A DNA stretch of 64,000 nucleotides from Gemmatimonadaceae bacterium (lineage in GTDB: Bacteria; Gemmatimonadota; Gemmatimonadetes; Gemmatimonadales; Gemmatimonadaceae): the NCBI GenBank assembly GCA_020852815.1, contig JADZAN010000002.1, forward strand, positions 310,001 through 374,000. Direction: 5' to 3'. The notes under the pieces are model-generated. The model worked only from the letters and a program-made list of their open reading frames with translations, did no database searches and was not told where the DNA came from. Every line of letters begins with the position of its first letter. Position 1 is the first letter of the stretch. Below are positions 1-64,000 of the stretch, piece after piece. The translations under genes and the position numbers were made by a program.

Positions 1-874
1 CGGAGATGACAGGTTGCTTCGCGCTGCCGCCGATCCGCGCTTGCAGCAGTTCTGCATTAGTCCACTGGGCGTCGCTGGCGCGCCGCCTGGAAAAGAAGAC
101 TGATCCGAACTTCGCATATCCGTTGCCCGTGACGGGCGAAGTGAAAACCACAAACACCTCACCGTCCCTGGCGATTCCGCTGACCGATTCCGGCACGACG
201 ATGCGACCTGCGTACACCGTCTCGTGCGTCCATTCCCCGTTCGCGAGAGACATCAGGACGAAGGGGTGTTCCGTCGGCTGGCGCCTACCAGGAATGAGAA
301 CGTGAAGCGTGCCTTTGTCGCCCGCGAATACCAACTGCTCGCTCGTCGTCTGATCCCAACGCACTAACTTCGATGCGAACAGGAGTCGCGGCTCGCTGCT
401 CGACTGTTCTGTCACCTTCATCGTCCACAGCTGCGTGGCACCGGTGCCGCCGGTCGTATCGGAGATGGACTCGCCCGCCACTTCGCCCCAGAACAAGTGC
501 ACGACGTCGTCTCGATCGATCAGGGCGCGAACAGCGACGAAGGACATGTCGGCCCGCGGCTTCCTCACCTCTCGTGAACGCCCCGCACGGAGGTACCGCA
601 CGACCGCGATGGGTGTGACGGAATCTCCCAGGTTTCGTCCGCCGCCGAGCGCCGGAGGGAACTCCCCTGTGACGACTTGCAGCCCAGCGCTCTCAGTCAT
701 CAAGAACGGGTGAAGGCCGGCGGAGTCTTCCAGTGTTCTCCTCACCATCCGTGGCGGGGTCCATTCCGTATACGTGCAACGTTCCTGAGCTCCCAGGCCG
801 AGTGAGCCGAGCGCGCACGCGCAAACGAACAGTGTTGCGACTCGAGCCGAGAGAATGGGGATGGAACGTCGCAT
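1..874 (-). CDS. putative secreted protein, 3' end outside the window
   Basis: Reading the minus strand from the ATG at 874 gives 291 uninterrupted codons to the window edge. The N-terminus is a signal peptide: two arginines, a hydrophobic stretch, and a probable cut after the G-A-Q at residues 28-30. The mature part is rich in Trp, Gly and Val with alternating beta-strand-like segments, for example around FWGE and GEWTHETVY, as in a beta-propeller, but I recognise no family signature. AGGA lies about 6 bases upstream of the ATG. Codon use is less GC-extreme than in neighbours (GCA, TTG, TTT and TTA occur). It is divergent from the propeller gene at 1151, with a shared 276-bp promoter region. 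That it is a gene is secure; its function is unknown. Confidence 0.75.
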   Translation of the reverse strand, partial: MRRSIPILSARVATLFVCACALGSLGLGAQERCTYTEWTPPRMVRRTLEDSAGLHPFLMTESAGLQVVTGEFPPALGGGRNLGDSVTPIAVVRYLRAGRSREVRKPRADMSFVAVRALIDRDDVVHLFWGEVAGESISDTTGGTGATQLWTMKVTEQSSSEPRLLFASKLVRWDQTTSEQLVFAGDKGTLHVLIPGRRQPTEHPFVLMSLANGEWTHETVYAGRIVVPESVSGIARDGEVFVVFTSPVTGNGYAKFGSVFFSRRRASDAQWTNAELLQARIGGSAKQPVIS

Positions 875-1150
875 TTGAGTCCTGGATCGGGCGTGGGTTA
901 TTCGACGGCGTGGGTGGCGAGTCACTCGCGCTGAAGCATCTGATGATGGTGCCGAATCTGGGGAAGGGCGTCAGCTGGCTGTCACCTGGACGAGCCTCCG
1001 GAGTCCGCGGCAGTTCCCACGCCCATAATCTGTCCGCGGTGATTCTCGCCTTCCTCATCAAAGCCTTGCGGATGGTATCTTTTCGCTGCCTGCCGCTCTG
1101 TCGAAGCCCCGACGGACTTGGCTGCTCGTGAAGGCTGTCGGAGGTCATGT

Positions 1151-2314
1151 ATGCGCTCGGCTTTGCTAGCGATCCTTCTCTGTGGAACAACGGCGGTATC
1201 GGCCCAGTCGCCCCCCACCCTCACCCTCACCGCCCCCCTCGCCGAGCACCCCGAACCGCTCACGCAACCGAGCGCCATTCTCGAGTTGCGCGACGGCCGC
1301 GTCCTGGTCGCCGACACGAAGGACCGGCTCCTCTATCTCTACGACTTTGCGAAGGGCACCGCCACGCAGGTGTCGCGGCAGGGGGGCGGGCCGCTCGAGT
1401 ACCAGTTCCCGGCAGGGATCTACGCCACCGGTGATTCGATCCTCGTGGTCGACATGCTGCAGCAGCGCTTTCTCGTCCTCGACGCCTCCGGTACGCCGCT
1501 GCGCTCGCAACGCCTGTCGACCGGCGGTGACCTCGCGATGTCGATCGTCAAGCTGGGGACGGTGATCGCCGTCGACGGGAAGGGGCGCGTCTACACCGAG
1601 TCGCGCGGGATGACGATCGTGCAGGGGAAGATGCCGACCTTCAGTGATACGATTGCCCTGGTGCGCTGGCAGACCATCGGCGTGCGCGGCGACACGATCG
1701 CCACGAGGGTCGAGCACACGGATATGCCAAAGATGGGGGGCGATCCCAAGGCGGGGCTGTCGATCAAGCTCCCCATGCAGGCGTTCGTCACTCGAGACTC
1801 GTGGGCGGTCTTCCCCGACGGGCGCGTCGCCGTGGCGCGCGCCTCGGACTATCACACCGAGTGGTACGACGCGGCTGGTCGCATGACGGTCGCCGGTCGC
1901 GTCCCATTCACGCCGCTCCCGATCACCGAAGCCGACAAGACGCTCGCCCGGAAGGCCACGAAGGACGCGTACGAACAGGGGATGAAGCTCGGGACGTCGA
2001 TGGCGGCATCGAGCGGGCAGAAGATGCCGAAGATTGCGATGGAGGTCGAGGAGCCGGCGGCCTGGCCCAAGGTCAAGCCGCCGTTCGCCGCGGTTCGCGC
2101 AGCGCCCGACGGCCGGCTCTGGGTGGTGCGAGCGATCGGTGGGGCCACCGAGATCAGCGAGTACGACGTGATTGCACCCGACGGAAAGCTGGTGCGCCGC
2201 GTGCGCACGCCGAAGAACGTGACGTTGATCGGTTTCGGGAAAGGGGTGTTGTACGGCGTGCGGAAGGACGAGGACGACCTGCGCTACCTCCAGCGGTATC
2301 GCCTTCCGCAGTGA
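1151..2314 (+). CDS. secreted 6-bladed beta-propeller (NHL-like) protein
   Basis: The product is 387 residues with a clear Sec signal peptide ending in V-S-A-Q. The rest has repeated propeller-like blades, such as ILELRDGRVLVADTKDRLLYLYD and later APDGRLWVV, typical of NHL/6-bladed propeller proteins that many Gemmatimonadota and Bacteroidota encode in several copies. The start at 1151 is chosen because GGAGGT sits 5 bases upstream and the signal peptide begins there; an upstream in-frame start at 1118 would spoil the signal peptide. The role is probably extracytoplasmic binding or scaffolding; no catalytic residues are evident. The gene stands alone, with a 490-bp gap before the susC homologue. 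Confidence 0.8.
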   Translation: MRSALLAILLCGTTAVSAQSPPTLTLTAPLAEHPEPLTQPSAILELRDGRVLVADTKDRLLYLYDFAKGTATQVSRQGGGPLEYQFPAGIYATGDSILVVDMLQQRFLVLDASGTPLRSQRLSTGGDLAMSIVKLGTVIAVDGKGRVYTESRGMTIVQGKMPTFSDTIALVRWQTIGVRGDTIATRVEHTDMPKMGGDPKAGLSIKLPMQAFVTRDSWAVFPDGRVAVARASDYHTEWYDAAGRMTVAGRVPFTPLPITEADKTLARKATKDAYEQGMKLGTSMAASSGQKMPKIAMEVEEPAAWPKVKPPFAAVRAAPDGRLWVVRAIGGATEISEYDVIAPDGKLVRRVRTPKNVTLIGFGKGVLYGVRKDEDDLRYLQRYRLPQ

Positions 2315-2806
2315 GCTGAAGGGGACGGCCGGCGCTCCGAGTCCCGACGCGCCGCGACTTCGGGGCTGCGCCCCAACTCCCAGCGTGCCCGCCTCAGGCC
2401 GCGCGCGCCAGGGCGTCCCGGCGAAGCGTGTCCCCACGCGCTGGGCGCCGCGGTTATCGCCAACCTGCGGGGCCGGGCGTGCGCCTCACGGTCCTGGTCG
2501 GTGCCGCACGGCGCGCGGCCGATGCAGGGCACGAGGCGAGTGGTGACGAGCGTGTGCGCCCTACCCGAACGTGTGGGATGGGGGGTCCATGCGGGGGGTC
2601 AGCCGTGCGCTGACGAGGGCGAATCGCACGATATTGGCGGCTGGATATTGCGAGCCAACCCGGGAGCGCGTTAGGATAGCGCCGCCCATCCGCCGTTTTG
2701 TATACACAACGGTATGCCCGAGAATCCGGGGGTGGCATCCCGCGCCGACCGCGCATCCGGATTCGCTTGGACAGCCTCTCCCCCCCCACCAACCCCAGGA
2801 GGCGTC
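2315..2806. other. 490-bp gene-free stretch upstream of susC
   Basis: No convincing ORF is seen on either strand. The first part is extremely GC-rich and holds a small hairpin (GGGGC-TGC-GCCCC near 2362-2374) that could help end the upstream transcript. From about 2620 the composition becomes more AT-rich and includes the palindrome at 2693-2712, so the last 190 bases are the likely promoter and control region of the susC-susD pair. Confidence 0.5.
2693..2712. promoter_or_regulatory. near-perfect 20-bp palindrome, candidate operator for susCD
   Basis: The sequence CCGTTTTGTATACACAACGG is symmetric except for one base pair, with TGTATACA at its centre. It lies 94 bases upstream of the susC-like start codon, in the only AT-rich patch of the gap. 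Its size and symmetry fit a dimeric HTH regulator, possibly LacI- or GntR-like, but the regulator is not identifiable from this window. Confidence 0.45.
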
Positions 2807-5800
2807 ATGAGCAATTCCCTTGTTCGAGGGCTTCTCGCCGCTGCGACACTGTGGTCCGTCGCGGCACAAGGTGCTGGTGCTCAGCAGGGTGGCGTCACGC
2901 GCATCACCGGTCGGGTGACCGACAGTGAAGGCGGTGCTCCGCTCGAAGGAGCGCAGGTGCGGATCGATGGTTCCCCCATCGGGACGATGACCAGCGCCGA
3001 TGGTCGCTTCACGATGGTGCGGGTACAGCCGGGCACCTACCAGCTGCGCGTGGTTCGCATCGGCTACCTGTCCGACGTGAAGCCGCTGACGGTCACCGCC
3101 GGGCAGACGACGACGATCGACTTCGCGCTCAAGCGCGCCCCCTATCAGTTGGAAGCGGTCGTGACGACCGCGACGGGGCAGCAGCTCACGCGCGAACTGG
3201 GCAACTCGATCGCGAAGATCGATGCGTCCGAACTCGTCTCGAAGCAGCCCATCACGTCGATGCAGGATGTGCTGAACGGGCGCACCGCCGGCGTCACGAT
3301 GATTGCCTCGAGCGGGACGGTGGGAGGCGGCGCGCGCATCCGTGTTCGCGGCCTGTCGTCGGCGTCGCTCTCCAACGACCCGCTGGTGATCATCGATGGC
3401 GTACGGGTTGAGCAGGGGAGCCCTGACATCGCAGCGGGCTTCGGCGACACGTATGTAGGTGGCGGGCGCCCGAACTTTCTCAACAACCTCAATCCTGAGG
3501 AGATCGAGTCGATGGAGATCGTGAAGGGGCCCTCGGCGGCGACCCTTTACGGCACCCAGTCGGCCAACGGCGTCATCGTCATCACCACCAAGAAGGGGCG
3601 CCAGAGCGCGCCCAAGTGGCAGCTCTTTGGTGGCGGCGGCACGTCGGAGAACACCTACGACTACGGCGCCCAGTACTACAACAAGGGCGTGCGCAAGAGT
3701 GGCGGAGGTGAGATCGACTGCACGCTTGCCCGCGAGGCCTCCGGGCTCTGCACGCTCACGCAGCAGTACCGTCGGAACCTCCTGATGGACGACTCGACCA
3801 CGCCGTTCAAGACAGGCGTGCGCCAGAACTATGGCGCGCAAGTCAGCGGTGGGACGGAGTCGCTTCGCTACTTCGTGAGCGGGACGTGGGAGAACGAGAT
3901 CGGCGTCCTGCAGATGCCGACATCGGAAACGGAGCTTCTCAAGGCCGAGCGCGACGTCGAGAGCGTGCCGCGCTGGCAGCGCCTCCCCAATCAGCTCGCC
4001 AAGTCGTCACTGCGCGGCAACTTCGGTATGCCGGTGTGGGGGAACGGAGATTTGCAGCTGTCGAGCGGTTTCATCTCGTCCTCGACGCTCATCCCGCAGA
4101 CGGGCGACAATCTGTATGGCGTGATCGGGTCCGGGCTCTTCGGCACTGCCAACCCGCTCAACCCGGCGGGGTGGGGCTTCGCCTCACCTCGCCAGGCGTT
4201 CTCACGCGGCACCACGCGTGACGTGCGCCAGTTCGTTAATTCGGCCTCGGCCAACTGGAAGCCGCGCGACTGGCTGTCGACGCGCGCGATTGTCGGCCTG
4301 GACTTCATGAACTGGCAGGACGCCACAAAGATCCGCAACGGCGAAGGGTGCACCTTCTGCGGCATCGAGTGGGAGGGGCTTCGCGCGATCAACCGGTACA
4401 GTAACGAGCGCTACTCCGTGGATGCCGGCGCGACGGCCACGAAGAACGTCTGGACCGACTTCAACAGCAAGACGTCCATCGGCGTGCAGTGGAATCGCGA
4501 CGGGCGCTTTGCCACGTACAACTCCGGGAAGATCCTTCCGCCGGGCGGTGCGACCATCGACGCCGGGGCGCAGAAGTCGTCCGCCGAACAAACTACCGAG
4601 TTTGTCACCGCCGGAGCATACATCGAGCAGCAAGTCGGATGGAAGGACAAGGTCTTCGTGACCGCCGCCGTGCGCCGCGACCTGAACTCCGCGTTCGGCA
4701 AGAATTTCGGCGCCGCGACGTATCCGAAGGCAACGGTGTCGTGGGTCATACGCGATGACGGCGCGGCCAAGTGGATCAACAACTTCCGGCCACGATTCGC
4801 GTGGGGCGTCTCGGGGCAGCAGCCGAATGCCAACGCCTCGATCACCTATCTCCGTCCCATTACCGCCACGTTGCTCAACAGCGAGGCGCCGGCCGTGACC
4901 TTTGGTGCGTTAGGCAACAATGATCTCAAGCCGGAGCGGTCGCGCGAGATCGAGGGCGGGTTCGACTTCACGACGCTCCGCAACCGCATCTCGCTGCAGG
5001 TGACCTTCTACGACAAGCGCACCGAAGACGCCATCGTCCAGCGTAACCTTCCCCCGTCGCAAACCGCCGGTGCCTCGGTCTTCGACAACGTCGGCGTCGT
5101 CAGCAACAAGGGGCTCGAGGTCTCGCTCAATGCGCGCCTCCTCGACAACAACCTCATCCAGTACGACGCACAGGTCGAGGGATCGTGGAACAAGAACCGG
5201 CTGGAGTCGTTGGCTGACGGGATCGAACCGTTCGGGGGCTTCGGCTACCAGAACGCACCTGGCCGCCCGCTGTTCTCCAATTACTGGCCGAACATGACCG
5301 GCTTCAAAGACGCCAACGGTGACGGTGTCATCGTGGCGAGCGAGGTCACGACGACGGGCGTATCGGTCTACGGTGGCCCCAGCGTCCCGACGCGCACGCT
5401 GTCGCTCAACAACACGATCGGGTTGCTCAAGAACAAGCTCCGCCTCAACGGGCTGTTCGACTATCGTGGTGGCAACGTCATGCACCAGATCTCCGACGGC
5501 TTTGCCTGCGCACTGGGCCCCAACAACTGCGCCGCGACGCACGTGAAGGGGACACCGCTGCGCGAGCAGGCGCGCGCCGTGATTGCGGGAGCCGCGCTGG
5601 GCGCATACTGGGAAAAGGGTGACTTCGTGCGCCTGCGTGAGGTGTCGGCGACCTACACGGTCCCGTCGCGTTTCGCCTCACTGGCCAAGGCGCGCGAGGC
5701 GAGCATCGTCCTCTCCGGGCGCAACCTGTGGATGTGGACCAAGGAGTTCACCGGCGCTGACCCGGAGTCGCAGACGTCGGGGACCGATGCCACGCCGTAT

Positions 5801-5860
5801 TCGTTCGTGATGCTGGCGCAGCCCCGCTACCTCACGTTCCGCGTCAACCTGAGCTACTGA
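2807..5860 (+). CDS. SusC/RagA-family TonB-linked outer-membrane protein
   Basis: The product is 1017 residues, the usual SusC length. Domain order: signal peptide (1-26, ending G-A-G-A-Q), a carboxypeptidase-regulatory-like fold at about 30-110 (ITGRVTDSEGGAPLEGAQV), a TonB plug at about 115-270 (DVLNGRTAGV, VRGLSS, IEIVKGPSAATLYG-like segment), then a large beta-barrel ending in an aromatic residue (L-S-Y). It would import an oligomeric substrate across the outer membrane with the SusD-like lipoprotein encoded next. The ATG at 2807 has AGGAGG 5 bases upstream and opens the signal peptide; a longer start at 2714 lacks both. No glycosidase is adjacent, so the substrate (glycan or peptide) cannot be told. 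Confidence 0.93.
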   Translation: MSNSLVRGLLAAATLWSVAAQGAGAQQGGVTRITGRVTDSEGGAPLEGAQVRIDGSPIGTMTSADGRFTMVRVQPGTYQLRVVRIGYLSDVKPLTVTAGQTTTIDFALKRAPYQLEAVVTTATGQQLTRELGNSIAKIDASELVSKQPITSMQDVLNGRTAGVTMIASSGTVGGGARIRVRGLSSASLSNDPLVIIDGVRVEQGSPDIAAGFGDTYVGGGRPNFLNNLNPEEIESMEIVKGPSAATLYGTQSANGVIVITTKKGRQSAPKWQLFGGGGTSENTYDYGAQYYNKGVRKSGGGEIDCTLAREASGLCTLTQQYRRNLLMDDSTTPFKTGVRQNYGAQVSGGTESLRYFVSGTWENEIGVLQMPTSETELLKAERDVESVPRWQRLPNQLAKSSLRGNFGMPVWGNGDLQLSSGFISSSTLIPQTGDNLYGVIGSGLFGTANPLNPAGWGFASPRQAFSRGTTRDVRQFVNSASANWKPRDWLSTRAIVGLDFMNWQDATKIRNGEGCTFCGIEWEGLRAINRYSNERYSVDAGATATKNVWTDFNSKTSIGVQWNRDGRFATYNSGKILPPGGATIDAGAQKSSAEQTTEFVTAGAYIEQQVGWKDKVFVTAAVRRDLNSAFGKNFGAATYPKATVSWVIRDDGAAKWINNFRPRFAWGVSGQQPNANASITYLRPITATLLNSEAPAVTFGALGNNDLKPERSREIEGGFDFTTLRNRISLQVTFYDKRTEDAIVQRNLPPSQTAGASVFDNVGVVSNKGLEVSLNARLLDNNLIQYDAQVEGSWNKNRLESLADGIEPFGGFGYQNAPGRPLFSNYWPNMTGFKDANGDGVIVASEVTTTGVSVYGGPSVPTRTLSLNNTIGLLKNKLRLNGLFDYRGGNVMHQISDGFACALGPNNCAATHVKGTPLREQARAVIAGAALGAYWEKGDFVRLREVSATYTVPSRFASLAKAREASIVLSGRNLWMWTKEFTGADPESQTSGTDATPYSFVMLAQPRYLTFRVNLSY

Positions 5861-5892
5861 TGCCTTCCGTCCACACGAAACCGGAGCCTGCC

Positions 5893-7209
5893 ATGCAGAC
5901 CATGCTTCCTCGTGTGCGCCGGAGCACCGGCCACACGATCGGTCGCGGAGTCCTCGCCCTGATGCTCGTTGCGTCTGTGGGGTGCTCGACCGACAAGATC
6001 CTGAAAGTCGACCGTCCGGACATCATCGATCCGGAGGGCCTCAACAACCCGAATGGCGTCAGCGCGATGTATGCGGGCGTCATCGGCGATTTTTCCAACG
6101 CGAACGCGGCCACGTTAGGCGTCGTCTCGACCACGGGGCTCATGTCGGACGAGCTGCGTTTCGGTGCGACACCCCCAGAGATTCGCCAGATCGATCAGCG
6201 TTCCGCGCCCGAGTCCAACACGCTCGTGGCGCAGGTCTACCTCCAGCTGCACATGCTACGAGGTCAGTCCGATCGTGCAGCGACGGCGCTCAAGAACGTG
6301 AACCCGGGCGATCCGCGCATCGGCGAGATGGAAGCCATGTCGGGCTATGCGCACATCATGCTCGGAGAGATGTTCTGCTCCGGCGTTCCGCTCGGCTCGC
6401 CGGGCGTGAATGCCGATCCGCAGGCGTCGACGCAGGTCTTCACGGCGGCAGTCACCAAACTGACGGCAGCAGTCACCGACGCCAGCAGCGATGCGCGGGC
6501 GAGAAACCTGGCCTCGGTACTGCGCGGGCGCGCCCTCGTGAACCTGGGGCAGTTCGACCAGGCGGCCACCGCGGTCTCAGCGGTACCGACGAGCTTCTCG
6601 TACGCGACGCTACACAGCCTCTCGACCGACTACCAGAAGAACGGCGTCTACGACTACATGTTCAACAACGACGGCCTGCTGGTGTCGGATAGAGAGGGGA
6701 CGAATGGACTCAATTTCGGCACGGCGGGGGATCCTCGCGTTCCGATCTCGGGGACCGGCGGCCCGTCGCGATTCGATGGCCAGACGCCGCGCTACTACTA
6801 CAACAAGTACGACTCGTTCGTCTCGCCTGTCCCGATCGTCACCGGCGTCGAAGCGCGACTGATCGAGGCCGAGGCGGCGCTTCGTGCCAACAACTTCACG
6901 CTCTGGGTGCAGAAGTTGAACGATGCCCGGGCGCAGTTCGGGATGACCGCCCTCACTGATCCGGGTACGGCGACGGCGCGCGTGGACCTGATGTTCCGCG
7001 AGCGTGCCTTCAGCCTCTTCCTGACCGGCCACCGCCTGGGCGACCTTCGCCGCCTCGTACGCCAGTACGGACGCACCGCGGCGCAGACCTACCCCACCGG
7101 CGCGTACCACAAGGATGGACTCCAGCTCGGGACGGACGTGCAATTCATCATCCCGCAGACAGAGAAGAACAACCCGAAGTTCACAGGGTGCCTGGATCGC
7201 AATCCCTGA
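5893..7209 (+). CDS. RagB/SusD-family outer-membrane lipoprotein
   Basis: The N-terminus has a lipobox (L-V-A-S-V-G-C) followed by a tetratricopeptide-rich region, matching SusD/RagB surface lipoproteins that cap the SusC barrel and bind its substrate. The C-terminal part carries the typical SusD ending in which a Leu-Arg-Arg-rich helix (MFRERAFSLFLTGHRLGDLR) follows the TPRs. The start at 5893 is preferred because GGAG lies 6 bases upstream; an ATG at 5860 overlaps the susC stop (TGATG) but has no ribosome-binding site. At 438 residues it is short for SusD (often 450-600). It is co-transcribed with the receptor and closed by the hairpin at 7223. Confidence 0.88.
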   Translation: MQTMLPRVRRSTGHTIGRGVLALMLVASVGCSTDKILKVDRPDIIDPEGLNNPNGVSAMYAGVIGDFSNANAATLGVVSTTGLMSDELRFGATPPEIRQIDQRSAPESNTLVAQVYLQLHMLRGQSDRAATALKNVNPGDPRIGEMEAMSGYAHIMLGEMFCSGVPLGSPGVNADPQASTQVFTAAVTKLTAAVTDASSDARARNLASVLRGRALVNLGQFDQAATAVSAVPTSFSYATLHSLSTDYQKNGVYDYMFNNDGLLVSDREGTNGLNFGTAGDPRVPISGTGGPSRFDGQTPRYYYNKYDSFVSPVPIVTGVEARLIEAEAALRANNFTLWVQKLNDARAQFGMTALTDPGTATARVDLMFRERAFSLFLTGHRLGDLRRLVRQYGRTAAQTYPTGAYHKDGLQLGTDVQFIIPQTEKNNPKFTGCLDRNP

Positions 7210-7222
7210 ACGGGATGCGATT

Positions 7223-7265
7223 CGACGAGAGGGGCGGGGCCTTCGGGTTCCGCCCCGTCTCGTCG
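7223..7265 (+). terminator. GC-rich hairpin after the susC-susD pair
   Basis: CGACGAGA-GGGGCGG pairs with CCGCCCC-G-TCTCGTCG (one bulge) around a loop containing TTCG, starting 14 bases after the susD stop. There is no T-run, so it is either a Rho-assisted or an intrinsic-like terminator; such T-poor hairpins recur in this window. Confidence 0.6.
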
Positions 7266-7483
7266 TAACGGGCACATCCCTTGCCACATTCGCCCATCTT
7301 CGCGCGTTCAGCATTCGAGACGTATCCGAGTGGTTCAGGCGGGGGGGACGCGCCGGCGCCTGGCGGTGTATCGCCCGTGTCACGTGATGAGCCGCCCGGG
7401 TAGATTGACCTCCGACGTACGCACCACTCCGATTGGCGTCTCCCCCCCCGCAGGGCTCCTTGCACCTCCATCCGACGCGTTCC

Positions 7484-8473
7484 GTGGCTTCTTTCGGCGT
7501 TCCCGACTCCGCTGTCGTTTCGCTTGACGACCTTCGCGCCGCGGCAGGCATTCTGCGCGGAGTGGCGGTTCGCACCCCGCTGTTGCCGTTTGACGCGCTG
7601 AGCGAGCGCACCGGCGCCTCGGTCTGGATCAAGCCGGAAATGCTGCAGCGAGGGGGGGCCTTCAAGTTCCGGGGCGCGTACAGCTACCTCGCTCGGCTGT
7701 CGCCGGAGGCGAGGGCGCGGGGAGTAGTTGCACCGTCTTCGGGGAATCACGCCCAGGCGGTGGCGTATGCGGCGCGCCTCTTCGGTGTCCCGGCCACGGT
7801 GGTGATGCCGACGACGGTCACGCAGGCAAAGCGTGGCGGCGCCGAGCGATTGGGGGCGCGCATCGAACTCGCGGGGACGACGACACGCGACCGCATGGAT
7901 CGCGCGCTCGAACTTGTCGCCGACGAGGGGATGACGCTGGTGCCACCCTACGACGACGCGAACATCATCGCCGGGCAGGGGACGGCGGGGCTCGAGATCG
8001 CCGAAGATCTTCCGCACGTGACGACGGTCCTCGTCCCCGTGGGAGGGGGCGGGTTGAGCGCTGGCGTAGCGGCGGCGATCAAGTACCTGGTGCCGACGGC
8101 GCGAGTGATCGGCGTGGAGCCGTCGGGGGCGCCAAAGCTCACGCGGGCGCGCGAGGCCGGCGAGCCGGTGGTCCTTCCGCAGACGGGGAGCATCGCCGAC
8201 GGGCTGCTGGCGGTGCGCATCGGGACGACGACGTTCGCGCACCACCGCCGGTTCATCGATGACGTGGTGACGGTGGACGACGGCGCGATGTTGGTCGCGA
8301 TGCGCCTGCTCCTCGACCGGGCCAAGCTGGTGGCGGAGCCGAGCGGGGCGATCACGGTGGCGGCGCTGGCGGCCGGGCGCGTGAAGCTTGCAGCTGGCGA
8401 GCGCGTCGTGTGCGTGCTGAGCGGGGGGAACATCGAGTGGGACGGACTGCTGGAGCTGCTGGGGAATGGCTAG
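7484..8473 (+). CDS. threonine/serine dehydratase (threonine ammonia-lyase)
   Basis: This is a fold-type II PLP enzyme that would deaminate threonine to 2-oxobutanoate and ammonia (or serine to pyruvate). Visible landmarks are the Schiff-base lysine in AFKFRGAY, the SSGNHAQ substrate loop, the glycine-rich phosphate-binding GGGGLSAG and the C-terminal SGGN motif. There is no C-terminal ACT domain, so it resembles the short catabolic type rather than feedback-regulated IlvA. Start choice is uncertain: GTG at 7484 matches the family N-terminus (VSLDDLRAAA follows soon after), while TTG at 7433 would add 17 residues; neither has a clear ribosome-binding site. The last 8 bases overlap the diguanylate cyclase gene. 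Confidence 0.85.
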   Translation: MASFGVPDSAVVSLDDLRAAAGILRGVAVRTPLLPFDALSERTGASVWIKPEMLQRGGAFKFRGAYSYLARLSPEARARGVVAPSSGNHAQAVAYAARLFGVPATVVMPTTVTQAKRGGAERLGARIELAGTTTRDRMDRALELVADEGMTLVPPYDDANIIAGQGTAGLEIAEDLPHVTTVLVPVGGGGLSAGVAAAIKYLVPTARVIGVEPSGAPKLTRAREAGEPVVLPQTGSIADGLLAVRIGTTTFAHHRRFIDDVVTVDDGAMLVAMRLLLDRAKLVAEPSGAITVAALAAGRVKLAAGERVVCVLSGGNIEWDGLLELLGNG

Positions 8474-9938
8474 CGCCCGCATCCTGATTGCCGACGACGA
8501 CACGTCGATCGTCCAGACGATGACGTGGGTCCTCAAGGAGCACGGCTACGAGGTGGCGGCCGCGCACCAGGGGGTGCGCGTCCTCGAGCTGATGGAGGAG
8601 CGCACCCCCGACCTGGTCTTGCTCGACGTGATGTTCCCGGACGCCGACGGCTACCAGATTCTCGAGCGCATCAAGGGCGACGAGCGCTTTCGTGACGTCC
8701 CGGTCCTCATGGTGTCGTCGTTGCCGCCGGAAGAGGCGGCGGTGCGCACGCTGGGACTGGGCGCGGCCGATTTCGTGAAGAAGCCGTTCCGCGTGAAGGA
8801 GCTCCTGGCGCGCATCCAGGCCCAACTGCGCATGCGGGCCATCCTGCGTTCGGCAAACGACACGTTGCGCCACGTGCAGACCGAGCTGCAACGCGTGCGC
8901 GAGGAGGCGGAGAACCGGCGCAAGCTGGTCGACATCCTGCACGACGTGACCGATGATCTCTCGTCGGACGAGATCTACCACCTCCTGGCGCGCCGCGTGG
9001 CGCGCGCGCTCGACCTCACGCATTGTTCCGTGATCCTCGCCCGCGTGGGCGAACGCCCGCGTGTAGTCGCGACGGCGTTCGAGCAGGCGTCGCTGCGCAA
9101 TTTCGAGTTGGACCTGGATCGCTATCCGGAGATCCGCGCCGCGCTGGACAGCGGGCGCCCGGTGCTGGTGGAGGACGTGATGACGTCGCCGCTGTATGCC
9201 GACGTGCGGCAGCGCTGGGTGCGTGACGGGACGATGGTCTCGACGCGCTCGGTCATTGCGCTCCCGTTCGCGCTCGACCAGACGCAGGCGGGGGTCTTCT
9301 TCCTGCGCCGCGCGCTGAACGAGCCGCCGCTCACGCCGGAGGACATCGAGTTCGCCGACACGGTGGTGAAGGCGGCGGTGGCGGCGGTGCAGCGCGCCAA
9401 GGTCCTCGAGACGACGATGGCCGACAACCGGCGCCTCGAGGTGCTGGCGCACACCGATCCGCTGACCGCGGTGCTCAATCGTCGCGCGCTGACGGAGCGC
9501 CTGGCCTCCGAACTCGACCGCGTGCGGCGCTACGAGTCGCAGGTCTCGGTGCTCCTGATCGACATCGATCACTTCAAGCGCGTGAACGACAGCTACGGCC
9601 ACCTGGTGGGCGACGACGTCCTGATGGACGTGGGGGCGTTGCTCCAGAGTGCGGTGCGGTCGGTGGACGTGGTGGCGCGCTACGGCGGCGAGGAGTTTGT
9701 CATCGCGCTCCCCGAAACGGGGCTGATGGGCGCGACGGCCTTCGCCGAGCGCATTCGTGAGTTGATCGAGGCGCATCCGTTCCAGCACGCCGGGGGGAGC
9801 GTTTTGCGCCTGACGGCAAGCGTCGGCGTGGCGACCTATCCCTCGCCGGGGCTCGACAGCGTCGAGGACCTGCTGGCCACGGCGGACCAGGCGCTGTACC
9901 GTGCCAAGGCGGAGGGGCGGAACCGAGTCAGGACCTAA
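8466..9938 (+). CDS. response regulator with REC-GAF-GGDEF domains (diguanylate cyclase)
   Basis: The 490-residue protein has a receiver domain (1-120) with acidic DDD at 10-12, phospho-acceptor Asp54 in LLDVMFPD and the conserved Lys in VKKPF. A coiled-coil linker follows, then a GAF-like domain at about 150-310 and a GGDEF domain at about 325-490. The active-site motif is GGEEF (about 407-411), which is catalytically competent for making c-di-GMP from two GTP. An RxxD (R-S-V-D) sits exactly five residues before it, the product-inhibition I-site. No histidine kinase is nearby, so it is an orphan regulator. It overlaps the dehydratase end by 8 bases and is probably translationally coupled to it. 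Confidence 0.9.
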   Translation: MASARILIADDDTSIVQTMTWVLKEHGYEVAAAHQGVRVLELMEERTPDLVLLDVMFPDADGYQILERIKGDERFRDVPVLMVSSLPPEEAAVRTLGLGAADFVKKPFRVKELLARIQAQLRMRAILRSANDTLRHVQTELQRVREEAENRRKLVDILHDVTDDLSSDEIYHLLARRVARALDLTHCSVILARVGERPRVVATAFEQASLRNFELDLDRYPEIRAALDSGRPVLVEDVMTSPLYADVRQRWVRDGTMVSTRSVIALPFALDQTQAGVFFLRRALNEPPLTPEDIEFADTVVKAAVAAVQRAKVLETTMADNRRLEVLAHTDPLTAVLNRRALTERLASELDRVRRYESQVSVLLIDIDHFKRVNDSYGHLVGDDVLMDVGALLQSAVRSVDVVARYGGEEFVIALPETGLMGATAFAERIRELIEAHPFQHAGGSVLRLTASVGVATYPSPGLDSVEDLLATADQALYRAKAEGRNRVRT

Positions 9939-9965
9939 CGTAACATCACCCGGCGTCACACGACG

Positions 9966-10042
9966 TGCAGGCGTGCGTGCAGGCGTGCGTGCGAGCGTGC
10001 AGGCGTCAATGCAGGCACGCATGCCGCCATGAGTGCAAGCGT
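9966..10042 (+). repeat. degenerate GTGCAGGCGTGC tandem repeat
   Basis: Between the diguanylate cyclase stop and the ribosome-binding site of the sugar dehydrogenase the sequence cycles through about six imperfect copies of GTGCAGGCGTGC/GTGCGAGCGTGC, ending in GCACGCATGC. It can be read as Cys/Arg-rich peptide in frame with the next gene, but the lipoprotein signal and AAGGAGG place the true start after it. Confidence 0.6.
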
Positions 10043-10054
10043 GAAGGAGGAGCG

Positions 10055-11224
10055 ATGCGGCAGATCCGAACCACCGCACTGGTTGTGTTGCTCGCCGGCT
10101 GTTCGGCGGCGGGGGAGTCTGGGGCGCAGGCGCGTGCGCCTGGCGAGCGCGCCGCGGCAGGGCGCTCTCCGCACCTGACGCAGCAGACGTTTGACGGAAA
10201 GCTGTGGGCGCCGGTTGGTTTCTCCGTGCGCGAGTTTGCCCGCGTGGCCGGCGTGCGCGCCATGACGCTTGGGCCGGACGGCGCGATCTACGTGTCGCGC
10301 CCCAGGGCCAACGAGATCGTGCGCCTTGTCGACGCCAATGGTGATGGCGTGGCGGAGACACAGGCGACCGTCGTGGACGGGCTGGACCGTCCGCATGGGC
10401 TGACCTTTCGCGACGGCTGGCTCTACATCGCGAATACAGGGGCCGTCGTGCGCGTGCGCCTCGACGCGTCGGCAGGGATGCGGGCGATGGGGCGGCCGGA
10501 GACGGTCGCCAGGTACAGCGGCGGCGGCGGGCATTGGACGCGCACCGTGATCTTCGGGCAGGATGGCGGGATGTACGTCTCCATCGGTTCGACGTGCAAC
10601 ATTTGCGAGGAGCGGACGCCGGATCGGGCTGCCGTGATGCGCTTCGACGCCGATGGCTCACACGGGCGCGTGTATGCCAGCGGGCTGCGCAACGCGGTGG
10701 GCATGGCGTTGCACCCGACGACGGGGAAGATCTGGGTCACGCAGAACGAGCGGGACAACCTCGAGCCCTCGCACGAGGACCTGCCGTTCGAGGAGATCAA
10801 CATCCTGCAGGATGGCGGGCAGTACGGCTGGCCGTACTGCCACGGCGATCGCGTGCCCAATCCCGAGTATGGCGACCAGCGACGTTGCGATGCGACGATT
10901 CCGCCGGCCTACAAGCTGCAAGCGCATTCGGCGCCGCTGGGCATTGCCTTCCTCGACCGTGCGACGGCGCTGCCGGCGGAGTACCGCGGCGACGCGCTCG
11001 TGGCGTTCCACGGGTCGTGGAACCGCGATGTCCCGACCGGAGCCAAGGTCGTGCGGCTCAAGATAGCGAATGGCGTGCCGGTTGGCGTCGAGGACTTCCT
11101 GGTGGGGTGGCAGGACGCGAACGGGAGACGCTGGGGGCGCCCGGTGGATGTCGTCGTGGCGCGCGATGGGGCGGTGCTCGTCTCCGACGACCAGACGGGG
11201 ATCATCTACCGGGTGACGCGCTGA
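10055..11224 (+). CDS. PQQ-dependent sugar/sorbosone dehydrogenase-family lipoprotein
   Basis: The protein is 389 residues. The N-terminus is a lipoprotein signal (LVVLLAGC, Cys15), so it should be anchored in the periplasm. The body matches the soluble glucose/sorbosone dehydrogenase six-bladed propeller: RPHGLTF, GLRNAVGMALHP, YGWPYCHGD, AFHGSWNR and the closing VSDDQTGIIYRV are family landmarks. It would oxidise an aldose or sorbosone using PQQ, but no pqq biosynthesis genes are in the window. ATG at 10055 is supported by AAGGAGG 4 bases upstream; the longer reading frame runs through the tandem repeat. Its stop overlaps the aminopeptidase start (TGATG). Confidence 0.85.
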   Translation: MRQIRTTALVVLLAGCSAAGESGAQARAPGERAAAGRSPHLTQQTFDGKLWAPVGFSVREFARVAGVRAMTLGPDGAIYVSRPRANEIVRLVDANGDGVAETQATVVDGLDRPHGLTFRDGWLYIANTGAVVRVRLDASAGMRAMGRPETVARYSGGGGHWTRTVIFGQDGGMYVSIGSTCNICEERTPDRAAVMRFDADGSHGRVYASGLRNAVGMALHPTTGKIWVTQNERDNLEPSHEDLPFEEINILQDGGQYGWPYCHGDRVPNPEYGDQRRCDATIPPAYKLQAHSAPLGIAFLDRATALPAEYRGDALVAFHGSWNRDVPTGAKVVRLKIANGVPVGVEDFLVGWQDANGRRWGRPVDVVVARDGAVLVSDDQTGIIYRVTR

Positions 11225-12939
11225 TGCGGCGCGGGGCGGTGGGAGCGGTGGCGAGGGCGGCGGCGAGAGCAGCAGTGAGGGCGGGAGGGGCGGTGTCCGC
11301 GGTCGCGCTTGGCGTGTCGCTCGCTGCGTCGCTTGCGGGCGCGCAGGGGTCGCGGCCGAGCCGGACTGGGGGGAGCCGGCCGGGGATAGATGTGCAGCAC
11401 TATGACTTCCGCGTCGATTTCTCGGAGCGTGGGCTCGACGATTCGGTGCGAGTGTCGAGCACGCTGACGGTGTTTCGATCTGGGCGGGTGGATACGCTGC
11501 GGTTGGACCTTGGGGGTGGGATGCGGGTGGAGGGAGTCGAAGTAAATGACCGGTCGGTTACTTTTGGGCGCGACTCCGCCTCGCTCCGCATCCCCCTCCC
11601 CAACGGCTCGATCGACACCCTCCGCGTCGCCGTTCGCGTCATCGGTCGCCCCACCGACGGCCTCATCATCCGCCGCGACTCCGCCGGCACCTGGACCGCA
11701 TTCGCCGACCACTTTCCCGATCGGGCACGCGCCTGGCTCCCCACGGTCGATCACCCCTCGGACAAGGCCACCGTCGCCTGGACGGTGCGATCGCCCGCCA
11801 CGCATCGCGTCATCGCCAACGGCGAGCTGCTGGAAGAGACCCCGGAGCCGGCCGCTGCCGGACACCCGGCAATGCTCCTCACGCGCTGGCGATCGCTCCG
11901 CCCCCTCTACACCGCCGTGATGGTCATCGGCGTCGCCCCGTTCGCCGACTACGAACTGGGGCGCACGGCCTGCGGACTTGGCGAACTCCCGGGGTGCGTC
12001 TCGCAGAGCGTCTGGCTCTCCCCCGACGTGCGTCCGTCCATGCCGGGTGCGTTCGCGCGCGCCGGGGACATCGTTGCGCTCTTCTCGCGCCAGGTTGGCC
12101 CCTTCCCCTACGAGAAGCTCTCCCACGTCCAGAGCTCGACGCGCTACGGCGGGATGGAGAACGCATCGGTCATCTTCTACGCCGACCGCATCTACCGTAC
12201 GCGCACCATGTCCGAGGGGCTCATCGCCCACGAGACGGCGCACCAGTGGTTCGGCGACGCGGTCACCACGAAAGAGTGGCCGCACGTCTGGCTCTCCGAG
12301 GGGTTCGCAACCTACTTCGCCGCACTCTGGACCGAGCACGCCCACGGCGATTCAGCCTTCCTCGCCGAGATGCGGCGCATGCGGCAGTCGGTCCTCGACG
12401 ACTCGCTCGCGATCATCAAGCCCGTCGTCGATGAATCGCTGAGCGACCTGCGCTACGTCCTCAATGGACTCGTCTACCAGAAGGCCGGATTCGTCCTCCA
12501 CATGCTGCGACGCGAGGTAGGCGACAGCGCGTTCTATCGCGGCGTCCGCGCGTACTACGCCCGCTACCGGCACGGCAACGCACTCACCGACGATTTCGCC
12601 CGCGAGATGGAGTTGGCGTCGGGGACAAAGCTGGCGTGGTTCTTCGACCAGTGGATGCGCCGCCCGGGTTGGGCCGATCTCACGGTGGGTTGGCGGTGGG
12701 ACGCAACGCAGAAGCGCCTCCTGATCACCGCGTCGCAGGGGGGCATCGCGGCACCCTATCGCGTGAACCTGTCGATGGACTTGACCGATGTTCGCGGAAA
12801 GGTGCACCGCCTGCGCGTCACGATTCCGGCAGCGCGCGTCGCCACGATTCCCGTCCCGCTCCCGGTCGACGGGGCCCCGCGGTCCATCACCTTCGACGCC
12901 GACGTCTCGCTCCTGGGGCGCCTCAAGACGTCGCCGTAG
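11224..12939 (+). CDS. secreted M1-family zinc metallopeptidase (aminopeptidase)
   Basis: The 571-residue protein begins with an alanine-rich signal peptide ending L-A-G-A-Q. It carries the full M1 signature: the GGMENAS exopeptidase motif (about residue 309), the HETAHQWFGD zinc site (His336, His340) and the second-helix glutamate in WLSEGFATYF (about 359). It would release N-terminal amino acids from peptides in the periplasm. Length fits the short M1 type without a large C-terminal helical domain; the region after about 480 is a beta domain. The start overlaps the sugar dehydrogenase stop by one base. The first 300 bases are rich in GCG/GGG repeats and differ in codon choice from the rest. 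Confidence 0.9.
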   Translation: MRRGAVGAVARAAARAAVRAGGAVSAVALGVSLAASLAGAQGSRPSRTGGSRPGIDVQHYDFRVDFSERGLDDSVRVSSTLTVFRSGRVDTLRLDLGGGMRVEGVEVNDRSVTFGRDSASLRIPLPNGSIDTLRVAVRVIGRPTDGLIIRRDSAGTWTAFADHFPDRARAWLPTVDHPSDKATVAWTVRSPATHRVIANGELLEETPEPAAAGHPAMLLTRWRSLRPLYTAVMVIGVAPFADYELGRTACGLGELPGCVSQSVWLSPDVRPSMPGAFARAGDIVALFSRQVGPFPYEKLSHVQSSTRYGGMENASVIFYADRIYRTRTMSEGLIAHETAHQWFGDAVTTKEWPHVWLSEGFATYFAALWTEHAHGDSAFLAEMRRMRQSVLDDSLAIIKPVVDESLSDLRYVLNGLVYQKAGFVLHMLRREVGDSAFYRGVRAYYARYRHGNALTDDFAREMELASGTKLAWFFDQWMRRPGWADLTVGWRWDATQKRLLITASQGGIAAPYRVNLSMDLTDVRGKVHRLRVTIPAARVATIPVPLPVDGAPRSITFDADVSLLGRLKTSP

Positions 12940-12949
12940 CGAAGGGTCG

Positions 12950-13040
12950 CGCGCGGGCGCACGGGCGCGCACGGGCGCGCACGGGGCGGCGCACGGGGGC
13001 ACGTACGCGGGACGCGTGCGTACGCAGACGCGACAGAGGC
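12950..13040 (+). repeat. GGGCGCGCAC-type short tandem repeat
   Basis: Just after the aminopeptidase stop, GGGCGCACGGGCGCGCAC units recur three to four times, followed by a small CGTACGCG/ACGCGTGCGTACG inverted repeat. Nothing else is visible in this 180-bp gap; it may act as a hairpin-type transcription end. Confidence 0.45.
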
Positions 13041-13119
13041 AGGTGCAATCCCTGCGTTCGGACGCTCGGTCCGGTTAGCTTACGCTTTCACCTGTCCCGA
13101 AACCGAGAAGGTCCCTCCC

Positions 13120-14262
13120 ATGCGGATGCTCGTTCTTGGCGCCGGCCTCCAAGGCTCGGCCTGCGCCTTCGATCTCTTGCAGCAAGCCGACGTCCAGGAA
13201 GTCCGGATCGCCGACCTCCACGTCGACCACCTCCCCCCGTTCCTGACCCCCTACCTGGGCGGGCGCCTGGTGCCCACCGTGCTCGATGTCCGCGATCGGA
13301 ACGCTGTCCTCGCGGCCATGAACGGCGTGACCGCCGTGATGAGCGCCATCCCGTACTACTTCAACGAGTCGCTGGCTGCGCTGGCGGTCGAGGCCGGGGT
13401 GCACTTCTCCGACCTGGGCGGCAACACCGAGATCGTCTTCAACCAGAAGAAGCTCCACGACGCCGCCAAGGCGAAAGGAGTCTCGATCATTCCGGACTGC
13501 GGCGTGGCCCCAGGAATGGTGAACATCCTCGCCGAGTACGGCATCGAGCAATTGGACTCGGTTGAGGCGGTGAAGATCTTCGTGGGCGGGCTTCCGCAGT
13601 TCCCCGAGCCGCCGCTCAACTACCAGATCGTCTACTCGCTCGAGGGTGTGCTCGACTACTACACGACGCTCTCCTGGGTGGTGCGCGACGGCAAGCGCAC
13701 GCAGGTAAAGGCGCTCTCGGAGCTGGAAACGGTCACATTCCCGGCACCGGTTGGCGACCTCGAGGCCTTTCACACCGCCGGCGGGCTCTCCACCATGGCG
13801 TTCCGCTATGAGGGGAAGATCCCGACGATGGAATACAAGACGCTGCGCTACCCGGGGCACGCGAAGATCATGGAAGCGATTCGCGAGCTCGGGCTGCTCG
13901 AGCTGGAGAAGGTGGACGTGAAGGGCGTGTCGGTCTCGCCGCGCGACGTCGCCGTTGCCGTGATGGGGCCGCGGCTCACGAAGAAGAAGCCGGACCTTGT
14001 CGCGCTGCGCGTGAGCGTCACCGGCACCAAGGGCGGGAAGCCGGCCACGATTGCCTGGAACCTGGTCGATCGCTTCGACGAGCAACACGGAATCTCGGCG
14101 ATGATGCGTACCACCGGCTACTCGCTCGCGATCACCGGGTTGTTCCAGGGGCGCGGTCGCATCGCCGCGGGCGTCCTCACGCCTGACGAGAGCATGCCGG
14201 GCGCCGACTACATTGCCGCCCTGGCGGCGCGCGGCGTCGTGCTGGAGGAGTCGCGCTCGTAA
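13120..14262 (+). CDS. saccharopine dehydrogenase-family oxidoreductase (lysine 6-dehydrogenase-like)
   Basis: The 380-residue protein begins directly with a Rossmann dinucleotide-binding motif (VLGAGLQGSACA, G-x-G-x-x-G). It continues through the saccharopine dehydrogenase NADP-binding domain (VDVRD...AVMSAIPYYFN), the GGN motif and the PDCGVAPGMVN segment characteristic of lysine 6-dehydrogenase-like members. The C-terminal half is the substrate domain. It probably oxidises an amino acid such as lysine or a related imino compound with NAD(P). ATG at 13120 opens the Rossmann strand; a second ATG two codons later is equally possible. A 12-bp-stem terminator follows, so it is likely monocistronic. 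Confidence 0.8.
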   Translation: MRMLVLGAGLQGSACAFDLLQQADVQEVRIADLHVDHLPPFLTPYLGGRLVPTVLDVRDRNAVLAAMNGVTAVMSAIPYYFNESLAALAVEAGVHFSDLGGNTEIVFNQKKLHDAAKAKGVSIIPDCGVAPGMVNILAEYGIEQLDSVEAVKIFVGGLPQFPEPPLNYQIVYSLEGVLDYYTTLSWVVRDGKRTQVKALSELETVTFPAPVGDLEAFHTAGGLSTMAFRYEGKIPTMEYKTLRYPGHAKIMEAIRELGLLELEKVDVKGVSVSPRDVAVAVMGPRLTKKKPDLVALRVSVTGTKGGKPATIAWNLVDRFDEQHGISAMMRTTGYSLAITGLFQGRGRIAAGVLTPDESMPGADYIAALAARGVVLEESRS

Positions 14263-14297
14263 GGCAGGGCGTCGCTCAGCGCGGCTCGGCAGGTGCA

Positions 14298-14333
14298 ACG
14301 GCCCCGCACGCCATCGTTGGTGTGCGGGGCCGT
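14298..14333 (+). terminator. hairpin terminator after the saccharopine dehydrogenase-like gene
   Basis: ACGGCCCCGCAC and GTGCGGGGCCGT form a perfect 12-bp stem with a 12-base loop, 36 bases after the stop. There is no T-run, but stem strength and position support a transcription end. Confidence 0.65.
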
Positions 14334-14409
14334 CTGCGTCATTCCTCGCAGGGCTGCTGAACACGCATGCCGTGCATCACACGTATCACCCAACCGAGGA
14401 GGAGACGGT

Positions 14410-15117
14410 ATGTCACGGGTCATCCTCGTCCTGTCGGCGACAGGCAACGTCGGGCGGCCGTTGATCAGGCAACTTGTTGCCCGTGGAGAGCCGGTCAAGG
14501 CGGCCTCTCGTGGAGGGAGCGACTTCGAGGGCGCTGTGGGTGTTGCGTGCGACTTTGCCGATCCCACCACCTGGGCGGCCGCGTTCGATGGCGTGGACTG
14601 CGTGTTCGTCATGTTGCCGACCGGCTTCGCGGGAGCGACGGCGATGCAGGAACGCATCATTCGATACGCGGTGGAACGCCGGTGCAAGATCGTTCTTCAG
14701 ACCATCGTCGAAGGCTACGGAGGCGCCGCGGGGGATGTCCACGCGAGCCCGTACCTCGGCGCGGAACGTCTCCTGGCGACCGCTGGCGTCCCCTTCGTCA
14801 TTCTCCGGCTCGGCTGGTTCATGGACAACTTCCGCACCGGCGGCGATGCGCTGACGTTCAGCGAAACCGCGCAAGCATTCGCCGAGGTGCTGGGGCGACC
14901 CATGGAGTTTCGCGCAACCACAGTCAACGCCTTCACCGATGCACTGGTTGCAGCGGGGATGCCGCGCGAGCAGACGGCGGGTCTCGTGGGTGCGCTCGAA
15001 CAGGTGGAGATGGGAGCGGCGGGGGACGTCTTTCACGACGTCGAGCGACTATTACGCAAGCCGCCCCGCACCATTCGGCAGTATGTCGCCGACAACGTGG
15101 CGATCTTCTCCGCCTGA
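14410..15117 (+). CDS. NmrA-like NAD(P)-binding protein with an internal deletion
   Basis: The first half has the atypical-SDR nucleotide motif (SATGNVGRPL, G-x-x-G-x-x-G), then FVMLPTGF and the conserved LGWFMDNF. In normal NmrA/quinone-oxidoreductase-2-like proteins about 60-70 residues lie between this last motif and the G-x-ALTFxExAxxxxxVLGRP segment. Here the two are joined almost directly (FRTGGDALTFSETAQ), giving 235 residues instead of about 290. The frame is kept and no stop is introduced, so it may still fold, but part of the substrate-binding region is gone. GGAG lies 5 bases before ATG 14410. Confidence 0.75.
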   Translation: MSRVILVLSATGNVGRPLIRQLVARGEPVKAASRGGSDFEGAVGVACDFADPTTWAAAFDGVDCVFVMLPTGFAGATAMQERIIRYAVERRCKIVLQTIVEGYGGAAGDVHASPYLGAERLLATAGVPFVILRLGWFMDNFRTGGDALTFSETAQAFAEVLGRPMEFRATTVNAFTDALVAAGMPREQTAGLVGALEQVEMGAAGDVFHDVERLLRKPPRTIRQYVADNVAIFSA

Positions 15118-15170
15118 AGGCCCACTCGCCTGGCGCTACGTGACCCGGGACGTGCCTGACGAGCCGCGCG

Positions 15171-17111
15171 TCAGCGGCTCCACCCCGCGAGCGTGGCGCC
15201 CATGGCATCGATGGTCTCGCGGGCATGCCAGCGATCGCGCCCGTTGTACAGGAAGGAGAAGGCGAGGAGTTCCCCGTTCGCCGCCGTCACGAAGCCGCCG
15301 AGTGCGATGACTTCGTTGGTGGTCCCCGTCTTGGCGTGCAGGTTGCCGGCGGCGGGGGTGGCGATCATGCGTCGGAGTAGCGTCTCAGACTGTCCAGCGA
15401 CAGGAAGCGACTCATGGAACTCGCGCCCCCACGGCGCCCGGTTCGCGTAGCCCAGGAGCTGCACGAGCGAGCGCGGCGTGATGCGGTCCATGGAGGAGAG
15501 GCCGCTGCCATCGGCGGCGTTCACCGACTCGGGACGCGCCCCCACCTTCTGCGCCATGAACTCGCGCAGGAGTGTGTTGGCGCGCTCCGCCGATCCCACA
15601 CCGTCAGGTGCACCGGTGCGCGCGGCGTTGCGCAGCAGCAACTCGGCGATGTGGTTCACGCTCTCCCGGTTCATGTCGTTCGTGAGCGCCCAGAGCGGTG
15701 GCGACCGGAAGGTGGCGAGCCTGGTCGCCGCCGGCGGTGTGGCACCGAGGCGCAGCTCACCGTCGACCGCGATCCCCTCTCGTTCGAGTGCCTTGCGGAA
15801 GGCGCCGGTCGTGAAGAGAGCCGGGTCGTCGACCACGACCTGGTAGACCTTGGGCTCCGAGCGCACGCCGATGGTCCCGCGCGCGACCACGGTGCCGTCG
15901 CTGGTGCGCGAGACGGTGAGCTTCCCGCCGCGCCCGGCTCCGGTGCGCGTGTTGTTGATGACCTTGTAGGCGACGGTCGCCGGCTGCAACGTCACCACCG
16001 CGGCGCGCCCAGACCGCCCGGGCGCGATGACCACGTTCAGCAGGTTCTCGTTGAGCGAGAGCGATGAGACACGCGAGGCGTACGAGTCATCGAGGTAGCG
16101 CGACAGCCATCCGTCGGGAATCGGCTTGCGCTCGAAGGCGCCATCGTCGCCCACCACGTCGCCGCTCACGCGCTTGATCCCGGCCGCGGACACGAGGCGT
16201 GCGAGCGCGCGCATGGCCGCCTCGGGGCCGCCCCGCATGTAGCGCGCGGACATCGACGGATCGCCGCCGCCGCGCAGGAAGAGCGAGCCGCGCAGCGTGC
16301 CATCGTCCTCGACGGCACCGTCACGCAGGATGTCGGTGCCGATCTGGTAGCTCGGCCCCAGTCGATCGAAGGCGAGTGCGGTCGTGAAGAGCTTGAACGT
16401 GGATGCCGGGAGCATCGGCGCGTCGGGGCGATACGAGAAGAGCGTATCGCCGCGCGAGAGCGATGAGACGACCACGCCCCACACCCCCTCGACCGTGCGC
16501 GCATTGAGGAGGAAGGCCAGGTCGTTGGAGAGCGCGATCTCGCCGCGGGGCGTTGTGTGGGCAAGGACCGGGACCGCCTTCACCGGACGCCGCGCCACGC
16601 GCGATGTGCGACGCCGTCCACCAGCGGTCCGCGACGATCGCACCGTCGACGATCGCGCCGTCGACGATCGCGCCGTCGACGACCTGGTCTTGGCACCGGC
16701 GGTCGCGCGACTCGGCGCCGGCTTCCTGGTCCCCTTTCGCGTTGCCTTGGGCGCGGGCTTCTTCGTTGTCGCCGCGCGCTTGGCCTTGGTGCCAGACGGC
16801 TTGCTCCGCTGCGTCCCCTTTCGTTCTGTGAGGGGCGTCGGGGCGACCGTTCGGCGCTCATGCCAGCCCGCCACAGCGCGTGAGTCGATGAGCGGCGACG
16901 TGGGGCGCGAGGTGAGCGGATCGAGCGCGGCACCTTGGGCGCGTGGCGCGAGGAGCGACGACGCGAGGACGATCCCCAACGATGCCATGCGCCAACGCCT
17001 GGTCCCCGCAGCGCCTGCGAGGCTCGGCTCAACCGTTGGGTGGCCGGCACTGCGCGCGCTGGGCATGCGGCGGGCGAACACGGCAAGTCGTGCCAGGGAG
17101 CGCTTTGGCAT
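15171..17111 (-). CDS. dacB: D-alanyl-D-alanine carboxypeptidase/endopeptidase, PBP4 type
   Basis: The 646-residue protein is a class C penicillin-binding protein acting on periplasmic peptidoglycan. Three active-site motifs are visible: STFK (Ser about 237), SVN in RESVNHIAELLLR (about 482) and HAKTGT near residue 594, plus DGSGLS. The family is usually about 480 residues; the extra length is an N-terminal signal/membrane region (about 42-60) followed by a Lys/Arg/Ser/Thr-rich linker at about 95-175 with three near-identical RSSTA repeats encoded by a 15-bp DNA repeat near 16637-16685. AGGAGG lies 10 bases before ATG 17111. It is convergent with the NmrA-like gene. Confidence 0.88.
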   Translation of the reverse strand: MPKRSLARLAVFARRMPSARSAGHPTVEPSLAGAAGTRRWRMASLGIVLASSLLAPRAQGAALDPLTSRPTSPLIDSRAVAGWHERRTVAPTPLTERKGTQRSKPSGTKAKRAATTKKPAPKATRKGTRKPAPSRATAGAKTRSSTARSSTARSSTVRSSRTAGGRRRTSRVARRPVKAVPVLAHTTPRGEIALSNDLAFLLNARTVEGVWGVVVSSLSRGDTLFSYRPDAPMLPASTFKLFTTALAFDRLGPSYQIGTDILRDGAVEDDGTLRGSLFLRGGGDPSMSARYMRGGPEAAMRALARLVSAAGIKRVSGDVVGDDGAFERKPIPDGWLSRYLDDSYASRVSSLSLNENLLNVVIAPGRSGRAAVVTLQPATVAYKVINNTRTGAGRGGKLTVSRTSDGTVVARGTIGVRSEPKVYQVVVDDPALFTTGAFRKALEREGIAVDGELRLGATPPAATRLATFRSPPLWALTNDMNRESVNHIAELLLRNAARTGAPDGVGSAERANTLLREFMAQKVGARPESVNAADGSGLSSMDRITPRSLVQLLGYANRAPWGREFHESLPVAGQSETLLRRMIATPAAGNLHAKTGTTNEVIALGGFVTAANGELLAFSFLYNGRDRWHARETIDAMGATLAGWSR

Positions 17112-17174
17112 CTCGAGTCGACCTCCTCCTGCCTCGCCCCGGATGCGCCACGAACGCTGCCGCTGCGAAGCCCG

Positions 17175-18452
17175 TCAGACCTTGAAGAAAATCCGCTTGC
17201 GGTGGAGCAGCCCCAGAAGCGCGGCCCAGAGGAGGACGAAGGTGACCGCGAACAGCAACGATGCGTTGCGCGGGTCCTCGAACCACGGGGCGTACGCTGT
17301 CTCGAAGATCACCTTCTGGATTGGAGCTCGCTCACCGTTATGCGGGACGGTGATCACGGAATATATCAGGCGTGCCATCATTCCCGAACCCACGAATGCA
17401 ATCATGGGATTCATTCCGTACCAGGTGAAGGGGCGCGTCCATCGCGTTATGCCTAACACGTCGATCACCCAGATGCACGTGGCGAGGGCCACGGCGCCCA
17501 TCCCGGCGGTGAACAGGACGTACGACGAGGTCCACAGGCTCTTGTTGATCGGGAACGACCAGTGCCACATGAGCCCCAGCACCATGCATAACGATCCGAC
17601 CGCCAGCATCGCGACGAGCCGCTCGAGGATCGGACGCCCAGATCCGATCCAGCGCCCGGTGATGACGCCAAGGATCACCGTCCCGATCGCGGGGATGGTC
17701 GACAACAACCCTTCCGGGTCCCATGTCCTCGACGAGCGCCACAGGTGGGATCCGAAGACGGCGCGATCGACGTACGCTGCGAGCGATGCCGAGGGATCGT
17801 CGAGGAGGAGCGCCCCCATCCCGCGACCGGGGACCGGGATCAGCGTCATCGCGAACCAGTAGCCGAACAGGAGCGCGGCCACCAGGGCCACCTGCTGAGT
17901 GAGTGAAGCCCGCCGCGTGAGCAGCGCACCGCACAGATAGGCCACGCCGATGCGTTGCAGCACACCGGGGAAGCGCATGCCCGTGACACGCGTCACCGGG
18001 AAAAAGGGAAACGCCGCCAGCAGGAGTCCAAAGAGCACGATCAGGAGGCCGCGCTTGACCACCTGCCGCACGATCGCGTCCTCATCGTCGCCTCGCGCCC
18101 GCCGCGCCTCCAGCGACAGGTGCGTCGTGATCCCGACGATGAAGAGGAAGAACGGGAAGATGAGGTCGGTTGGTGTCCAACCGTTCCATGCCGCATGCTC
18201 CAACGGCGGATAGATGGCGCTCCACGTCCCCGGGTTGTTCACCAGGAGCATCCCGGCGACGGTCATCCCGCGAAAGACGTCGAGGGAGAGGAGGCGCTCG
18301 CGCGGGGGCGCCGTATCGCGGCGCGCGCCCTCGGTCGCCAGGGGCGAGGCGTTGGCCGGCGCGCTCGTGGCTCGCGTCGCCGCCGCATCACTCGGCGAGC
18401 GGTGCCCCTCGCTCTCCGGCGTTCCTGCTGTAGGTGGGATCGTCGCGGTCAT
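17175..18452 (-). CDS. NagX/HGSNAT-like membrane acyltransferase (DUF5009)
   Basis: The 425-residue integral membrane protein has a cytoplasmic N-terminal 50 residues followed by about ten hydrophobic segments. The opening SLDVFRGMTVAGMLLVNNPG and the GWTPTDLIFPFFLFIVG segment are signatures of the heparan-alpha-glucosaminide N-acetyltransferase-like family, to which bacterial NagX proteins belong. HLSLE and TRPFTWYGMNPM are other conserved segments. It probably transfers an acetyl group to an amino sugar across the inner membrane. It reads toward dacB with a 63-bp gap, so the two wall/sugar-related genes may share a transcript. Confidence 0.82.
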   Translation of the reverse strand: MTATIPPTAGTPESEGHRSPSDAAATRATSAPANASPLATEGARRDTAPPRERLLSLDVFRGMTVAGMLLVNNPGTWSAIYPPLEHAAWNGWTPTDLIFPFFLFIVGITTHLSLEARRARGDDEDAIVRQVVKRGLLIVLFGLLLAAFPFFPVTRVTGMRFPGVLQRIGVAYLCGALLTRRASLTQQVALVAALLFGYWFAMTLIPVPGRGMGALLLDDPSASLAAYVDRAVFGSHLWRSSRTWDPEGLLSTIPAIGTVILGVITGRWIGSGRPILERLVAMLAVGSLCMVLGLMWHWSFPINKSLWTSSYVLFTAGMGAVALATCIWVIDVLGITRWTRPFTWYGMNPMIAFVGSGMMARLIYSVITVPHNGERAPIQKVIFETAYAPWFEDPRNASLLFAVTFVLLWAALLGLLHRKRIFFKV

Positions 18453-18681
18453 CGCTCGTCAGGCAGGGAGGGGGGTCGGTGACAGGCCGTGCGTCGCGCA
18501 AGCCGGCTGGGCCGTGGGAATCATCCGTATCCCTCTCCGGTACTATCGCATAAGCGGGTGCCGGCGGCTACCCTGAAGAAGGCGTTCGGCGGAAAGAGGG
18601 TGCGAAGGTCGGTCGCCGATCAGTGTCCTGCGCCCTCGCCGGACGCACATGTCACCTCATCGACCCCTCGGAGGTATGCAC

Positions 18682-19170
18682 ATGGAGCAGGGAAGCATTC
18701 GCAGCGAAGGGACGATGGTCGGCCTCATTGGCGCCACCGCAGTGGTGGCGTGGTTCACGGTGGTCGACTTCCTGGCGGGGCACCCGTTCTTCACGCCGTA
18801 CGCGCTCGGCTCCGTCCTGCAAGGGTTCTTTGGTGTGACGACGCCGGCGTCGATTCCGGCGACCATCCTGATGTACACGATCTTCCACTACCTGGCGTTC
18901 ATCGGGGTCGGGATCGTCTTTGCCGCCATATTCAGCGCGGCGCACCGGGAGCCGGGAATCCTCGCCGGGTTCGTTATTCTCTTCGTCGCCCTCGAGACCG
19001 TCTCGCTGGGCCTCACCGTGATGGTCGAGGAATCGTCGGCGCTGCGCCAGATTGCCTGGTACCAGATCGGGGCCGCCAACCTCGTGGCGTCGGTCGCGAT
19101 GGGGGGGTACCTCATTCGCCGGCATCGCCACGTGATGCGCCGCGTCGGCATGTCCATCGGCGGCATCTGA
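18682..19170 (+). CDS. hypothetical four-helix membrane protein
   Basis: The 162-residue protein has four hydrophobic spans separated by short loops and ends in a basic tail (RRHRHVMRR). I recognise no family. ATG at 18682 is chosen because CGGAGGT lies 6 bases upstream; an ATG at 18676 directly abuts the Shine-Dalgarno. It is divergent from the NagX-like gene and convergent with the oxidase operon, sharing the hairpin at 19228. Confidence 0.65.
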   Translation: MEQGSIRSEGTMVGLIGATAVVAWFTVVDFLAGHPFFTPYALGSVLQGFFGVTTPASIPATILMYTIFHYLAFIGVGIVFAAIFSAAHREPGILAGFVILFVALETVSLGLTVMVEESSALRQIAWYQIGAANLVASVAMGGYLIRRHRHVMRRVGMSIGGI

Positions 19171-19227
19171 TCGAGCGCCGTCGGGCGCGGGCGCCATGCC
19201 GGCGCGGTTGCACGGCCGTCAGGTGCA

Positions 19228-19277
19228 GAACGACGAAAGCGGGCGCCTCCATCCGGAGACGCCCGCTTTCGTCGTTC
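19228..19277. terminator. bidirectional terminator between convergent genes
   Basis: GAACGACGAAAGCGGGCG pairs perfectly with CGCCCGCTTTCGTCGTTC (18 bp) around a 14-base loop. It is 58 bases after the membrane-protein stop and 25 bases after the last oxidase gene. The TTTC-containing 3' arm gives a weak U-tract in both directions. Confidence 0.75.
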
Positions 19278-19301
19278 GGGGTCCTTCGCCGCCAGTGCCG
19301 C

Positions 19302-19631
19302 TCAGCCGCCGCCCGCGACGCGAATGGCGAGCTTGGAGAAGAGGAGGAGCAGTCCGAGGATCGTGAGGATTGCGACCACGAGCGGCCCGGTGAACAGGGC
19401 GCGGAAGAGCTTGTGGTCATACTTGAGGTGCATGTAGAACATCACGACGATCGCGAACTTCACCGCCGACATGACGAGGAGTCCCGGGATGAACACCTTG
19501 GAGGCGACGAGCTCGGGGATGTAGTACGCCCAGACCTCGACGACCGTGATGAGCGTCAGGACGAGGGCGACCCACTTGTACTCCTTCCACGACGGATGGT
19601 AATGCTCGGCGTGTGCGGTCTCGTGCGACAT
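19302..19631 (-). CDS. cytochrome c oxidase subunit IV-like small membrane subunit
   Basis: The 109-residue protein has three hydrophobic helices after a His-rich N-terminus (HAEHYHPSWKEY). The WxxxxLVLTLITVVEVWAYY segment and the MFYMHLKYD motif after helix 2 are typical of the prokaryotic subunit IV family in caa3 and quinol oxidases, which stabilise the CuB site of subunit I. It is the last gene of the II-I-III-IV operon, 8 bases after subunit III. Confidence 0.85.
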   Translation of the reverse strand: MSHETAHAEHYHPSWKEYKWVALVLTLITVVEVWAYYIPELVASKVFIPGLLVMSAVKFAIVVMFYMHLKYDHKLFRALFTGPLVVAILTILGLLLLFSKLAIRVAGGG

Positions 19632-19639
19632 GAGGGGGC

Positions 19640-20317
19640 TCAGTCCGGAATGAGGTAGAGGAGCGTGAAGATCGCGATCCAGACGACGTCGACGAAGTGC
19701 CAGTAGAGCGCGGCGATGTCGACGTTGAGGGCATCCGACGGCTGCAATCCGCGCTTGTAGTCGATGGCGAGGAGCGTTCCCAGCCAGATGACGCCGGCGG
19801 TGACGTGTGCCCCGTGGAAGCCGGTGAGCGTGAAGAACGAGGAGCCGAAGAGGTTGCGGCGAATGGTGAGCCCCTCATGGACGAACGACGTGAACTCGTA
19901 GGCCTGGAAGCCGAGGAAGGTGGCGCCGAGGAGGCACGTCATCCACAGCCACAGCTTGGACGAGGCCAGGAGCTTGTCGCCGAACGCGGCGTTGGGCGGG
20001 AGCGGCTTCCCCTTGTTCTCGACGGCGGAGAGCGCCAGCACCATCGCCAGCGACGACATGAGGAGGACGAAGGTCGACGCCGACGTGATGGGGATGTTGA
20101 GGATCGCGGGATAGACCTTGCCCGACGACGGGTCGGTCCACGGCGTGTGGGGGAAGGGGCCGACGAGCGACTTCCCCTTGTAGATCAGGTAGGTCGAGAT
20201 GAGCGAGGCAAACAGCATGCACTCCGACCCGATGAACGCCCAGATGGCGATTTTCCGGTTGTCGAGGCCGGTGGTCGTGTAGTGGTGGCCGTGCGCTGCT
20301 TCAGCGTGAGCGGACAT
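19640..20317 (-). CDS. ctaE: cytochrome c oxidase subunit III
   Basis: The 225-residue, roughly five-to-seven-helix protein lacks the first two helices of classical CoxC, as usual in caa3 enzymes. The conserved glutamate-containing SECMLFASL, the FTGFHGAHV-like segment (LTGFHGAHVTAGV) and the C-terminal YWHFVDVVWIAIF are diagnostic. It would support proton pumping and oxygen delivery to subunit I. A palindromic spacer separates it from subunit I upstream. Confidence 0.92.
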   Translation of the reverse strand: MSAHAEAAHGHHYTTTGLDNRKIAIWAFIGSECMLFASLISTYLIYKGKSLVGPFPHTPWTDPSSGKVYPAILNIPITSASTFVLLMSSLAMVLALSAVENKGKPLPPNAAFGDKLLASSKLWLWMTCLLGATFLGFQAYEFTSFVHEGLTIRRNLFGSSFFTLTGFHGAHVTAGVIWLGTLLAIDYKRGLQPSDALNVDIAALYWHFVDVVWIAIFTLLYLIPD

Positions 20318-20325
20318 GCGATGAA

Positions 20326-20374
20326 GAGACGGGAGACGGGGGACGGGGGACGGGCGTGAAGGTCACGCCCGTCC
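20326..20374 (-). repeat. GACGGGAGACGGGGGACGG spacer repeat and hairpin between ctaD and ctaE
   Basis: A GA/C/G-rich run with three GACGGG(A/G)G units is followed by a perfect inverted repeat GGACGGGCGTGA/TCACGCCCGTCC (20348-20374). The same GACGGGAGACGGGGGACGG word occurs in the ctaC-ctaD spacer. The hairpin lies just after the ctaD stop, where it could stabilise or attenuate the operon transcript. Confidence 0.55.
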
Positions 20375-20381
20375 TTGAGGG

Positions 20382-22316
20382 CTAGTGGTGGTCTTCCAGC
20401 GGGGTGGTGAGCCAGGCGTAGAGGAAGCCGATCCACATGGCGGCGCCGCCGAGCATGAGGACGAAGGCGGGGACCATCATGTGCTTGGGGAGGAAGAGCA
20501 GCCCGCAGAACATGAGGACGATGCCTAACGCCACGAAGAACGGCTTGATCGTGGAGGAGGGCATGGGGATGCCGAGTTCCCGTGCCGTGTACCGTTCCGT
20601 CTCGATGTGCATGGGCGACATGTCGTGCTCGCCGGTCTGCTTGCTCGCCTCGTCCCATCCGGTCCTGGAGTGGGGGAGTTGCGAGGTGCGCTCCGGGTGG
20701 GTGAGGTCCCACATCGGGTAGCGCGAGGTGACCATCGGCAGCTTGGCGAAGTTGTACTCGGGCGGCGGGGACGGGATGGACCATTCCAGCGTGGCGGCAT
20801 CCCACGGGTTGGCGCCGCACGGTTCGCCCGACTTCTTCGACTTGAAGAAGTTGTAGATGAAGACGAGGGTGGCCGGCGCGAGGAGGAAGGCGCCGATGCT
20901 CGAGATCATGTTGAACGTTTCCCACCCCTGGCCGGCATCGTACGTGTAGATGCGTCGCGGCATGCCGAGCATCCCCGAGAAGTGCATGGGGAAGAAGGTG
21001 AGGTTCATCGCGATGAGGTTGAGCCAGAAGTGCAGGGTGCCCAGCCCCTCATCCATCTTCCGGCCGTACATCTTGGGGAAGTAGTGGTAGATCCCCGCGA
21101 AGATCCCCATGATCGCCCCACCGAAGAGCACGTAATGGAAGTGGGCGACGATGTAGTACGTGTCGGTCTGCTGCAGGTCCGACGGCGGTGAGGCATGGGT
21201 AATGCCCGAAATGCCGCCGATGGTGAACATGGCGATGAGGCCGATGGCGAACTTCATCGCCGCGGTGAATCGCACCGATCCGCCCCACATGGTGAAGATC
21301 CAGTTGAAGATCTTCACCCCGGTCGGGATGGCGATGAGCATCGTGGTCAGGCCGAAGACCGTGTCGGCGATGGGGCCCATGCCCACGGAGAACATGTGAT
21401 GCGCCCAGACGCCAAAGCCGAGGAAGCCGATGAGGATCCCGGAGTAGGCCATCACGGGATAGCCGAACAGCGGCTTTTTCGAGTTCGTCGGGAGGACCTC
21501 GCTCACCAGGCCGAAGGCCGGGAGGATGAGGATGTAGACCTCGGGGTGACCGAAGATCCAGAAGAGGTGCTGCCAGAGGAGCGGATCGGCGCCGGCGCTC
21601 ATCGAGTAGAACGTGGTGCCGAAGAAGCGATCGAACTGGAGGAAGACGAGCGCGATCGTGACGACGGGGAACGACAGGATGATCAGGAACTGCGTCACGA
21701 ACGACATCCACGTGAACATCGGCATGCGCATCAGGTTCATCCCCGGGGCGCGCATGTTGATGACGGTGGTGGCGAAGTTGAACGACGCCGCGAGCGACGA
21801 GATGCCGAGGATCTGGATGCCGAGCACCCAGAAGTCCATGTTCGGGCCCGGGGAGTAGGTGCGTCCCGAGAGCGGCGCATAGCCGAACCAGCCGCCGTCA
21901 GGGGCAACCCAGAAGAAGATGGGAAGCGTGATGAAGATGCCGCCCAGCAGGAAGATCCAGTAGCTGAAGGCGTTGAGTCGCGGGAAGGCGACGTCGCGCG
22001 CCCCGATCTGCAGCGGGATGAGGTAGTTGAAGAAGGCGGCGGACAGCGGCATGACGGCGAGGAACACCATCGTCGTGCCGTGCATCGTGAACAGCTGGTT
22101 GAACTGTTCGGCGGTGAGCACGGTGCCGTTGGGGCGCATGAGCTGCCAGCGCATCAAGATGGCCTCGAGCCCGCCGAGCACGAAGAAGAACAGGGACGAG
22201 TGCAGGTACAGCGTCCCGATCACCTTGTGGTCGGTGGTCGTGAGCCAACTCATCAGCTTCGAGCGCGACGGCGTCGCACTGGCAGCATAGGTCGGGCTTG
22301 CAGCGACAGTAGCCAT
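20382..22316 (-). CDS. ctaD: cytochrome c oxidase subunit I
   Basis: The 644-residue catalytic subunit of a heme-copper oxidase reduces O2 to water at the heme/CuB centre. Landmarks: FTMHGTTMVFLAVMP (low-spin heme His), LFWIFGHPEVYILILP (CuB His and cross-linked Tyr, H-P-E-V-Y, type A1-like), the K-channel/THASPPS region, YIVAHFHYVLFGGA and the C-terminal IYNFF. Beyond the twelve core helices there is an extension of about 100 residues with two more hydrophobic spans, as in caa3-type subunit I. The start at 22316 follows subunit II by a repeat-containing 42-base spacer. Confidence 0.95.
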   Translation of the reverse strand: MATVAASPTYAASATPSRSKLMSWLTTTDHKVIGTLYLHSSLFFFVLGGLEAILMRWQLMRPNGTVLTAEQFNQLFTMHGTTMVFLAVMPLSAAFFNYLIPLQIGARDVAFPRLNAFSYWIFLLGGIFITLPIFFWVAPDGGWFGYAPLSGRTYSPGPNMDFWVLGIQILGISSLAASFNFATTVINMRAPGMNLMRMPMFTWMSFVTQFLIILSFPVVTIALVFLQFDRFFGTTFYSMSAGADPLLWQHLFWIFGHPEVYILILPAFGLVSEVLPTNSKKPLFGYPVMAYSGILIGFLGFGVWAHHMFSVGMGPIADTVFGLTTMLIAIPTGVKIFNWIFTMWGGSVRFTAAMKFAIGLIAMFTIGGISGITHASPPSDLQQTDTYYIVAHFHYVLFGGAIMGIFAGIYHYFPKMYGRKMDEGLGTLHFWLNLIAMNLTFFPMHFSGMLGMPRRIYTYDAGQGWETFNMISSIGAFLLAPATLVFIYNFFKSKKSGEPCGANPWDAATLEWSIPSPPPEYNFAKLPMVTSRYPMWDLTHPERTSQLPHSRTGWDEASKQTGEHDMSPMHIETERYTARELGIPMPSSTIKPFFVALGIVLMFCGLLFLPKHMMVPAFVLMLGGAAMWIGFLYAWLTTPLEDHH

Positions 22317-22322
22317 TGAGAT

Positions 22323-22354
22323 CAGACGGGAGACGGGGGACGGGAGACGGGAGG
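22323..22354 (-). repeat. GACGGGAGACGGG spacer repeat between ctaC and ctaD
   Basis: The 42-base gap between subunit II and subunit I is filled by GACGGGAGACGGGGGACGGGAGACGGGAGGG. Read on the minus strand it is a C/T-rich stretch just before the ctaD start, which leaves no normal Shine-Dalgarno. It matches the spacer at 20326. Confidence 0.55.
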
Positions 22355-22358
22355 GCGG

Positions 22359-23630
22359 CTACTTGAGGCTCAGGAGATACGCGGTGATGTCGGCGATCTG
22401 TTCATCGGTCAGGCCGCCGGCTTGCACCGTCATGTTCATGATGGGGTCGTGCTCGCCCTTGCCTAACGTCTGCATCAACGAGCCGGGCTTCATCTTGCGG
22501 GCGTTCTTGAGCCAGTGCGCGAGGTGCTTGGCGTCGTTCGGGAAGAGCCCGGCGGCGATGGTGTAGCGCGACCCGACGTGCGTGAGGTCGGGCCCCACGA
22601 TGCCGAGCGAGCTGGGGTTGCCGCGGATCTTGTGGCACCCGATGCAGGCCGAGCGCGAGTAGGTCTGGAAGCCGCGCTGCGCGTCGCCAGCCGCAATCAC
22701 CGCGTCGGGAATCGAGAGCCCGGCGGGGAGCGGCGTCTGCGGCATCGTGTGCGCCGGGATCTTCTCCTTCGGGAACTGCCAGGGCGTCGTTGCGGCTGCC
22801 GGCGGGGCGGGCTGGGCGGCGGCCGGCGCCGTCACGTTGCTCGCCTGGCGCACCAGCGGCGCCGCGCTGTCGGCCGGTGCCGCCGGCGGCGGGAAGACCG
22901 CGTTGGCCGCGTTGTGCTTTGCCCACGTCTCGAAGTCGGCCGCCGCCACCGTGAACACCCGGAACTTCATGTTGGCGTGCGACGAACCGCAGTACTCGTT
23001 GCAGCTCCCGTTGAACGCCGCCTCACCCGTGGAATCCGGCGTGAACCACAGGTAATTCGTCTTGTTCGAGATCAGGTCGCGCTTGCCGGCCAGCGCCGGG
23101 ATCCAGAACGAGTGCAGCACGTCCACCGTGCGCAACGCGAAGTTCACCGGACGCCCGTGCGGGAGATACAGCTCGTTCGCCGTCGTGATGCCGTACTCCG
23201 GGTACCGGAACTCCCACCACCACTGGTGTCCGATCACCTCGACCTGCAACGAATTCTCCGGCGCGGCCGCCTGCGTCTTGAAGATCGTGCGCACCGTGGG
23301 CACGGCGATCAGGACCAGGATCAGCGCAGGTGCAAGCGTCCACGTGATCTCCATCAGCGTGTTGCCGTGCACGTGACGCGGCTCGGGACCACCCGCTCGG
23401 CGACGGTACTTGATGATCGTGAAGATGAGGATCGTTTCCACGATCACGAAGACGGCCGTGCCCCAGAACATCATCCTGTTCCAGAGCGCGGTGACCTCGC
23501 GGTTGTTTTCCGTCGTGGGGAGGAACGTCGAGTTTGGATAGTTGCCGCCGGAGCACGCGGCCAACACCAAAAGGGTCACTGCGGCCAACATCACCGCGGC
23601 CCCCCGACGCGATCGGAGATTCCGGATCAT
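22359..23630 (-). CDS. ctaC: cytochrome c oxidase subunit II fused to cytochrome c (caa3 type)
   Basis: The 423-residue lipoprotein (lipobox LLVLAAC) has two transmembrane helices and a cupredoxin domain with the CuA ligands in GSCNEYCGSSHANM plus an aromatic GHQWWWEFRYPE electron-entry patch. After an Ala/Pro-rich linker (about 255-300) comes a C-terminal class I cytochrome c with CIGCH and a later methionine ligand (IMNM). Such a fusion defines caa3 oxidases that can accept electrons without a separate soluble cytochrome. It is the first gene of the operon, with a 248-bp upstream region. Confidence 0.95.
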   Translation of the reverse strand: MIRNLRSRRGAAVMLAAVTLLVLAACSGGNYPNSTFLPTTENNREVTALWNRMMFWGTAVFVIVETILIFTIIKYRRRAGGPEPRHVHGNTLMEITWTLAPALILVLIAVPTVRTIFKTQAAAPENSLQVEVIGHQWWWEFRYPEYGITTANELYLPHGRPVNFALRTVDVLHSFWIPALAGKRDLISNKTNYLWFTPDSTGEAAFNGSCNEYCGSSHANMKFRVFTVAAADFETWAKHNAANAVFPPPAAPADSAAPLVRQASNVTAPAAAQPAPPAAATTPWQFPKEKIPAHTMPQTPLPAGLSIPDAVIAAGDAQRGFQTYSRSACIGCHKIRGNPSSLGIVGPDLTHVGSRYTIAAGLFPNDAKHLAHWLKNARKMKPGSLMQTLGKGEHDPIMNMTVQAGGLTDEQIADITAYLLSLK

Positions 23631-23878
23631 TCGGACTGGGTATGTGGGGCGATTGACGCGAACCCTACCCGCCTGGGTGGGTCGTGGAATCCGGACAAAC
23701 TACCGGCCTTACAAAGACGTCGCAAGAACTCTCACACCCTTGCGAGGCTTTGCCCCACAACGAGTTAGGGCATTTTCCCTTACGACTCATTGGTCCGAAT
23801 GCGCGCCCCGATCCGCCGACTCCGCGCGGACACAACGCCAACACACCCAGCGCCGACCCTCCCAGCCGACCCGGCCGG

Positions 23879-24256
23879 CTACTGCCCCGGCGACTTCGGC
23901 TCCTCGACGATCGCGTGCTTCTCCTTCACCTTGGTCACCGCGATCTCCAGCTGCGCACGAAGCTGTGCTACCCCCTCGCGAAGCGCCCGCACCTTCATCT
24001 GGTCGCTCCCGCCGCGCGACGCGATCAGCAGCACGCCGGTCACCACGTCGGCGATGATGCCGAATTGCGGCTTCAACAGCCCGACCATCGGCGTGCCGGT
24101 CCGCGTCAACTGCTGGCGGAACTGCCCGGTGTCGCCCTGCGTCTTGACCGCCATGGCGTAGCGCTCCACGAGGGCGTGCAGCCGCTGGAGCTGCTGCATC
24201 CCCTCGTCGAGCGTCTGCATCTTGATCTGCCCGGGTCCATCCAGTTGCGATGCCAC
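23879..24256 (-). CDS. hypothetical small coiled-coil protein
   Basis: The 125-residue, mostly helical protein is rich in Gln, Leu and Lys; two amphipathic helices (about 15-50 and 85-115) flank a more hydrophobic segment (about 65-80). It has no signal peptide or known motif. GTG at 24256 is supported by GGGAGGAG about 7 bases upstream; an ATG at 24220 is the alternative. It lies 13 bases downstream of the aspartase gene on the same strand, so the two are likely co-transcribed. Confidence 0.65.
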   Translation of the reverse strand: MASQLDGPGQIKMQTLDEGMQQLQRLHALVERYAMAVKTQGDTGQFRQQLTRTGTPMVGLLKPQFGIIADVVTGVLLIASRGGSDQMKVRALREGVAQLRAQLEIAVTKVKEKHAIVEEPKSPGQ

Positions 24257-24269
24257 CCCACGCTCCTCC

Positions 24270-26129
24270 CTACCGACCGATCATCGAGGCCGGGTTGAGG
24301 ACCTCGTCGAGCCGCTCGCGCGTCATGAGCCCGCGTGCCTGCACGATGTCATAGACGCCGCGCCCGCTCTCCAGCGCTTCCTTCGCGATCTCGGTGGACA
24401 CTGCATATCCAAGCACCGGGACCAGCGCCGTCACGATCCCGATCGACTCCTCCACGAATCGCTTCAACCGGTCGGGATTGGCCGTGATCCCCTGCACGCA
24501 TCGCGTGCGCAGCACGTCGCAGGCATTGCGCAGCGAGTCGATGCCGCGCAGCAGGCGGTACGCAATCACGGGCTCGAAGGCGTTGAGCTGCATCTGCCCC
24601 GCTTCCGCGGCCATCGTCACCGTCACGTCGCCGCCGATGATCTCGAAGCAGACCTGGTTCACCACTTCGGGAATGACCGGGTTCACCTTGCCCGGCATGA
24701 TCGACGAGCCGGGCTGCATGGGCGGAAGGTTGATCTCGCCAAAGCCGGTGCGCGGCCCCGACGACAGGAGGCGCAGGTCGTTGCAGATCTTGGAGAGCTT
24801 GGCGGCGCAGCGCTTGAGCACCCCGGACAGCTGCACAAAGGCTCCGGTGTCGGACGTGGCCTCGACGAGGTCGGGCGCGGTGATCAGCTCCAGCCCGGTC
24901 ACGTCGGAGAGGTGCTTGCGCACCGACTCGGTGTAGCCGGCGGGGGCGGTGATCCCGGTCCCGATCGCCGTCGCCCCCATGCTGATCTCGCGGATGAGGG
25001 AGAGCGACTCGCCCAGCCGGTCCACGTCCTCGAGCAGGGTATGGCCAAAGGCGGTGAACTCCTGTCCCAGCGTCATGGGGACGGCGTCTTGCAGCTGCGT
25101 GCGCCCCATCTTGAGCAACGGGGCGAACTCCGCGCCCTTGGCCTTGAATGCCAGTGCCAGCTCGCGCATGGCGACGCGCAGCTTCTCGATCTCGCCATGC
25201 AGCGCCAGCCGCACGGCGGTGGGATACACGTCGTTGGTGGACTGGGAGAGGTTGACGTGCGAGTTGGGGTGCAGGCGATCGTAGTCGCCGCGCTTGGCGC
25301 CGAGGAGTTCGAGCGCGCGGTTGGCGATGACCTCGTTCGCGTTCATGTTGGTCGAGGTCCCGGCACCGCCCTGGATCACGTCGACGAGGAAGTGCTCGTG
25401 GTGCCGCCCCTGCCGCACTTCGGTTGCCGCGCGGACAATGACGTCGCAGCGTTCCTGGTCCAGGAGTCCGAGCTCGGTGTTGGCCTTGGCGGCCGCCTCC
25501 TTCACCGCGGCCAGGGCGGCGAGGAGGGCGGGGAACTCGCGGATCACGACGCCGGTGATGGGGAAGTTCTCCATCGCCCGCAGCGTCTGGACGCCGTACA
25601 GCGCGTCGTAGGGAATCTCGCGCGAGCCCAGCAGGTCCTTCTCCGTGCGCGTCGCCGCCCCGGAGAAGCCAAGCCGCCGCCCGCGCCCGACCATGGTGGC
25701 GTCGGTGGCCGCCAGGCGCTGCGAGATGGCGCGCGCGGCGCGCGCCACGAGGGCGGCGTAGAGCGTGGGGTTGTCCTTCACGATCGTCTGGATCGACGCC
25801 TTGGTGAGGACAAAGGCGGTCGTCTGCTCGATGGACTTGGCCGACGTCCCGTGCGGCGACTCGTCGAGCAGGATCCCTTCGCCCACCGCCTCCCCGGCGC
25901 CCAGCGTGGCAAGGCGCGTGGGCCTGCCATGGAGCGTCTTCTCGATCATCACGCTCCCGGAGATGAGGAACGCCATGCGCGCTCTCGACTCTCCCTCGGA
26001 GAAGATCGGGGCGTCGGGGGCGAACTCCTCCAGCGTGACCTGCTGGGCGAGTTGGTGGAGGGCGGTATCGGTCAGCCCTTCGAGGTAGGGAAGGGCGCGC
26101 AGCTGTTCGCGAATGCGGGAGATCTGCAT
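24270..26129 (-). CDS. aspA: aspartate ammonia-lyase with N-terminal cyclic-nucleotide-binding-like domain
   Basis: The C-terminal 460 residues are aspartase (L-aspartate to fumarate plus ammonia): SREIPYDALYGVQTLRA, HPNSHVNLSQSTNDV and the GSSIMPGKVNP loop with the catalytic serine. MAAEAGQMQLNAFEPVIA favours aspartase over fumarase. The first 130 residues form a Crp-like cNMP-binding fold (PIFSEGE, LGAGEAVGEGILLD), but the arginine expected in the phosphate-binding cassette (P-R-x-[AS]) is replaced: here the segment reads SPHGTSAKS. Aspartases are normally about 470 residues, so this is a fusion of about 620. ATG at 26129 gives a normal cNMP start; GTG at 26162 is an alternative. Confidence 0.9.
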   Translation of the reverse strand: MQISRIREQLRALPYLEGLTDTALHQLAQQVTLEEFAPDAPIFSEGESRARMAFLISGSVMIEKTLHGRPTRLATLGAGEAVGEGILLDESPHGTSAKSIEQTTAFVLTKASIQTIVKDNPTLYAALVARAARAISQRLAATDATMVGRGRRLGFSGAATRTEKDLLGSREIPYDALYGVQTLRAMENFPITGVVIREFPALLAALAAVKEAAAKANTELGLLDQERCDVIVRAATEVRQGRHHEHFLVDVIQGGAGTSTNMNANEVIANRALELLGAKRGDYDRLHPNSHVNLSQSTNDVYPTAVRLALHGEIEKLRVAMRELALAFKAKGAEFAPLLKMGRTQLQDAVPMTLGQEFTAFGHTLLEDVDRLGESLSLIREISMGATAIGTGITAPAGYTESVRKHLSDVTGLELITAPDLVEATSDTGAFVQLSGVLKRCAAKLSKICNDLRLLSSGPRTGFGEINLPPMQPGSSIMPGKVNPVIPEVVNQVCFEIIGGDVTVTMAAEAGQMQLNAFEPVIAYRLLRGIDSLRNACDVLRTRCVQGITANPDRLKRFVEESIGIVTALVPVLGYAVSTEIAKEALESGRGVYDIVQARGLMTRERLDEVLNPASMIGR

Positions 26130-26318
26130 GGTCGTCTGGAATGGAAGGCGCTCTCGGTGCACCGCCGGTGCGTGCGCCGTGCGTGCGTCACCGATGCACC
26201 GACGATGGGATCCGGGCGCGGCGCAAGTGCGGTGCGACGGGATGCGTAGAGAACTAGGCGGGGCGCGCGCATCCGTCTACCCATCGGTGCGCGGCGCCCC
26301 TCCCGGACCGTGCCTCTC

Positions 26319-28427
26319 TTACTGCAGGACCTTCGGCTGCAACGTGTGGCGCGCGATCCATTCGAATTCGCGCTTCATCTTGTCGGCCTGGTGATAGTAC
26401 TCCTGGAAGCCGTGCCCCTCGCGCGGGTAGAAGACGAGTTCGACGGTCTTCCCGCGGTCCTTGAGGTTGCGGAAGTACTCCATGGGCTGCCCGATGGGGA
26501 CGCGCTCGTCGGCGCTGCCGTGGAGCATGAGGAGCGGCGTGGTCACCTTGTCGGAGTATTGGATGGCCGAGCGCGAGCGGAAGAAGCGCAGCGACTTGTT
26601 GTCGAGCGACCCGTCGAGCTGCGGCATCCCGTCGTAGAAGGTGCCGATGTAGCCGGGGATGTCGGTGGTGCCGTACATGCTCTCCATGTTGACGAGCCCG
26701 GCCCCCATCATCGCCGCCTTGAAGCGCCCGGTCTGCGAAACGACCCAGCCGGTCATGTAGCCGCCGTAGCTCCACCCGCTCACGGCGAGCTTGGACGAGT
26801 CGGCGATGCCGCGCCTGACGAGTTCATCGACACCGGTCATGATGTCGCGGTAGTCGCCGCCCCCCCAGTCCTTGATGTTGCCGCGCATGAACTTCTCGCC
26901 GTAGCCGGTGGACCCGCGCGGGTTGGGATAGAGCACCGCCCATCCCTTGCCGGCCCAGTACTGCCCCGGGTTCCCCCAGTTGGCCTTGAAGCCGTTGGTG
27001 TGCGCCCCGGTGGGGCCGCCGTGCACGCTCACGAGGAGCGGGACCTTCTGCCCCGGCTGGAAGCCGACGGGCTTGAGAAGGATCCCCTCGACGTTCCAGC
27101 CGTCGCTGCTCTTCCACGTGACGACCTCCGTCTCGCCCATGGTGATGTTGGCGAGCTGCGGGTTGGTATTCGTTAGGCGCGTGGGTGAGCTGAACGAGGC
27201 ATCGGCCGCGTACACCTCGGCCGGGGCGCGGGGCGATTCCATCGCGAAGGCGACGGTGCGCCCATCGTTCGAGAACGATGCGCCGCGCACCATCGACTCC
27301 TTCGTGAGCGCGGTGATGCGACCGGACGCCACGTCGTAGGCATAGACCGAGGAGTACACGCGGTCCTGCACGCCGAAGTTTATCGTGCGCCCATCCGGGC
27401 TCCAGTGCAGCTCCCCGCCCACCGAGTTGTCGAGCGCCGTCCCGAAGGCGTTCTTCGCGCTTCCGGTGGCAACGTCGTGCAGCATGAGGACCGTGTTGGT
27501 GAGCGAGCGCGGGGCGATCCCGTCGCCGTTCCCCTTCCATTGCACGGTGAGCGCACCATAGGCGAGCGTCTTCCCGTCGGGCGACCACTCGGGCGTCCCC
27601 TGTATGCTCATCCCGGCCGGCGGATTGACGCGCTCCTTCTCTTTAGTCGAGACGTTCAGGATATACGCCTCGCGACGCTCGTCGCGAATCATCGGCGTGG
27701 GCGAGGTGAGGATCGCGAGGCGCGTCCCGTCGGGCGACCAGTTGAGCGTTCCCTGCACCGTGAAGTCGCCCCCCGTGATCTTGCTCGCCTTCTTCGACGC
27801 GATGTCGATGACCCAGGCGTGCCGCAGGCGGAAGTCCTGCTCGAACGGCTTGGGGTCGTCGCGGCGGCGCACCTTGGCCTCGGCCTCGCGCGAGAGCGAG
27901 TCGGTGGTGAGGTAGGCGATGCGCGAGCCGTCGGGCGACCAGGCATAGCCGCTCACGCCATCGCGGGCGCTGGTGAGTTGCCACGCTTCACCGCCAGCTG
28001 CAGGGAGGAGCCACAGCTGCGGTCGCGGGCCGTCCTCGCCGGTGGCCGTGCCGCGCGCGGCAACAAAGGCGATCAGCTTGCCGTCGGGTGACCACTGCGG
28101 TGCCGACTCGCCGCGCTCCCCAAAGGTGAGTTGCCGCTGGTCGCCACCGCTGCGCGACACCATCCAGAGGTGCGAGCGCATGTCGTGCCGGTCGCCCTTG
28201 CTGGTGTCGCGCGCGGCCGGGTGCTCCCACGCGCTCACCGTGTAGACGATACGTGAGCCGTCCGGGGAGAGCTGCACGCTCCCGACGCTGCGCAGGTCGA
28301 GCACGTCGTCGAGCGTCATGGGACGTTGCTGGGCCATCGCCGGCGACGTGGCGGCGATGATGCCGACGAGCAGCCCGACAGCGCTCGTCAGGCGCCGGGC
28401 GGAGCGACTCGCACGCAGGATTCGCAT
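26319..28427 (-). CDS. secreted S9-family prolyl oligopeptidase-like peptidase
   Basis: The 702-residue protein has a signal peptide ending S-P-A-M-A-Q, then a WD40-like propeller with many SPDG[ST]RI repeats (about 40-430), then an alpha/beta-hydrolase domain. The catalytic triad is visible as Ser in GWSYGGYM, Asp in HGSADERVP and His in REGHGF. It most resembles acylaminoacyl- or dipeptidyl-peptidases acting on short peptides in the periplasm. The start at 28427 opens the signal peptide and has GAGG 5 bases upstream; a longer frame begins at 28472. It is divergent from the Tat-exported isomerase at 28580. Confidence 0.9.
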   Translation of the reverse strand: MRILRASRSARRLTSAVGLLVGIIAATSPAMAQQRPMTLDDVLDLRSVGSVQLSPDGSRIVYTVSAWEHPAARDTSKGDRHDMRSHLWMVSRSGGDQRQLTFGERGESAPQWSPDGKLIAFVAARGTATGEDGPRPQLWLLPAAGGEAWQLTSARDGVSGYAWSPDGSRIAYLTTDSLSREAEAKVRRRDDPKPFEQDFRLRHAWVIDIASKKASKITGGDFTVQGTLNWSPDGTRLAILTSPTPMIRDERREAYILNVSTKEKERVNPPAGMSIQGTPEWSPDGKTLAYGALTVQWKGNGDGIAPRSLTNTVLMLHDVATGSAKNAFGTALDNSVGGELHWSPDGRTINFGVQDRVYSSVYAYDVASGRITALTKESMVRGASFSNDGRTVAFAMESPRAPAEVYAADASFSSPTRLTNTNPQLANITMGETEVVTWKSSDGWNVEGILLKPVGFQPGQKVPLLVSVHGGPTGAHTNGFKANWGNPGQYWAGKGWAVLYPNPRGSTGYGEKFMRGNIKDWGGGDYRDIMTGVDELVRRGIADSSKLAVSGWSYGGYMTGWVVSQTGRFKAAMMGAGLVNMESMYGTTDIPGYIGTFYDGMPQLDGSLDNKSLRFFRSRSAIQYSDKVTTPLLMLHGSADERVPIGQPMEYFRNLKDRGKTVELVFYPREGHGFQEYYHQADKMKREFEWIARHTLQPKVLQ

Positions 28428-28579
28428 TGCGGCCTCGGGAGGAAGGTGGTACGGTCTGGGCAACGGGCCCATGCTCGCATGAGGCGAGCGGAGACCGAGA
28501 GACTACGCGCGCCGCGGCGAGAGTGCTATGCCAGGCGCCGGCGCGCGCTCCGCCACGAACGAATCGGGACTGACGACAG

Positions 28580-29506
28580 ATGGATAGACGCGACTTCGTA
28601 GGGCGATGCGCCGCGGCCGCCGTCGGGGTGACGGGCGGTGCCCGGGCCTTCCAGCTCGCCCCAGGCGCAGAGAGCGCAGCGAGCGCAGCGAGCACAATGG
28701 GCGCAACCGGCGCGATGGGTGCCACGACGACCACGTCACCCGCTACTCGGCGACTCACGCGCATCGGGCTCGAGCTCTACTCGGTGCGCGACGCGATGCG
28801 GCGCGACCCGGACGCGACGCTCGCAGCGGTCGCCGCCATGGGCTACACCGAGGTCGAGTTGCTGTGGAGCTTCGGGAACTTTGGACGCACCACGCAGCAG
28901 GTGCGCGACGCCCTGACGCGCACCGGACTTCGCGCCCGCTCGGCCCATGTGTCCCCCGCCGCGATCCTCGTGGGGTGGGAGCGCTCGCTCGAGATCGCGC
29001 GCTATCTGGGGCAGGAGTACATCATCTGCCCGAGCTTCACCGTCGATACCGAGCGTTCGCTGGACGACTGGAAGGAGTGGGCCGACCGTTTCAACCGCGC
29101 CGGCCAGGTGGCGCGCGCGGCGGGAATCTGGGTGGCGATGCACAACGAACCCGGTCACCAGCGCCAGCTCGACGGTCGCGTCCCGTTCGAGGTCTTCGCC
29201 GAGCGTATCGATCCGCGTTATGTGCGCCTGCAGCTCGACGTGGGGAACATGACGATGGGGGGTGGCGACCCGCTCGCCTTCCTGGCGAAGTACGGCGACC
29301 GCTGCTGGTCATTCCACCTCAAGGATGTGGTCCCCGACCGCTCACGCGACACCGAGCTGGGGAAGGGAATCGTCGATCTCAAGCGCCTGCTCGCCTCCAT
29401 TCCCGACATCGACCAGAAGTCCTTCTTCGTGGAGCAGGAGGGAGCGAAGGACTCGATGGCCAGTGCAAAGGCCGACTTCGACTACCTGTCGCGACTGGAG
29501 TTCTGA
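28580..29506 (+). CDS. Tat-exported sugar phosphate isomerase/epimerase-like protein
   Basis: The 308-residue protein begins MDRRDFVGR, a twin-arginine signal, with an Ala/Thr-rich region up to about 55 containing a short repetitive GAGCGCAGC DNA tract. The rest is a xylose-isomerase-like TIM barrel: GLELYSVRDAM, AMGYTEVEL, metal-site residues in MHNEP, LDVGN and FHLKDV, and FVEQEG near the C-terminus. Members of this family act on sugars or inositols, often as exported enzymes in polysaccharide-degrading bacteria. Exact substrate unknown. The next gene also has a Tat signal and may belong to the same unit. Confidence 0.85.
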   Translation: MDRRDFVGRCAAAAVGVTGGARAFQLAPGAESAASAASTMGATGAMGATTTTSPATRRLTRIGLELYSVRDAMRRDPDATLAAVAAMGYTEVELLWSFGNFGRTTQQVRDALTRTGLRARSAHVSPAAILVGWERSLEIARYLGQEYIICPSFTVDTERSLDDWKEWADRFNRAGQVARAAGIWVAMHNEPGHQRQLDGRVPFEVFAERIDPRYVRLQLDVGNMTMGGGDPLAFLAKYGDRCWSFHLKDVVPDRSRDTELGKGIVDLKRLLASIPDIDQKSFFVEQEGAKDSMASAKADFDYLSRLEF

Positions 29507-29641
29507 CCGCGGAAGAGGAGAAGCCTCCGCCGGCGAAACTGGGGCGGCCGTCGCATGCGGGCGCTCGTCGCGCGCGGGCGCTCGTCGCTGGCGTAGGGCG
29601 AGGATACATTCTCCGCCGACCCCTTCGCCCCCGCCGCCCTC

Positions 29642-30727
29642 ATGAGCATCTCGCGCCGCGACTTCCTCGCCACCACGGCGACCACCGCCGCCGCCCTCGC
29701 CATCCCTGCGTCGCACAGCGACGCACTCCCGTCTTCCCCCAGCGTTCGCTGGGGCGAGCTTTCCCGTCTCCCGTCCGCCCTCCCCATCGTCGTCTCCTCG
29801 GCCAACGGGTTGCGCGGGGTGAAAGTGGCGTACGACCAGATCGTGGGCGGGACCGACACGCTCGATGCGATCATCGCCGGGGTGAACATCCAGGAGCTCG
29901 ATCCCGAGGACCAGTCGGTGGGGTTGGGCGGGCTGCCTAACGAAGAAGGGGTGGTGCAGCTCGATGCGTCGTGCATGCACGGCCCCACGCGGCGCGCCGG
30001 CTCGGTGGCCTGCCTCGAGGACATCGCCACGCCATCGCTGGTGGCCAAGGCGGTGATGGACTACACCGACCACATCATGCTGGCGGGGCAGGATGCGCGT
30101 CGCTTCGCGGTCAACATGGGGTTCCGGACGCAGAATCTGCTCACGGAGAAGAGCCGGCAGGACTGGCTGCGGTGGAAGTCGCGGCTCAACAAGCGCGACT
30201 TCTGGCTCGATCACGACGACGACATCCGCATCAAGTACACGCACGGCACCATCAACATGAACGCGGTGAGCGCCGCGGGCGACATTTCCTCGGTGACGAC
30301 GACGAGCGGGATGGCCTACAAGGTTCCCGGGCGCGTGGGCGACTCGCCGATCATCGGGGCGGGGCAGTACTGCGACAACACCGTGGGAGCAGCCGGCTCC
30401 ACGGGGCGCGGCGAGGCGAACATCAAGGTGTGCGGCGCCTTTCTCGCCGTAGAGTTCATGCGCAACGGCATGTCGCCCGAGGCGGCGTTGCTCAAGGTGT
30501 GCGAGCGCGTGGTGGCCATGACCGAGCGTCGCCTCCTCGACGAGCGCGGACGTCCGTACTTCGACCTCAACTTCTACGCGGTCACGAAGGATGGGCGCTA
30601 CGCGGGTGTGTCGGCGTACGAGGGGAGCACGTTTGCCGTGTGCGACGACAAGGGGGCGCGACTGGAGACTTGCGCGTACCTCTACAAGTCGAGCGAGCGC
30701 CCCAAGGCGGTGCCTGACGACGCCTGA
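29642..30727 (+). CDS. Tat-exported glycosylasparaginase / isoaspartyl peptidase family protein
   Basis: This 361-residue N-terminal-nucleophile hydrolase would cleave N4-(beta-N-acetylglucosaminyl)-L-asparagine or isoaspartyl bonds. The N-terminus SRRDFLATT is a Tat motif. GLGGLPNEEGVVQLDA matches the family alpha-chain. The self-cleavage and nucleophile position is the threonine in THGTINMNAV (H-D/G-T-I context), and GAGQYCDN-x-GAAGSTGRGE is the substrate-binding segment of the beta-chain. Export by Tat implies folding, and perhaps autocleavage, before crossing the membrane. With the preceding isomerase it suggests use of glycan-linked asparagine or amino sugars outside the cytoplasm. Confidence 0.88.
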   Translation: MSISRRDFLATTATTAAALAIPASHSDALPSSPSVRWGELSRLPSALPIVVSSANGLRGVKVAYDQIVGGTDTLDAIIAGVNIQELDPEDQSVGLGGLPNEEGVVQLDASCMHGPTRRAGSVACLEDIATPSLVAKAVMDYTDHIMLAGQDARRFAVNMGFRTQNLLTEKSRQDWLRWKSRLNKRDFWLDHDDDIRIKYTHGTINMNAVSAAGDISSVTTTSGMAYKVPGRVGDSPIIGAGQYCDNTVGAAGSTGRGEANIKVCGAFLAVEFMRNGMSPEAALLKVCERVVAMTERRLLDERGRPYFDLNFYAVTKDGRYAGVSAYEGSTFAVCDDKGARLETCAYLYKSSERPKAVPDDA

Positions 30728-30731
30728 CGCG

Positions 30732-32141
30732 TCAGGTGCCGGGAAGCAGTTCCGGGCGTGGCGCCGCCGGCTCGCGCGGCGGCGGGGCGGCGGCGGCATC
30801 GGGGGCGGAGCCATCGGCGGCGGCGAGCGACGGTGCGTCGAGGCGCGGCGTAGCGGCGGCGGCCGCTGCCTTCTGCGCCACGCGCACGAGCGTCCCCGCG
30901 AGCGCGGCCACGTCCTGCGTGCGCGCCAGCTGCGCCCCGGCTGACAACTGCGCCTCGCGCACCAGCGTGCCTAACGCTGTCGTCTCCTCCAGCACCTGAT
31001 CGAGGCGCGACGCCAGCGCATCGGCGAGCGGCGCGGCGAGGAGCGCGTCGTCGTCGGCCGAGGCCGGGGCGGCGTGCCAGGCGCGTTCGTGTTCGCGCAG
31101 CGTGAGCGCGACGCGCGACAGGCGCTGGTGCGTCGACTCCAGGACGTTGCTCCCTTCCAGCGCGCCAAGGCGCGAGCGGTCGGCGCGGGCCAGCACGTCG
31201 TTCACCAGTGCATCCGTGCGCTCGGCGGCCTCGGTCGAACTCCTGGCCAGCCGTCGTACCTCGCCGGCCACGACCGCAAAGCCGCTCCCCTGTTCGCCGG
31301 CGCGCGCCGCCTCCATGGCCGCGTTGAGCGCGAGGAGCTTGGACTGCCGCGCCATCTTCCGCACGAGGGCGGCAAACTCGCGGATCTCCTCGGCCGAGCG
31401 CGCCAACGCCTCCAGGTCGCCTAACGAGCCCTGCATCGCGGCCGCCACCCCCTGCACCCGGGCGGCACTGTCGCCCAGGTCGTCCACGCTGTCGCGAATC
31501 CCGTCGGCGGCGCGCGTCCCGCGCTCCAGCGTGGTCCGATGCTCGCGCACCAGCGCCTGGGCGGTGTCCCGCGTGCGCACCGCCTCGCCTTGCGCGGCGC
31601 GCGACGCATCGCCTAACGCCGCCAGCCGGTGCCCGGCCAGCGAGAGCTGCTCGGAGGTGCGTTGCGCGGCGCCGGGAAGGGCGCTCACCTGCGAGGCGAG
31701 GTCCGCGGCCCGCGCGGCAACCTCGCGCACCAGTTCGCGGAGCGAGAGCAGGAGCGATCGCACGTGGGAAAACGCCTGCCGCGTTCCCTGCGCGATGGGG
31801 GCCAGGAGCCCCGGCATCGGTTGAGGGGTGGCGTTCACGAAGTCGCCGCGCGCGGCGGCGTCGAGCGAGTCCACGATGCTGCGCGCCCCCTCGCCGGTGG
31901 CGGGGGCGGCCAGGGAGGCGACAAAGAGGGCGGCCAGTACCAGCGCTCCCCCGGCCACCGCGCCCACCAGGGCGAGCAGCGTCCACGTCCCGGCGCGTGC
32001 CAACTCGCGCCGCAGCATCCAGGCGCAGATGGACAGCATGATCCCACCCACGAGCCCAACGACGAGCGAGGCGTTGGCGAGGTCGAGTGGGACGCGTCGC
32101 AGAGGAGCGCCGCGCGGCGTGCGCGCGGCTGCCGGCGCCAT
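30732..32141 (-). CDS. methyl-accepting-chemotaxis-like membrane signalling protein without a sensor domain
   Basis: The 469-residue protein has two hydrophobic segments near the start (about 22-42 and 48-75) separated by only a few residues, so there is almost no periplasmic domain. The rest is long coiled coil. The MCP signalling hairpin is clear: [32 protein letters not shown]. The C-terminal 60 residues are Ala/Pro-rich. It could act as a cytoplasmic or membrane-state sensor coupled to CheW/CheA, none of which is in the window. ATG 32141 is preferred because an earlier ATG (32306) would run over the leuS promoter region and add a Gly/Thr repeat; neither has a strong Shine-Dalgarno. Confidence 0.78.
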
Positions 32142-32223
32142 GTGATCGGCGCCAGTCGCGGCGCCGCCGGTGGTGCCGGTGGTAGTGCCGGTGGTAGTGC
32201 CGGCGGCGCCCGCGGCGGCGTGC

Positions 32224-32251
32224 TTGTCTGCCTGTTGTGGCCCGCTAGATT
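32224..32251 (+). promoter_or_regulatory. candidate sigma-70-type promoter for leuS
   Basis: TTGTCT and TAGATT are separated by 16 bases, about 65 bases upstream of the leuS start. This is the best -35/-10-like pair in the short divergent region. It supports a shorter start for the divergent MCP-like gene. Confidence 0.35.
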
Positions 32252-32315
32252 GCCTCACACCAACTCCGCTGCGCTGGACGAAGCCGCGTAAAGCGCCGTC
32301 TGTCATAGAGTTACC

Positions 32316-34817
32316 ATGACAAATCCGAACCAACCCGCCACCGCCGGCGACCCCGGCGCTTACGATCCCGCTGCCGTCGAAGCCAAGTGGCAGGCGCGGT
32401 GGCGCGATCGCGGGACCAATAGCTGCGACATTGCGACGGGCGAGCGCCCGTTCTACGCGCTGATGATGTTCCCGTACCCGTCGGCCGAGGGGCTCCATGT
32501 GGGCAACCTCTTCGCCTTCACGGGGAACGACATCTATGGACGATTTCACCGGCAGCAGGGGCACACGGTCTTCGAGCCCCTGGGCTATGACGCGTTCGGG
32601 ATCCACTCCGAGAACTACGCGCTCAAGGTCGGTGAGCATCCCATGCGTCTCATCCCGCGGAACATCGCCAACTTCCGCCGGCAGCTCGAGCGCGCGGGGC
32701 TGATGGTCGACTGGGACAAGTCGGTCGACACCACCGACCCCGGCTACTACAAGTGGACGCAGTGGGTCTTCTTGCAGCTGTACAAGCACGGCGTGGCCTA
32801 TAAGAAGAAGGCAGCCGTCAACTGGTGTCCCAGCTGCAAGACGGTGTTGGCCAACGAGCAGGTGGTGGGCGGCCACTGCGAGCGCTGCGGGACGCTGGTG
32901 GAGCAGCGGATGCTGGAGCAGTGGTTCTTCCGCATCAGCGACTACGCCGAGCGGCTGCTCGACAACCTCGACGTCATCGACTGGTCCGACACCACCAAGA
33001 CGGCGCAGCGCAACTGGATCGGGCGCAGCGAGGGGGCGCGCCTGCGCTTTCCGGTGGCCGGCGCTGGTGCCGACGCTGGTGCCGGCGCTGGTGCCGGTGA
33101 CACCGGCCGCGCGACCGCCGCCGCCGACATCGAGGTCTTCACGACGCGACCGGACACGGTGTTTGGCGCCACCTACATGGTGCTCGCGCCGGAGCATCCG
33201 CTGGTGGACGTCCTCACAACCGAGGCGCAGCGCGCCGAGGTCGCGGCCTATCGCGAACGCGCGGCCAAGCAGGACATCGTCTCGCGCAAGACGAGCAAGG
33301 AGAAGACCGGGGTCTTCACCGGCTCCTCGGCGATCAACCCGGCGACGGGGAAGGAGGTCCCGGTCTGGATTGCCGACTACGTCCTGATGGAGTACGGGAC
33401 GGGTGCCATCATGGCGGTCCCCGGGCACGACGAGCGCGACTTCGAGTTCGCCACCGTCTTCCAGCTCCCCATCGTGCGCGTGGTGGCCGGTCCCGACAGC
33501 GAGGCCGGGACACCGCTGGAGGGGGCCTACACCGATGATGCCGGCGGGCGCCTGGTGAACTCCGGGCAGTTCGACGGCACGCCGGTCGCGGAGGCGAAGA
33601 AGATCGTCACCACGTGGCTGGCCGGGCGCGGGATGGGGGAGGCGGTGACCAACTACCGCCTGCATGACTGGTGCATCTCGCGCCAGCGCTATTGGGGTCC
33701 GCCGATCCCGATCATCTATTGCGACGCGTGCGGGGCGCAGCCGGTACCGGAGTCCGACCTCCCGGTGATCCTGCCCGACATCCCCGACTTCCGCCCCGAC
33801 GATTCCGGGATTTCGCCGCTGGCGCGCCATGCGGAGTGGTATCACGTCGATTGCCCGCAGTGCGGCGCGCGCGGACGCCGCGAGACCGACGTCTCCGACA
33901 CCTTCCTCGACAGCGCGTGGTACTTCCTGCGCTACCCGAGCGTGGGACACGACGACGTCCCGTTCGACGCCGCGATCACGAGGAAGTGGCTCCCCGTCAA
34001 CTCGTACATCGGGGGGAACGAACACGCGGTGTTGCACCTGCTGTACTCGCGCTTCGTCACCATGGTGCTGCACGACATGGGGTGCCTGCACTTCGAGGAG
34101 CCGTTCACCCGGTTCCGCGCGCACGGCCTCATCATTCGTGAAGGGGCCAAGATGTCGAAGACGAAGGGGAACGTCGTCAACCCGGACCAGCTCATCGACG
34201 AGTGGGGGGCCGACTCCTTCCGCACGTACCTCATGTTCCTCGGGCCATACGAGGAAGGGGGCGACTACCGTGACGCGGGGATCAGCGGCGTGCGCCGCTT
34301 CCTCGACCGGTTGTGGCTGGCGGCCACGCTGGCGACAAGCGACGGCGTGCCGGACGCGATGGTGGTGCGCAAGCTCCACCAGGCCATCGCCAAGGTGACG
34401 GGAGACATCCCGAAACTCGGATACAACACGGCGATCGCGGCGCTGATGGAGTACATGAACACGCTGCGAAAAGGCGAGCGCACGCCGCACCGCGCCGAGG
34501 TGGAGCCGGTCATCCAGATGATTGCCCCCTTCGCGCCGCACGTGGCCGAGGAGCTGTGGGAACGCTTCGGCCACGGGACGAGCGTCTTTGACAGCGGATG
34601 GCCGGCCTTCGACGCCGACCTCGCGCGCGAGGACTCGATCCAGCTCGCGGTGCAGGTCAACGGGAAGCTGCGCGGGACACTCACCGTCGCGCGCGACATC
34701 CAGCAAGGCGAGGCCTATGCGGCTGCGCTGGCCGAGCCGGGGATCGCCAGGCACGTCACCGGTGAGCCGAAGAAGGTGGTCTTCGTGCCGGGGCGCCTGC
34801 TCAACATCGTGGTCTGA
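32316..34817 (+). CDS. leuS: leucine--tRNA ligase
   Basis: The 833-residue class I synthetase charges tRNA-Leu. The HIGH motif appears as HVGN (about residue 61, [12 protein letters not shown]) and KMSKS as KMSKT (about 611). The CP1 editing domain is present ([40 protein letters not shown]), as is the zinc-type cysteine pair region ([15 protein letters not shown]). An odd Gly/Ala-rich insert of about 20 residues, encoded by a GGTGCCGGCGCT repeat at 33057-33118, lies just before the editing domain. The N-terminus overlaps nothing and sits 175 bases from the divergent MCP-like gene. It is followed by a strong hairpin. Confidence 0.97.
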
Positions 34818-34838
34818 GCCGCGGGTAGGCGGGACGCA

Positions 34839-34868
34839 GCGGGGCCGGGCAGCGATGCCCGGCCCCGC
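34839..34868. terminator. bidirectional terminator after leuS
   Basis: GCGGGGCCGGGCA and TGCCCGGCCCCGC form a perfect 13-bp stem closed by a GCGA (GNRA-type) tetraloop, 22 bases after the leuS stop and 33 bases from the convergent cupredoxin gene. Confidence 0.75.
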
Positions 34869-34900
34869 GTTGCGTCTGGCGGCTCACGCACCACGCGCCG

Positions 34901-35785
34901 TCAGCTCACCGCGATCTCCTTGATCATCCCGTGCGCCAGGTGCGGCTTGCCATCCTTTGCATCGGGAACGAAGCAGACCAGGAGATAGTTGCCCGGCTCG
35001 AGCTCGACCGGGAGGTAGACCACGTCTCCCTTCTTCTGGCCCGTCGTGCCGCCGATGGCCTTCCCGGGCGGCGCCCCCTGGTAGGTCATTCCCCACTTGA
35101 GAAAGTCCTCCTTCGTCCTCCCGGCGTCGAGCCTGGCGATGAACATCTCGTGCGACTGCTGCGATTGATTCTCCAGGCGAATGACGTGCTTTCCCGCCGT
35201 GAGCGGCGTCGACAGCGCCCAGTCGTAGTCGGTCATCTGCACGGTGATGTCGCTGGCCGGCGTGGCAGCCACCGCCGCCGGAGGCGCGGTGACGGTGAGT
35301 GGCTTCATCATCCCCTTCATCAGGTGTGGTACGCGGTCCGGCAAGTCGACGAAGCAGAGGATGGCGTAGCTGCCCGGCGCCAGCTCGCGAATCAGGCGCG
35401 ACTCCCCGCCCGGCTCCGGTGCGTTAGGGCCCACCACGTCCTCGATCCACGGCGGCGGCGCGTTCCCCGGCTTCATCTGCTTGAGCCCCTCGGTGAGGTC
35501 ATGGTACGTCTTGCCCTCGAGGAGGCGCACCAACTGTACGTGGTGCAGTGTCGTGCCATGGTTCACCAGCCTGAGCGACACCAAGCCGCCGGCAATGGTG
35601 TCGGGCGCCTCGTAGGCGAAGTCAGTGGCGACGATCGTCACCTCGGGAGGTGCGGCCGCGGGAGATTCGGCCGAACTGGTCGCTCGATCGGCGGCACTGT
35701 CGGGAGTGTTCTGGTCGCGCTGTCCGCTGCCGCCACAGGCGGCGAGCAGGATAAGCGCAACGGCGAGCGAGAGGGGTCGCTGCAT
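34901..35785 (-). CDS. lipoprotein with two tandem cupredoxin domains
   Basis: The 294-residue protein has a lipobox (LILLAAC) and two plastocyanin/azurin-like domains (about 45-165 and 175-292). Both keep candidate type-1 copper ligands: domain 1 has LHHVQL followed by C-F-V-D...H-L-M-K-G-M; domain 2 has QSHEMF followed by C-F-V-P...H-L-A-H-G-M. It could carry electrons or copper on the periplasmic side of a membrane; the oxidase is 11 kb away. ATG 35785 has GGAG 7 bases upstream; a longer frame adds a charged leader that would break the lipobox spacing. Domain duplication within one chain is unusual for small bacterial cupredoxins. Confidence 0.8.
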   Translation of the reverse strand: MQRPLSLAVALILLAACGGSGQRDQNTPDSAADRATSSAESPAAAPPEVTIVATDFAYEAPDTIAGGLVSLRLVNHGTTLHHVQLVRLLEGKTYHDLTEGLKQMKPGNAPPPWIEDVVGPNAPEPGGESRLIRELAPGSYAILCFVDLPDRVPHLMKGMMKPLTVTAPPAAVAATPASDITVQMTDYDWALSTPLTAGKHVIRLENQSQQSHEMFIARLDAGRTKEDFLKWGMTYQGAPPGKAIGGTTGQKKGDVVYLPVELEPGNYLLVCFVPDAKDGKPHLAHGMIKEIAVS

Positions 35786-35965
35786 GCGAGTACTCCAGGA
35801 GGGAGGGGGCCGCATTCCGCGGGACGCGGACAGGAGTCACGGCGCGTGCATTCTGGGTGCCGTCACGGTGTGTGGCAAGCGTCGGCGACACTCGCCCTAT
35901 CGCCGGGATGAACCGCGTGGCAGAATCGCCGCGACGCCCGCCATACCAACTCCACGAACGCCACC

Positions 35966-36991
35966 ATGGTTGATGCTCGCACGCTGATTGTCCCCCACGC
36001 CGACGTGGAACGCCTCCTCCCAATGCCGGCGTGCATCGACGTGATGGCCGAGGCGCTCGCCGCCACCGCGCGTGGCGACGCGCTTCTCCCGTTGCGACAG
36101 GTCCTTCGACTGCACTCGGGACGCGACGCGTTCGCCGTGATGCCCGCGGTCCTCGGGCGCTCGATCGGCGCCAAGGTCATCACCGTCTTCCCCGGCAACG
36201 ACGCGACGCCTTACGAGTCGCATATCGGCGTGATCCTCTACTTCGACGACACGCACGGGCGGCTGCTGGCCATCATCGATGCGAGTTCGGTAACGGCCAT
36301 CCGCACCGCCGCCGTCTCCGGGCTTGCTACCCGTCTTTTGGCAAATCCCGGTGCCTCGCGCGTCGCCATCCTTGGCGCCGGCGTGCAGGGCATGACGCAC
36401 CTCGACGCCATGCGCGCGGTGCGCGACCTGTCGCACGTGTCGCTGTGGAGCCGCAGTGCCGAACGGCGCGAGCGCTTCGTGCACTGGGCGCGCGTGCATC
36501 GTGGGGTACACGTACAGGCGTGCGCCACCGCCGAGGAGGCCGTGCGAAGCGCAGACATCATCTGCACCGTCACGTCGTCGCGCGAGCCGGTGCTCGAGGG
36601 GCAATGGGTCGCGCCGGGAGCGCACATCAATGCCGTGGGCGCGTCGATCGCGTCGTCGCGCGAAGTCGACACGCAGGGCGTCGAGCAGTCACGGCTCTTC
36701 GTCGACCGTCGCGAGTCGGCCATGCACGAGGCGGGCGACTTTCTCATTCCGCGCGCGGAAGGCGCGATCGACAACGACCACATAATCGGCGAGCTCGGCG
36801 AGCTCCTCCTGGGACGTGTCACCGGTCGCACCGATCCCGCGCAGCGCACGCTCTTCAAGTCGCTTGGCCTGGCCGTGGAAGACGTGGCGAGTGCGCGCTT
36901 CATCTACGAGCGCGCCCTGGCGTCGAACACCGGGATGTGGATCGAGCTGGGCGGCCTGCGCCCCGACGCAGGGGAGCGCGCCGGTGGCTGA
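35966..36991 (+). CDS. ornithine cyclodeaminase / mu-crystallin family protein
   Basis: The 341-residue protein has the two-part family layout: an N-terminal substrate/dimer domain with LRQVLRLHSGRDAFAVMPA and KVITVFPGN, and a Rossmann domain with ILGAGVQGMTHLDA and the DIICTVTSSREPVLEG segment. Family members act on ornithine, alanine, iminosuccinate, ectoine-derived or ketimine substrates with NAD(P). The next gene overlaps by 8 bases and encodes a threonine-dehydratase-like PLP enzyme. That pairing is also found in the beta-hydroxyaspartate cycle (BhcD/BhcB) and ectoine breakdown (EutC/EutB), so simple ornithine cyclisation is not the only reading. Confidence 0.85.
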   Translation: MVDARTLIVPHADVERLLPMPACIDVMAEALAATARGDALLPLRQVLRLHSGRDAFAVMPAVLGRSIGAKVITVFPGNDATPYESHIGVILYFDDTHGRLLAIIDASSVTAIRTAAVSGLATRLLANPGASRVAILGAGVQGMTHLDAMRAVRDLSHVSLWSRSAERRERFVHWARVHRGVHVQACATAEEAVRSADIICTVTSSREPVLEGQWVAPGAHINAVGASIASSREVDTQGVEQSRLFVDRRESAMHEAGDFLIPRAEGAIDNDHIIGELGELLLGRVTGRTDPAQRTLFKSLGLAVEDVASARFIYERALASNTGMWIELGGLRPDAGERAGG

Positions 36992-37955
36992 CGTCGACCT
37001 CCCGCCAATCATTCCGCTCGACGCGATCATGGCGGCGCGCGCGCGGCTGCAAGGCACCATTGTGCGAACGCCAGTCGTGCGCCTGCGTCACGATGCGACG
37101 CTCCCCGATGTGCGCCTCAAGCTGGAGAACCTCCAGCCCATCGGTTCGTTCAAGCTGCGCGGTGCCGGCAACGCCATGCGCGCCATGCCGCGCGGTTCGT
37201 TAGGCGACGGCGTGTGGACGGCCAGCGCGGGGAACATGGCGCAGGGCGTGGCGTGGTGCGCGCGCGAGATGGGCGTCCCCTGCCTCGTCGTCGTTCCCGA
37301 CCACGCCCCCGAGACCAAGGTGCGCGCCGTGGAGCGGCTGGGAGCTCGCATCGTGCGCCGCCCCTTCAACGAGTGGTGGCAGCTCCTCGTCGACCGAGGG
37401 TCGCCGGAGTTCGCGGGGCGCTTCGTGCACCCCGTCTCCGATGCCGAGGTGATGGCCGGCAACGCCACCGTTGCCCTCGAGATCCTGGAGGATGTGCCCG
37501 ACGTCTCGGCGATTGTCGTGCCGTATGGGGGCGGTGGACTGAGCTGCGGCATTGCGTCGGCGGTGCGTCATCTCGCCCCGCACGTGAAGGTCTACGCCGC
37601 CGAAGTGGCGAGCGCGGCACCGCTGGCGCCGGCGCTTGCGGCTGGCGGACCGGTCCCGACGGCGTATGCCCCCTCCTTCGTGGACGGCATCGGCGGTCGC
37701 ACCGTCCTGGCCGAGATGTGGCCGCTGGCGCAGGCCCTCCTCGCCGGATCGCTCGTCGTGTCGCTGGAACAGGTGGCGGCGGCGTGGCGCCTCGTGCTGG
37801 AGCGCAATCGTGTGCTGGCGGAGGGGGCCGGCGCCGCGTCGGTCGCGGCGGCGCTCACCGGAACGGCGGGCGACGGCCCATTGGTGGCCGTTGTGTCGGG
37901 AGGGAACATCGACAGCAGCGTCGTGGTGAAGCTGCTGCAAGGCGAGCTGCCATGA
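36984..37955 (+). CDS. threonine-dehydratase-like PLP-dependent ammonia-lyase
   Basis: The 323-residue fold-type II PLP enzyme starts at GTG 36984 (GGGAG 7 bases upstream), inside the end of the previous gene. The Schiff-base lysine is in GSFKLRGAGN, the phosphate loop is GGGGLSCG and the C-terminus has VSGGN. The loop that reads SSGNHAQ in threonine dehydratases is SAGNMAQ here, a change at the residue contacting substrate, which argues for a substrate other than threonine. It shares little beyond the fold with the dehydratase at 7484. The stop overlaps the next start (ATGA). Confidence 0.85.
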   Translation: MADVDLPPIIPLDAIMAARARLQGTIVRTPVVRLRHDATLPDVRLKLENLQPIGSFKLRGAGNAMRAMPRGSLGDGVWTASAGNMAQGVAWCAREMGVPCLVVVPDHAPETKVRAVERLGARIVRRPFNEWWQLLVDRGSPEFAGRFVHPVSDAEVMAGNATVALEILEDVPDVSAIVVPYGGGGLSCGIASAVRHLAPHVKVYAAEVASAAPLAPALAAGGPVPTAYAPSFVDGIGGRTVLAEMWPLAQALLAGSLVVSLEQVAAAWRLVLERNRVLAEGAGAASVAAALTGTAGDGPLVAVVSGGNIDSSVVVKLLQGELP

Positions 37956-38926
37956 GGCGTGCGGAAGGGATCCTCGGCGCTATCGTGACGCGCGCCGCAC
38001 GCGGGGGGGGCGCGTGCGTGTTGCTGCTGGCGGCTGTGCTCGCGCCCGACAGTTTGGCGGCGCAGGGGAGGTCCACGACCAGGCCGCCGGCGCGCACTCG
38101 CGTCGTCATCCTGGGAACGGGGAACCCCAACGCCGACCCGGAGCGATCGGGGCCCGCGGTCGCCGTCGTCGTCGACGACCGTGCCTACCTCGTGGATGCC
38201 GGTCCGGGCGTGGTGCGGCGCGCGGCGGCGGCGGCGCGCGCCGGAACCGGCGCGCTCGCCGCGGAGCGCCTCGATCTCGTCTTCCTCTCGCACCTGCACT
38301 CCGACCACACCGTGGGGCTCACGGACCTCATCTTCACGCCGTGGGTCCTCGAACGCCCCGGCCCGCTGCGCGTGTTTGGTCCCCGCGGTGTGCGCGAGAT
38401 GACCGACCACCTCGTCGCCGCATTCGCCGAGGACATCGCGGTCCGCATCGAGGGACGCGAGCACGCCAATCGCGAGGGCTACAAGGTGCGCGCCACGGTC
38501 GTCACGCCGGGAATCGTCTACAAGGACGACAAGGTGACCGTGAAGGCGTTCGCCGTCCCGCACGGCGACTGGAAGGAGGCGTTTGGTTACCGATTCGAGA
38601 CGCCCGATCGTGTCATCGTCATCTCGGGAGATACCAAGGCGAGTCGCGCCGTGGTGGACGCGTGCAACGGCTGCGACCTCCTCGTCCACGAGGTGTACTC
38701 CACCGAGCGCTTCGCGACACGCCCCGCGCGGTGGCAGGAATACCACCGCAACGCGCACACATCGACCGTGGAGCTTGCGCGCCTGGCCATCGAGGCGCGC
38801 GCAAAGTCGCTCGTTCTGTATCATCAGCTGTACTGGGGCGCCACCGACGACGACCTCTTGCGTGAAGTGCGCGGCGCCGGTTATCGCGGGCCACTCGCCT
38901 CGGCGCACGACCTGGGCGTCTACTGA
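37952..38926 (+). CDS. exported metallo-beta-lactamase-fold hydrolase, RNase Z-like type
   Basis: The 324-residue protein has an N-terminal hydrophobic signal (LLLAAVLAPDSLAAQG), then the MBL fold: LGTGNPNADPERSGP, the metal-binding HLHSDH, HGDWKEAFGYRF, SGDTKAS with the bridging aspartate, and late histidines in HTST and YHQLYW. The family of exported MBL proteins near RNase Z includes arylsulfatase-like and lactonase-like enzymes, so the reaction is open. A 4-base overlap (ATGA) with the dehydratase shows it is the third gene of the operon starting at 35966. Confidence 0.85.
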   Translation: MRRAEGILGAIVTRAARGGGACVLLLAAVLAPDSLAAQGRSTTRPPARTRVVILGTGNPNADPERSGPAVAVVVDDRAYLVDAGPGVVRRAAAAARAGTGALAAERLDLVFLSHLHSDHTVGLTDLIFTPWVLERPGPLRVFGPRGVREMTDHLVAAFAEDIAVRIEGREHANREGYKVRATVVTPGIVYKDDKVTVKAFAVPHGDWKEAFGYRFETPDRVIVISGDTKASRAVVDACNGCDLLVHEVYSTERFATRPARWQEYHRNAHTSTVELARLAIEARAKSLVLYHQLYWGATDDDLLREVRGAGYRGPLASAHDLGVY

Positions 38927-39011
38927 GTGCGGGCGATGCGTCGAGCGCTTGACGGCGCGCCGTACCTCCGGCATCGTGCGCGTCCACCGTTTCCCGAACG
39001 AGCGACTCTGC

Positions 39012-39428
39012 ATGGCCTCGAAGACACCGCCACCCGTTCGTAGCGTCATCGCCGTCGCCGCCGGCCTCTTCGTCGGCGGAATCGCGACCTTTGGCGTCGA
39101 GGCACTGGGGCACGCCGTCGTCCCTCCGCCTCCCGGGCTCGACGTCACGAACATGGAGGCTGTGCGCTCGGCGATGCTCACGCTGCCGACGGCGCACTTC
39201 CTCCCCATCCTGTTCGCGTACCTCGTCGGTCCCACGTTAGGCGCCGCGCTTGCGGCGCGGATGGCGCCGTCACGCCCGCTCGTGCACGCGGGGGTGGTGG
39301 GGGCGTTCTTCCTGCTTGGCGGAATCCGCAACTTCATGAACATTCCGCATCCCGCCTGGTTCGTTGCCGCCTCCTGCCTGGTCTTCATCGCCGCGCCCTT
39401 CGTGGGGAGTCGGCTGGCAGGGCGATGA
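39012..39428 (+). CDS. hypothetical membrane protein, about four helices
   Basis: The 138-residue protein has hydrophobic segments at about 10-30, 58-80, 88-107 and 115-135, with a Pro-rich loop (VVPPPPG) after the first. It resembles small bacterial membrane proteins of unknown role. ATG 39012 follows the MBL gene by 85 bases; no clear Shine-Dalgarno. Confidence 0.65.
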   Translation: MASKTPPPVRSVIAVAAGLFVGGIATFGVEALGHAVVPPPPGLDVTNMEAVRSAMLTLPTAHFLPILFAYLVGPTLGAALAARMAPSRPLVHAGVVGAFFLLGGIRNFMNIPHPAWFVAASCLVFIAAPFVGSRLAGR

Positions 39429-39542
39429 CCGCCGCGCCACGGCGCCGCACGAGTTGCGGGTCGTCCCCGCGCCGCCACGCCGCGCAACGGGAGTAAACCC
39501 CGTGTGCGCTCGCGGGTGACCCATCCGGTGAACGCAACCCGG

Positions 39543-40640
39543 ATGACCATGCGTACCCGATTCCTCTCCCCCGTCCTGCTGGCGCTGGTTGGAGCGTCGT
39601 CGACGCTCGCCGCGCAGTCGAAGTCCACGCGCCCGACCCCGGAGCGCGACGAGCCGCGCACCATGGCGCGCACGCTGATGAGTCGCGTTAGTGGCGATCC
39701 CGATCGTCCACGACTCGGCATCTCCATCGAATCCACTGGCGCACGCGACACGCTCGGCGTCCTCGTCGCCGAGGTGACCGAGGGCGGCCCCGCTGAGAAG
39801 GCGGGGATCCGGAAGGGCGACCGCCTCGCCGCGATCAATGGCGTCAACCTGCGACTCAGCGCCGTCGACGCGGAGGACGAGGAGCTGCAAGGGATCACGC
39901 AGCGACGGCTCACCCGCGAACTGTCGAAGCACGCCGCCGGCGACGACGTCGAGCTGCGCGTCGTGCGCGACGGAAAGCCGCTTACACTCAAGGTGAAGAC
40001 CGTCGCCGCCCGCGAGCTCGAACCGCGCGCCATCACCGTGGCCGACATGCGTCGCGCCGACCCCGATCGCGCATCGCTCGGCATTGGCCTCGGAGGCAGC
40101 GGCAGCAAGCGCGACACGTTAGGCATTCTGGTCTCGTCCCTCGCCAACGACGGCCCGGCAGAGCAGGCGGGAATCGAGGAGGGTGACCGCATCGCCGCCA
40201 TCAACGGCGTCGACCTGCGCGTGGCGCGTGAGGACGTGGGCGACTGGGCGGCGACCAGCGCCAGGATGCGCCGACTCACGCGCGAAATGGAGAAGCTCAA
40301 GGCGGGAGACGAGGTGGAACTGCGTGTGTATCGTAGCGGCCAGCCGCGCATGGTGAAGGTGAAGACGGCGGCCGCGCGCGACCTGGAGCGCAGCGCCCAG
40401 CGGCGGTTCATCATTGGCGACGGGGCGGGGTGGGACGGGTTCAGCTTCACCGTTCCGCCGGTCCCTCCCATGCCTCCGCTCTCGCCGCTCTCGCCGCACG
40501 CCCTCATGGCTCCCGACGTACCGGACCGACCGGATGCGCCGGTAGCTCCAAGGGCGCCGCGCTTCTACCGGTTTGAGGGTGATGGGAAGGGAGCGATTCA
40601 CCTGCGCAGCTCGCCGCGGATCAGGGCCGAGGTGAGGTAG
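39543..40640 (+). CDS. secreted protein with two tandem PDZ domains
   Basis: The 365-residue protein has a signal peptide (ending S-T-L-A-A-Q) followed by two duplicated PDZ domains, about 45-145 and 165-275. Each contains a PRLGI/ASLGI-like opening, G-GPAE-AGI-GDR-AAINGV and an R-L-T-R-E region. There is no protease or other catalytic domain, unlike DegP/HtrA, so it probably acts as a peptide-binding adaptor in the periplasm. The C-terminal 70 residues are Pro/Asp-rich (PPMPPLSPLSPH and similar). A second ATG two codons later could be used. The two REP-like hairpins begin 54 bases after its stop. Confidence 0.82.
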   Translation: MTMRTRFLSPVLLALVGASSTLAAQSKSTRPTPERDEPRTMARTLMSRVSGDPDRPRLGISIESTGARDTLGVLVAEVTEGGPAEKAGIRKGDRLAAINGVNLRLSAVDAEDEELQGITQRRLTRELSKHAAGDDVELRVVRDGKPLTLKVKTVAARELEPRAITVADMRRADPDRASLGIGLGGSGSKRDTLGILVSSLANDGPAEQAGIEEGDRIAAINGVDLRVAREDVGDWAATSARMRRLTREMEKLKAGDEVELRVYRSGQPRMVKVKTAAARDLERSAQRRFIIGDGAGWDGFSFTVPPVPPMPPLSPLSPHALMAPDVPDRPDAPVAPRAPRFYRFEGDGKGAIHLRSSPRIRAEVR

Positions 40641-40694
40641 GGAACGCGCCAGGCGCCCCTGTCGGGGTCGGCTCAAACTGGGGTCCGAAAAATC

Positions 40695-40737
40695 GGGGTC
40701 AGAGTCACCGAACCAAATTCTCGGTGACTCTGACCCC
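40695..40737. repeat. REP-like palindromic element, copy 1
   Basis: GGGGTCAGAGTCACCGA and TCGGTGACTCTGACCCC form a perfect 17-bp stem with loop ACCAAATTC. The same word is repeated at 40864. It resembles the GGGGTCAGAGTC-type palindromes mobilised by REP-associated tyrosine (IS200-like) transposases. Confidence 0.75.
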
Positions 40738-40863
40738 AAGTGACGCTGGCACCAGAATGGGGCACCAAGTCGGCCAAAAGGGCCCTCCTCCTGGGTCGAG
40801 AGTGTCCCCGCGAATCTCCATAAGGACAGCCACTTAGCGCGCAATCGGAGTCTGAGAACAATT

Positions 40864-40906
40864 GGGGTCAGAGTCACCGAACCAAATTCTCGGTGACTCT
40901 GACCCC
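40864..40906. repeat. REP-like palindromic element, copy 2
   Basis: Identical 17-bp arms and identical 9-base loop as copy 1, in the same orientation, 126 bases downstream. It is followed by AAGTTCCCCTGACCCCAAGTTCCCC, which partly repeats the right arm. Confidence 0.75.
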
Positions 40907-41009
40907 AAGTTCCCCTGACCCCAAGTTCCCCAGGTTCACACCCCCCGATGCGCCCACTGAGCCGCCCCCCTCCAGTCGGGTAGTTGATTAGCATCGACTC
41001 GTCAATAAG

Positions 41010-41023
41010 TTAGGTATTCCTAA
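41010..41023. promoter_or_regulatory. DtxR/MntR-like palindromic box upstream of the TonB receptor
   Basis: TTAGGTATTCCTAA is a perfect palindrome in its arms (TTAGG/CCTAA, 4-base spacer). It matches 11 of 14 positions of the DtxR-family core TTAGGTTAGCCTAA. It lies 40 bases before the receptor start, in the likely promoter. This is consistent with iron- or manganese-responsive repression; the regulator itself is not in the window. Confidence 0.5.
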
Positions 41024-41063
41024 ATGAAAGACGAGCGGGCGCTAAGACTGGCGTGAGGCGACG

Positions 41064-43397
41064 ATGGCTAGCAACGAGGCAGGGCAAGTCGGCGTGGGCC
41101 TGGTGGCGACGGCATTGCACGTTGCGCTCGCCGCGGTGGCGGTGGACGCCCAGGAGCGAACGGCGCGCGCACCCTTGTCCGCGAGCGCCCCCCGGACTGC
41201 AGATACGGGGGTGATCACGGGGATCGTGCGGAGCGCGGTGGGACGGGCGACTGGATCCTCGGACGGATTGCCGCTGCGAGGTGCCACGGTGCTGGCCATC
41301 GACGCGCCGCGCGAGCCGGTGTCGAGCAATGCCAGCGGGCGCTTCGTCATCGGTGACCTTCGCGCGGGTGGGCGCCGACTGCTGGTGACAGCGATGGGAT
41401 ATGCACCGCAGCGTCTCGCGGTCACGGTGCGCCCGGGGGAGACGACGCATGTCGAGATTGCGCTTCACCGAACCGCGATCGAACTCGCGGGCGTGACGGT
41501 GAGCGCGACGGCTGCCGGGCGCGATCCGTTGGCGGTGGCGCAGCCGGTGACGTCACTGGGCGGGCGCGACCTCGAGCGTTCCCTTGGCGCGACGCTGACG
41601 CAGACGCTGTCGTGGACGAGCGGCGTCACGGCCCGTTCGCAGGGGCCCGCGGCGACGATGCCCGTCATTCGCGGGCTCACGGGCGAGCGAATCGTGGTGC
41701 TGCAGGATGGGCAGCGCGCGGGCGACCTCGCGGCGAGCGCGAGCGACCATGGGGTGACGGTCGACCCGCTGGCAGCGCGCGAAGTGGAGATCGTGCGCGG
41801 GCCCGCGGCGCTGCTGCACGGGAGTGCGGCGTTAGGCGGGGTGGTGAACGTCCTGTCGGACGACATTGCCCGCACCGTTCCTGGCACTCGGCTGTCGAGC
41901 CTCACGTTCAACGGACAGAGCGCCAGCGAAGGGGGCGGGGCACTGCTCGACGTGTCGCAACCCCTGGGGGCGACGCTTGTCCTGCGGGTGAAGGGAGGAG
42001 GGCGCCGTCATGGCGACCAGGGGGTGGGGAGCGGTGACGCGCGTGGCGCGCTGGCCAACACCAGCATGCGCAACCGGAACGCCTCGATTGCGCTCACGCG
42101 CCTGGGGGAGCGGTCGCTGGCGGGGCTCGCGCTCCGCGGCTACGACTTCGAGTACGGGCTCCCGTGGCGCAACGTTGCGGCTGACGGCGTGCGCCTTCGC
42201 GGGGCGCGACAGGAGGCGAGCGCGCGGTTCGAGCGCGAGGGGCGCGCCCCCTTCGCACGCCTGCGCCTGGATGCCGGGCGGCAGTCCTATGCGCACGACG
42301 AGGTGACGGCGGCGGGCGTGGTGGCCACGGCGCTCGGAGTTCGCTCGACGCAGGCGCAGCTCCTGGCCCGGACCCGCCCCGCAGGCTGGTTGCGCGACGG
42401 CGCGCTGGGCGCCTCGTTCCTGCACCGGGGCAACGACGTGGCTGGCCCCGCGGCGCTCACGCCGCCTAACGCGAATCGCACGTTCGCCCTCTTCGCCTAC
42501 CAGGATGTGGCGCCCTTCGGCGACGGCGAAGGGGCGCGCTTCCCCGTCGCGGTACGGTTCGAGCGCGCCACCGTGCGCAGCGACGCCAGCGAAGCCTTTG
42601 GCCCCGCGGTCGAGCGCCGCTTCTCCAACGTGTCGGCGTCCGCGGGGGTCTCCGTTCCCGTGGCGCGCGGGGCGTCGCTGGCCGTGAACGTCGCGCGCGC
42701 GACGCGCGTCCCCTCGCCCGAGGAACTCTACTCGCGCGCCGGGCACGCCGGCACGGGGGCGTTCGAGACCGGCAATCCGGCGCTGGAGTCCGAGCGGAGC
42801 CGCGGCGTCGACCTCGTGGTGCGCATCGAGCGGCCGGCGCTTCGTGTGCAGCTGGCGGGGTGGGCGTCGGCCATCGATGGGTGGATCGGGTTGTATCCCA
42901 CGGGGCGCGACACGACGATCGCCGCAGCGGGTGGCGGGACAAAGTCGCTGCCGCTGCATGTCATCGCGCAGCGAAACGCCCGCCTGCGCGGCGCGGAGGC
43001 CACGGTCGAGGGAGCGCTGACGCCGAGTCTGGTCGTGCACGCCAGCGGCGACCTCCTGTGGGCCGGCGAACGACGGGGAGGGGCGCTCCCCTTCATGCCA
43101 CCGGCACGCCTGGGGGGCGGCGCACGATGGGACGATGGACGCTGGCAGGTGGGGGGGGCGATCCGTCGCCTCTTTGCCCAGCCACGCGTTGCATCTGGCG
43201 AGATGGCGGTGCGCGGTGCCACGCTCCTCGAAGGGCATGCGGGCGTTCGCGTCATCGGCGGCGCCAACGTGCACACCGTCCTCCTGCGCGGCGAGAACCT
43301 GGGGGACCTGCTCTACCGCGACGCCACCAGCCGCATCAAGGACTTTGCCCCGGCGGCCGGCCGCAACGTCTCGCTCCTGTATCGCGTCACCTTCTGA
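41064..43397 (+). CDS. TonB-dependent outer-membrane receptor
   Basis: The 777-residue protein has a signal peptide (about 1-30, ending V-D-A-Q), an N-terminal carboxypeptidase-regulatory-like segment (GIVRSAVGR...ALRGATVLAID-like), a plug (VTVSATAAGRD; MPVIRGLTGERIVVLQDGQR; VEIVRGPAALLHGSAALGGVVNV) and a barrel ending in phenylalanine (YRVTF). The plug wording resembles ZnuD-type zinc/heme receptors, but that is pattern memory and not proof of substrate. The DtxR-like box upstream suggests metal-controlled expression. GAGG lies 5 bases before ATG 41064. A small membrane protein follows 47 bases downstream. Confidence 0.88.
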   Translation: MASNEAGQVGVGLVATALHVALAAVAVDAQERTARAPLSASAPRTADTGVITGIVRSAVGRATGSSDGLPLRGATVLAIDAPREPVSSNASGRFVIGDLRAGGRRLLVTAMGYAPQRLAVTVRPGETTHVEIALHRTAIELAGVTVSATAAGRDPLAVAQPVTSLGGRDLERSLGATLTQTLSWTSGVTARSQGPAATMPVIRGLTGERIVVLQDGQRAGDLAASASDHGVTVDPLAAREVEIVRGPAALLHGSAALGGVVNVLSDDIARTVPGTRLSSLTFNGQSASEGGGALLDVSQPLGATLVLRVKGGGRRHGDQGVGSGDARGALANTSMRNRNASIALTRLGERSLAGLALRGYDFEYGLPWRNVAADGVRLRGARQEASARFEREGRAPFARLRLDAGRQSYAHDEVTAAGVVATALGVRSTQAQLLARTRPAGWLRDGALGASFLHRGNDVAGPAALTPPNANRTFALFAYQDVAPFGDGEGARFPVAVRFERATVRSDASEAFGPAVERRFSNVSASAGVSVPVARGASLAVNVARATRVPSPEELYSRAGHAGTGAFETGNPALESERSRGVDLVVRIERPALRVQLAGWASAIDGWIGLYPTGRDTTIAAAGGGTKSLPLHVIAQRNARLRGAEATVEGALTPSLVVHASGDLLWAGERRGGALPFMPPARLGGGARWDDGRWQVGGAIRRLFAQPRVASGEMAVRGATLLEGHAGVRVIGGANVHTVLLRGENLGDLLYRDATSRIKDFAPAAGRNVSLLYRVTF

Positions 43398-43444
43398 TCA
43401 CGCATCGGGTCCTCCCGCCAACCCTTCCACCCGTCGTCCGTCAC

Positions 43445-43948
43445 ATGCCTGATATCGGCCGCATGCTGCTGCACGGTGGCGCGCTGTCGCTCCTGGCGTC
43501 GCTCTTCCTCCTGGCGTGCCTTCTCCTGAGGCCGCGACTCCTCCTCCAGGACTACCCCGACGCCATTCAGTCGGTGGTCCCCCCCAAGACCGATGACGAA
43601 CGACGCATGACGCTCGTGGTCGGCATTCCGTTCCTGGTCCTGCTGTTGTTCTTCCCGGTGTGGTCCAGCTGGACGCTGCCGATGCACGACGGCCACGCGG
43701 CATCGTTCGGCGCGCTGTTCGTGAACACGTTCGTCGTCGCCTCGACCTTCAACGTCTTCGACTGGCTCGTCCTCGACTGGCTGCTCGTCTGCACCCTCAC
43801 GCCTCGCTTCCTCGTGATTCCGGGAACGGAGGGGATGCGAGCCTACAAGGACTATGCCTTTCACTTCCGCGGCTTCGTCATCGGCACGGGCCTCTCGCTC
43901 GCCCTCGCGCTGGTGACCGCCACCATCGTGCGCATCGTCCGCCCATGA
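43445..43948 (+). CDS. hypothetical four-helix membrane protein
   Basis: The 167-residue protein has hydrophobic spans at about 10-28, 55-75, 88-110 and 142-163. TLPMHDGHAASFGALFVNTF carries a His/Asp cluster between helices 2 and 3 that could bind metal. It follows the TonB receptor on the same strand after 47 bases, so it may be co-transcribed and metal-related. No family recognised. Confidence 0.65.
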   Translation: MPDIGRMLLHGGALSLLASLFLLACLLLRPRLLLQDYPDAIQSVVPPKTDDERRMTLVVGIPFLVLLLFFPVWSSWTLPMHDGHAASFGALFVNTFVVASTFNVFDWLVLDWLLVCTLTPRFLVIPGTEGMRAYKDYAFHFRGFVIGTGLSLALALVTATIVRIVRP

Positions 43949-44043
43949 CAAACGGCACGACGCACGCGACGAGAGGCGCGATGCCGGCGACGCACGTCGC
44001 CCCCAGCGTGCGCTGGTGGGAGGCTAACCCTCCGCTGCAGCCG

Positions 44044-46062
44044 TCAGAACTCGATCTGCGTCCCCAGTTCGACCACCCGGTTGGCCGGGATCCCGAAGTA
44101 CTGCGTGGCCGACCTCGCGTTGCGCGCCATCACGGCGAAGAGCTTCTTGCGCCACCGGGACATGCCGACCCCGTTGGCGCAGATCAGCTCCTCGCGCCCG
44201 AGATAGTACGTGGTGTCCATGCGCTTGGTCTTGATCCCGGCCTCCTGCAGGCGGGCGCGAATGTCCTCGACGTTCGGCGTCTCCATGAAGCCGTAGGCGG
44301 CCTTCACCCGGTAGATCCCGTGCTGCATCGGTTCCACCGTGATGCGTTCGCTGGCGGGAACCTCGGGGACCTCGCGCGCCAGGATCGACAGGAGGATCAC
44401 CTTCTCGTGCAGCACCTTGTTGTGCTTGAGGTGATGCAACAGGACGACGGGCGTCCCCTCCGACTCCGACGTCATGAAGATGGCCGTCCCCGGGACGCGT
44501 ACCGGGCCGCCGTGCCCCAGGCTCTCCACGAACGACGCAATGGGAAGCGTGCGATCGAGGAGCTTGGTGCGCAGGAGCATGCGCCCGCGCTTCCACGTGG
44601 TCATCACGGTGAAGGTCACGACCGCGATGAGGAGCGGGACCCAGCCGCCATGCGGCACCTTGAGCAGGTTGGACGAGAAGAAGGCGAGGTCGATGGCGAG
44701 AAAGAACGCCACGAAGGCGCCGGCCTTGGCCGCCGACCACTCCCACTGCCCGCGGGCGACGGCAAAGAACAGGATGTTGGTGATCGCCATCGTCCCCGTG
44801 ACGGCCACCCCGTACGCGGCGCCTAACGCGGTGGACGAGCGGAACGTCGCCACCAGCAGCAACGTGCCTACCGCCAGCAGGACGTTCACCTCGGGGATGT
44901 AGATCTGCCCCGCCTCCTGCTTGGAGGTGTGCACGATGGTCACGCGCGGCGTGTAGCCCAGCTGCACCGCCTGCTGCGTGAGCGAGAACGCCCCCGAGAT
45001 CAACGCCTGCGACGCCACGATCGCAGCCAGCGTCGCCACGATCAGCAACGGGATGAGGAACCACTGCGGCGCGAGCATATAGAACGGGTTCTCCACCGCC
45101 TTCGGCTCTTTGATCAGGAGCGCGCCCTGCCCGAAGTAGTTGAGCAACAGCGACGGGAGCACGAGCCCGAACCAGGCCACGCGAATCGGCTTCCGGCCAA
45201 AGTGCCCCATGTCGGCGTACAGCGCCTCGCCACCGGTGACCACGAGGACGACCGCCCCGAGCACGACGAATGACCGCATCGGGTGGTTGATGAAGAACTC
45301 CAGCGCATGCATCGGATTGGCGGCACCCAGGATCTCAGGATGCTGCACGATCCCGCTCACTCCGATGGCGGCGATGCTGAAGAACCAGGCGAGCATGATC
45401 CAGCCGAACGCACCGCCCACGCGCGCCGTCCCCAGGTACTGCACCGCGAACAACGTGGCAATGATCACGAACGCCGCGGGGACGACGAACGACTCGAACC
45501 GCGGAGCGATGATCTCCAACCCCTCGACCGCACCAAGCACGGAGATGGCCGGAGTGATGATGCCGTCGCCATAGAGGAAGGCACCGCCAAACAGCCCCAT
45601 CATGATGAGCGACGTGCGCCCCACGCGGAGCTTCCCGCTGTCGCTTAGCTGGAGCACCAGCGCCAGCAGCGCAAAGACGCCCCCCTCGCCCCGGTTGTCG
45701 GCACGCAGGATGAACCCCACGTACTTGACGCTGACGATGAGGATCAGCGACCAGACGATCATGGAGAGAATCCCGTACACGTTCACGAGGTTCGGTTGCA
45801 GCCCGTATTCGGGCTTGAACGTCTCCTTGATCGCGTACAGCGGGCTCGTGCCGATGTCACCATACACGACGCCGAGCGCCGTCAGGGTGAGGATGGCGAG
45901 CCGCTTGCCAGTGGGATTCGACTCGGCGTGGTGCCGGTGAAGCGGCACTGGAGACTCGCCGGTCATCGTCCCGGTTGTCATCAGCGACGCCGTGGCGGGT
46001 GAGCCGGAGGTCTCCTTACTGTCGCCCTCCGCGCTGGAAGCGGGGGCGGATTCTGCGCTCAT
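44044..46062 (-). CDS. kup: KUP/HAK-family potassium uptake protein
   Basis: This potassium:proton symporter has about twelve transmembrane helices followed by a hydrophilic C-terminal domain. Diagnostic segments are ALGVVYGDIGTSPLYAIKETF, GEGGVFALLAL, GDGIITPAISVL, ALYADMGHFGRKPIRVAW, LNYFGQGALL and ALGAAYGVAVTGTM. The N-terminus is long and low in complexity: ATG 46062 is used here, but GTG 46098 and ATG 45981 are possible. It is downstream of the padR terminator and so has its own promoter. Confidence 0.93.
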   Translation of the reverse strand: MSAESAPASSAEGDSKETSGSPATASLMTTGTMTGESPVPLHRHHAESNPTGKRLAILTLTALGVVYGDIGTSPLYAIKETFKPEYGLQPNLVNVYGILSMIVWSLILIVSVKYVGFILRADNRGEGGVFALLALVLQLSDSGKLRVGRTSLIMMGLFGGAFLYGDGIITPAISVLGAVEGLEIIAPRFESFVVPAAFVIIATLFAVQYLGTARVGGAFGWIMLAWFFSIAAIGVSGIVQHPEILGAANPMHALEFFINHPMRSFVVLGAVVLVVTGGEALYADMGHFGRKPIRVAWFGLVLPSLLLNYFGQGALLIKEPKAVENPFYMLAPQWFLIPLLIVATLAAIVASQALISGAFSLTQQAVQLGYTPRVTIVHTSKQEAGQIYIPEVNVLLAVGTLLLVATFRSSTALGAAYGVAVTGTMAITNILFFAVARGQWEWSAAKAGAFVAFFLAIDLAFFSSNLLKVPHGGWVPLLIAVVTFTVMTTWKRGRMLLRTKLLDRTLPIASFVESLGHGGPVRVPGTAIFMTSESEGTPVVLLHHLKHNKVLHEKVILLSILAREVPEVPASERITVEPMQHGIYRVKAAYGFMETPNVEDIRARLQEAGIKTKRMDTTYYLGREELICANGVGMSRWRKKLFAVMARNARSATQYFGIPANRVVELGTQIEF

Positions 46063-46138
46063 CGTGGGTGCGTCGATCGCGGCCGGAGCCGGAGACACTG
46101 GGGATCGTTCCGTCTTCGCCGTCCGCTCGATAAGACGA

Positions 46139-46173
46139 CGAAAAAACGGGTCACGGCAGTCACCGCGACCCGT
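46139..46173 (-). terminator. intrinsic terminator of the padR-ending operon
   Basis: On the minus strand ACGGGTC, an inner CGG/CCG stem and GACCCGT form a hairpin followed at once by six T residues. This is the clearest classical Rho-independent terminator in the window. It lies 84 bases after the padR stop and before kup. Confidence 0.85.
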
Positions 46174-46256
46174 CGTCCAATCTAGTGTCGGTCGTCCCAG
46201 ATTCCAGCATAGCTCCCTGGGTCGTCCCGCGCCGTCACCGCACCATCACGAACGGT

Positions 46257-46856
46257 TCAGACCGCTGTCCCGCTCACGATCGTTTCGATTTCGCGCGCGG
46301 CCCGCTCCAGCACCTCCCGAACCTTCGCCGCCTTCTCCTTGTCGCGGAAGTAACGGTTGGCCGAGCCGTACACGGCACGGCCGACCCCGGCCATGGAACG
46401 GTTGATCTCCCCCATGGAGTCGGAGAGGAACGAGGCCCCGAACTCGGCGATCCGCTCGAAGATGTCGTCGACTGCGGAGCGGTTCTGCTCGAGGTACCGG
46501 CGCCCCTCGTCGGTGATTGTGTAGACCTTCTTCCCCCCCTCCTCCAGCGAGACGGTGGCGTAACCCAGGTCCTCGAGAAGGGAGAGAGTGGGGTACACCG
46601 TGCCGGCCGACGGGGCGTAATGCCCACCGAACTTCTCCTCGAGCTCCTTGATGACCTCGTAGCCGTGCCTCGGCTTCTCGGCCAGGAGCTGCAGGATGAC
46701 GTACTTGAGGTCGCCCTGCTCGAACATGCGCCCGCCACGCCCCCCCCCACCGCCGCGCTTGCGCCCTCCTCCGTTTCCCCACACAAAGCCGTACACGTCA
46801 GGTCCGAAGCTCCACCGCCCCCTGAAGGAGCCCGGGGGATCGCAGTCCCAGAACAT
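46257..46856 (-). CDS. PadR-family transcriptional regulator
   Basis: The 199-residue protein has an N-terminal Gly/Arg-rich leader (about 20-45) followed by the PadR winged helix: GDLKYVILQLLAEKPRHGYEVIKELEE, SAGTVYPTLSLLEDLGY and the wing KVYTITDEGRRYL. A C-terminal helical dimerisation domain follows. PadR proteins usually repress efflux genes and respond to small molecules. ATG 46856 is preferred since GGAGG lies 5 bases upstream and overlaps the ATATATC repeats; a start at 46919 would translate the operator itself. It is the last gene of the minus-strand export run. Confidence 0.88.
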   Translation of the reverse strand: MFWDCDPPGSFRGRWSFGPDVYGFVWGNGGGRKRGGGGGRGGRMFEQGDLKYVILQLLAEKPRHGYEVIKELEEKFGGHYAPSAGTVYPTLSLLEDLGYATVSLEEGGKKVYTITDEGRRYLEQNRSAVDDIFERIAEFGASFLSDSMGEINRSMAGVGRAVYGSANRYFRDKEKAAKVREVLERAAREIETIVSGTAV

Positions 46857-46865
46857 GTCGTCCTC

Positions 46866-46916
46866 CGATATATCGTGAGATGTATCGCAAGATATATCTT
46901 TGGCGACGATATATCG
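46866..46916. promoter_or_regulatory. ATATATC-repeat operator region upstream of padR
   Basis: Two identical CGATATATCG palindromes (46866-46875 and 46907-46916) flank GATGTATCGC and GATATATC words. The region is strikingly AT-rich in a very GC-rich locus and overlaps the padR ribosome-binding site. It is best read as an autoregulatory PadR binding region. Confidence 0.65.
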
Positions 46917-46944
46917 CAAGTCCCTTCTCGAACGGAGCCGCTCG

Positions 46945-48168
<1,224 letters not shown>

Positions 48169-48180
48169 GGTGTCCTCGTG

Positions 48181-49992
48181 TTACTGGCGCGGCGGTGCGC
48201 CGCCACCCTGCGCCCCACCCTGCTGCCCCTGTTGTCCCTGCTGCTTCTGCATCCCCGGCATGCCGCCGCCGGTCATCTGGCGGAAGCGGGCGTTGCTCGA
48301 GTCACGCGCCACCTGGATGGCCGCCGCGCCAAGCAGCGCGACCTCGTCCCCATCCTTGAGGCCACTGAGGACCTCGGTGTAGTCGAAGTTGCCGAGCCCG
48401 AGGCGCACGACCTTGGCATCGAACGTGGCCCCGTTCTTCACGAAGACCACGCCGGGGCGGGAGCGCGTGCGCATGGGGAACTCGCCCCGCGGCTGCGGAA
48501 CCGCGGCTCCCCCCTGGCTCCCCTGGGCGCGGCGTCCGCCAGCGGCATTTCCCTGTTGCTGCGCCATGGCCGCTCCCGCGGCGCCGGCACGTGTGCCACC
48601 GGCGGGCGTCGCCCCGCCGGCAGTGCGCCCGCCCGGCATCCCGCCAGGTGCACCACTTGCCCCCGACCGCGCCTGGCAGGCGCGCGCCACCTGCGCGTCC
48701 ACGCCTAACGCGGCGTACGCCTTCTGCGACTCGGCGCGCAACGTCGCGAAGTCGATCTCGCCGCCCTGCAACTTCTGGCGCAACCCCGCCAGCTGCTGCG
48801 CCACCTCCGGCTTTGCCTTCATCGCGTCCGACACCCTCCGGCAATCGGCGTCGGTCACCTCGGGGAGCTGCGCGCGGGCGCCCTGCGGCCCCTGGAAGGG
48901 CGCGAGGTCCACCTCGCCCGGCATCATGCGCCGCATTTCGCGCGGCACCTGCATGCGCCCGCCGGGGGTGCCCTCGCCGCGCCCCGCTGCACCCATGCCG
49001 CCGAACTGCGCCATCTGCGCCTGGATCTGCGCGCTCACCGTGTCGGTGTTGAGCCCCAACTGGTTGGCGAGCATCGGCGCCTCGCGCACCGTGCGCACGG
49101 CGTCGTTGGGGACGGCCACCACGTTCTCGCGGCGATCGACCAGGACCGACGCCTCGCCGTTCATCCCCGGCTTCAGCAATCCTTCGTTGTTGGCCAGGTT
49201 GATCAGCACCGGGAACATCGTCACGCTCTGCTGCACCACCGCTTGCGGCTCGATCTTCTCCACCGTTCCGCGGAAGGGGCGCTCGGGATAGGCGTCGACC
49301 GTGACCGTGGCCTGCTGGCCGGGCTGCACGCTCCCGATGTCGGTCTCGTTGAAGAGCGCGCGCATGCGGACCTTGCTCAGGTCAGCCATCTTGAGCAGCG
49401 TCGTCCCGCCACCAAAGGCGCTGGTGGCCGAGGTGATCACCTGCCCCAGCGAGACCGTCTTCTCGATCACCGTCCCCTCGACCGGGGCGCGCACGGTGGC
49501 ATCCTCGAGGCGCTGCTTGGCAAGATCCAGCGACGTGCGCGCACGAATCACCGAGGCCTGCGCGTTGGCGAAGTCCAGCCGGGCCGTCTCGTTCTCCTGC
49601 GCCGTAATGATGCGCTGCAGGAACAGGTCGTCCGAACGCTTCTTTTGCGCCTCGGAGACCTGCAGCTTCGCCTCGGCGGCGTTGAGGTCGGCGGCGGCCT
49701 GGTCGTACTGGTTCTGCACGTCGCGCGTGTCGAGTTGCACCAGGAGGTCGCCAGGGGCCACCTGCGAGCCGGTCTCCACCGGCATCTTGGTGATCTGCCC
49801 CGACGACTTCGACTTGACCTCGACGACGTTGATGGGCTCCACCGACCCTGAGGCGGTAGCGTCGAGGACGATGGTGCGGAGCGACACGGTCGCGGTCGGG
49901 ATGGAGAGCTTCTGCTCCACCTTTTTCGCGCAGGCCGCGCCGCTCGCGGTGGCGACAGCGACTGCCAGCAGGGCAAGGGACGAACGTTTCAC
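48181..49992 (-). CDS. MacA-like periplasmic adaptor (membrane fusion) subunit with long low-complexity insert
   Basis: The N-terminal signal ends in a lipobox-like G-A-A-C. The barrel-sandwich/lipoyl halves are clear: ASGSVEPINVVEVKSKSSGQI and VRAPVEGTVIEKTVSLGQVI, joined by a coiled-coil hairpin. After the beta-barrel (VKPGMNGEASVLV-like) comes an insert of about 200 residues rich in Gly, Gln, Ala and Arg, then the final adaptor strand, and a tail of QGQQGQQGG type. Adaptors are normally 380-420 residues; this one is 603. GTG 49992 starts just before the signal; GTG 50070 is the longer option. It links the permease to TolC. Confidence 0.85.
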   Translation of the reverse strand: MKRSSLALLAVAVATASGAACAKKVEQKLSIPTATVSLRTIVLDATASGSVEPINVVEVKSKSSGQITKMPVETGSQVAPGDLLVQLDTRDVQNQYDQAAADLNAAEAKLQVSEAQKKRSDDLFLQRIITAQENETARLDFANAQASVIRARTSLDLAKQRLEDATVRAPVEGTVIEKTVSLGQVITSATSAFGGGTTLLKMADLSKVRMRALFNETDIGSVQPGQQATVTVDAYPERPFRGTVEKIEPQAVVQQSVTMFPVLINLANNEGLLKPGMNGEASVLVDRRENVVAVPNDAVRTVREAPMLANQLGLNTDTVSAQIQAQMAQFGGMGAAGRGEGTPGGRMQVPREMRRMMPGEVDLAPFQGPQGARAQLPEVTDADCRRVSDAMKAKPEVAQQLAGLRQKLQGGEIDFATLRAESQKAYAALGVDAQVARACQARSGASGAPGGMPGGRTAGGATPAGGTRAGAAGAAMAQQQGNAAGGRRAQGSQGGAAVPQPRGEFPMRTRSRPGVVFVKNGATFDAKVVRLGLGNFDYTEVLSGLKDGDEVALLGAAAIQVARDSSNARFRQMTGGGMPGMQKQQGQQGQQGGAQGGGAPPRQ

Positions 49993-50088
49993 CAGAGTTC
50001 TCGCGTTGGGGGCGTCCACTTCAGGCGTTGGACGTGAGGAGGAGACGATTGTTAGGGGCGGCACGGCCACGGTCGCCGCCCCTCTCGC

Positions 50089-51399
50089 TTACTGGATGTC
50101 GCGGCCGAGGACGGCTTCGATCTGCGCCTTGGCCACCCGGGCGTCATAGCGCGCCTGGATCAGCGCGTAGCGCGCCGAGTTGAGCTGCGACTGCGACGTG
50201 AGGACGTCGAGCAGCGTGGACGAGCCCAGAGCATACCGCTGGTTCTGCACCCTGAGATCCTCCTCCGCCGCGGCAATCGAGGCGACCTGGATCGCCGCGC
50301 GCTCCTGCGCCAACCGATGTACGCCGAGATACTGCGTAAGCTGCTGCTGAATGGTCAACTGCGCGTCGCGAAGCTGCGCCCGGGCATTGTCCTCGGAGAT
50401 GCGGGCGCGCACGACGTTCTCCTCGCGCTGCAACCCGTTGAAGAGCGGGTAGCTCAGCGTGAGCCTCAGCGACCGTTGCGAATTGAAGTCGCCGCTGTTG
50501 GGGGCAAAGGCGACGTCGCTGCGATTGGCGCTATAAGTCCCGCCAATGCTGAAGATGGGGAGGTACGACGTCCGCGCCGAGCGCTCGGTGGCGATGGCGG
50601 CGTTCACCTGGGCGCGCGCCGACTGCACGCTGGGTGCGGTCTCGGCCAGCGGCGCCAGTGTCGCGCTGTCAATCGGCGAGGACGGGACGGAGAGGAGCGA
50701 TTCGTCTTCGGCGGTGACCTGGAAGGGGGTGCCGACCAACCGGGTGAGGTTGGCGTTGGCCACGCGCAGGTTGTTGTCGGCGGTGAGCACGGCGAGGCGC
50801 GCGTTGCCCACCTGGATGATCGAGCGGAGCGAGTCCGACACCGTGGCGGCGCCGGCGCGCACGCGGGCGGTGGCGGACTTGAGCTGTTCGTCGCTCTGTC
50901 GCAGCTGCGCTTCGGCGGCGGCGCGCGACTCGCGGGCGGCGAGGACGTTGAAGTACTGCTGCTTGACTTCGGTGGCGACCTGGAAGCGCTGCAGGCGCTC
51001 GTTTGCCTCGGCGGTGAGCTGGCTGGCGCGGGCGCTCTGGACGTTGAACCAGCGGCGGCCGCCGTCGAACACTTCGAGGTTTGAGGTGAGCGAGCGGCTG
51101 AAGTTCCACGGCGTGTCGATGCGCCCGCTGCCGCCCGTTGGGACGAAGGTGGTGCCTTTCTGGTAGTTCCCGCCGAGCGAGACGTTGAGCGTGGGGATGA
51201 ACGTTCCCATGGCGGTGCGCACGGCGGCGTCGGTCGATCGCATCTGGCCGCGCGCGGCCACCACCTGCGGGGCATTGCGCTGGGCCAGCTTGATGGCCTC
51301 TTCCAATGAAACAGGTCGGGCGCCGCCATCGGCGACGCCCTGGGCACCAAGACTCAGCGGAGTCAGGAGTGCAACTGCAAGGAGCCTGCGTAGCATCAA
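50089..51399 (-). CDS. TolC-family outer-membrane efflux protein
   Basis: The 436-residue protein has a signal peptide ending S-L-G-A-Q and two repeated OEP domains with long amphipathic helices. The conserved SLEEAIKLAQRNAP opening, FIPTLNVSLGGNY, YFNVLAARE and the second-half counterpart LLDVLTSQSQLNSARY are typical. It would form the outer-membrane channel of the exporter with the next two genes. The start overlaps the Spy-like gene by 4 bases. Confidence 0.92.
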   Translation of the reverse strand: MMLRRLLAVALLTPLSLGAQGVADGGARPVSLEEAIKLAQRNAPQVVAARGQMRSTDAAVRTAMGTFIPTLNVSLGGNYQKGTTFVPTGGSGRIDTPWNFSRSLTSNLEVFDGGRRWFNVQSARASQLTAEANERLQRFQVATEVKQQYFNVLAARESRAAAEAQLRQSDEQLKSATARVRAGAATVSDSLRSIIQVGNARLAVLTADNNLRVANANLTRLVGTPFQVTAEDESLLSVPSSPIDSATLAPLAETAPSVQSARAQVNAAIATERSARTSYLPIFSIGGTYSANRSDVAFAPNSGDFNSQRSLRLTLSYPLFNGLQREENVVRARISEDNARAQLRDAQLTIQQQLTQYLGVHRLAQERAAIQVASIAAAEEDLRVQNQRYALGSSTLLDVLTSQSQLNSARYALIQARYDARVAKAQIEAVLGRDIQ

Positions 51400-51770
51400 T
51401 CGTCTCGCTTTGTGCTCGTAGAGTCGTTGAGCTCGTCGATGAGCGCCTGGAACTCCCGACGTTGTTCCTCGGTGAGGATGCGTCGGATCTGTTCGCGGGA
51501 GTTGAGCTTGAGCGCCTCGACCTGCGGGCGCAGCGGCTCGGTGAGCGCCTGGTACTGGCGGCGTCGGTCGTCGAGGATGGAGTCGACCGTGTGCTGCTGG
51601 TCAACCGTCAGGTGCAACCGCTGGGAGAGCGTGGCGAGCAGGTTGGACGACTGCGGCGTCGCGCAGACCTGGTCGCGGTTCATGTACCGGTTGGCCGTGA
51701 AGCCCAGGACGCCCCCCGTGAGGAAGGCGCCGAGGAGGAACATCAGGGCGAGGTTCTTCGAGTCCTTCAT
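51396..51770 (-). CDS. Spy/CpxP-like periplasmic metal-sensor/chaperone protein
   Basis: The 124-residue protein has one N-terminal hydrophobic anchor (about 8-26) and an all-helical periplasmic domain with two LTxxQ-type motifs (LTVDQQ and LTEEQRREF), the hallmark of Spy/CpxP and the CnrX/ZraP metal-sensor group. In related systems such proteins sense envelope stress or metals and feed back on a sigma/anti-sigma pair. That pair is encoded directly upstream, so this protein may be the sensor of the operon. It overlaps tolC by 4 bases. Confidence 0.78.
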   Translation of the reverse strand: MKDSKNLALMFLLGAFLTGGVLGFTANRYMNRDQVCATPQSSNLLATLSQRLHLTVDQQHTVDSILDDRRRQYQALTEPLRPQVEALKLNSREQIRRILTEEQRREFQALIDELNDSTSTKRDD

Positions 51771-51782
51771 GCGGACGCGGGA

Positions 51783-52178
51783 TCAGTCGTGCTGGATGAG
51801 GTGGCGGAGCGTTTCCTCGCGCTCGCGCCCGCGCTCGCCGCGGTCGAATTCGGACAGGAGCGGGATCTCCGTCTGCGCGTTCATGATCTGCTCCAGCGCC
51901 ACGCGTTCCTGCGCGGCGCGCGTATGCCACTGCCCCACGGCGGCGACCAGCGCGGCGGCCGCGGCCACCGACACGCCGATGCGGACCCATCCCGGAAAGT
52001 AGGACCACCACTCGCGCGCGCGCTCGGCGGCCACCGTCTGCATGATGCGGCGCTCGAGCGTGTTCCAGTAGGAATCGTCGCCCGGCGCTGCGTAGAGTTG
52101 GCGCAGCGCGGCGGTGAGATCCTCGTCGCGTGGTTCCCGGTCCATCGAGTCGCGGTCATCACCGCGTACGATCTTCAT
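51783..52178 (-). CDS. probable anti-sigma factor, single-pass membrane protein
   Basis: The 131-residue protein has an acidic N-terminal helical region (about 10-50), one hydrophobic helix (about 62-85) and a charged periplasmic tail. It has no HxxxCxxC zinc motif, so it is not a classic ZAS protein. It is recognised by context: its start overlaps the sigma-factor stop by 4 bases, the usual sigma/anti-sigma layout. The Spy-like gene follows 12 bases later. Function is therefore inferred from position and topology. Confidence 0.6.
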   Translation of the reverse strand: MKIVRGDDRDSMDREPRDEDLTAALRQLYAAPGDDSYWNTLERRIMQTVAAERAREWWSYFPGWVRIGVSVAAAAALVAAVGQWHTRAAQERVALEQIMNAQTEIPLLSEFDRGERGREREETLRHLIQHD

Positions 52179-52732
52179 AGCTGACTCCGTATTTCGCCCA
52201 GCGCCTGGCGCAACCTGGCGCGGGCATGATGAAGGTCGGAGCGGGCGGTCCCCTCGGGGATTCCCAGCATCCGGCCGATCTCTGCGTGCTTGTACCCCTC
52301 GACGTCGTGCAGGACGATCACGCTCCGTTGCCGGTCGCCTAACGTCTCGAGGGCAACGGAGAGGCGGCGCTTGAGTTCGTCCGATTCGGCCGGATCGCGG
52401 AAGGGCGATGCGATCGTATCGGCGAGTGTGTCGGCATCGCGCACCTTGCGACGGCGCGTGATGTCGAGTGCTGCGTTGGCCACGATGCGATGCAACCAGG
52501 CGCCGAAGGCCTGGTCGGGAAGGAATCGGTGCAGCGCCCGGTAGGCGTGCAGGAAACCCTCCTGAACCGCGTCTTCGGCGTCCTCATGGGTGAGGACGAT
52601 CGAGCGGGCGACTGCGTACGCACGCCGCTGGTGCAGCCGCACGAGCGAGGCAAACGCCTCGTTCTCGCCCCGCTGGGCGGCCACGACGAGCAGGTGCTCC
52701 CGCTCGCGATCAGTCTGCTCGGCCTCGGACAT
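52175..52732 (-). CDS. ECF-type RNA polymerase sigma factor
   Basis: The 185-residue protein has sigma region 2 (EAFASLVRLHQRRAY, DAEDAVQEGFLHAYRALHRF, FGAWLHRIVANAALD) and region 4 (VIVLHDVEGYKHAEIGRMLGIPEGTARSDLHHARARL), with no region 1.1 or 3. ATG 52732 gives a normal ECF start; GTG 52792 would add 20 residues. It heads a run of overlapping or closely spaced genes down to padR and probably directs transcription of that run. The promoter lies in the 130-bp gap after the HD-domain gene. Confidence 0.9.
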   Translation of the reverse strand: MSEAEQTDREREHLLVVAAQRGENEAFASLVRLHQRRAYAVARSIVLTHEDAEDAVQEGFLHAYRALHRFLPDQAFGAWLHRIVANAALDITRRRKVRDADTLADTIASPFRDPAESDELKRRLSVALETLGDRQRSVIVLHDVEGYKHAEIGRMLGIPEGTARSDLHHARARLRQALGEIRSQL

Positions 52733-52862
52733 GATCCGGCGCGGCGGGCTGGCGATCGGGGCGAGCGAAGTCGGGATGAACGCGGTCGTCACGGTGTCTC
52801 AGCGTAGCGTGGTCTCCCCTAGAACGCGTCGTGTCGATGCAGTGTTGAACTCCTCGTTCGGC

Positions 52863-53468
52863 TCAGTGCCCCTCGGCCGACGGCGTACTTCCCGCCAATC
52901 CGAGGTCGGCCGCCCTGGCCTGCATGGCGCCGATCACGAACTGGATGTGCGGCTCGAGTTGGACGCCCAGTTCGGCCGCGCCGTTAACCACATCCTCGCG
53001 ACTCACACCCCGGGCAAAGGCCTTGTCCTTCATCTTCTTGAGAACCGAGCGCGCGTCGACGTCGTGCACGCTCCTGCTCGGCTTGACCAGCGCCGTGGCC
53101 GTGATCAACCCGGTGAGTTCATCGACGGCGAAAAGTGTTCTGGCCATGCGCGTCTCGCGCGAGACGCCGGTGTACTGCGCATGACCAAGGATCGCCTGCA
53201 GCACGTCGTCCGGGTATCCCCGTTCGCGCAGCAACCGGACCCCTTCGGCGGGGTGTTCGGCGTCGGCGGCGTGGCCGGCGTTGGGCCACTTCTCGTAGTC
53301 GAAGTCGTGCATCAGGCCGGCCAGCCCCCAGCGCTCCACATCCTCGCCGAACTCCGTCGCGTACGCCCGCATGGCGGCCTCCACCGAGTACATGTGCTTG
53401 CGGAGCGACTCGCTCCGGGTGAAGTCGTGCATCAGGGCCAGGGCTTCGTCGCGCGTGGGGAGCGTCAT
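52863..53468 (-). CDS. HD-domain hydrolase
   Basis: The 201-residue protein has an HD-type metal site: His in RKHMYSVE, HD in LMHDFDYE, His in NAGHAADAEHP and a downstream VDELTG aspartate. Proteins of this layout are small predicted phosphohydrolases. ATG 53468 opens MTLPTRDEAL; the upstream extension to 53570 is Pro/Arg-rich and unlikely. It lies on the same strand between the emrB-like gene and the sigma-factor gene, with gaps of 186 and 130 bases, so it is probably separate from both. Confidence 0.8.
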   Translation of the reverse strand: MTLPTRDEALALMHDFTRSESLRKHMYSVEAAMRAYATEFGEDVERWGLAGLMHDFDYEKWPNAGHAADAEHPAEGVRLLRERGYPDDVLQAILGHAQYTGVSRETRMARTLFAVDELTGLITATALVKPSRSVHDVDARSVLKKMKDKAFARGVSREDVVNGAAELGVQLEPHIQFVIGAMQARAADLGLAGSTPSAEGH

Positions 53469-53654
53469 CGGGCGATGCGGGTTAGGGCGGGGGAGGGAAG
53501 GGACAGGTCCGGGCTGGCGCACGCGGCGCGGCGTGCCGCGAGGGCTCGGGAATTCTACTGGCCCTCCCACGAATGGTCGACCGCACCCTGTCGTCGCGAG
53601 GCGGCTGCGCGCGGGCCTGCTGGCGGGGAGCGGTGAGAGTTCGCGAGATGGTGT

Positions 53655-55265
53655 CTAGTGCGCCGGGGGACCACCGGCGCCGCGCGCGCGACCGGTGCGC
53701 CAGATGAGGAGGAGTGGGAGAGCGCTGACGAGAAGGATGCCGTTGAGGAGGTAGATCCTGGCGAAGCCGATCACGCTGGCCTGCACGCCGATCTGGCGCG
53801 AGAGGATCGCCACCGCCTGCGCCTTGGCCTCGATCGCCGTGGCGCCGTGCGACATGGCGCCGCGGGTGAGCATCTCCAGGCGGTGCAGCGTCTCGGGATC
53901 GGTGGCGCCGACGTGCTCGGTGAGGATGGCGCGCTGCGCGGTGGTCCAGCGCCCCAGCAGCGTCGCCATGGTGGCGATGCCTAACGATCCGCCGAGCTGG
54001 CGCATGAGGTTGAACATCCCCGTCCCCTGCGCGAGGTCGCGCGGGTGCAGGTCGGCCATCGACGCGTTGGTGAGCGGGACGAAGATCAGGCCGAGCGCGA
54101 AGCCGCGCAGGATGAGGGGCCAGAAGATGTCGTTGGAGCCGCTATCGATCGTGAGGCGCGACATGAGCCACATCGACCAGAGGAAGCCAAAGGCGCCGAT
54201 GGTGATCGTGTAGCGCGCATCGATCTTCCCGCGCATGCGGCTCATCGTCGCCATCACGAAGGCGGAGGTGAGCGCGCTGGGCAGGAGGAGGAAGCCGGTT
54301 TGCGAGGCGGAGAGCCCGTGCAGCTGCTGGAGGAAGATCGGGAGGACGAAGATCCCGCCATAAAGCGAGAGCCCGAGCATCGACGCGAAGGCCACGCCGG
54401 CCGACAGCTGCCGGCTCTTGAGGACGCGGAAGTTGATGATCGGCTCGTCGATCGTCAGTTCGCGCCAGATGAGGAGTGCGCCGGAGATGAGCGACGTCAC
54501 CCCCAGCGTGGTGATGAAGCGCGACTCGAACCAGTCGTAGCGCTCGCCGCGCTCGAGCATCCACTGCAACGATCCGATGCATACGGCGAGGAGGAAGATC
54601 CCCGTTCCGTCGATCGTCGACGCGCGTTCCTGGTGCTCGGAGTCCTTCACGTACGTCCACACCATCGCCGCGGCGATGAGGCCGAGCGGGATGTTGATGT
54701 AGAAGATCCAGGGCCAGTTGTAGTTGTCGGTGATCCACCCGCCCAGGGTGGGGCCAATGGTGGGGCCGACCATGACGCCGATGCCGAACATGGCCTGTCC
54801 CACGGCAACTTCGTGCGGCGGGAAGGCCTCGAAGAGCGTGGACTGTGCGGTGGAGAGGAGGGCGCCGCCGCCGATCCCCTGGATCACGCGCCACGCCACG
54901 AGCATCCCTAACGACGTGGAGGCGCCGCAGAAGAACGACGAGACCACGAAGAGGAGAATCGAACCCGTGAGGTAGCGCGTGCGCCCGAAGTAGCCGGAGA
55001 GCCATCCCGACATGGGGATGATGATCACGTTGGCCACGATGTAGCCAACCGAGACCCAGGTGATCTCGTCGACGGTGGCGCCGAGGTTCCCCATCATGTG
55101 GGGGATGGCGACGTTGACGATCGAGGTGTCGATGAGCTCGAGCACCGCGGCGAGGGTGACGGCGATGGCGATCTTGTACTTGTGGCGGTACTTGTCCTGG
55201 CCGAGGGCCTCGTACTCCGCCGTGGTGAGGCGAGGCGCGCGGGAGGGGAGGGCGCTCGTCGCCAT
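53655..55265 (-). CDS. DHA2-family drug efflux MFS transporter (EmrB-like)
   Basis: The 536-residue protein has fourteen predicted helices. VLELIDTSIVNVAIPHMMGNLG (motif D1 region), GYFGRTRYL (motif A) and GIGVMVGPTIGPTLGGWITD (motif C) identify the DHA2/EmrB drug:proton antiporters. It would pump hydrophobic toxic compounds through the adaptor and TolC encoded just upstream. The last gene of the tetR-tolC-emrA-emrB run, it begins 4 bases after the adaptor stop. Confidence 0.93.
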   Translation of the reverse strand: MATSALPSRAPRLTTAEYEALGQDKYRHKYKIAIAVTLAAVLELIDTSIVNVAIPHMMGNLGATVDEITWVSVGYIVANVIIIPMSGWLSGYFGRTRYLTGSILLFVVSSFFCGASTSLGMLVAWRVIQGIGGGALLSTAQSTLFEAFPPHEVAVGQAMFGIGVMVGPTIGPTLGGWITDNYNWPWIFYINIPLGLIAAAMVWTYVKDSEHQERASTIDGTGIFLLAVCIGSLQWMLERGERYDWFESRFITTLGVTSLISGALLIWRELTIDEPIINFRVLKSRQLSAGVAFASMLGLSLYGGIFVLPIFLQQLHGLSASQTGFLLLPSALTSAFVMATMSRMRGKIDARYTITIGAFGFLWSMWLMSRLTIDSGSNDIFWPLILRGFALGLIFVPLTNASMADLHPRDLAQGTGMFNLMRQLGGSLGIATMATLLGRWTTAQRAILTEHVGATDPETLHRLEMLTRGAMSHGATAIEAKAQAVAILSRQIGVQASVIGFARIYLLNGILLVSALPLLLIWRTGRARGAGGPPAH

Positions 55266-55269
55266 GCGC

Positions 55270-56346
55270 CTAACGCGTGGCGACGTGGATGGTGACCGAC
55301 ATTCCCGGGCGCAGCGGGCGGTCGGGACCGCACCCCTTGGTGATCGCGACGCGCACGGGGACGCGCTGCACCACCTTGGTGAAGTTCCCCGTCGCGTTGT
55401 CGGGTGGGATGAGCGCGAACTTGGCTCCCGTCGCCGCGCTGAGCGACTCGACCGTCCCCTGGGCGGTGCAGCCGTCGTAGGCGTCGACCTCGAACTCGGC
55501 TCCCTGCCCCACGCGCAGCGTGGCGAGCTGCGTCTCCTTGAAGTTGGCGGAGACCCAGGTGTCCTTCTCGTCCACGAGCGTGAGCACCGGCTGCCCCGGC
55601 TGCACGAGCTGGCCCGACTCGACCTGCTTGCGTGAGACGTAGCCGGCGCTGGGGGCGATGATGCGCGTGTAGGTCAGCTGCAATGCGGCGTTGTCGCGCA
55701 CCGCCTGCGCGGAGGCGAGCCGGGCGCGCGCGAGCCGCGTCCCCACCTCGGCGTTCTCCACGCCGGCCGAGGCTCCCGCCAGCTGCTTCTCGGTGGCGTC
55801 CACGTTGGCGCTCGCCGCCTTGACCGCAAGCTCCGCCGCGTCGAGCTGCTGGCGGGAGACGATCTGCTTGGCGACCAGTTCCTGCAGGCGCCCCAGGTCG
55901 GCCTGCGCCTTCTGCAGCGAGGCGCGCGCCGAGACCACCTGCGCCTCGAGCGCTGCGCGCTGGTTGGTCGCGCTGCGTACCACCGTTTGCGACTGGCCGG
56001 CGATCCCCTTGCCGCCGGCCACGGCGCGCGCGGCCTCGAGATCGGCATCGGCCTGCGCGAGGCGCACGCGGAACTCGCTGTCGTCCAGCACGACCAGCGT
56101 GTCGCCCCCCTTCACGCGTTCATTGTCGCGCACCCGCACCTCCGCGACGAAGCCGCCCACGCGCGAGACCACGGGGATGATGTGCCCGTCGACCTGGGCG
56201 TTGTCGGTTGAAGCGTGCGAGCGACCAAAGGTCCAGGCGCGAATGCCCGAGACGATGCCGATGACGGCGGCGATGGCGACGATTCCGAGGACGATGCGCT
56301 GGCGAGTCATTCCGGCGTTAGGCGCGGGAGGGGTGGCGGTGGACAT
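55270..56346 (-). CDS. EmrA/HlyD-family adaptor subunit
   Basis: The 358-residue protein has a single N-terminal helix (about 15-37) and the EmrA fold: STDNAQVDGHIIPVVSRVGGFVAEV, a long coiled coil (about 80-215), and the second lipoyl half IIAPSAGYVSRKQVESGQLVQ, then NFKETQLATLRVGQ. It bridges the inner-membrane pump to the outer-membrane channel. ATG 56346 opens MSTATPPAP; a longer frame to 56505 is low-complexity. Its TAG stop is part of a CGTTAGGC octamer. Confidence 0.9.
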   Translation of the reverse strand: MSTATPPAPNAGMTRQRIVLGIVAIAAVIGIVSGIRAWTFGRSHASTDNAQVDGHIIPVVSRVGGFVAEVRVRDNERVKGGDTLVVLDDSEFRVRLAQADADLEAARAVAGGKGIAGQSQTVVRSATNQRAALEAQVVSARASLQKAQADLGRLQELVAKQIVSRQQLDAAELAVKAASANVDATEKQLAGASAGVENAEVGTRLARARLASAQAVRDNAALQLTYTRIIAPSAGYVSRKQVESGQLVQPGQPVLTLVDEKDTWVSANFKETQLATLRVGQGAEFEVDAYDGCTAQGTVESLSAATGAKFALIPPDNATGNFTKVVQRVPVRVAITKGCGPDRPLRPGMSVTIHVATR

Positions 56347-56407
56347 GTCGGTCGGGAGAACAGGGTCGGCAGAGGGAGTCGACGCACGGATGGATGCAGC
56401 GGGCCAC

Positions 56408-57841
56408 TCAGCGAAGGGATCGGGCGTCGCCTTCCGCGCGGGCCAGCGAGACGCGGGCGAGGTGCCAGGCGGTGAGGGCGTCGATGACGAGGGTGCGCGC
56501 GCCATTCAGCGAGAGCGAGGCCGTGACCACGTCCGCGTTGCCGGCGACGCCGGCGCGGAATCGGTCGCGCGCCTGCGCCAGTTCCTGCTCGGCGAGCGCC
56601 ACACGGTCGTTGGCGGCATCGAGCTGGTCGCGCGCGGCGGCGAGGTCCTCGCGAGCGCCGCGCACGTCGAGCGCGACCTGGCGTGCGAGGTCGAGCCGCC
56701 GGACCTCGAGTTCCTGGCGCATCGCCGCCTGCTCCTCCAGCCGTCCCTGCGTGCGGAAGCCGCTGAAGATCGGCACCGACAGCTGCACGCCCCAGTTGTA
56801 GGTGCTGAGGAAGGGCGTGCCGTTGCCGGCCGTCGGGCCGCGATCTCCAAAGGCCGAGAGCGTCGGGAGCGATTCACGCCGGATCGTGCGCTCGCGTTCC
56901 GACGCCACCGTGAGCTGCGCATCGAGGGCGCGGATGTCGGGGCGGCGGGCGACGGCACGCTCGATGCGCGATGCGTCGGCGAAGCCGTCGGTCGTGAGGG
57001 CGAGACCGGCCAGCGAGTCGCTGGCGGAGATCGTTTCGCCAGGCGCAAGGGAGAGGACGCGGGCGAGGTCGAGCGTGGCGCGTTCGCGTTCGAGGCGGGC
57101 GGCCACCTGCTGCGCGCGCACCTGCGACAGCTGCGAGCGTGCGCGCGTGACGTCGAGGGCGACGCCCACCCCCGCGGAGAGCTGGTCCTGGGCGATCGAG
57201 AGGAGTTCGGCGGCCAGCGTCGAGTCGGCGCGACGGGCGGCGACCTGCGCGTCCGCGCGCAGGAGGCGAATGTACCCGGTGGCGGCAATGCCAGCTGCCT
57301 GCTCGGCGGCCACGTCGAACTCGGTGCCAGTCGCGGAGGCCGCCGTGCGTGCGTCCTTCACGCGGGAGCGTGCGCCGGGGTCGAAGATCGACTGGGTGAT
57401 GCGGGCGCGGATGTCGGTCGTGATGACGGGACCCAGCACCTCGCCGTCGGGGTCGAAGAACGAGGCGCCGTCGGCTCCCTTGAAGGCGAAGCCTAACGTG
57501 GCGGTGTTGAAGGTGCGCCCGGCCTCGACCGCCGAAGCAGAGATGGTCGGGTAGAGGTCGGCGCGGCGCTGGCGTATGCGCGCGTTGGCCTGCGCGAGGC
57601 GTGCGCGCGCGACATCGAGGCCGGCGTTCCGCTCCGCCGCCAGCCGCACGACGTCGCCGAGCGAGAGGTGACGAGCGCTGGCGGGAGTGGCCTGGGCGCG
57701 TGCCGTCGCGGCGAGTGCGAACGAGGCGAGTGCGCCGTGCGCGACGAGTACAACGCGGACGCGTTGGGCGAAGCGAGTGGCGCGGGCGGAACGAGCTACG
57801 CTCGCGGCGCGAACGGACAGGGACGGATGCAAGGCGGACAT
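56408..57841 (-). CDS. TolC-family outer-membrane efflux protein
   Basis: The 477-residue protein has a long Arg/Ala-rich N-terminus leading to a signal peptide ending T-A-R-A-Q and two OEP repeats (SLGDVVRLAAERNAGLDVARARL; WGVQLSVPIFSGFRTQGRLEEQ). It is the outer-membrane partner of the EmrAB-type pump. A start nearer the hydrophobic core would give a more usual signal length. It is distinct from the TolC at 50089, so each exporter has its own channel. Confidence 0.9.
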   Translation of the reverse strand: MSALHPSLSVRAASVARSARATRFAQRVRVVLVAHGALASFALAATARAQATPASARHLSLGDVVRLAAERNAGLDVARARLAQANARIRQRRADLYPTISASAVEAGRTFNTATLGFAFKGADGASFFDPDGEVLGPVITTDIRARITQSIFDPGARSRVKDARTAASATGTEFDVAAEQAAGIAATGYIRLLRADAQVAARRADSTLAAELLSIAQDQLSAGVGVALDVTRARSQLSQVRAQQVAARLERERATLDLARVLSLAPGETISASDSLAGLALTTDGFADASRIERAVARRPDIRALDAQLTVASERERTIRRESLPTLSAFGDRGPTAGNGTPFLSTYNWGVQLSVPIFSGFRTQGRLEEQAAMRQELEVRRLDLARQVALDVRGAREDLAAARDQLDAANDRVALAEQELAQARDRFRAGVAGNADVVTASLSLNGARTLVIDALTAWHLARVSLARAEGDARSLR

Positions 57842-57929
57842 CAGGAGGGGCGATGACAGCGTGGGGACAACGTCGGGCGCGGACGTGGTGCGCGATGGGG
57901 GCGGAGGGCGCTTGGGAGTGGGGAGCGCG

Positions 57930-58661
57930 TCACCTTGGCGCCGGGGCGAGCGGTGCGGGGCGTAGGGAGCGCAACACGAACTCGATCACGCCGTCGCGGA
58001 CGGCGTCGGCGTCGTCGCTCATGCTCGAGTCGTAGAGCGTGCGCCGGGAGTACCAGAGGGCGTGCGTGAGGAGCATGGAGGCGACGAGTCGGGCGGTGAC
58101 GAGCGGATCGGCGGCGGCGAACTCGCGTCGGGCGACGCCGCGGGCGATGATCGTTGCCGTCAGGCGCAACGACCGTTCGACGACCTCATTCCCGTAGAAG
58201 CGCATGAGGTCGGGGAAGTGGTGGAGTTCGGCGTGCACGAGGCGGTACATCGCGAGGTACGTGGGGGCGCGCAGGTGGTCCCACTGGCGCGACATGTAGC
58301 GTCGGAGTTCTTCGTCGGCGGTGAGGGTGTCGGTTGAGCGGCGCTCGGCGTCCTGCTCGGCGGCCTCGATGACGGAGATGACGTTCGCCTCGACGACGGC
58401 GCGGAAGAGTTCTTCCTTGCTGGCGAAGTAGAGGTAGATGGTTCCCTTGGAGACGCCGGCGCGGCGGGCGATTTCCTCGAGTCGCGCGCCCTCGAGGCCC
58501 TGGTCGGAGAAGACCTGGAAGGCGGCGTCGATGATCTGTCGTGGGCGTTCCTCGGGGAGGCGGCGCCAGCGTGGGGTGTGGGGCTCGTGGAGGATGTGTG
58601 TGGAGCCTTCGATCGTGTCGTCGTCCGTGGGCGCGTCGGGGGGGAACTCGGCGGGGGTCAC
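57930..58661 (-). CDS. TetR/AcrR-family transcriptional regulator
   Basis: The 243-residue protein has the TetR HTH: RQIIDAAFQVFSDQGLEGARLEEIARRAGVSKGTIYLYFASKEELFRAVV, preceded by about 40 extra residues. The C-terminal ligand domain is helical and ends in Ala/Pro repeats. It is the first gene of the tolC-emrA-emrB run and most likely represses it via the inverted repeat at 58814. GTG 58661 is the only practical start; no clear Shine-Dalgarno is present because the upstream DNA is repetitive. Confidence 0.88.
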   Translation of the reverse strand: MTPAEFPPDAPTDDDTIEGSTHILHEPHTPRWRRLPEERPRQIIDAAFQVFSDQGLEGARLEEIARRAGVSKGTIYLYFASKEELFRAVVEANVISVIEAAEQDAERRSTDTLTADEELRRYMSRQWDHLRAPTYLAMYRLVHAELHHFPDLMRFYGNEVVERSLRLTATIIARGVARREFAAADPLVTARLVASMLLTHALWYSRRTLYDSSMSDDADAVRDGVIEFVLRSLRPAPLAPAPR

Positions 58662-58687
58662 GGGGGAGGGGGAGGGGGGAGGGGGCG

Positions 58688-58780
58688 GGAGCGGGAGCGG
58701 GAGCCGAGTGCGGGAGCGGGAGCCGAGTGCGGGGGCCGAGTGCGGGAGCCGAGTGCGGGAGCCGAGTGCGGGAGCGGACT
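58688..58780 (+). repeat. 13-bp tandem repeat GGGAGCCGAGTGC
   Basis: Five near-exact copies of GGGAGCCGAGTGC, some separated by an extra GGGAGC unit, follow directly on a GGGGGAGGGGG run at the 5' edge of the TetR gene. Confidence 0.7.
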
Positions 58781-58813
58781 AGCGGGAGCGATGGCGGGAG
58801 TGCGTGAGGCACT

Positions 58814-58837
58814 TAGTGACTGGACGGTAAGTTACTA
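58814..58837. promoter_or_regulatory. inverted repeat, candidate TetR operator
   Basis: TAGTGACT and AGTTACTA are inverted repeats (7 of 8 matching) with an 8-base spacer, 150 bases upstream of the tetR start. It is the only AT-balanced patch in a strongly repetitive region, and its 24-bp size suits a TetR dimer. Confidence 0.5.
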
Positions 58838-58879
58838 GGGCTTCTCACCACAACCGCCCTCCCGCCAAGATCCCACATA

Positions 58880-59130
58880 GACGTCTCGCCCCAACACCCT
58901 TCCCCCAACACCCCTCCCCCAACGCCCCTCACCCCAACACCCCCCAACGCCCTCCCCAACCCTCCAACACCCCGCCAACACCCGCCAACCCCCCGCCAAC
59001 ACCCCGCCAACCCCTCGCCAACACCCTCCCCCAACTCCCCCCCCGCAACTCCCTCCCCCAAACGCCCCCCCAACACCCCTCCCCCATTCCCGCTCCCCCA
59101 CCGCTCCCCAATCTCCCTCATCACCCACCC
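58880..59130. repeat. C-rich CCAACACCC minisatellite
   Basis: The plus strand is almost free of G for 250 bases and cycles through CCAACACC(C), CCGCCAACA and CCCCCAA units. The complementary strand is therefore G-rich with many GGGGG runs separated by TGTTG or GTT, a strong candidate for G-quadruplexes. Confidence 0.75.
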
Positions 59131-59335
59131 CCCAAAACGACGAGCGGCCGCCCCATCACCCGGGAGCGGCCACTCAACCACTTCAGTTCGTACGACCCTC
59201 AGCGCATCAGCGTCCTGGCGGATCAGCGCATCAGCCACCCAGCGCGCCGGCGCATCAGCAGCTCAGCGCCACCAGCCGCCGCACCATCGCCGCCGCACGA
59301 TAGTCGCCGCCCTCCGAAGCTTTAGCGCGTGGGGG

Positions 59336-59494
59336 CTAGTGCGCCTGCGTCGCCTCGGCCTTGCCGCCCTCGTGGCCGGCGTACTTGGCGTTCGTGAACA
59401 TCACGAGACCCAACACCAGGACGCAGAGGGCGACAGTAGTAACGATGAGGCCGGCGAATGCGGCTCCCTTGTCGCTCGTGTGCTCGTGGGACAT
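59336..59494 (-). CDS. small single-span membrane protein, 52 residues
   Basis: Reading the minus strand from the ATG at 59494 gives 52 codons ending in TAG at 59336. The product has a polar N-terminus starting MSHEHTSDKG, one hydrophobic helix at about residues 12-33 and a His/Glu/Lys-rich tail ending E-A-T-Q-A-H. The N-terminus resembles that of the subunit IV-like protein (MSHETAHAEH), so a small respiratory-complex subunit is conceivable but unproven. Reading frame, codon bias (GCC, CTC, GTC) and helix make it a likely true gene. It is 33 bases downstream of... no gene on its strand except cyclophilin, whose stop is at 59528, so the two may be co-transcribed. Confidence 0.6.
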   Translation of the reverse strand: MSHEHTSDKGAAFAGLIVTTVALCVLVLGLVMFTNAKYAGHEGGKAEATQAH

Positions 59495-59527
59495 GGCGGA
59501 AATCTGAGGGAGAGGAGTAGGAGTGAG

Positions 59528-59986
59528 TTAGTCGACGCGTGCCGAGATCATCTCATCATTCTGCTTGATGCTCGGCAGGATGTCGAGACCAGCCGTGATC
59601 TTGCCGAAGACGGTGTGCACGCCATTGAGATGGACGCAGTTGTCCGGGTTGAGCACGATGAAGAACTGCGAGCCGCCGGTGTCCTTCCCGGCATGCGCCA
59701 TCGAGAGGGCGCCCAACTCGTGCTTGTGCGGGTTGCCGGCCGTCTCGCACTTGATGCGCCAGCCAGGTCCTCCGGTGCCGACGGGCCCCTTGGCGTGCTC
59801 CCCGCCCTTGGAATAGGGGTCGCCGCCCTGGACCACGAACTCGGGAATGACGCGATGGAACCGGCTCCCGTCGTAGAAGCCGCTGTTGGCCAGCTTCTCG
59901 AAGTTGGCGACGGTGGCGGGGGCTTCCTTCTCGTAGAGCTCGAGGGTCAAGGTCCCCTTCGAGGTGACGATGGTTGCAGTCTTCAT
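59528..59986 (-). CDS. cyclophilin-type peptidyl-prolyl cis-trans isomerase
   Basis: The 152-residue protein contains the complete cyclophilin core: [21 protein letters not shown] with the catalytic arginine, [15 protein letters not shown] and HTVFGKI. It has no signal peptide, so it is cytoplasmic and catalyses proline isomerisation during folding. ATG 59986 opens [11 protein letters not shown]; longer upstream frames run into the endonuclease III gene. The small membrane protein follows after 33 bases. Confidence 0.92.
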
Positions 59987-60033
59987 GGATAGATGAATGG
60001 AAGACGAGATGTCGTGAATCGTGAGGCGCCGTG

Positions 60034-60843
60034 TCAGCGCGCGGCCTGCTGCAAAGTAACAGTTGTTCCTGCGGGAATCACGGCGGACGGACACTTCCCG
60101 GCGAGGGCGCACGCCCCGCAGCGCGGCTTCCGGGCATCGCAGGTGCGCCGGCCATGCCAGATGAGGAGGTGGGAGAGCATGGTCCACTGGTCGCGGGGGA
60201 AGAGGCGCATCAGGTCCTGCTCGACCTTGATGGGGTCGGTCTCGCTCGTTAGGCCGATCCTGTGGGCCAGGCGCAGCACGTGGGTATCCACGACCACGCC
60301 GGCATCGATGCCGAAGGCGTTGCCGAGGATGACGTTCGCCGTCTTGCGCCCAACGCCGGGAAGCACGACGAGCGCTTCCATGGTCGACGGCACCTCGCCG
60401 CCGTGCTGCTCGGTGATCGCGCGTGCCATGCCGATGAGCGATTTCGACTTGGCGCGGAAGAAGCCCGTCGTCCGGATGATGGCCTCGACCTCCGCGGGCT
60501 CGGCGGCCGCGAGCGCACTCGGCGACGGGAAGCGGCGGAACAGCTCGGGCGTCACCATGTTCACGCGCTTGTCGGTGCACTGCGCACTGAGGATCGTGGC
60601 GGCCAGGAGTTGGTACGGCGACTGGAAGTTGAGTTCGCAGTGCGCGTCGGGGTAGAGCGCGGCCAGTTCCCGATAGATCCCCGCGGCGGCGGCCGGTGTG
60701 GCGTTCCTCGGGGGCGTCGCTTTCCTCGTACGCCGACGCTTCGCCTCTCCCTTCGCCCTCCCCTTCGCCTTCCCCTTCGCCTCTCCCTTCGCCTTTCCCT
60801 TCGCCTTTCCCTTCGCCGCCGGAGCCGTTCGACTAACTGGCAT
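60034..60843 (-). CDS. nth: endonuclease III with lysine-rich N-terminal tail
   Basis: This base-excision-repair DNA glycosylase/AP lyase for oxidised pyrimidines has the helix-hairpin-helix [14 protein letters not shown] with the catalytic Lys, the catalytic Asp in VVDTHVLR and the 4Fe-4S cluster C-x6-C-x2-C-x5-C ([17 protein letters not shown]). The first about 45 residues are [10 protein letters not shown]-type repeats followed by KRRRTRK, encoded by a 12-bp DNA repeat at 60727-60820; ordinary Nth has no such tail. It overlaps polX by 11 bases. Total 269 residues versus the usual 210-220. Confidence 0.93.
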
Positions 60844-62641
60844 CTGCAGCTTGGGCGGAAAGGGATCGCGGTGCGGTGGCAGGCGCGGCGGCGCGAGCGG
60901 GAAGGCGCGCGCTGCGCCGAGCCGCGGCGAAGGCGAGGACCTCGTCCACGTCGCCGGCGTTCAGGACGTCGTGGCGCGACAGCCATCCCTTGCGCGCGAT
61001 GCCGACGCCGAGGGCGACGTGATCCAGTCCGGCGATCGAGTGCGCGTCCGGCCCGATCTCGATTCGCGCCCCGCGCTCGTGCGCCTCGCGCAGGTAGCGC
61101 CAGTCGAGGTCGAGACGGTGCGGGTCTGCGTTGAGCTCGACGGCGACGCCCGATGTGGCCGCCTTCTCGATCATCGCCGACACATTGATCGCGTACGGCT
61201 CGCGCGTGAGGAGGAGGCGGCCGGTCGGGTGACCGACGATGGTCACGTGGGGGTCGTCCATCGCCTTGAGGACGCGGTCTGTCATCTGCGTCTCGTTCAT
61301 CCCGAAGCGTGAGTGCACCGAGGCGATCACGTAGTCGAATCGATCGAGGAGCGCGTCGTCGTAGTCGACGCGCCCGCAGGGGAGGATATCGGCCTCGATC
61401 CCCTTGAGCACGCGGAAATCGGACATGGAGGCATTCACGCCGTCGATCTCCTCGTGCTGCCGCAGGATCGCTTCGCGCGACAGTCCGCCGGCGTATGATG
61501 CCGACTGCGAGTGGTCGCTGACCCCGAGGTAGCGCCAGCCGCGCGCAAAGGCCGCCTGGGCGAGTTCGGCGATGGTCCCCGCGCCATCGGAGTGGTGGGA
61601 GTGGCAGTGCAGCACACCCTGAATGTCCGCCAGCTGCACGAGCGTCGGGATGGCCTCGGCGTGCGACACCTCGCCCAGCCCCTCGCGCAACTCGGGGGCG
61701 ATGTATGGAAGTCCGGCGGCGACGTAGATCGCGGCTTCGTCATCGATGCGGATGGGGCGACCGTCGGCGTCGCGCACCTCGTCGCTACCGATCGTGATCC
61801 CGCGCGCCGCAGCGGCGCGAACCACGTGGGCGGCGTGCGTCGCGCTTCCGGTGGCCCACCAGAGCGCGAGCGGAAAGCGCGCCTCACTCACGCATCGCAG
61901 GTCGAGGCTGGTGCCGTCGTCATAGCGAATCGTGACCATCGGCCCCCCGCCGCCCAGCACCTGGCGCACGCCGCGTCCGTGCGCGATGGCCGACGCCACG
62001 AGCGACGGCGCGCCGCGAACCGCGGCGACGATGTCGATGTCACCGACGGTCTCGAGGTGACGCCGCAGCGACCCGGCCACCTCGGCGCGCACGACGTCGG
62101 GATGCGCGCGCAGCGTGGCGAGGAGGCGTTCGGCGTCGTGTGCGGCGTGCGGATACAGGAGGCGCGCACCGCTTCCTCGCAGGTTCGCGATGCCGCGCAA
62201 CACCTTGTCGGCGGTGCGCTGTCCAAAGCCCGGCAGCGACGCCAGCCGTCCGTCGCGGGCGGCCTGTTCCAGTCCGTGCAGCGACTCGATGCCGAGTCCT
62301 TCGTGCAGGCGGTGGATCTTCGCCGTCCCCAGTCCAGGGACGCGTTGCATCTCCAGCAGCCCCTCGGGGGTGTTCTCGCGCAGCTGCTCGAGGTACTGCG
62401 AGTCGCCTTGCGCGGCGGCGTCGCGCAGGACGTCGACGACCGTTTGGTCGAGCCAGGGGAGCGCTCCCTCCGCCCGTTCCCCGCTCGCGGAAAGGAGCGG
62501 CGTGAGATCGTCGATCGCCAGCGCGTGCAGTGCGCGAGATGCCGACTCGAAGCTGCGTGACTTGGCGCGCGACTCGCCCCTCAGTTCCAGCAGGGTGGCA
62601 ATCTCGGCGAGGATGTGTGCGGCGTCGCGCGGTGAGAGCAT
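60833..62641 (-). CDS. polX: DNA polymerase X with PHP domain
   Basis: The 602-residue repair polymerase fills short gaps; the PHP domain gives 3'-5' exonuclease/AP activity. Domain order: helical 8-kDa and helix-hairpin-helix regions (VPGLGTAKIHRLHE; LPGFGQRTADKVL), nucleotidyltransferase palm (AGSLRRHLETVGDIDIV with paired Asp), then a C-terminal PHP domain (HCHSHHSDG; GVSDHSQS; HPTGRLL; GPDAHS). Its end overlaps nth by 11 bases, so a gap-filling polymerase and a base-excision glycosylase are made together, a functional base-excision pair. Confidence 0.93.
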   Translation of the reverse strand: MLSPRDAAHILAEIATLLELRGESRAKSRSFESASRALHALAIDDLTPLLSASGERAEGALPWLDQTVVDVLRDAAAQGDSQYLEQLRENTPEGLLEMQRVPGLGTAKIHRLHEGLGIESLHGLEQAARDGRLASLPGFGQRTADKVLRGIANLRGSGARLLYPHAAHDAERLLATLRAHPDVVRAEVAGSLRRHLETVGDIDIVAAVRGAPSLVASAIAHGRGVRQVLGGGGPMVTIRYDDGTSLDLRCVSEARFPLALWWATGSATHAAHVVRAAAARGITIGSDEVRDADGRPIRIDDEAAIYVAAGLPYIAPELREGLGEVSHAEAIPTLVQLADIQGVLHCHSHHSDGAGTIAELAQAAFARGWRYLGVSDHSQSASYAGGLSREAILRQHEEIDGVNASMSDFRVLKGIEADILPCGRVDYDDALLDRFDYVIASVHSRFGMNETQMTDRVLKAMDDPHVTIVGHPTGRLLLTREPYAINVSAMIEKAATSGVAVELNADPHRLDLDWRYLREAHERGARIEIGPDAHSIAGLDHVALGVGIARKGWLSRHDVLNAGDVDEVLAFAAARRSARLPARAAAPATAPRSLSAQAADAS

Positions 62642-62703
62642 GGCGCCAATATACGCCCGCGACCGTCACCGTTCCCGGCGGCGTCAGCCGTGCGTGCGGT
62701 GAT

Positions 62704-63168
62704 TCAGGCGGTCACGCCGGCAAAGTGCCGTAGCTGGCCGACCATCGCATGCAGCTTTCGCTCCGTCTCGTCGATCTCGGCGGCCGCTTCCTCCACGTCG
62801 AGCAGCCCGGCGCGCATCGAGGTCGCGACCTTGTTGAGGTAGCGGATGTTGTTCAGCACGTCCTGGGTGGCGCGGCGCAGCCCGTGAAAGCGGCGCTTGT
62901 CGCTCTGCGCGCGCTGGAAGCGCAGGACCAACTCGGGCTGGCTGAGCTGGCGGGCGTGCGCGAGTACCTCGTCGGGGGAGCTGCCCGGGATCGACCCATG
63001 ATCGCGAAAGCCGTCATCATCCCATTCGTCGTCCTCGAACCAGAGGTGGCCCACGTGTTCGACGCCATCGAACTCGACGGCGACGGAGACGTTGAAGCGT
63101 CGTCCCTCGATGTCGACGGTCGTCACGTGCAACTGCTCGATGGGGGAAGTCATGGTCGGCGTGCTCAC
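62704..63168 (-). CDS. hypothetical protein
   Basis: The 154-residue soluble protein has an N-terminal beta-rich part with an acidic WFEDDEWDDDGF patch and a C-terminal helical part (about 85-150) that looks like a coiled coil. No motif recognised. Start is ATG 63168 or 63153. Its start overlaps the hydrolase stop (ATGA), showing co-transcription. Confidence 0.65.
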   Translation of the reverse strand: MSTPTMTSPIEQLHVTTVDIEGRRFNVSVAVEFDGVEHVGHLWFEDDEWDDDGFRDHGSIPGSSPDEVLAHARQLSQPELVLRFQRAQSDKRRFHGLRRATQDVLNNIRYLNKVATSMRAGLLDVEEAAAEIDETERKLHAMVGQLRHFAGVTA

Positions 63169-64000
63169 TTGCCCGGGGAGGATGTATCCTCGAGGAATTG
63201 TCCGATCGCGCTGAAGAGCGCATCGGGCCGCTCAACGTACGGTACATGGCCGCTCCCCTCAAGGACGACGCAGCGCGCACCCATCGCACGCGCCGCGGCG
63301 AGCGTCGAGTCGGCCGGAATGGGATCGGCCCAGCCATGCACCATGAGTGTCGGCAGGCGGAGCGCGGAGAGGAGGGGGATGAGGTCGAAATCTCCCAGCG
63401 ACTCCCAAACTGACTGCTGCACGCGCGCGGTGACGCGGAACGGCGTGAGGTCGCGCGCGCGATCGGGGTGCGCGAAGTAGCCGGCGACGCTCAGCTCGAA
63501 CGTCCGTTGCCGGTAGGCGGCCGGGTCGCGCTCGCGCAGTCCGCTCGCCGCCAGCTCGGCGCGCAATCGCGCGATCTCCGCTCCCGATTGCCGGCGCGCG
63601 AACTCGGTCTCGAAGGCTTCACGCCAGGTGCGTGACAGTGGGGCGGGGTCGATGAGGACGAGTCGCGCCGGCGGGGTGAGGTCGTCGCGACGCGTGGCTT
63701 CGAGCGAGTACAGGAGGGCGAGCATCGCCCCCCATGAGTAGCCGACGATGGTGAGCGGATGTGCGCCGAGTTCGTGGATCACCTTTCCCAGGTCGTCCAC
63801 GTGGACGCGCCAGGTGATCGGCGCCGATGCGTCGGTGCGCGAGCGGCCGCCGCCTCGCTGGTCGTAGAACAGCAGCTCATGTCGATCGGCGAGGGCGAGC
63901 ATCTGCGGGAGCAGGTACTCGTGGTGGGCGCCGGGACCGCCGTGGAGCACGACCAGCCTGGGCGATGACTCGGCACCGTAGGCGCACCAGTAGAGCGGAA
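63165..64000 (-). CDS. alpha/beta hydrolase, proline iminopeptidase-like, 5' end outside window
   Basis: The frame continues to the window edge (residues PLYWCAYGAESSPRLVVLHGG), so the true start lies beyond 64000. Landmarks: oxyanion HGGPG, YDQRGGGRS, nucleophile Ser in GYSWGA, Asp in HGWADPIP and His in GSGHVPYVERP. This is the layout of proline iminopeptidases (S33), which cut N-terminal proline, but other S33-type hydrolases share it. The visible part is 278 residues. Confidence 0.85.
   Translation of the reverse strand, partial: PLYWCAYGAESSPRLVVLHGGPGAHHEYLLPQMLALADRHELLFYDQRGGGRSRTDASAPITWRVHVDDLGKVIHELGAHPLTIVGYSWGAMLALLYSLEATRRDDLTPPARLVLIDPAPLSRTWREAFETEFARRQSGAEIARLRAELAASGLRERDPAAYRQRTFELSVAGYFAHPDRARDLTPFRVTARVQQSVWESLGDFDLIPLLSALRLPTLMVHGWADPIPADSTLAAARAMGARCVVLEGSGHVPYVERPDALFSAIGQFLEDTSSPGK

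Follow-up and report, generated by a model that had tools for sequence, protein, structure and literature searches.

An OCD-family protein and a fold-type-II PLP enzyme form a conserved gene couple in at least nine bacterial phyla, apart from BhcD/BhcB and EutC/EutB

Two described systems combine a fold-type-II PLP dehydratase with a reductase of the OCD/mu-crystallin family. In the beta-hydroxyaspartate cycle, BhcB (beta-hydroxyaspartate dehydratase) and BhcD (iminosuccinate reductase) are encoded in one operon, while EutB and EutC of (hydroxy)ectoine utilisation are encoded by an adjacent, overlapping pair, for which dehydration followed by reduction is a proposal that had no biochemical test as of PMC5924519. 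The locus compared with them here lies in a window (i.e., the whole stretch of DNA that was analysed) of 64,000 nucleotides from a Gemmatimonadaceae bacterium. Three genes follow each other on one strand, and a previous sequence-only reading correctly described them as overlapping by 8 bases (OCD/PALP) and 4 bases (PALP/MBL, ATGA). The OCD and PALP proteins are 81–82% identical to those of a congeneric genome and the MBL protein 72–78%, so all three can be regarded as real genes. The features considered are the following:

35966..36991, plus strand: OCD, an OCD/mu-crystallin-family dehydrogenase, putatively a CRYM/Pyr2C-reductase-like imine reductase (ATG start, 341 aa, Pfam PF02423, 269 bits)
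36644..36646, plus strand: codon of Ser227 of OCD (from the alignment)
36984..37955, plus strand: PALP, a fold-type-II PLP enzyme with the threonine-dehydratase fold (GTG start, 323 aa, Pfam PF00291, 209 bits)
37152..37154, plus strand: codon of Lys57 of PALP, the PLP Schiff-base lysine in SFKLRGA (invariant in the alignments)
37224..37244, plus strand: SAGNMAQ substrate/cofactor loop of PALP, residues 81–87 (from the alignment)
37374..37379, plus strand: codons of Trp131-Trp132 of PALP (from the alignment)
37952..38926, plus strand: MBL, a predicted exported MBL-fold hydrolase, RNase Z/PNGM-1-like (324 aa, Pfam PF12706 (Lactamase_B_2), 74 bits)

Relation of the two enzymes to described families

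The sequence-only reading likened the arrangement to BhcD/BhcB and EutC/EutB. As a couple of the same kind, a fold-type-II PLP dehydratase next to a putative OCD-family imine reductase in one operon, the comparison holds, given the conserved partnership described below, but the link to either pathway fails on trees, NCBIfam cut-offs and missing partners. PALP scored 168 bits against the BhcB model (NF045641, cut-off 550) and 217 and 194 bits against EutB models (NF005680 and TIGR02991, cut-off 413), while OCD reached 143 bits with BhcD (NF045643, cut-off 500) and 145 bits with EutC (TIGR02992, cut-off 472). The trees, which had been suggested as a check, placed the window's OCD in its own clade outside BhcD/EutC and its PALP in its own clade (support 100/100) outside BhcB/EutB, and neither protein is an authentic ornithine cyclodeaminase or threonine dehydratase. 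In AU tests, a PALP clade joined to BhcB (p = 0.0006) or to EutB (p = 0.03) was rejected, and so was the window's PALP joined alone to EutB (p = 4e-11). To our knowledge, neither clade has a characterised member. The gene order is also reversed with respect to EutB/EutC, where EutB comes first, OCD being the first gene in the window.

The aldolase and transaminase partners had been reported as missing, and the genome scan agreed, as no strict bhcA or bhcC was present: the best homologues of the bhcA transaminase (164 bits, cut-off 650) and the bhcC aldolase (191 bits, cut-off 690) were weak and unlinked to the pair, a genuine operon used as control giving 733 and 772 bits with these models. 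EutA had no match in the genome, and the best DoeA match (65 bits, 26% identity) was not convincing. Although the fold pair is identical to that of both pathways (annotated control loci L121–L123 and L125), membership in the beta-hydroxyaspartate cycle or in ectoine breakdown was rejected on account of the scores, the tree positions, the absent partner genes and the Ser or Cys that the OCD clade carries in place of the catalytic Asp of BhcD/EutC, and we consider it extremely improbable.

The genome encodes no other PF02423 protein than OCD. In the tree, OCD falls together with Pyr2C reductase and mu-crystallin, and the best PDB match of its profile was the Delta1-pyrroline-2-carboxylate (Pyr2C) reductase 6t3e (338 bits), followed by mu-crystallin. 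Mu-crystallin (CRYM) and the archaeal-type 6t3e are thus its closest relatives with a solved structure, sharing Arg44, Lys70, Met59-Pro60 and the FKS(L/V)G motif, but both are distant in sequence, and the nearest NCBIfam model, PRK06141 (NF004793, Pyr2C/Pip2C reductase), gave 265 bits for the window protein and 249–277 bits for ten other clade members, all below the cut-off of 322. We know of no PALP partner of CRYM or 6t3e. Ser227 aligns with an Asp that BhcD, EutC and the alanine dehydrogenase AF1665 have in common; this position is Ser or Cys in all 34 members of the OCD clade and Ser in CRYM. At the cofactor position, Ser162-Arg163 resembles the Asn-Arg of mu-crystallin, unlike the Asp of AF1665 and 6t3e, a likeness that points to NADPH as the probable cofactor. 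An authentic ornithine cyclodeaminase was rejected (129 bits against NF005762, cut-off 350), Ser227 also occupying the Asp-equivalent position; the alignment did not include an authentic member, and we take the catalytic Asp228 of the Pseudomonas enzyme to be the equivalent residue.

PALP carries the features of fold-type-II dehydratases, i.e., a PALP domain, the Schiff-base Lys in SFKxRG, an SxGN loop and an SGGN motif, and the best PDB match of its profile was TdcB (2gn0). With the threonine ammonia-lyases TdcB and IlvA it shares the fold, the PLP lysine and an SAGN loop with Ala, but it has no regulatory domain and shows the clade-specific Met85 and Trp131-Trp132. With 228 bits at best against the threonine ammonia-lyase models (TIGR01127, TdcB, IlvA; cut-offs 379 and above), an authentic threonine dehydratase was rejected. 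Of the differences between SAGNMAQ and SSGNHAQ highlighted by the sequence-only reading, the alignment bore out Met85 as unusual at a position where His is the rule, whereas the Ala of SAGN is ordinary, being present in TdcB and IlvA. The loop and the Trp-Trp pair together mark the clade: Trp131-Trp132 is invariant in a 23-member set and absent from BhcB, EutB, TdcB, IlvA and serine racemase, and BhcB has His and small residues where PALP has Met and Trp-Trp. Ala82 stands at the site of the second-base Ser of serine racemase and Pro213 at that of its metal-site Asp (both present in the human enzyme), which rules out a serine racemase type and fits with an eliminase. The genome of the window also holds other PALP paralogues.

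Conservation of the couple and its neighbouring genes

OCD and PALP are a genuine conserved couple, found in at least nine bacterial phyla. In 38 of the 78 loci with room, spread over nine phyla, OCD immediately precedes PALP, and adjacent pairs mostly overlap by 4, 14 or 17 bases. Among genomes of the same order, 27 of the 31 with a window-type OCD also contain the PALP clade (11.5 expected, p = 3e-11; p = 6e-6 when counted by genus); in 12 of these 27 the two genes are not directly adjacent. A more divergent OCD adjoins PALP in 5 further genomes. The partnership is not obligatory: four same-order genomes have a window-type OCD without PALP, OCD is not adjacent in roughly half of the PALP loci, and in Anaerolineae the fixed neighbour of PALP is an enolase-superfamily dehydratase in place of OCD, an arrangement implying that PALP can act without a window-type OCD. 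Most genomes with the couple are known only as MAGs.

The companion genes of the OCD-PALP loci indicated no single substrate. Several operons contain a second PALP that is threonine/hydroxyaspartate-lyase-like, and a Paraburkholderia plasmid (L128) encodes a PALP that has the Trp pair but no adjoining OCD; its neighbourhood, with an AMP-ligase-like gene, does not point to a substrate either. Three loci raise the option that PALP acts as a beta-lyase on cysteine-S-conjugates or related thio amino acids (e.g., in ergothioneine-type metabolism), with OCD reducing the resulting 2-aminoacrylate to alanine: L118 has a single gene run EgtB-EgtD-EgtA(like)-OCD-PALP, L155 has EgtD and EgtA-like genes upstream of OCD, and L045 has an EgtB-like gene downstream of PALP. 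We judge this improbable, as these are the only egt linkages among more than 100 loci examined, no egt gene lies near the pair in the window, and the broad phylum range of the couple favours a more general substrate.

The product of the third gene starts with a stretch that resembles a Sec-type signal, and it contains the metal motif HxHxDH (HLHSDH, residues 114–119). It shares the fold and this motif with PNGM-1/RNase Z-like hydrolases, from which it differs by its predicted export and by belonging to a family of its own that is widespread in the order (121 bits with the best RNase Z model, cut-off 363). The sequence-only reading made it part of a triad in which the exported hydrolase might free the substrate, and the 4-base overlap, as well as the presence of the same gene after the pair in G038 and G030, would agree with such a functional unit. 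So would the weak co-occurrence of MBL with OCD (21/31, p = 0.004; by genus p = 0.03) and a serine beta-lactamase-fold hydrolase at the place of MBL in the close relatives L093 and L104, by which a hydrolase recurs as third gene. The triad itself, however, is not conserved: of the 121 same-order genomes, 55 have an MBL orthologue, yet it adjoins the pair in just three, namely the window genome and the two closest to it (G000, G038, G030). The 80 GTDB-wide loci include no such linkage, the pair of G112 lacks MBL, and no MBL-PALP association was detected among the 121 genomes (p = 0.13). Synteny and the absent co-occurrence with PALP rule out MBL as a conserved third member, and a substrate-releasing role within the unit appears highly improbable; the gene is probably a local addition outside the conserved couple and most likely a neighbour that serves a separate function.

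A possible two-step module

We tentatively propose that OCD and PALP form a third dehydratase/imine-reductase couple, with a substrate separate from those of BhcB-BhcD and EutB-EutC. PALP would beta-eliminate a beta-substituted (probably beta-hydroxy) amino acid to an enamine/2-imino acid. Before this product hydrolyses, OCD would reduce it to an amino acid at the expense of NAD(P)H (probably NADPH); nitrogen would thereby be kept and the reactive enamine removed. By analogy, this two-step logic is probably shared with BhcB-BhcD and would match the chemistry proposed for EutB-EutC, although in separate clades, and the Met/Trp-Trp pocket suggests a side chain less polar than that of hydroxyaspartate. 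The module is supported by the adjacency and co-occurrence of the two genes and by the proximity of OCD to known imine/ketimine reductases, and its eliminase/reductase partner logic by members of the OCD clade that adjoin a diaminopropionate ammonia-lyase (L048, L150, L152 and L153; NF006058, 303–376 bits, cut-off 276), an enzyme that yields 2-aminoacrylate (PMC9127364), and by the second, threonine/hydroxyaspartate-lyase-like PALP of several operons. The incomplete linkage of the two genes counts against it, as do the companion genes, which share no common substrate, and the nearest OCD model, a cyclic ketimine reductase whose substrates need not include what PALP makes.

OCD could be a Delta1-pyrroline-2-carboxylate/Delta1-piperideine-2-carboxylate reductase in the metabolism of proline, hydroxyproline or lysine, with PALP as a generic serine/threonine-type dehydratase of the same catabolic operon and no channelling between them. 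The 6t3e match, the tree position and PRK06141 as nearest model are consistent with this, together with peptidases in several OCD-PALP operons and the precedent of OCD-family Pyr2C reductases known through genome-neighbourhood work (PMC4113996). We nevertheless find it somewhat unlikely, given that every OCD member tested fell below the PRK06141 cut-off, that no hydroxyproline genes lie beside OCD, that the one proline-racemase-family protein of the genome is encoded on a different contig and shows the second Cys typical of racemases (PCGTG), and that the strong OCD-PALP co-occurrence would be left unexplained. An extension of the proposed dehydratase/imine-reductase couple is more speculative and, in our view, unlikely: a phylum-wide third pathway in which the Met/Trp-Trp PALP clade and its mu-crystallin-like partner would convert a beta-substituted amino acid with a bulky or apolar side chain (phenylserine-like or S-conjugate-like) to its saturated counterpart while keeping the nitrogen, a step for which we found no published description.

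Proteins of both clades stay under all NCBIfam cut-offs that were applied, and annotation would give them no other names than 'threonine dehydratase' and 'ornithine cyclodeaminase', both of which the tests contradict; a function established for one pair would extend to many wrongly named enzymes across nine or more phyla. If the proposed chemistry is true, imine trapping by a dedicated reductase would be a general alternative to the hydrolysis of PLP-dehydratase enamines, and BhcB-BhcD and EutB-EutC would be two instances of it.

Composition and distribution of the gene trio

The sequence-only reading had described three overlapping genes, and the claimed overlaps of 8 bases (OCD/PALP) and 4 bases (PALP/MBL) were confirmed from the coordinates:

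35966-36991, same strand as PALP and MBL: OCD/mu-crystallin family gene (OCD, putative imine reductase), 341 aa
36984-37955, same strand as OCD and MBL: PLP-dependent gene with a PALP domain (PALP), 323 aa, GTG start
37952-38926, same strand as OCD and PALP: MBL-fold gene (MBL), 324 aa

OCD is the sole PF02423 gene of the window genome (5.38 Mb, completeness judged 100%). G064, a genome of the same family, has a PALP at coordinates identical to those of one on a Gemmatirosa kalamazoonensis plasmid, which makes Gemmatimonadaceae the most likely affiliation of the window genome. The OCD-PALP couple is a real, conserved unit, for which searches of an open-access library found no description. The PALP clade was collected at 80 loci across GTDB; 78 of them had room upstream, and in 38 of these OCD was located immediately upstream of PALP, with small overlaps in most. 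Adjacent pairs occurred in Gemmatimonadota, Chloroflexota, Acidobacteriota, Planctomycetota, Actinomycetota, Bacteroidota, Eiseniibacteriota, KSB1, and one MAG labelled Pseudomonadota (phylum labels of MAGs were taken as deposited). Within a set of 121 same-order genomes, an OCD orthologue was present in 31, and 27 of these, against 11.5 expected, also encoded a member of the PALP clade (Fisher p = 3e-11 by genome and 6e-6 by genus, values that are indicative because related genomes are not independent). The two genes were adjacent in 15 of the 27 genomes and not adjacent in 12, two of which had a single M16-peptidase gene separating them, while a divergent OCD (179-187 bits) adjoined PALP in five further same-order genomes.

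L143 (locus), 6186-8984: M16-type peptidase gene between OCD and PALP
L144 (locus), 5188-7848: M16-type peptidase gene between OCD and PALP

Relationships and active sites of the two enzymes

The window PALP scored far under all curated NCBIfam cut-offs, i.e., 228 bits for the best threonine ammonia-lyase model (cut-off 379), 217 and 194 for the EutB models (413 each), 191 for TdcB (453), and 168 for BhcB (550). An unbiased search recovered orthologues in 45 of the 121 genomes at ≥ 226 bits, with a clear gap to the remaining homologues (≤ 185 bits). A kinship with BhcB or EutB was not borne out: trees placed the PALP clade apart from EutB, BhcB, hydroxyaspartate lyase, TdcB, IlvA, and serine racemase (support 100/100), and AU tests rejected its grouping with BhcB (p = 0.0006) or EutB (p = 0.03), as well as that of the window PALP alone with EutB (p = 4e-11). 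The sister of the clade is a second PALP type that adjoins clade members in two loci (L053, L109; support 99/99). Another threonine-ammonia-lyase-like PALP, encoded at 7562-8473 of the window, fell in a different branch of the tree and was under all curated cut-offs. The scan for bhcA/bhcC found neither gene in the strict sense in the window genome: the best BhcC and BhcA homologues (191/690 and 164/650 bits; a true bhc operon scored 772 and 733 with these models) were unlinked to the pair. In the same genome EutA had no match, and DoeA had one of 65 bits (26% identity). The one strong proline-racemase-family protein carries PCGTG, a motif of the racemase type, and is encoded on another contig, thus a trans-3-hydroxyproline route is not indicated.

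In alignments, Lys57 (the PLP lysine), the SxGN loop and the SGGN motif of PALP were intact. Within SAGNMAQ (residues 81-87), Ala82 aligns with Ser of serine racemase, BhcB, and hydroxyaspartate lyase, but is ordinary because TdcB and IlvA also carry Ala. His is replaced by Met85 in 21 of 23 clade sequences of the unbiased set; the count of 77/77 in a larger alignment is biased because SAGNMAQG was among the search patterns that collected the sequences. All sequences of the 23-member set and most of the 77 carry Trp131-Trp132, a pair found in no reference enzyme except a distant relative on a Paraburkholderia plasmid. Trp132 occupies the position of Arg135 of human serine racemase in the HMMER alignment (within a few residues of it with MAFFT), a residue that binds malonate's second carboxylate; compared with a hydroxyaspartate enzyme, PALP therefore probably has a more hydrophobic pocket.

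The OCD profile matched Δ1-pyrroline-2-carboxylate reductase (6t3e) best, at 338 bits, followed by mu-crystallin (281 and 270), with iminosuccinate reductase (155) and ornithine cyclodeaminase (132) far below. The OCD tree agrees with these matches, although its bootstrap had not converged and the branching within the clade is not resolved. The 6t3e match would suit a cyclic ketimine reductase with an ordinary dehydratase beside it, but the window OCD and ten other clade members missed the Pyr2C-reductase NCBIfam cut-off, and we regard this alternative as less likely than the two-step mechanism given below. Position 227 is Asp in BhcD, EutC, and AF1665 alanine dehydrogenase, whereas 23 members of the OCD clade carry Ser there and 11 carry Cys; mu-crystallin also carries Ser. 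Where the second Rossmann strand ends, Ser162-Arg163 is likewise mu-crystallin-like, in contrast to the Asp of AF1665 and 6t3e; from these two residues we infer NADPH as the likely cofactor.

The MBL gene and its surroundings

The MBL family is exported and RNase Z/PNGM-1-like, with members in 55 of the 121 genomes. In three genomes only does the gene come after the pair: the window genome, G038 (gap of 32 bases), and G030 (gap of about 110 bases). In another same-order genome, G112, the pair lies in the same LeuS neighbourhood but is not followed by MBL. Across the 121 genomes, MBL did not co-occur with PALP (p = 0.13) and did so weakly with OCD (p = 0.004; by genus 0.03). The earlier proposal that MBL releases the pair's substrate is now weak because of this three-genome linkage and the missing PALP co-occurrence, and MBL is most likely incidental to the pair. 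Two close relatives of the window pair (L093, L104) have a serine beta-lactamase-fold hydrolase in its place. A divergently transcribed gene without a Pfam family lies opposite OCD (34901-35815), also in G038 and G030, and 29642-30727 encodes a member of the Asparaginase_2 family whose N-terminus is twin-arginine-like (SRRDFL), a gene conserved upstream of LeuS in G030 and G112.

Companion genes and proposed chemistry

Elsewhere, OCD-clade genes adjoin a diaminopropionate ammonia-lyase scoring over the NF006058 cut-off, followed in three loci by an amidohydrolase:

L048 (locus), 7037-14280: OCD clade, diaminopropionate ammonia-lyase, amidohydrolase
L150 and L153 (loci): same order
L152 (locus): OCD clade, diaminopropionate ammonia-lyase

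The fold-type-II enzymes that generate 2-aminoacrylate include this lyase, IlvA, and cysteine desulfhydrase (PMC9127364). Several of the operons contain an extra TdcB-like or hydroxyaspartate-lyase-like PALP, and others carry M16 or S9 peptidases or hydrolases with a serine beta-lactamase fold; an S9 peptidase and such a hydrolase precede PALP in L151 and L154. Ergothioneine genes occur in some other operons, and the pair may be tied to sulfur chemistry of the ergothioneine type. A Gemmatimonadaceae MAG (L118, 3547-8939) has a tight run of EgtB, EgtD, an EgtA-like gene, OCD, and PALP; L155 has EgtD, an EgtA-like gene, and two M16 peptidases upstream of OCD, and in L045 an EgtB-like gene lies on the downstream side of PALP. 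In Anaerolineae loci without an adjacent OCD, the PALP neighbour is an enolase-superfamily dehydratase; this sugar-acid-dehydratase-like gene precedes PALP at 0 bases, with no OCD adjoining, in L069, L075, L078, L080, L089, L095, L099, and L110 (Anaerolineae and other Chloroflexota).

The common thread of these companions is enamine/imine-releasing PLP lyases beside an imine-reductase-type reductase. In the best-supported mechanism, to which we give a little less than an even chance, PALP would eliminate a beta substituent to yield an enamine/imine, which OCD would reduce to an amino acid. The same two-step logic applies to BhcB-BhcD, the dehydratase and iminosuccinate reductase among the four enzymes of the beta-hydroxyaspartate cycle (PMC8166194), and to the chemistry of EutB-EutC, still only a proposal as of 2018 (PMC5924519).
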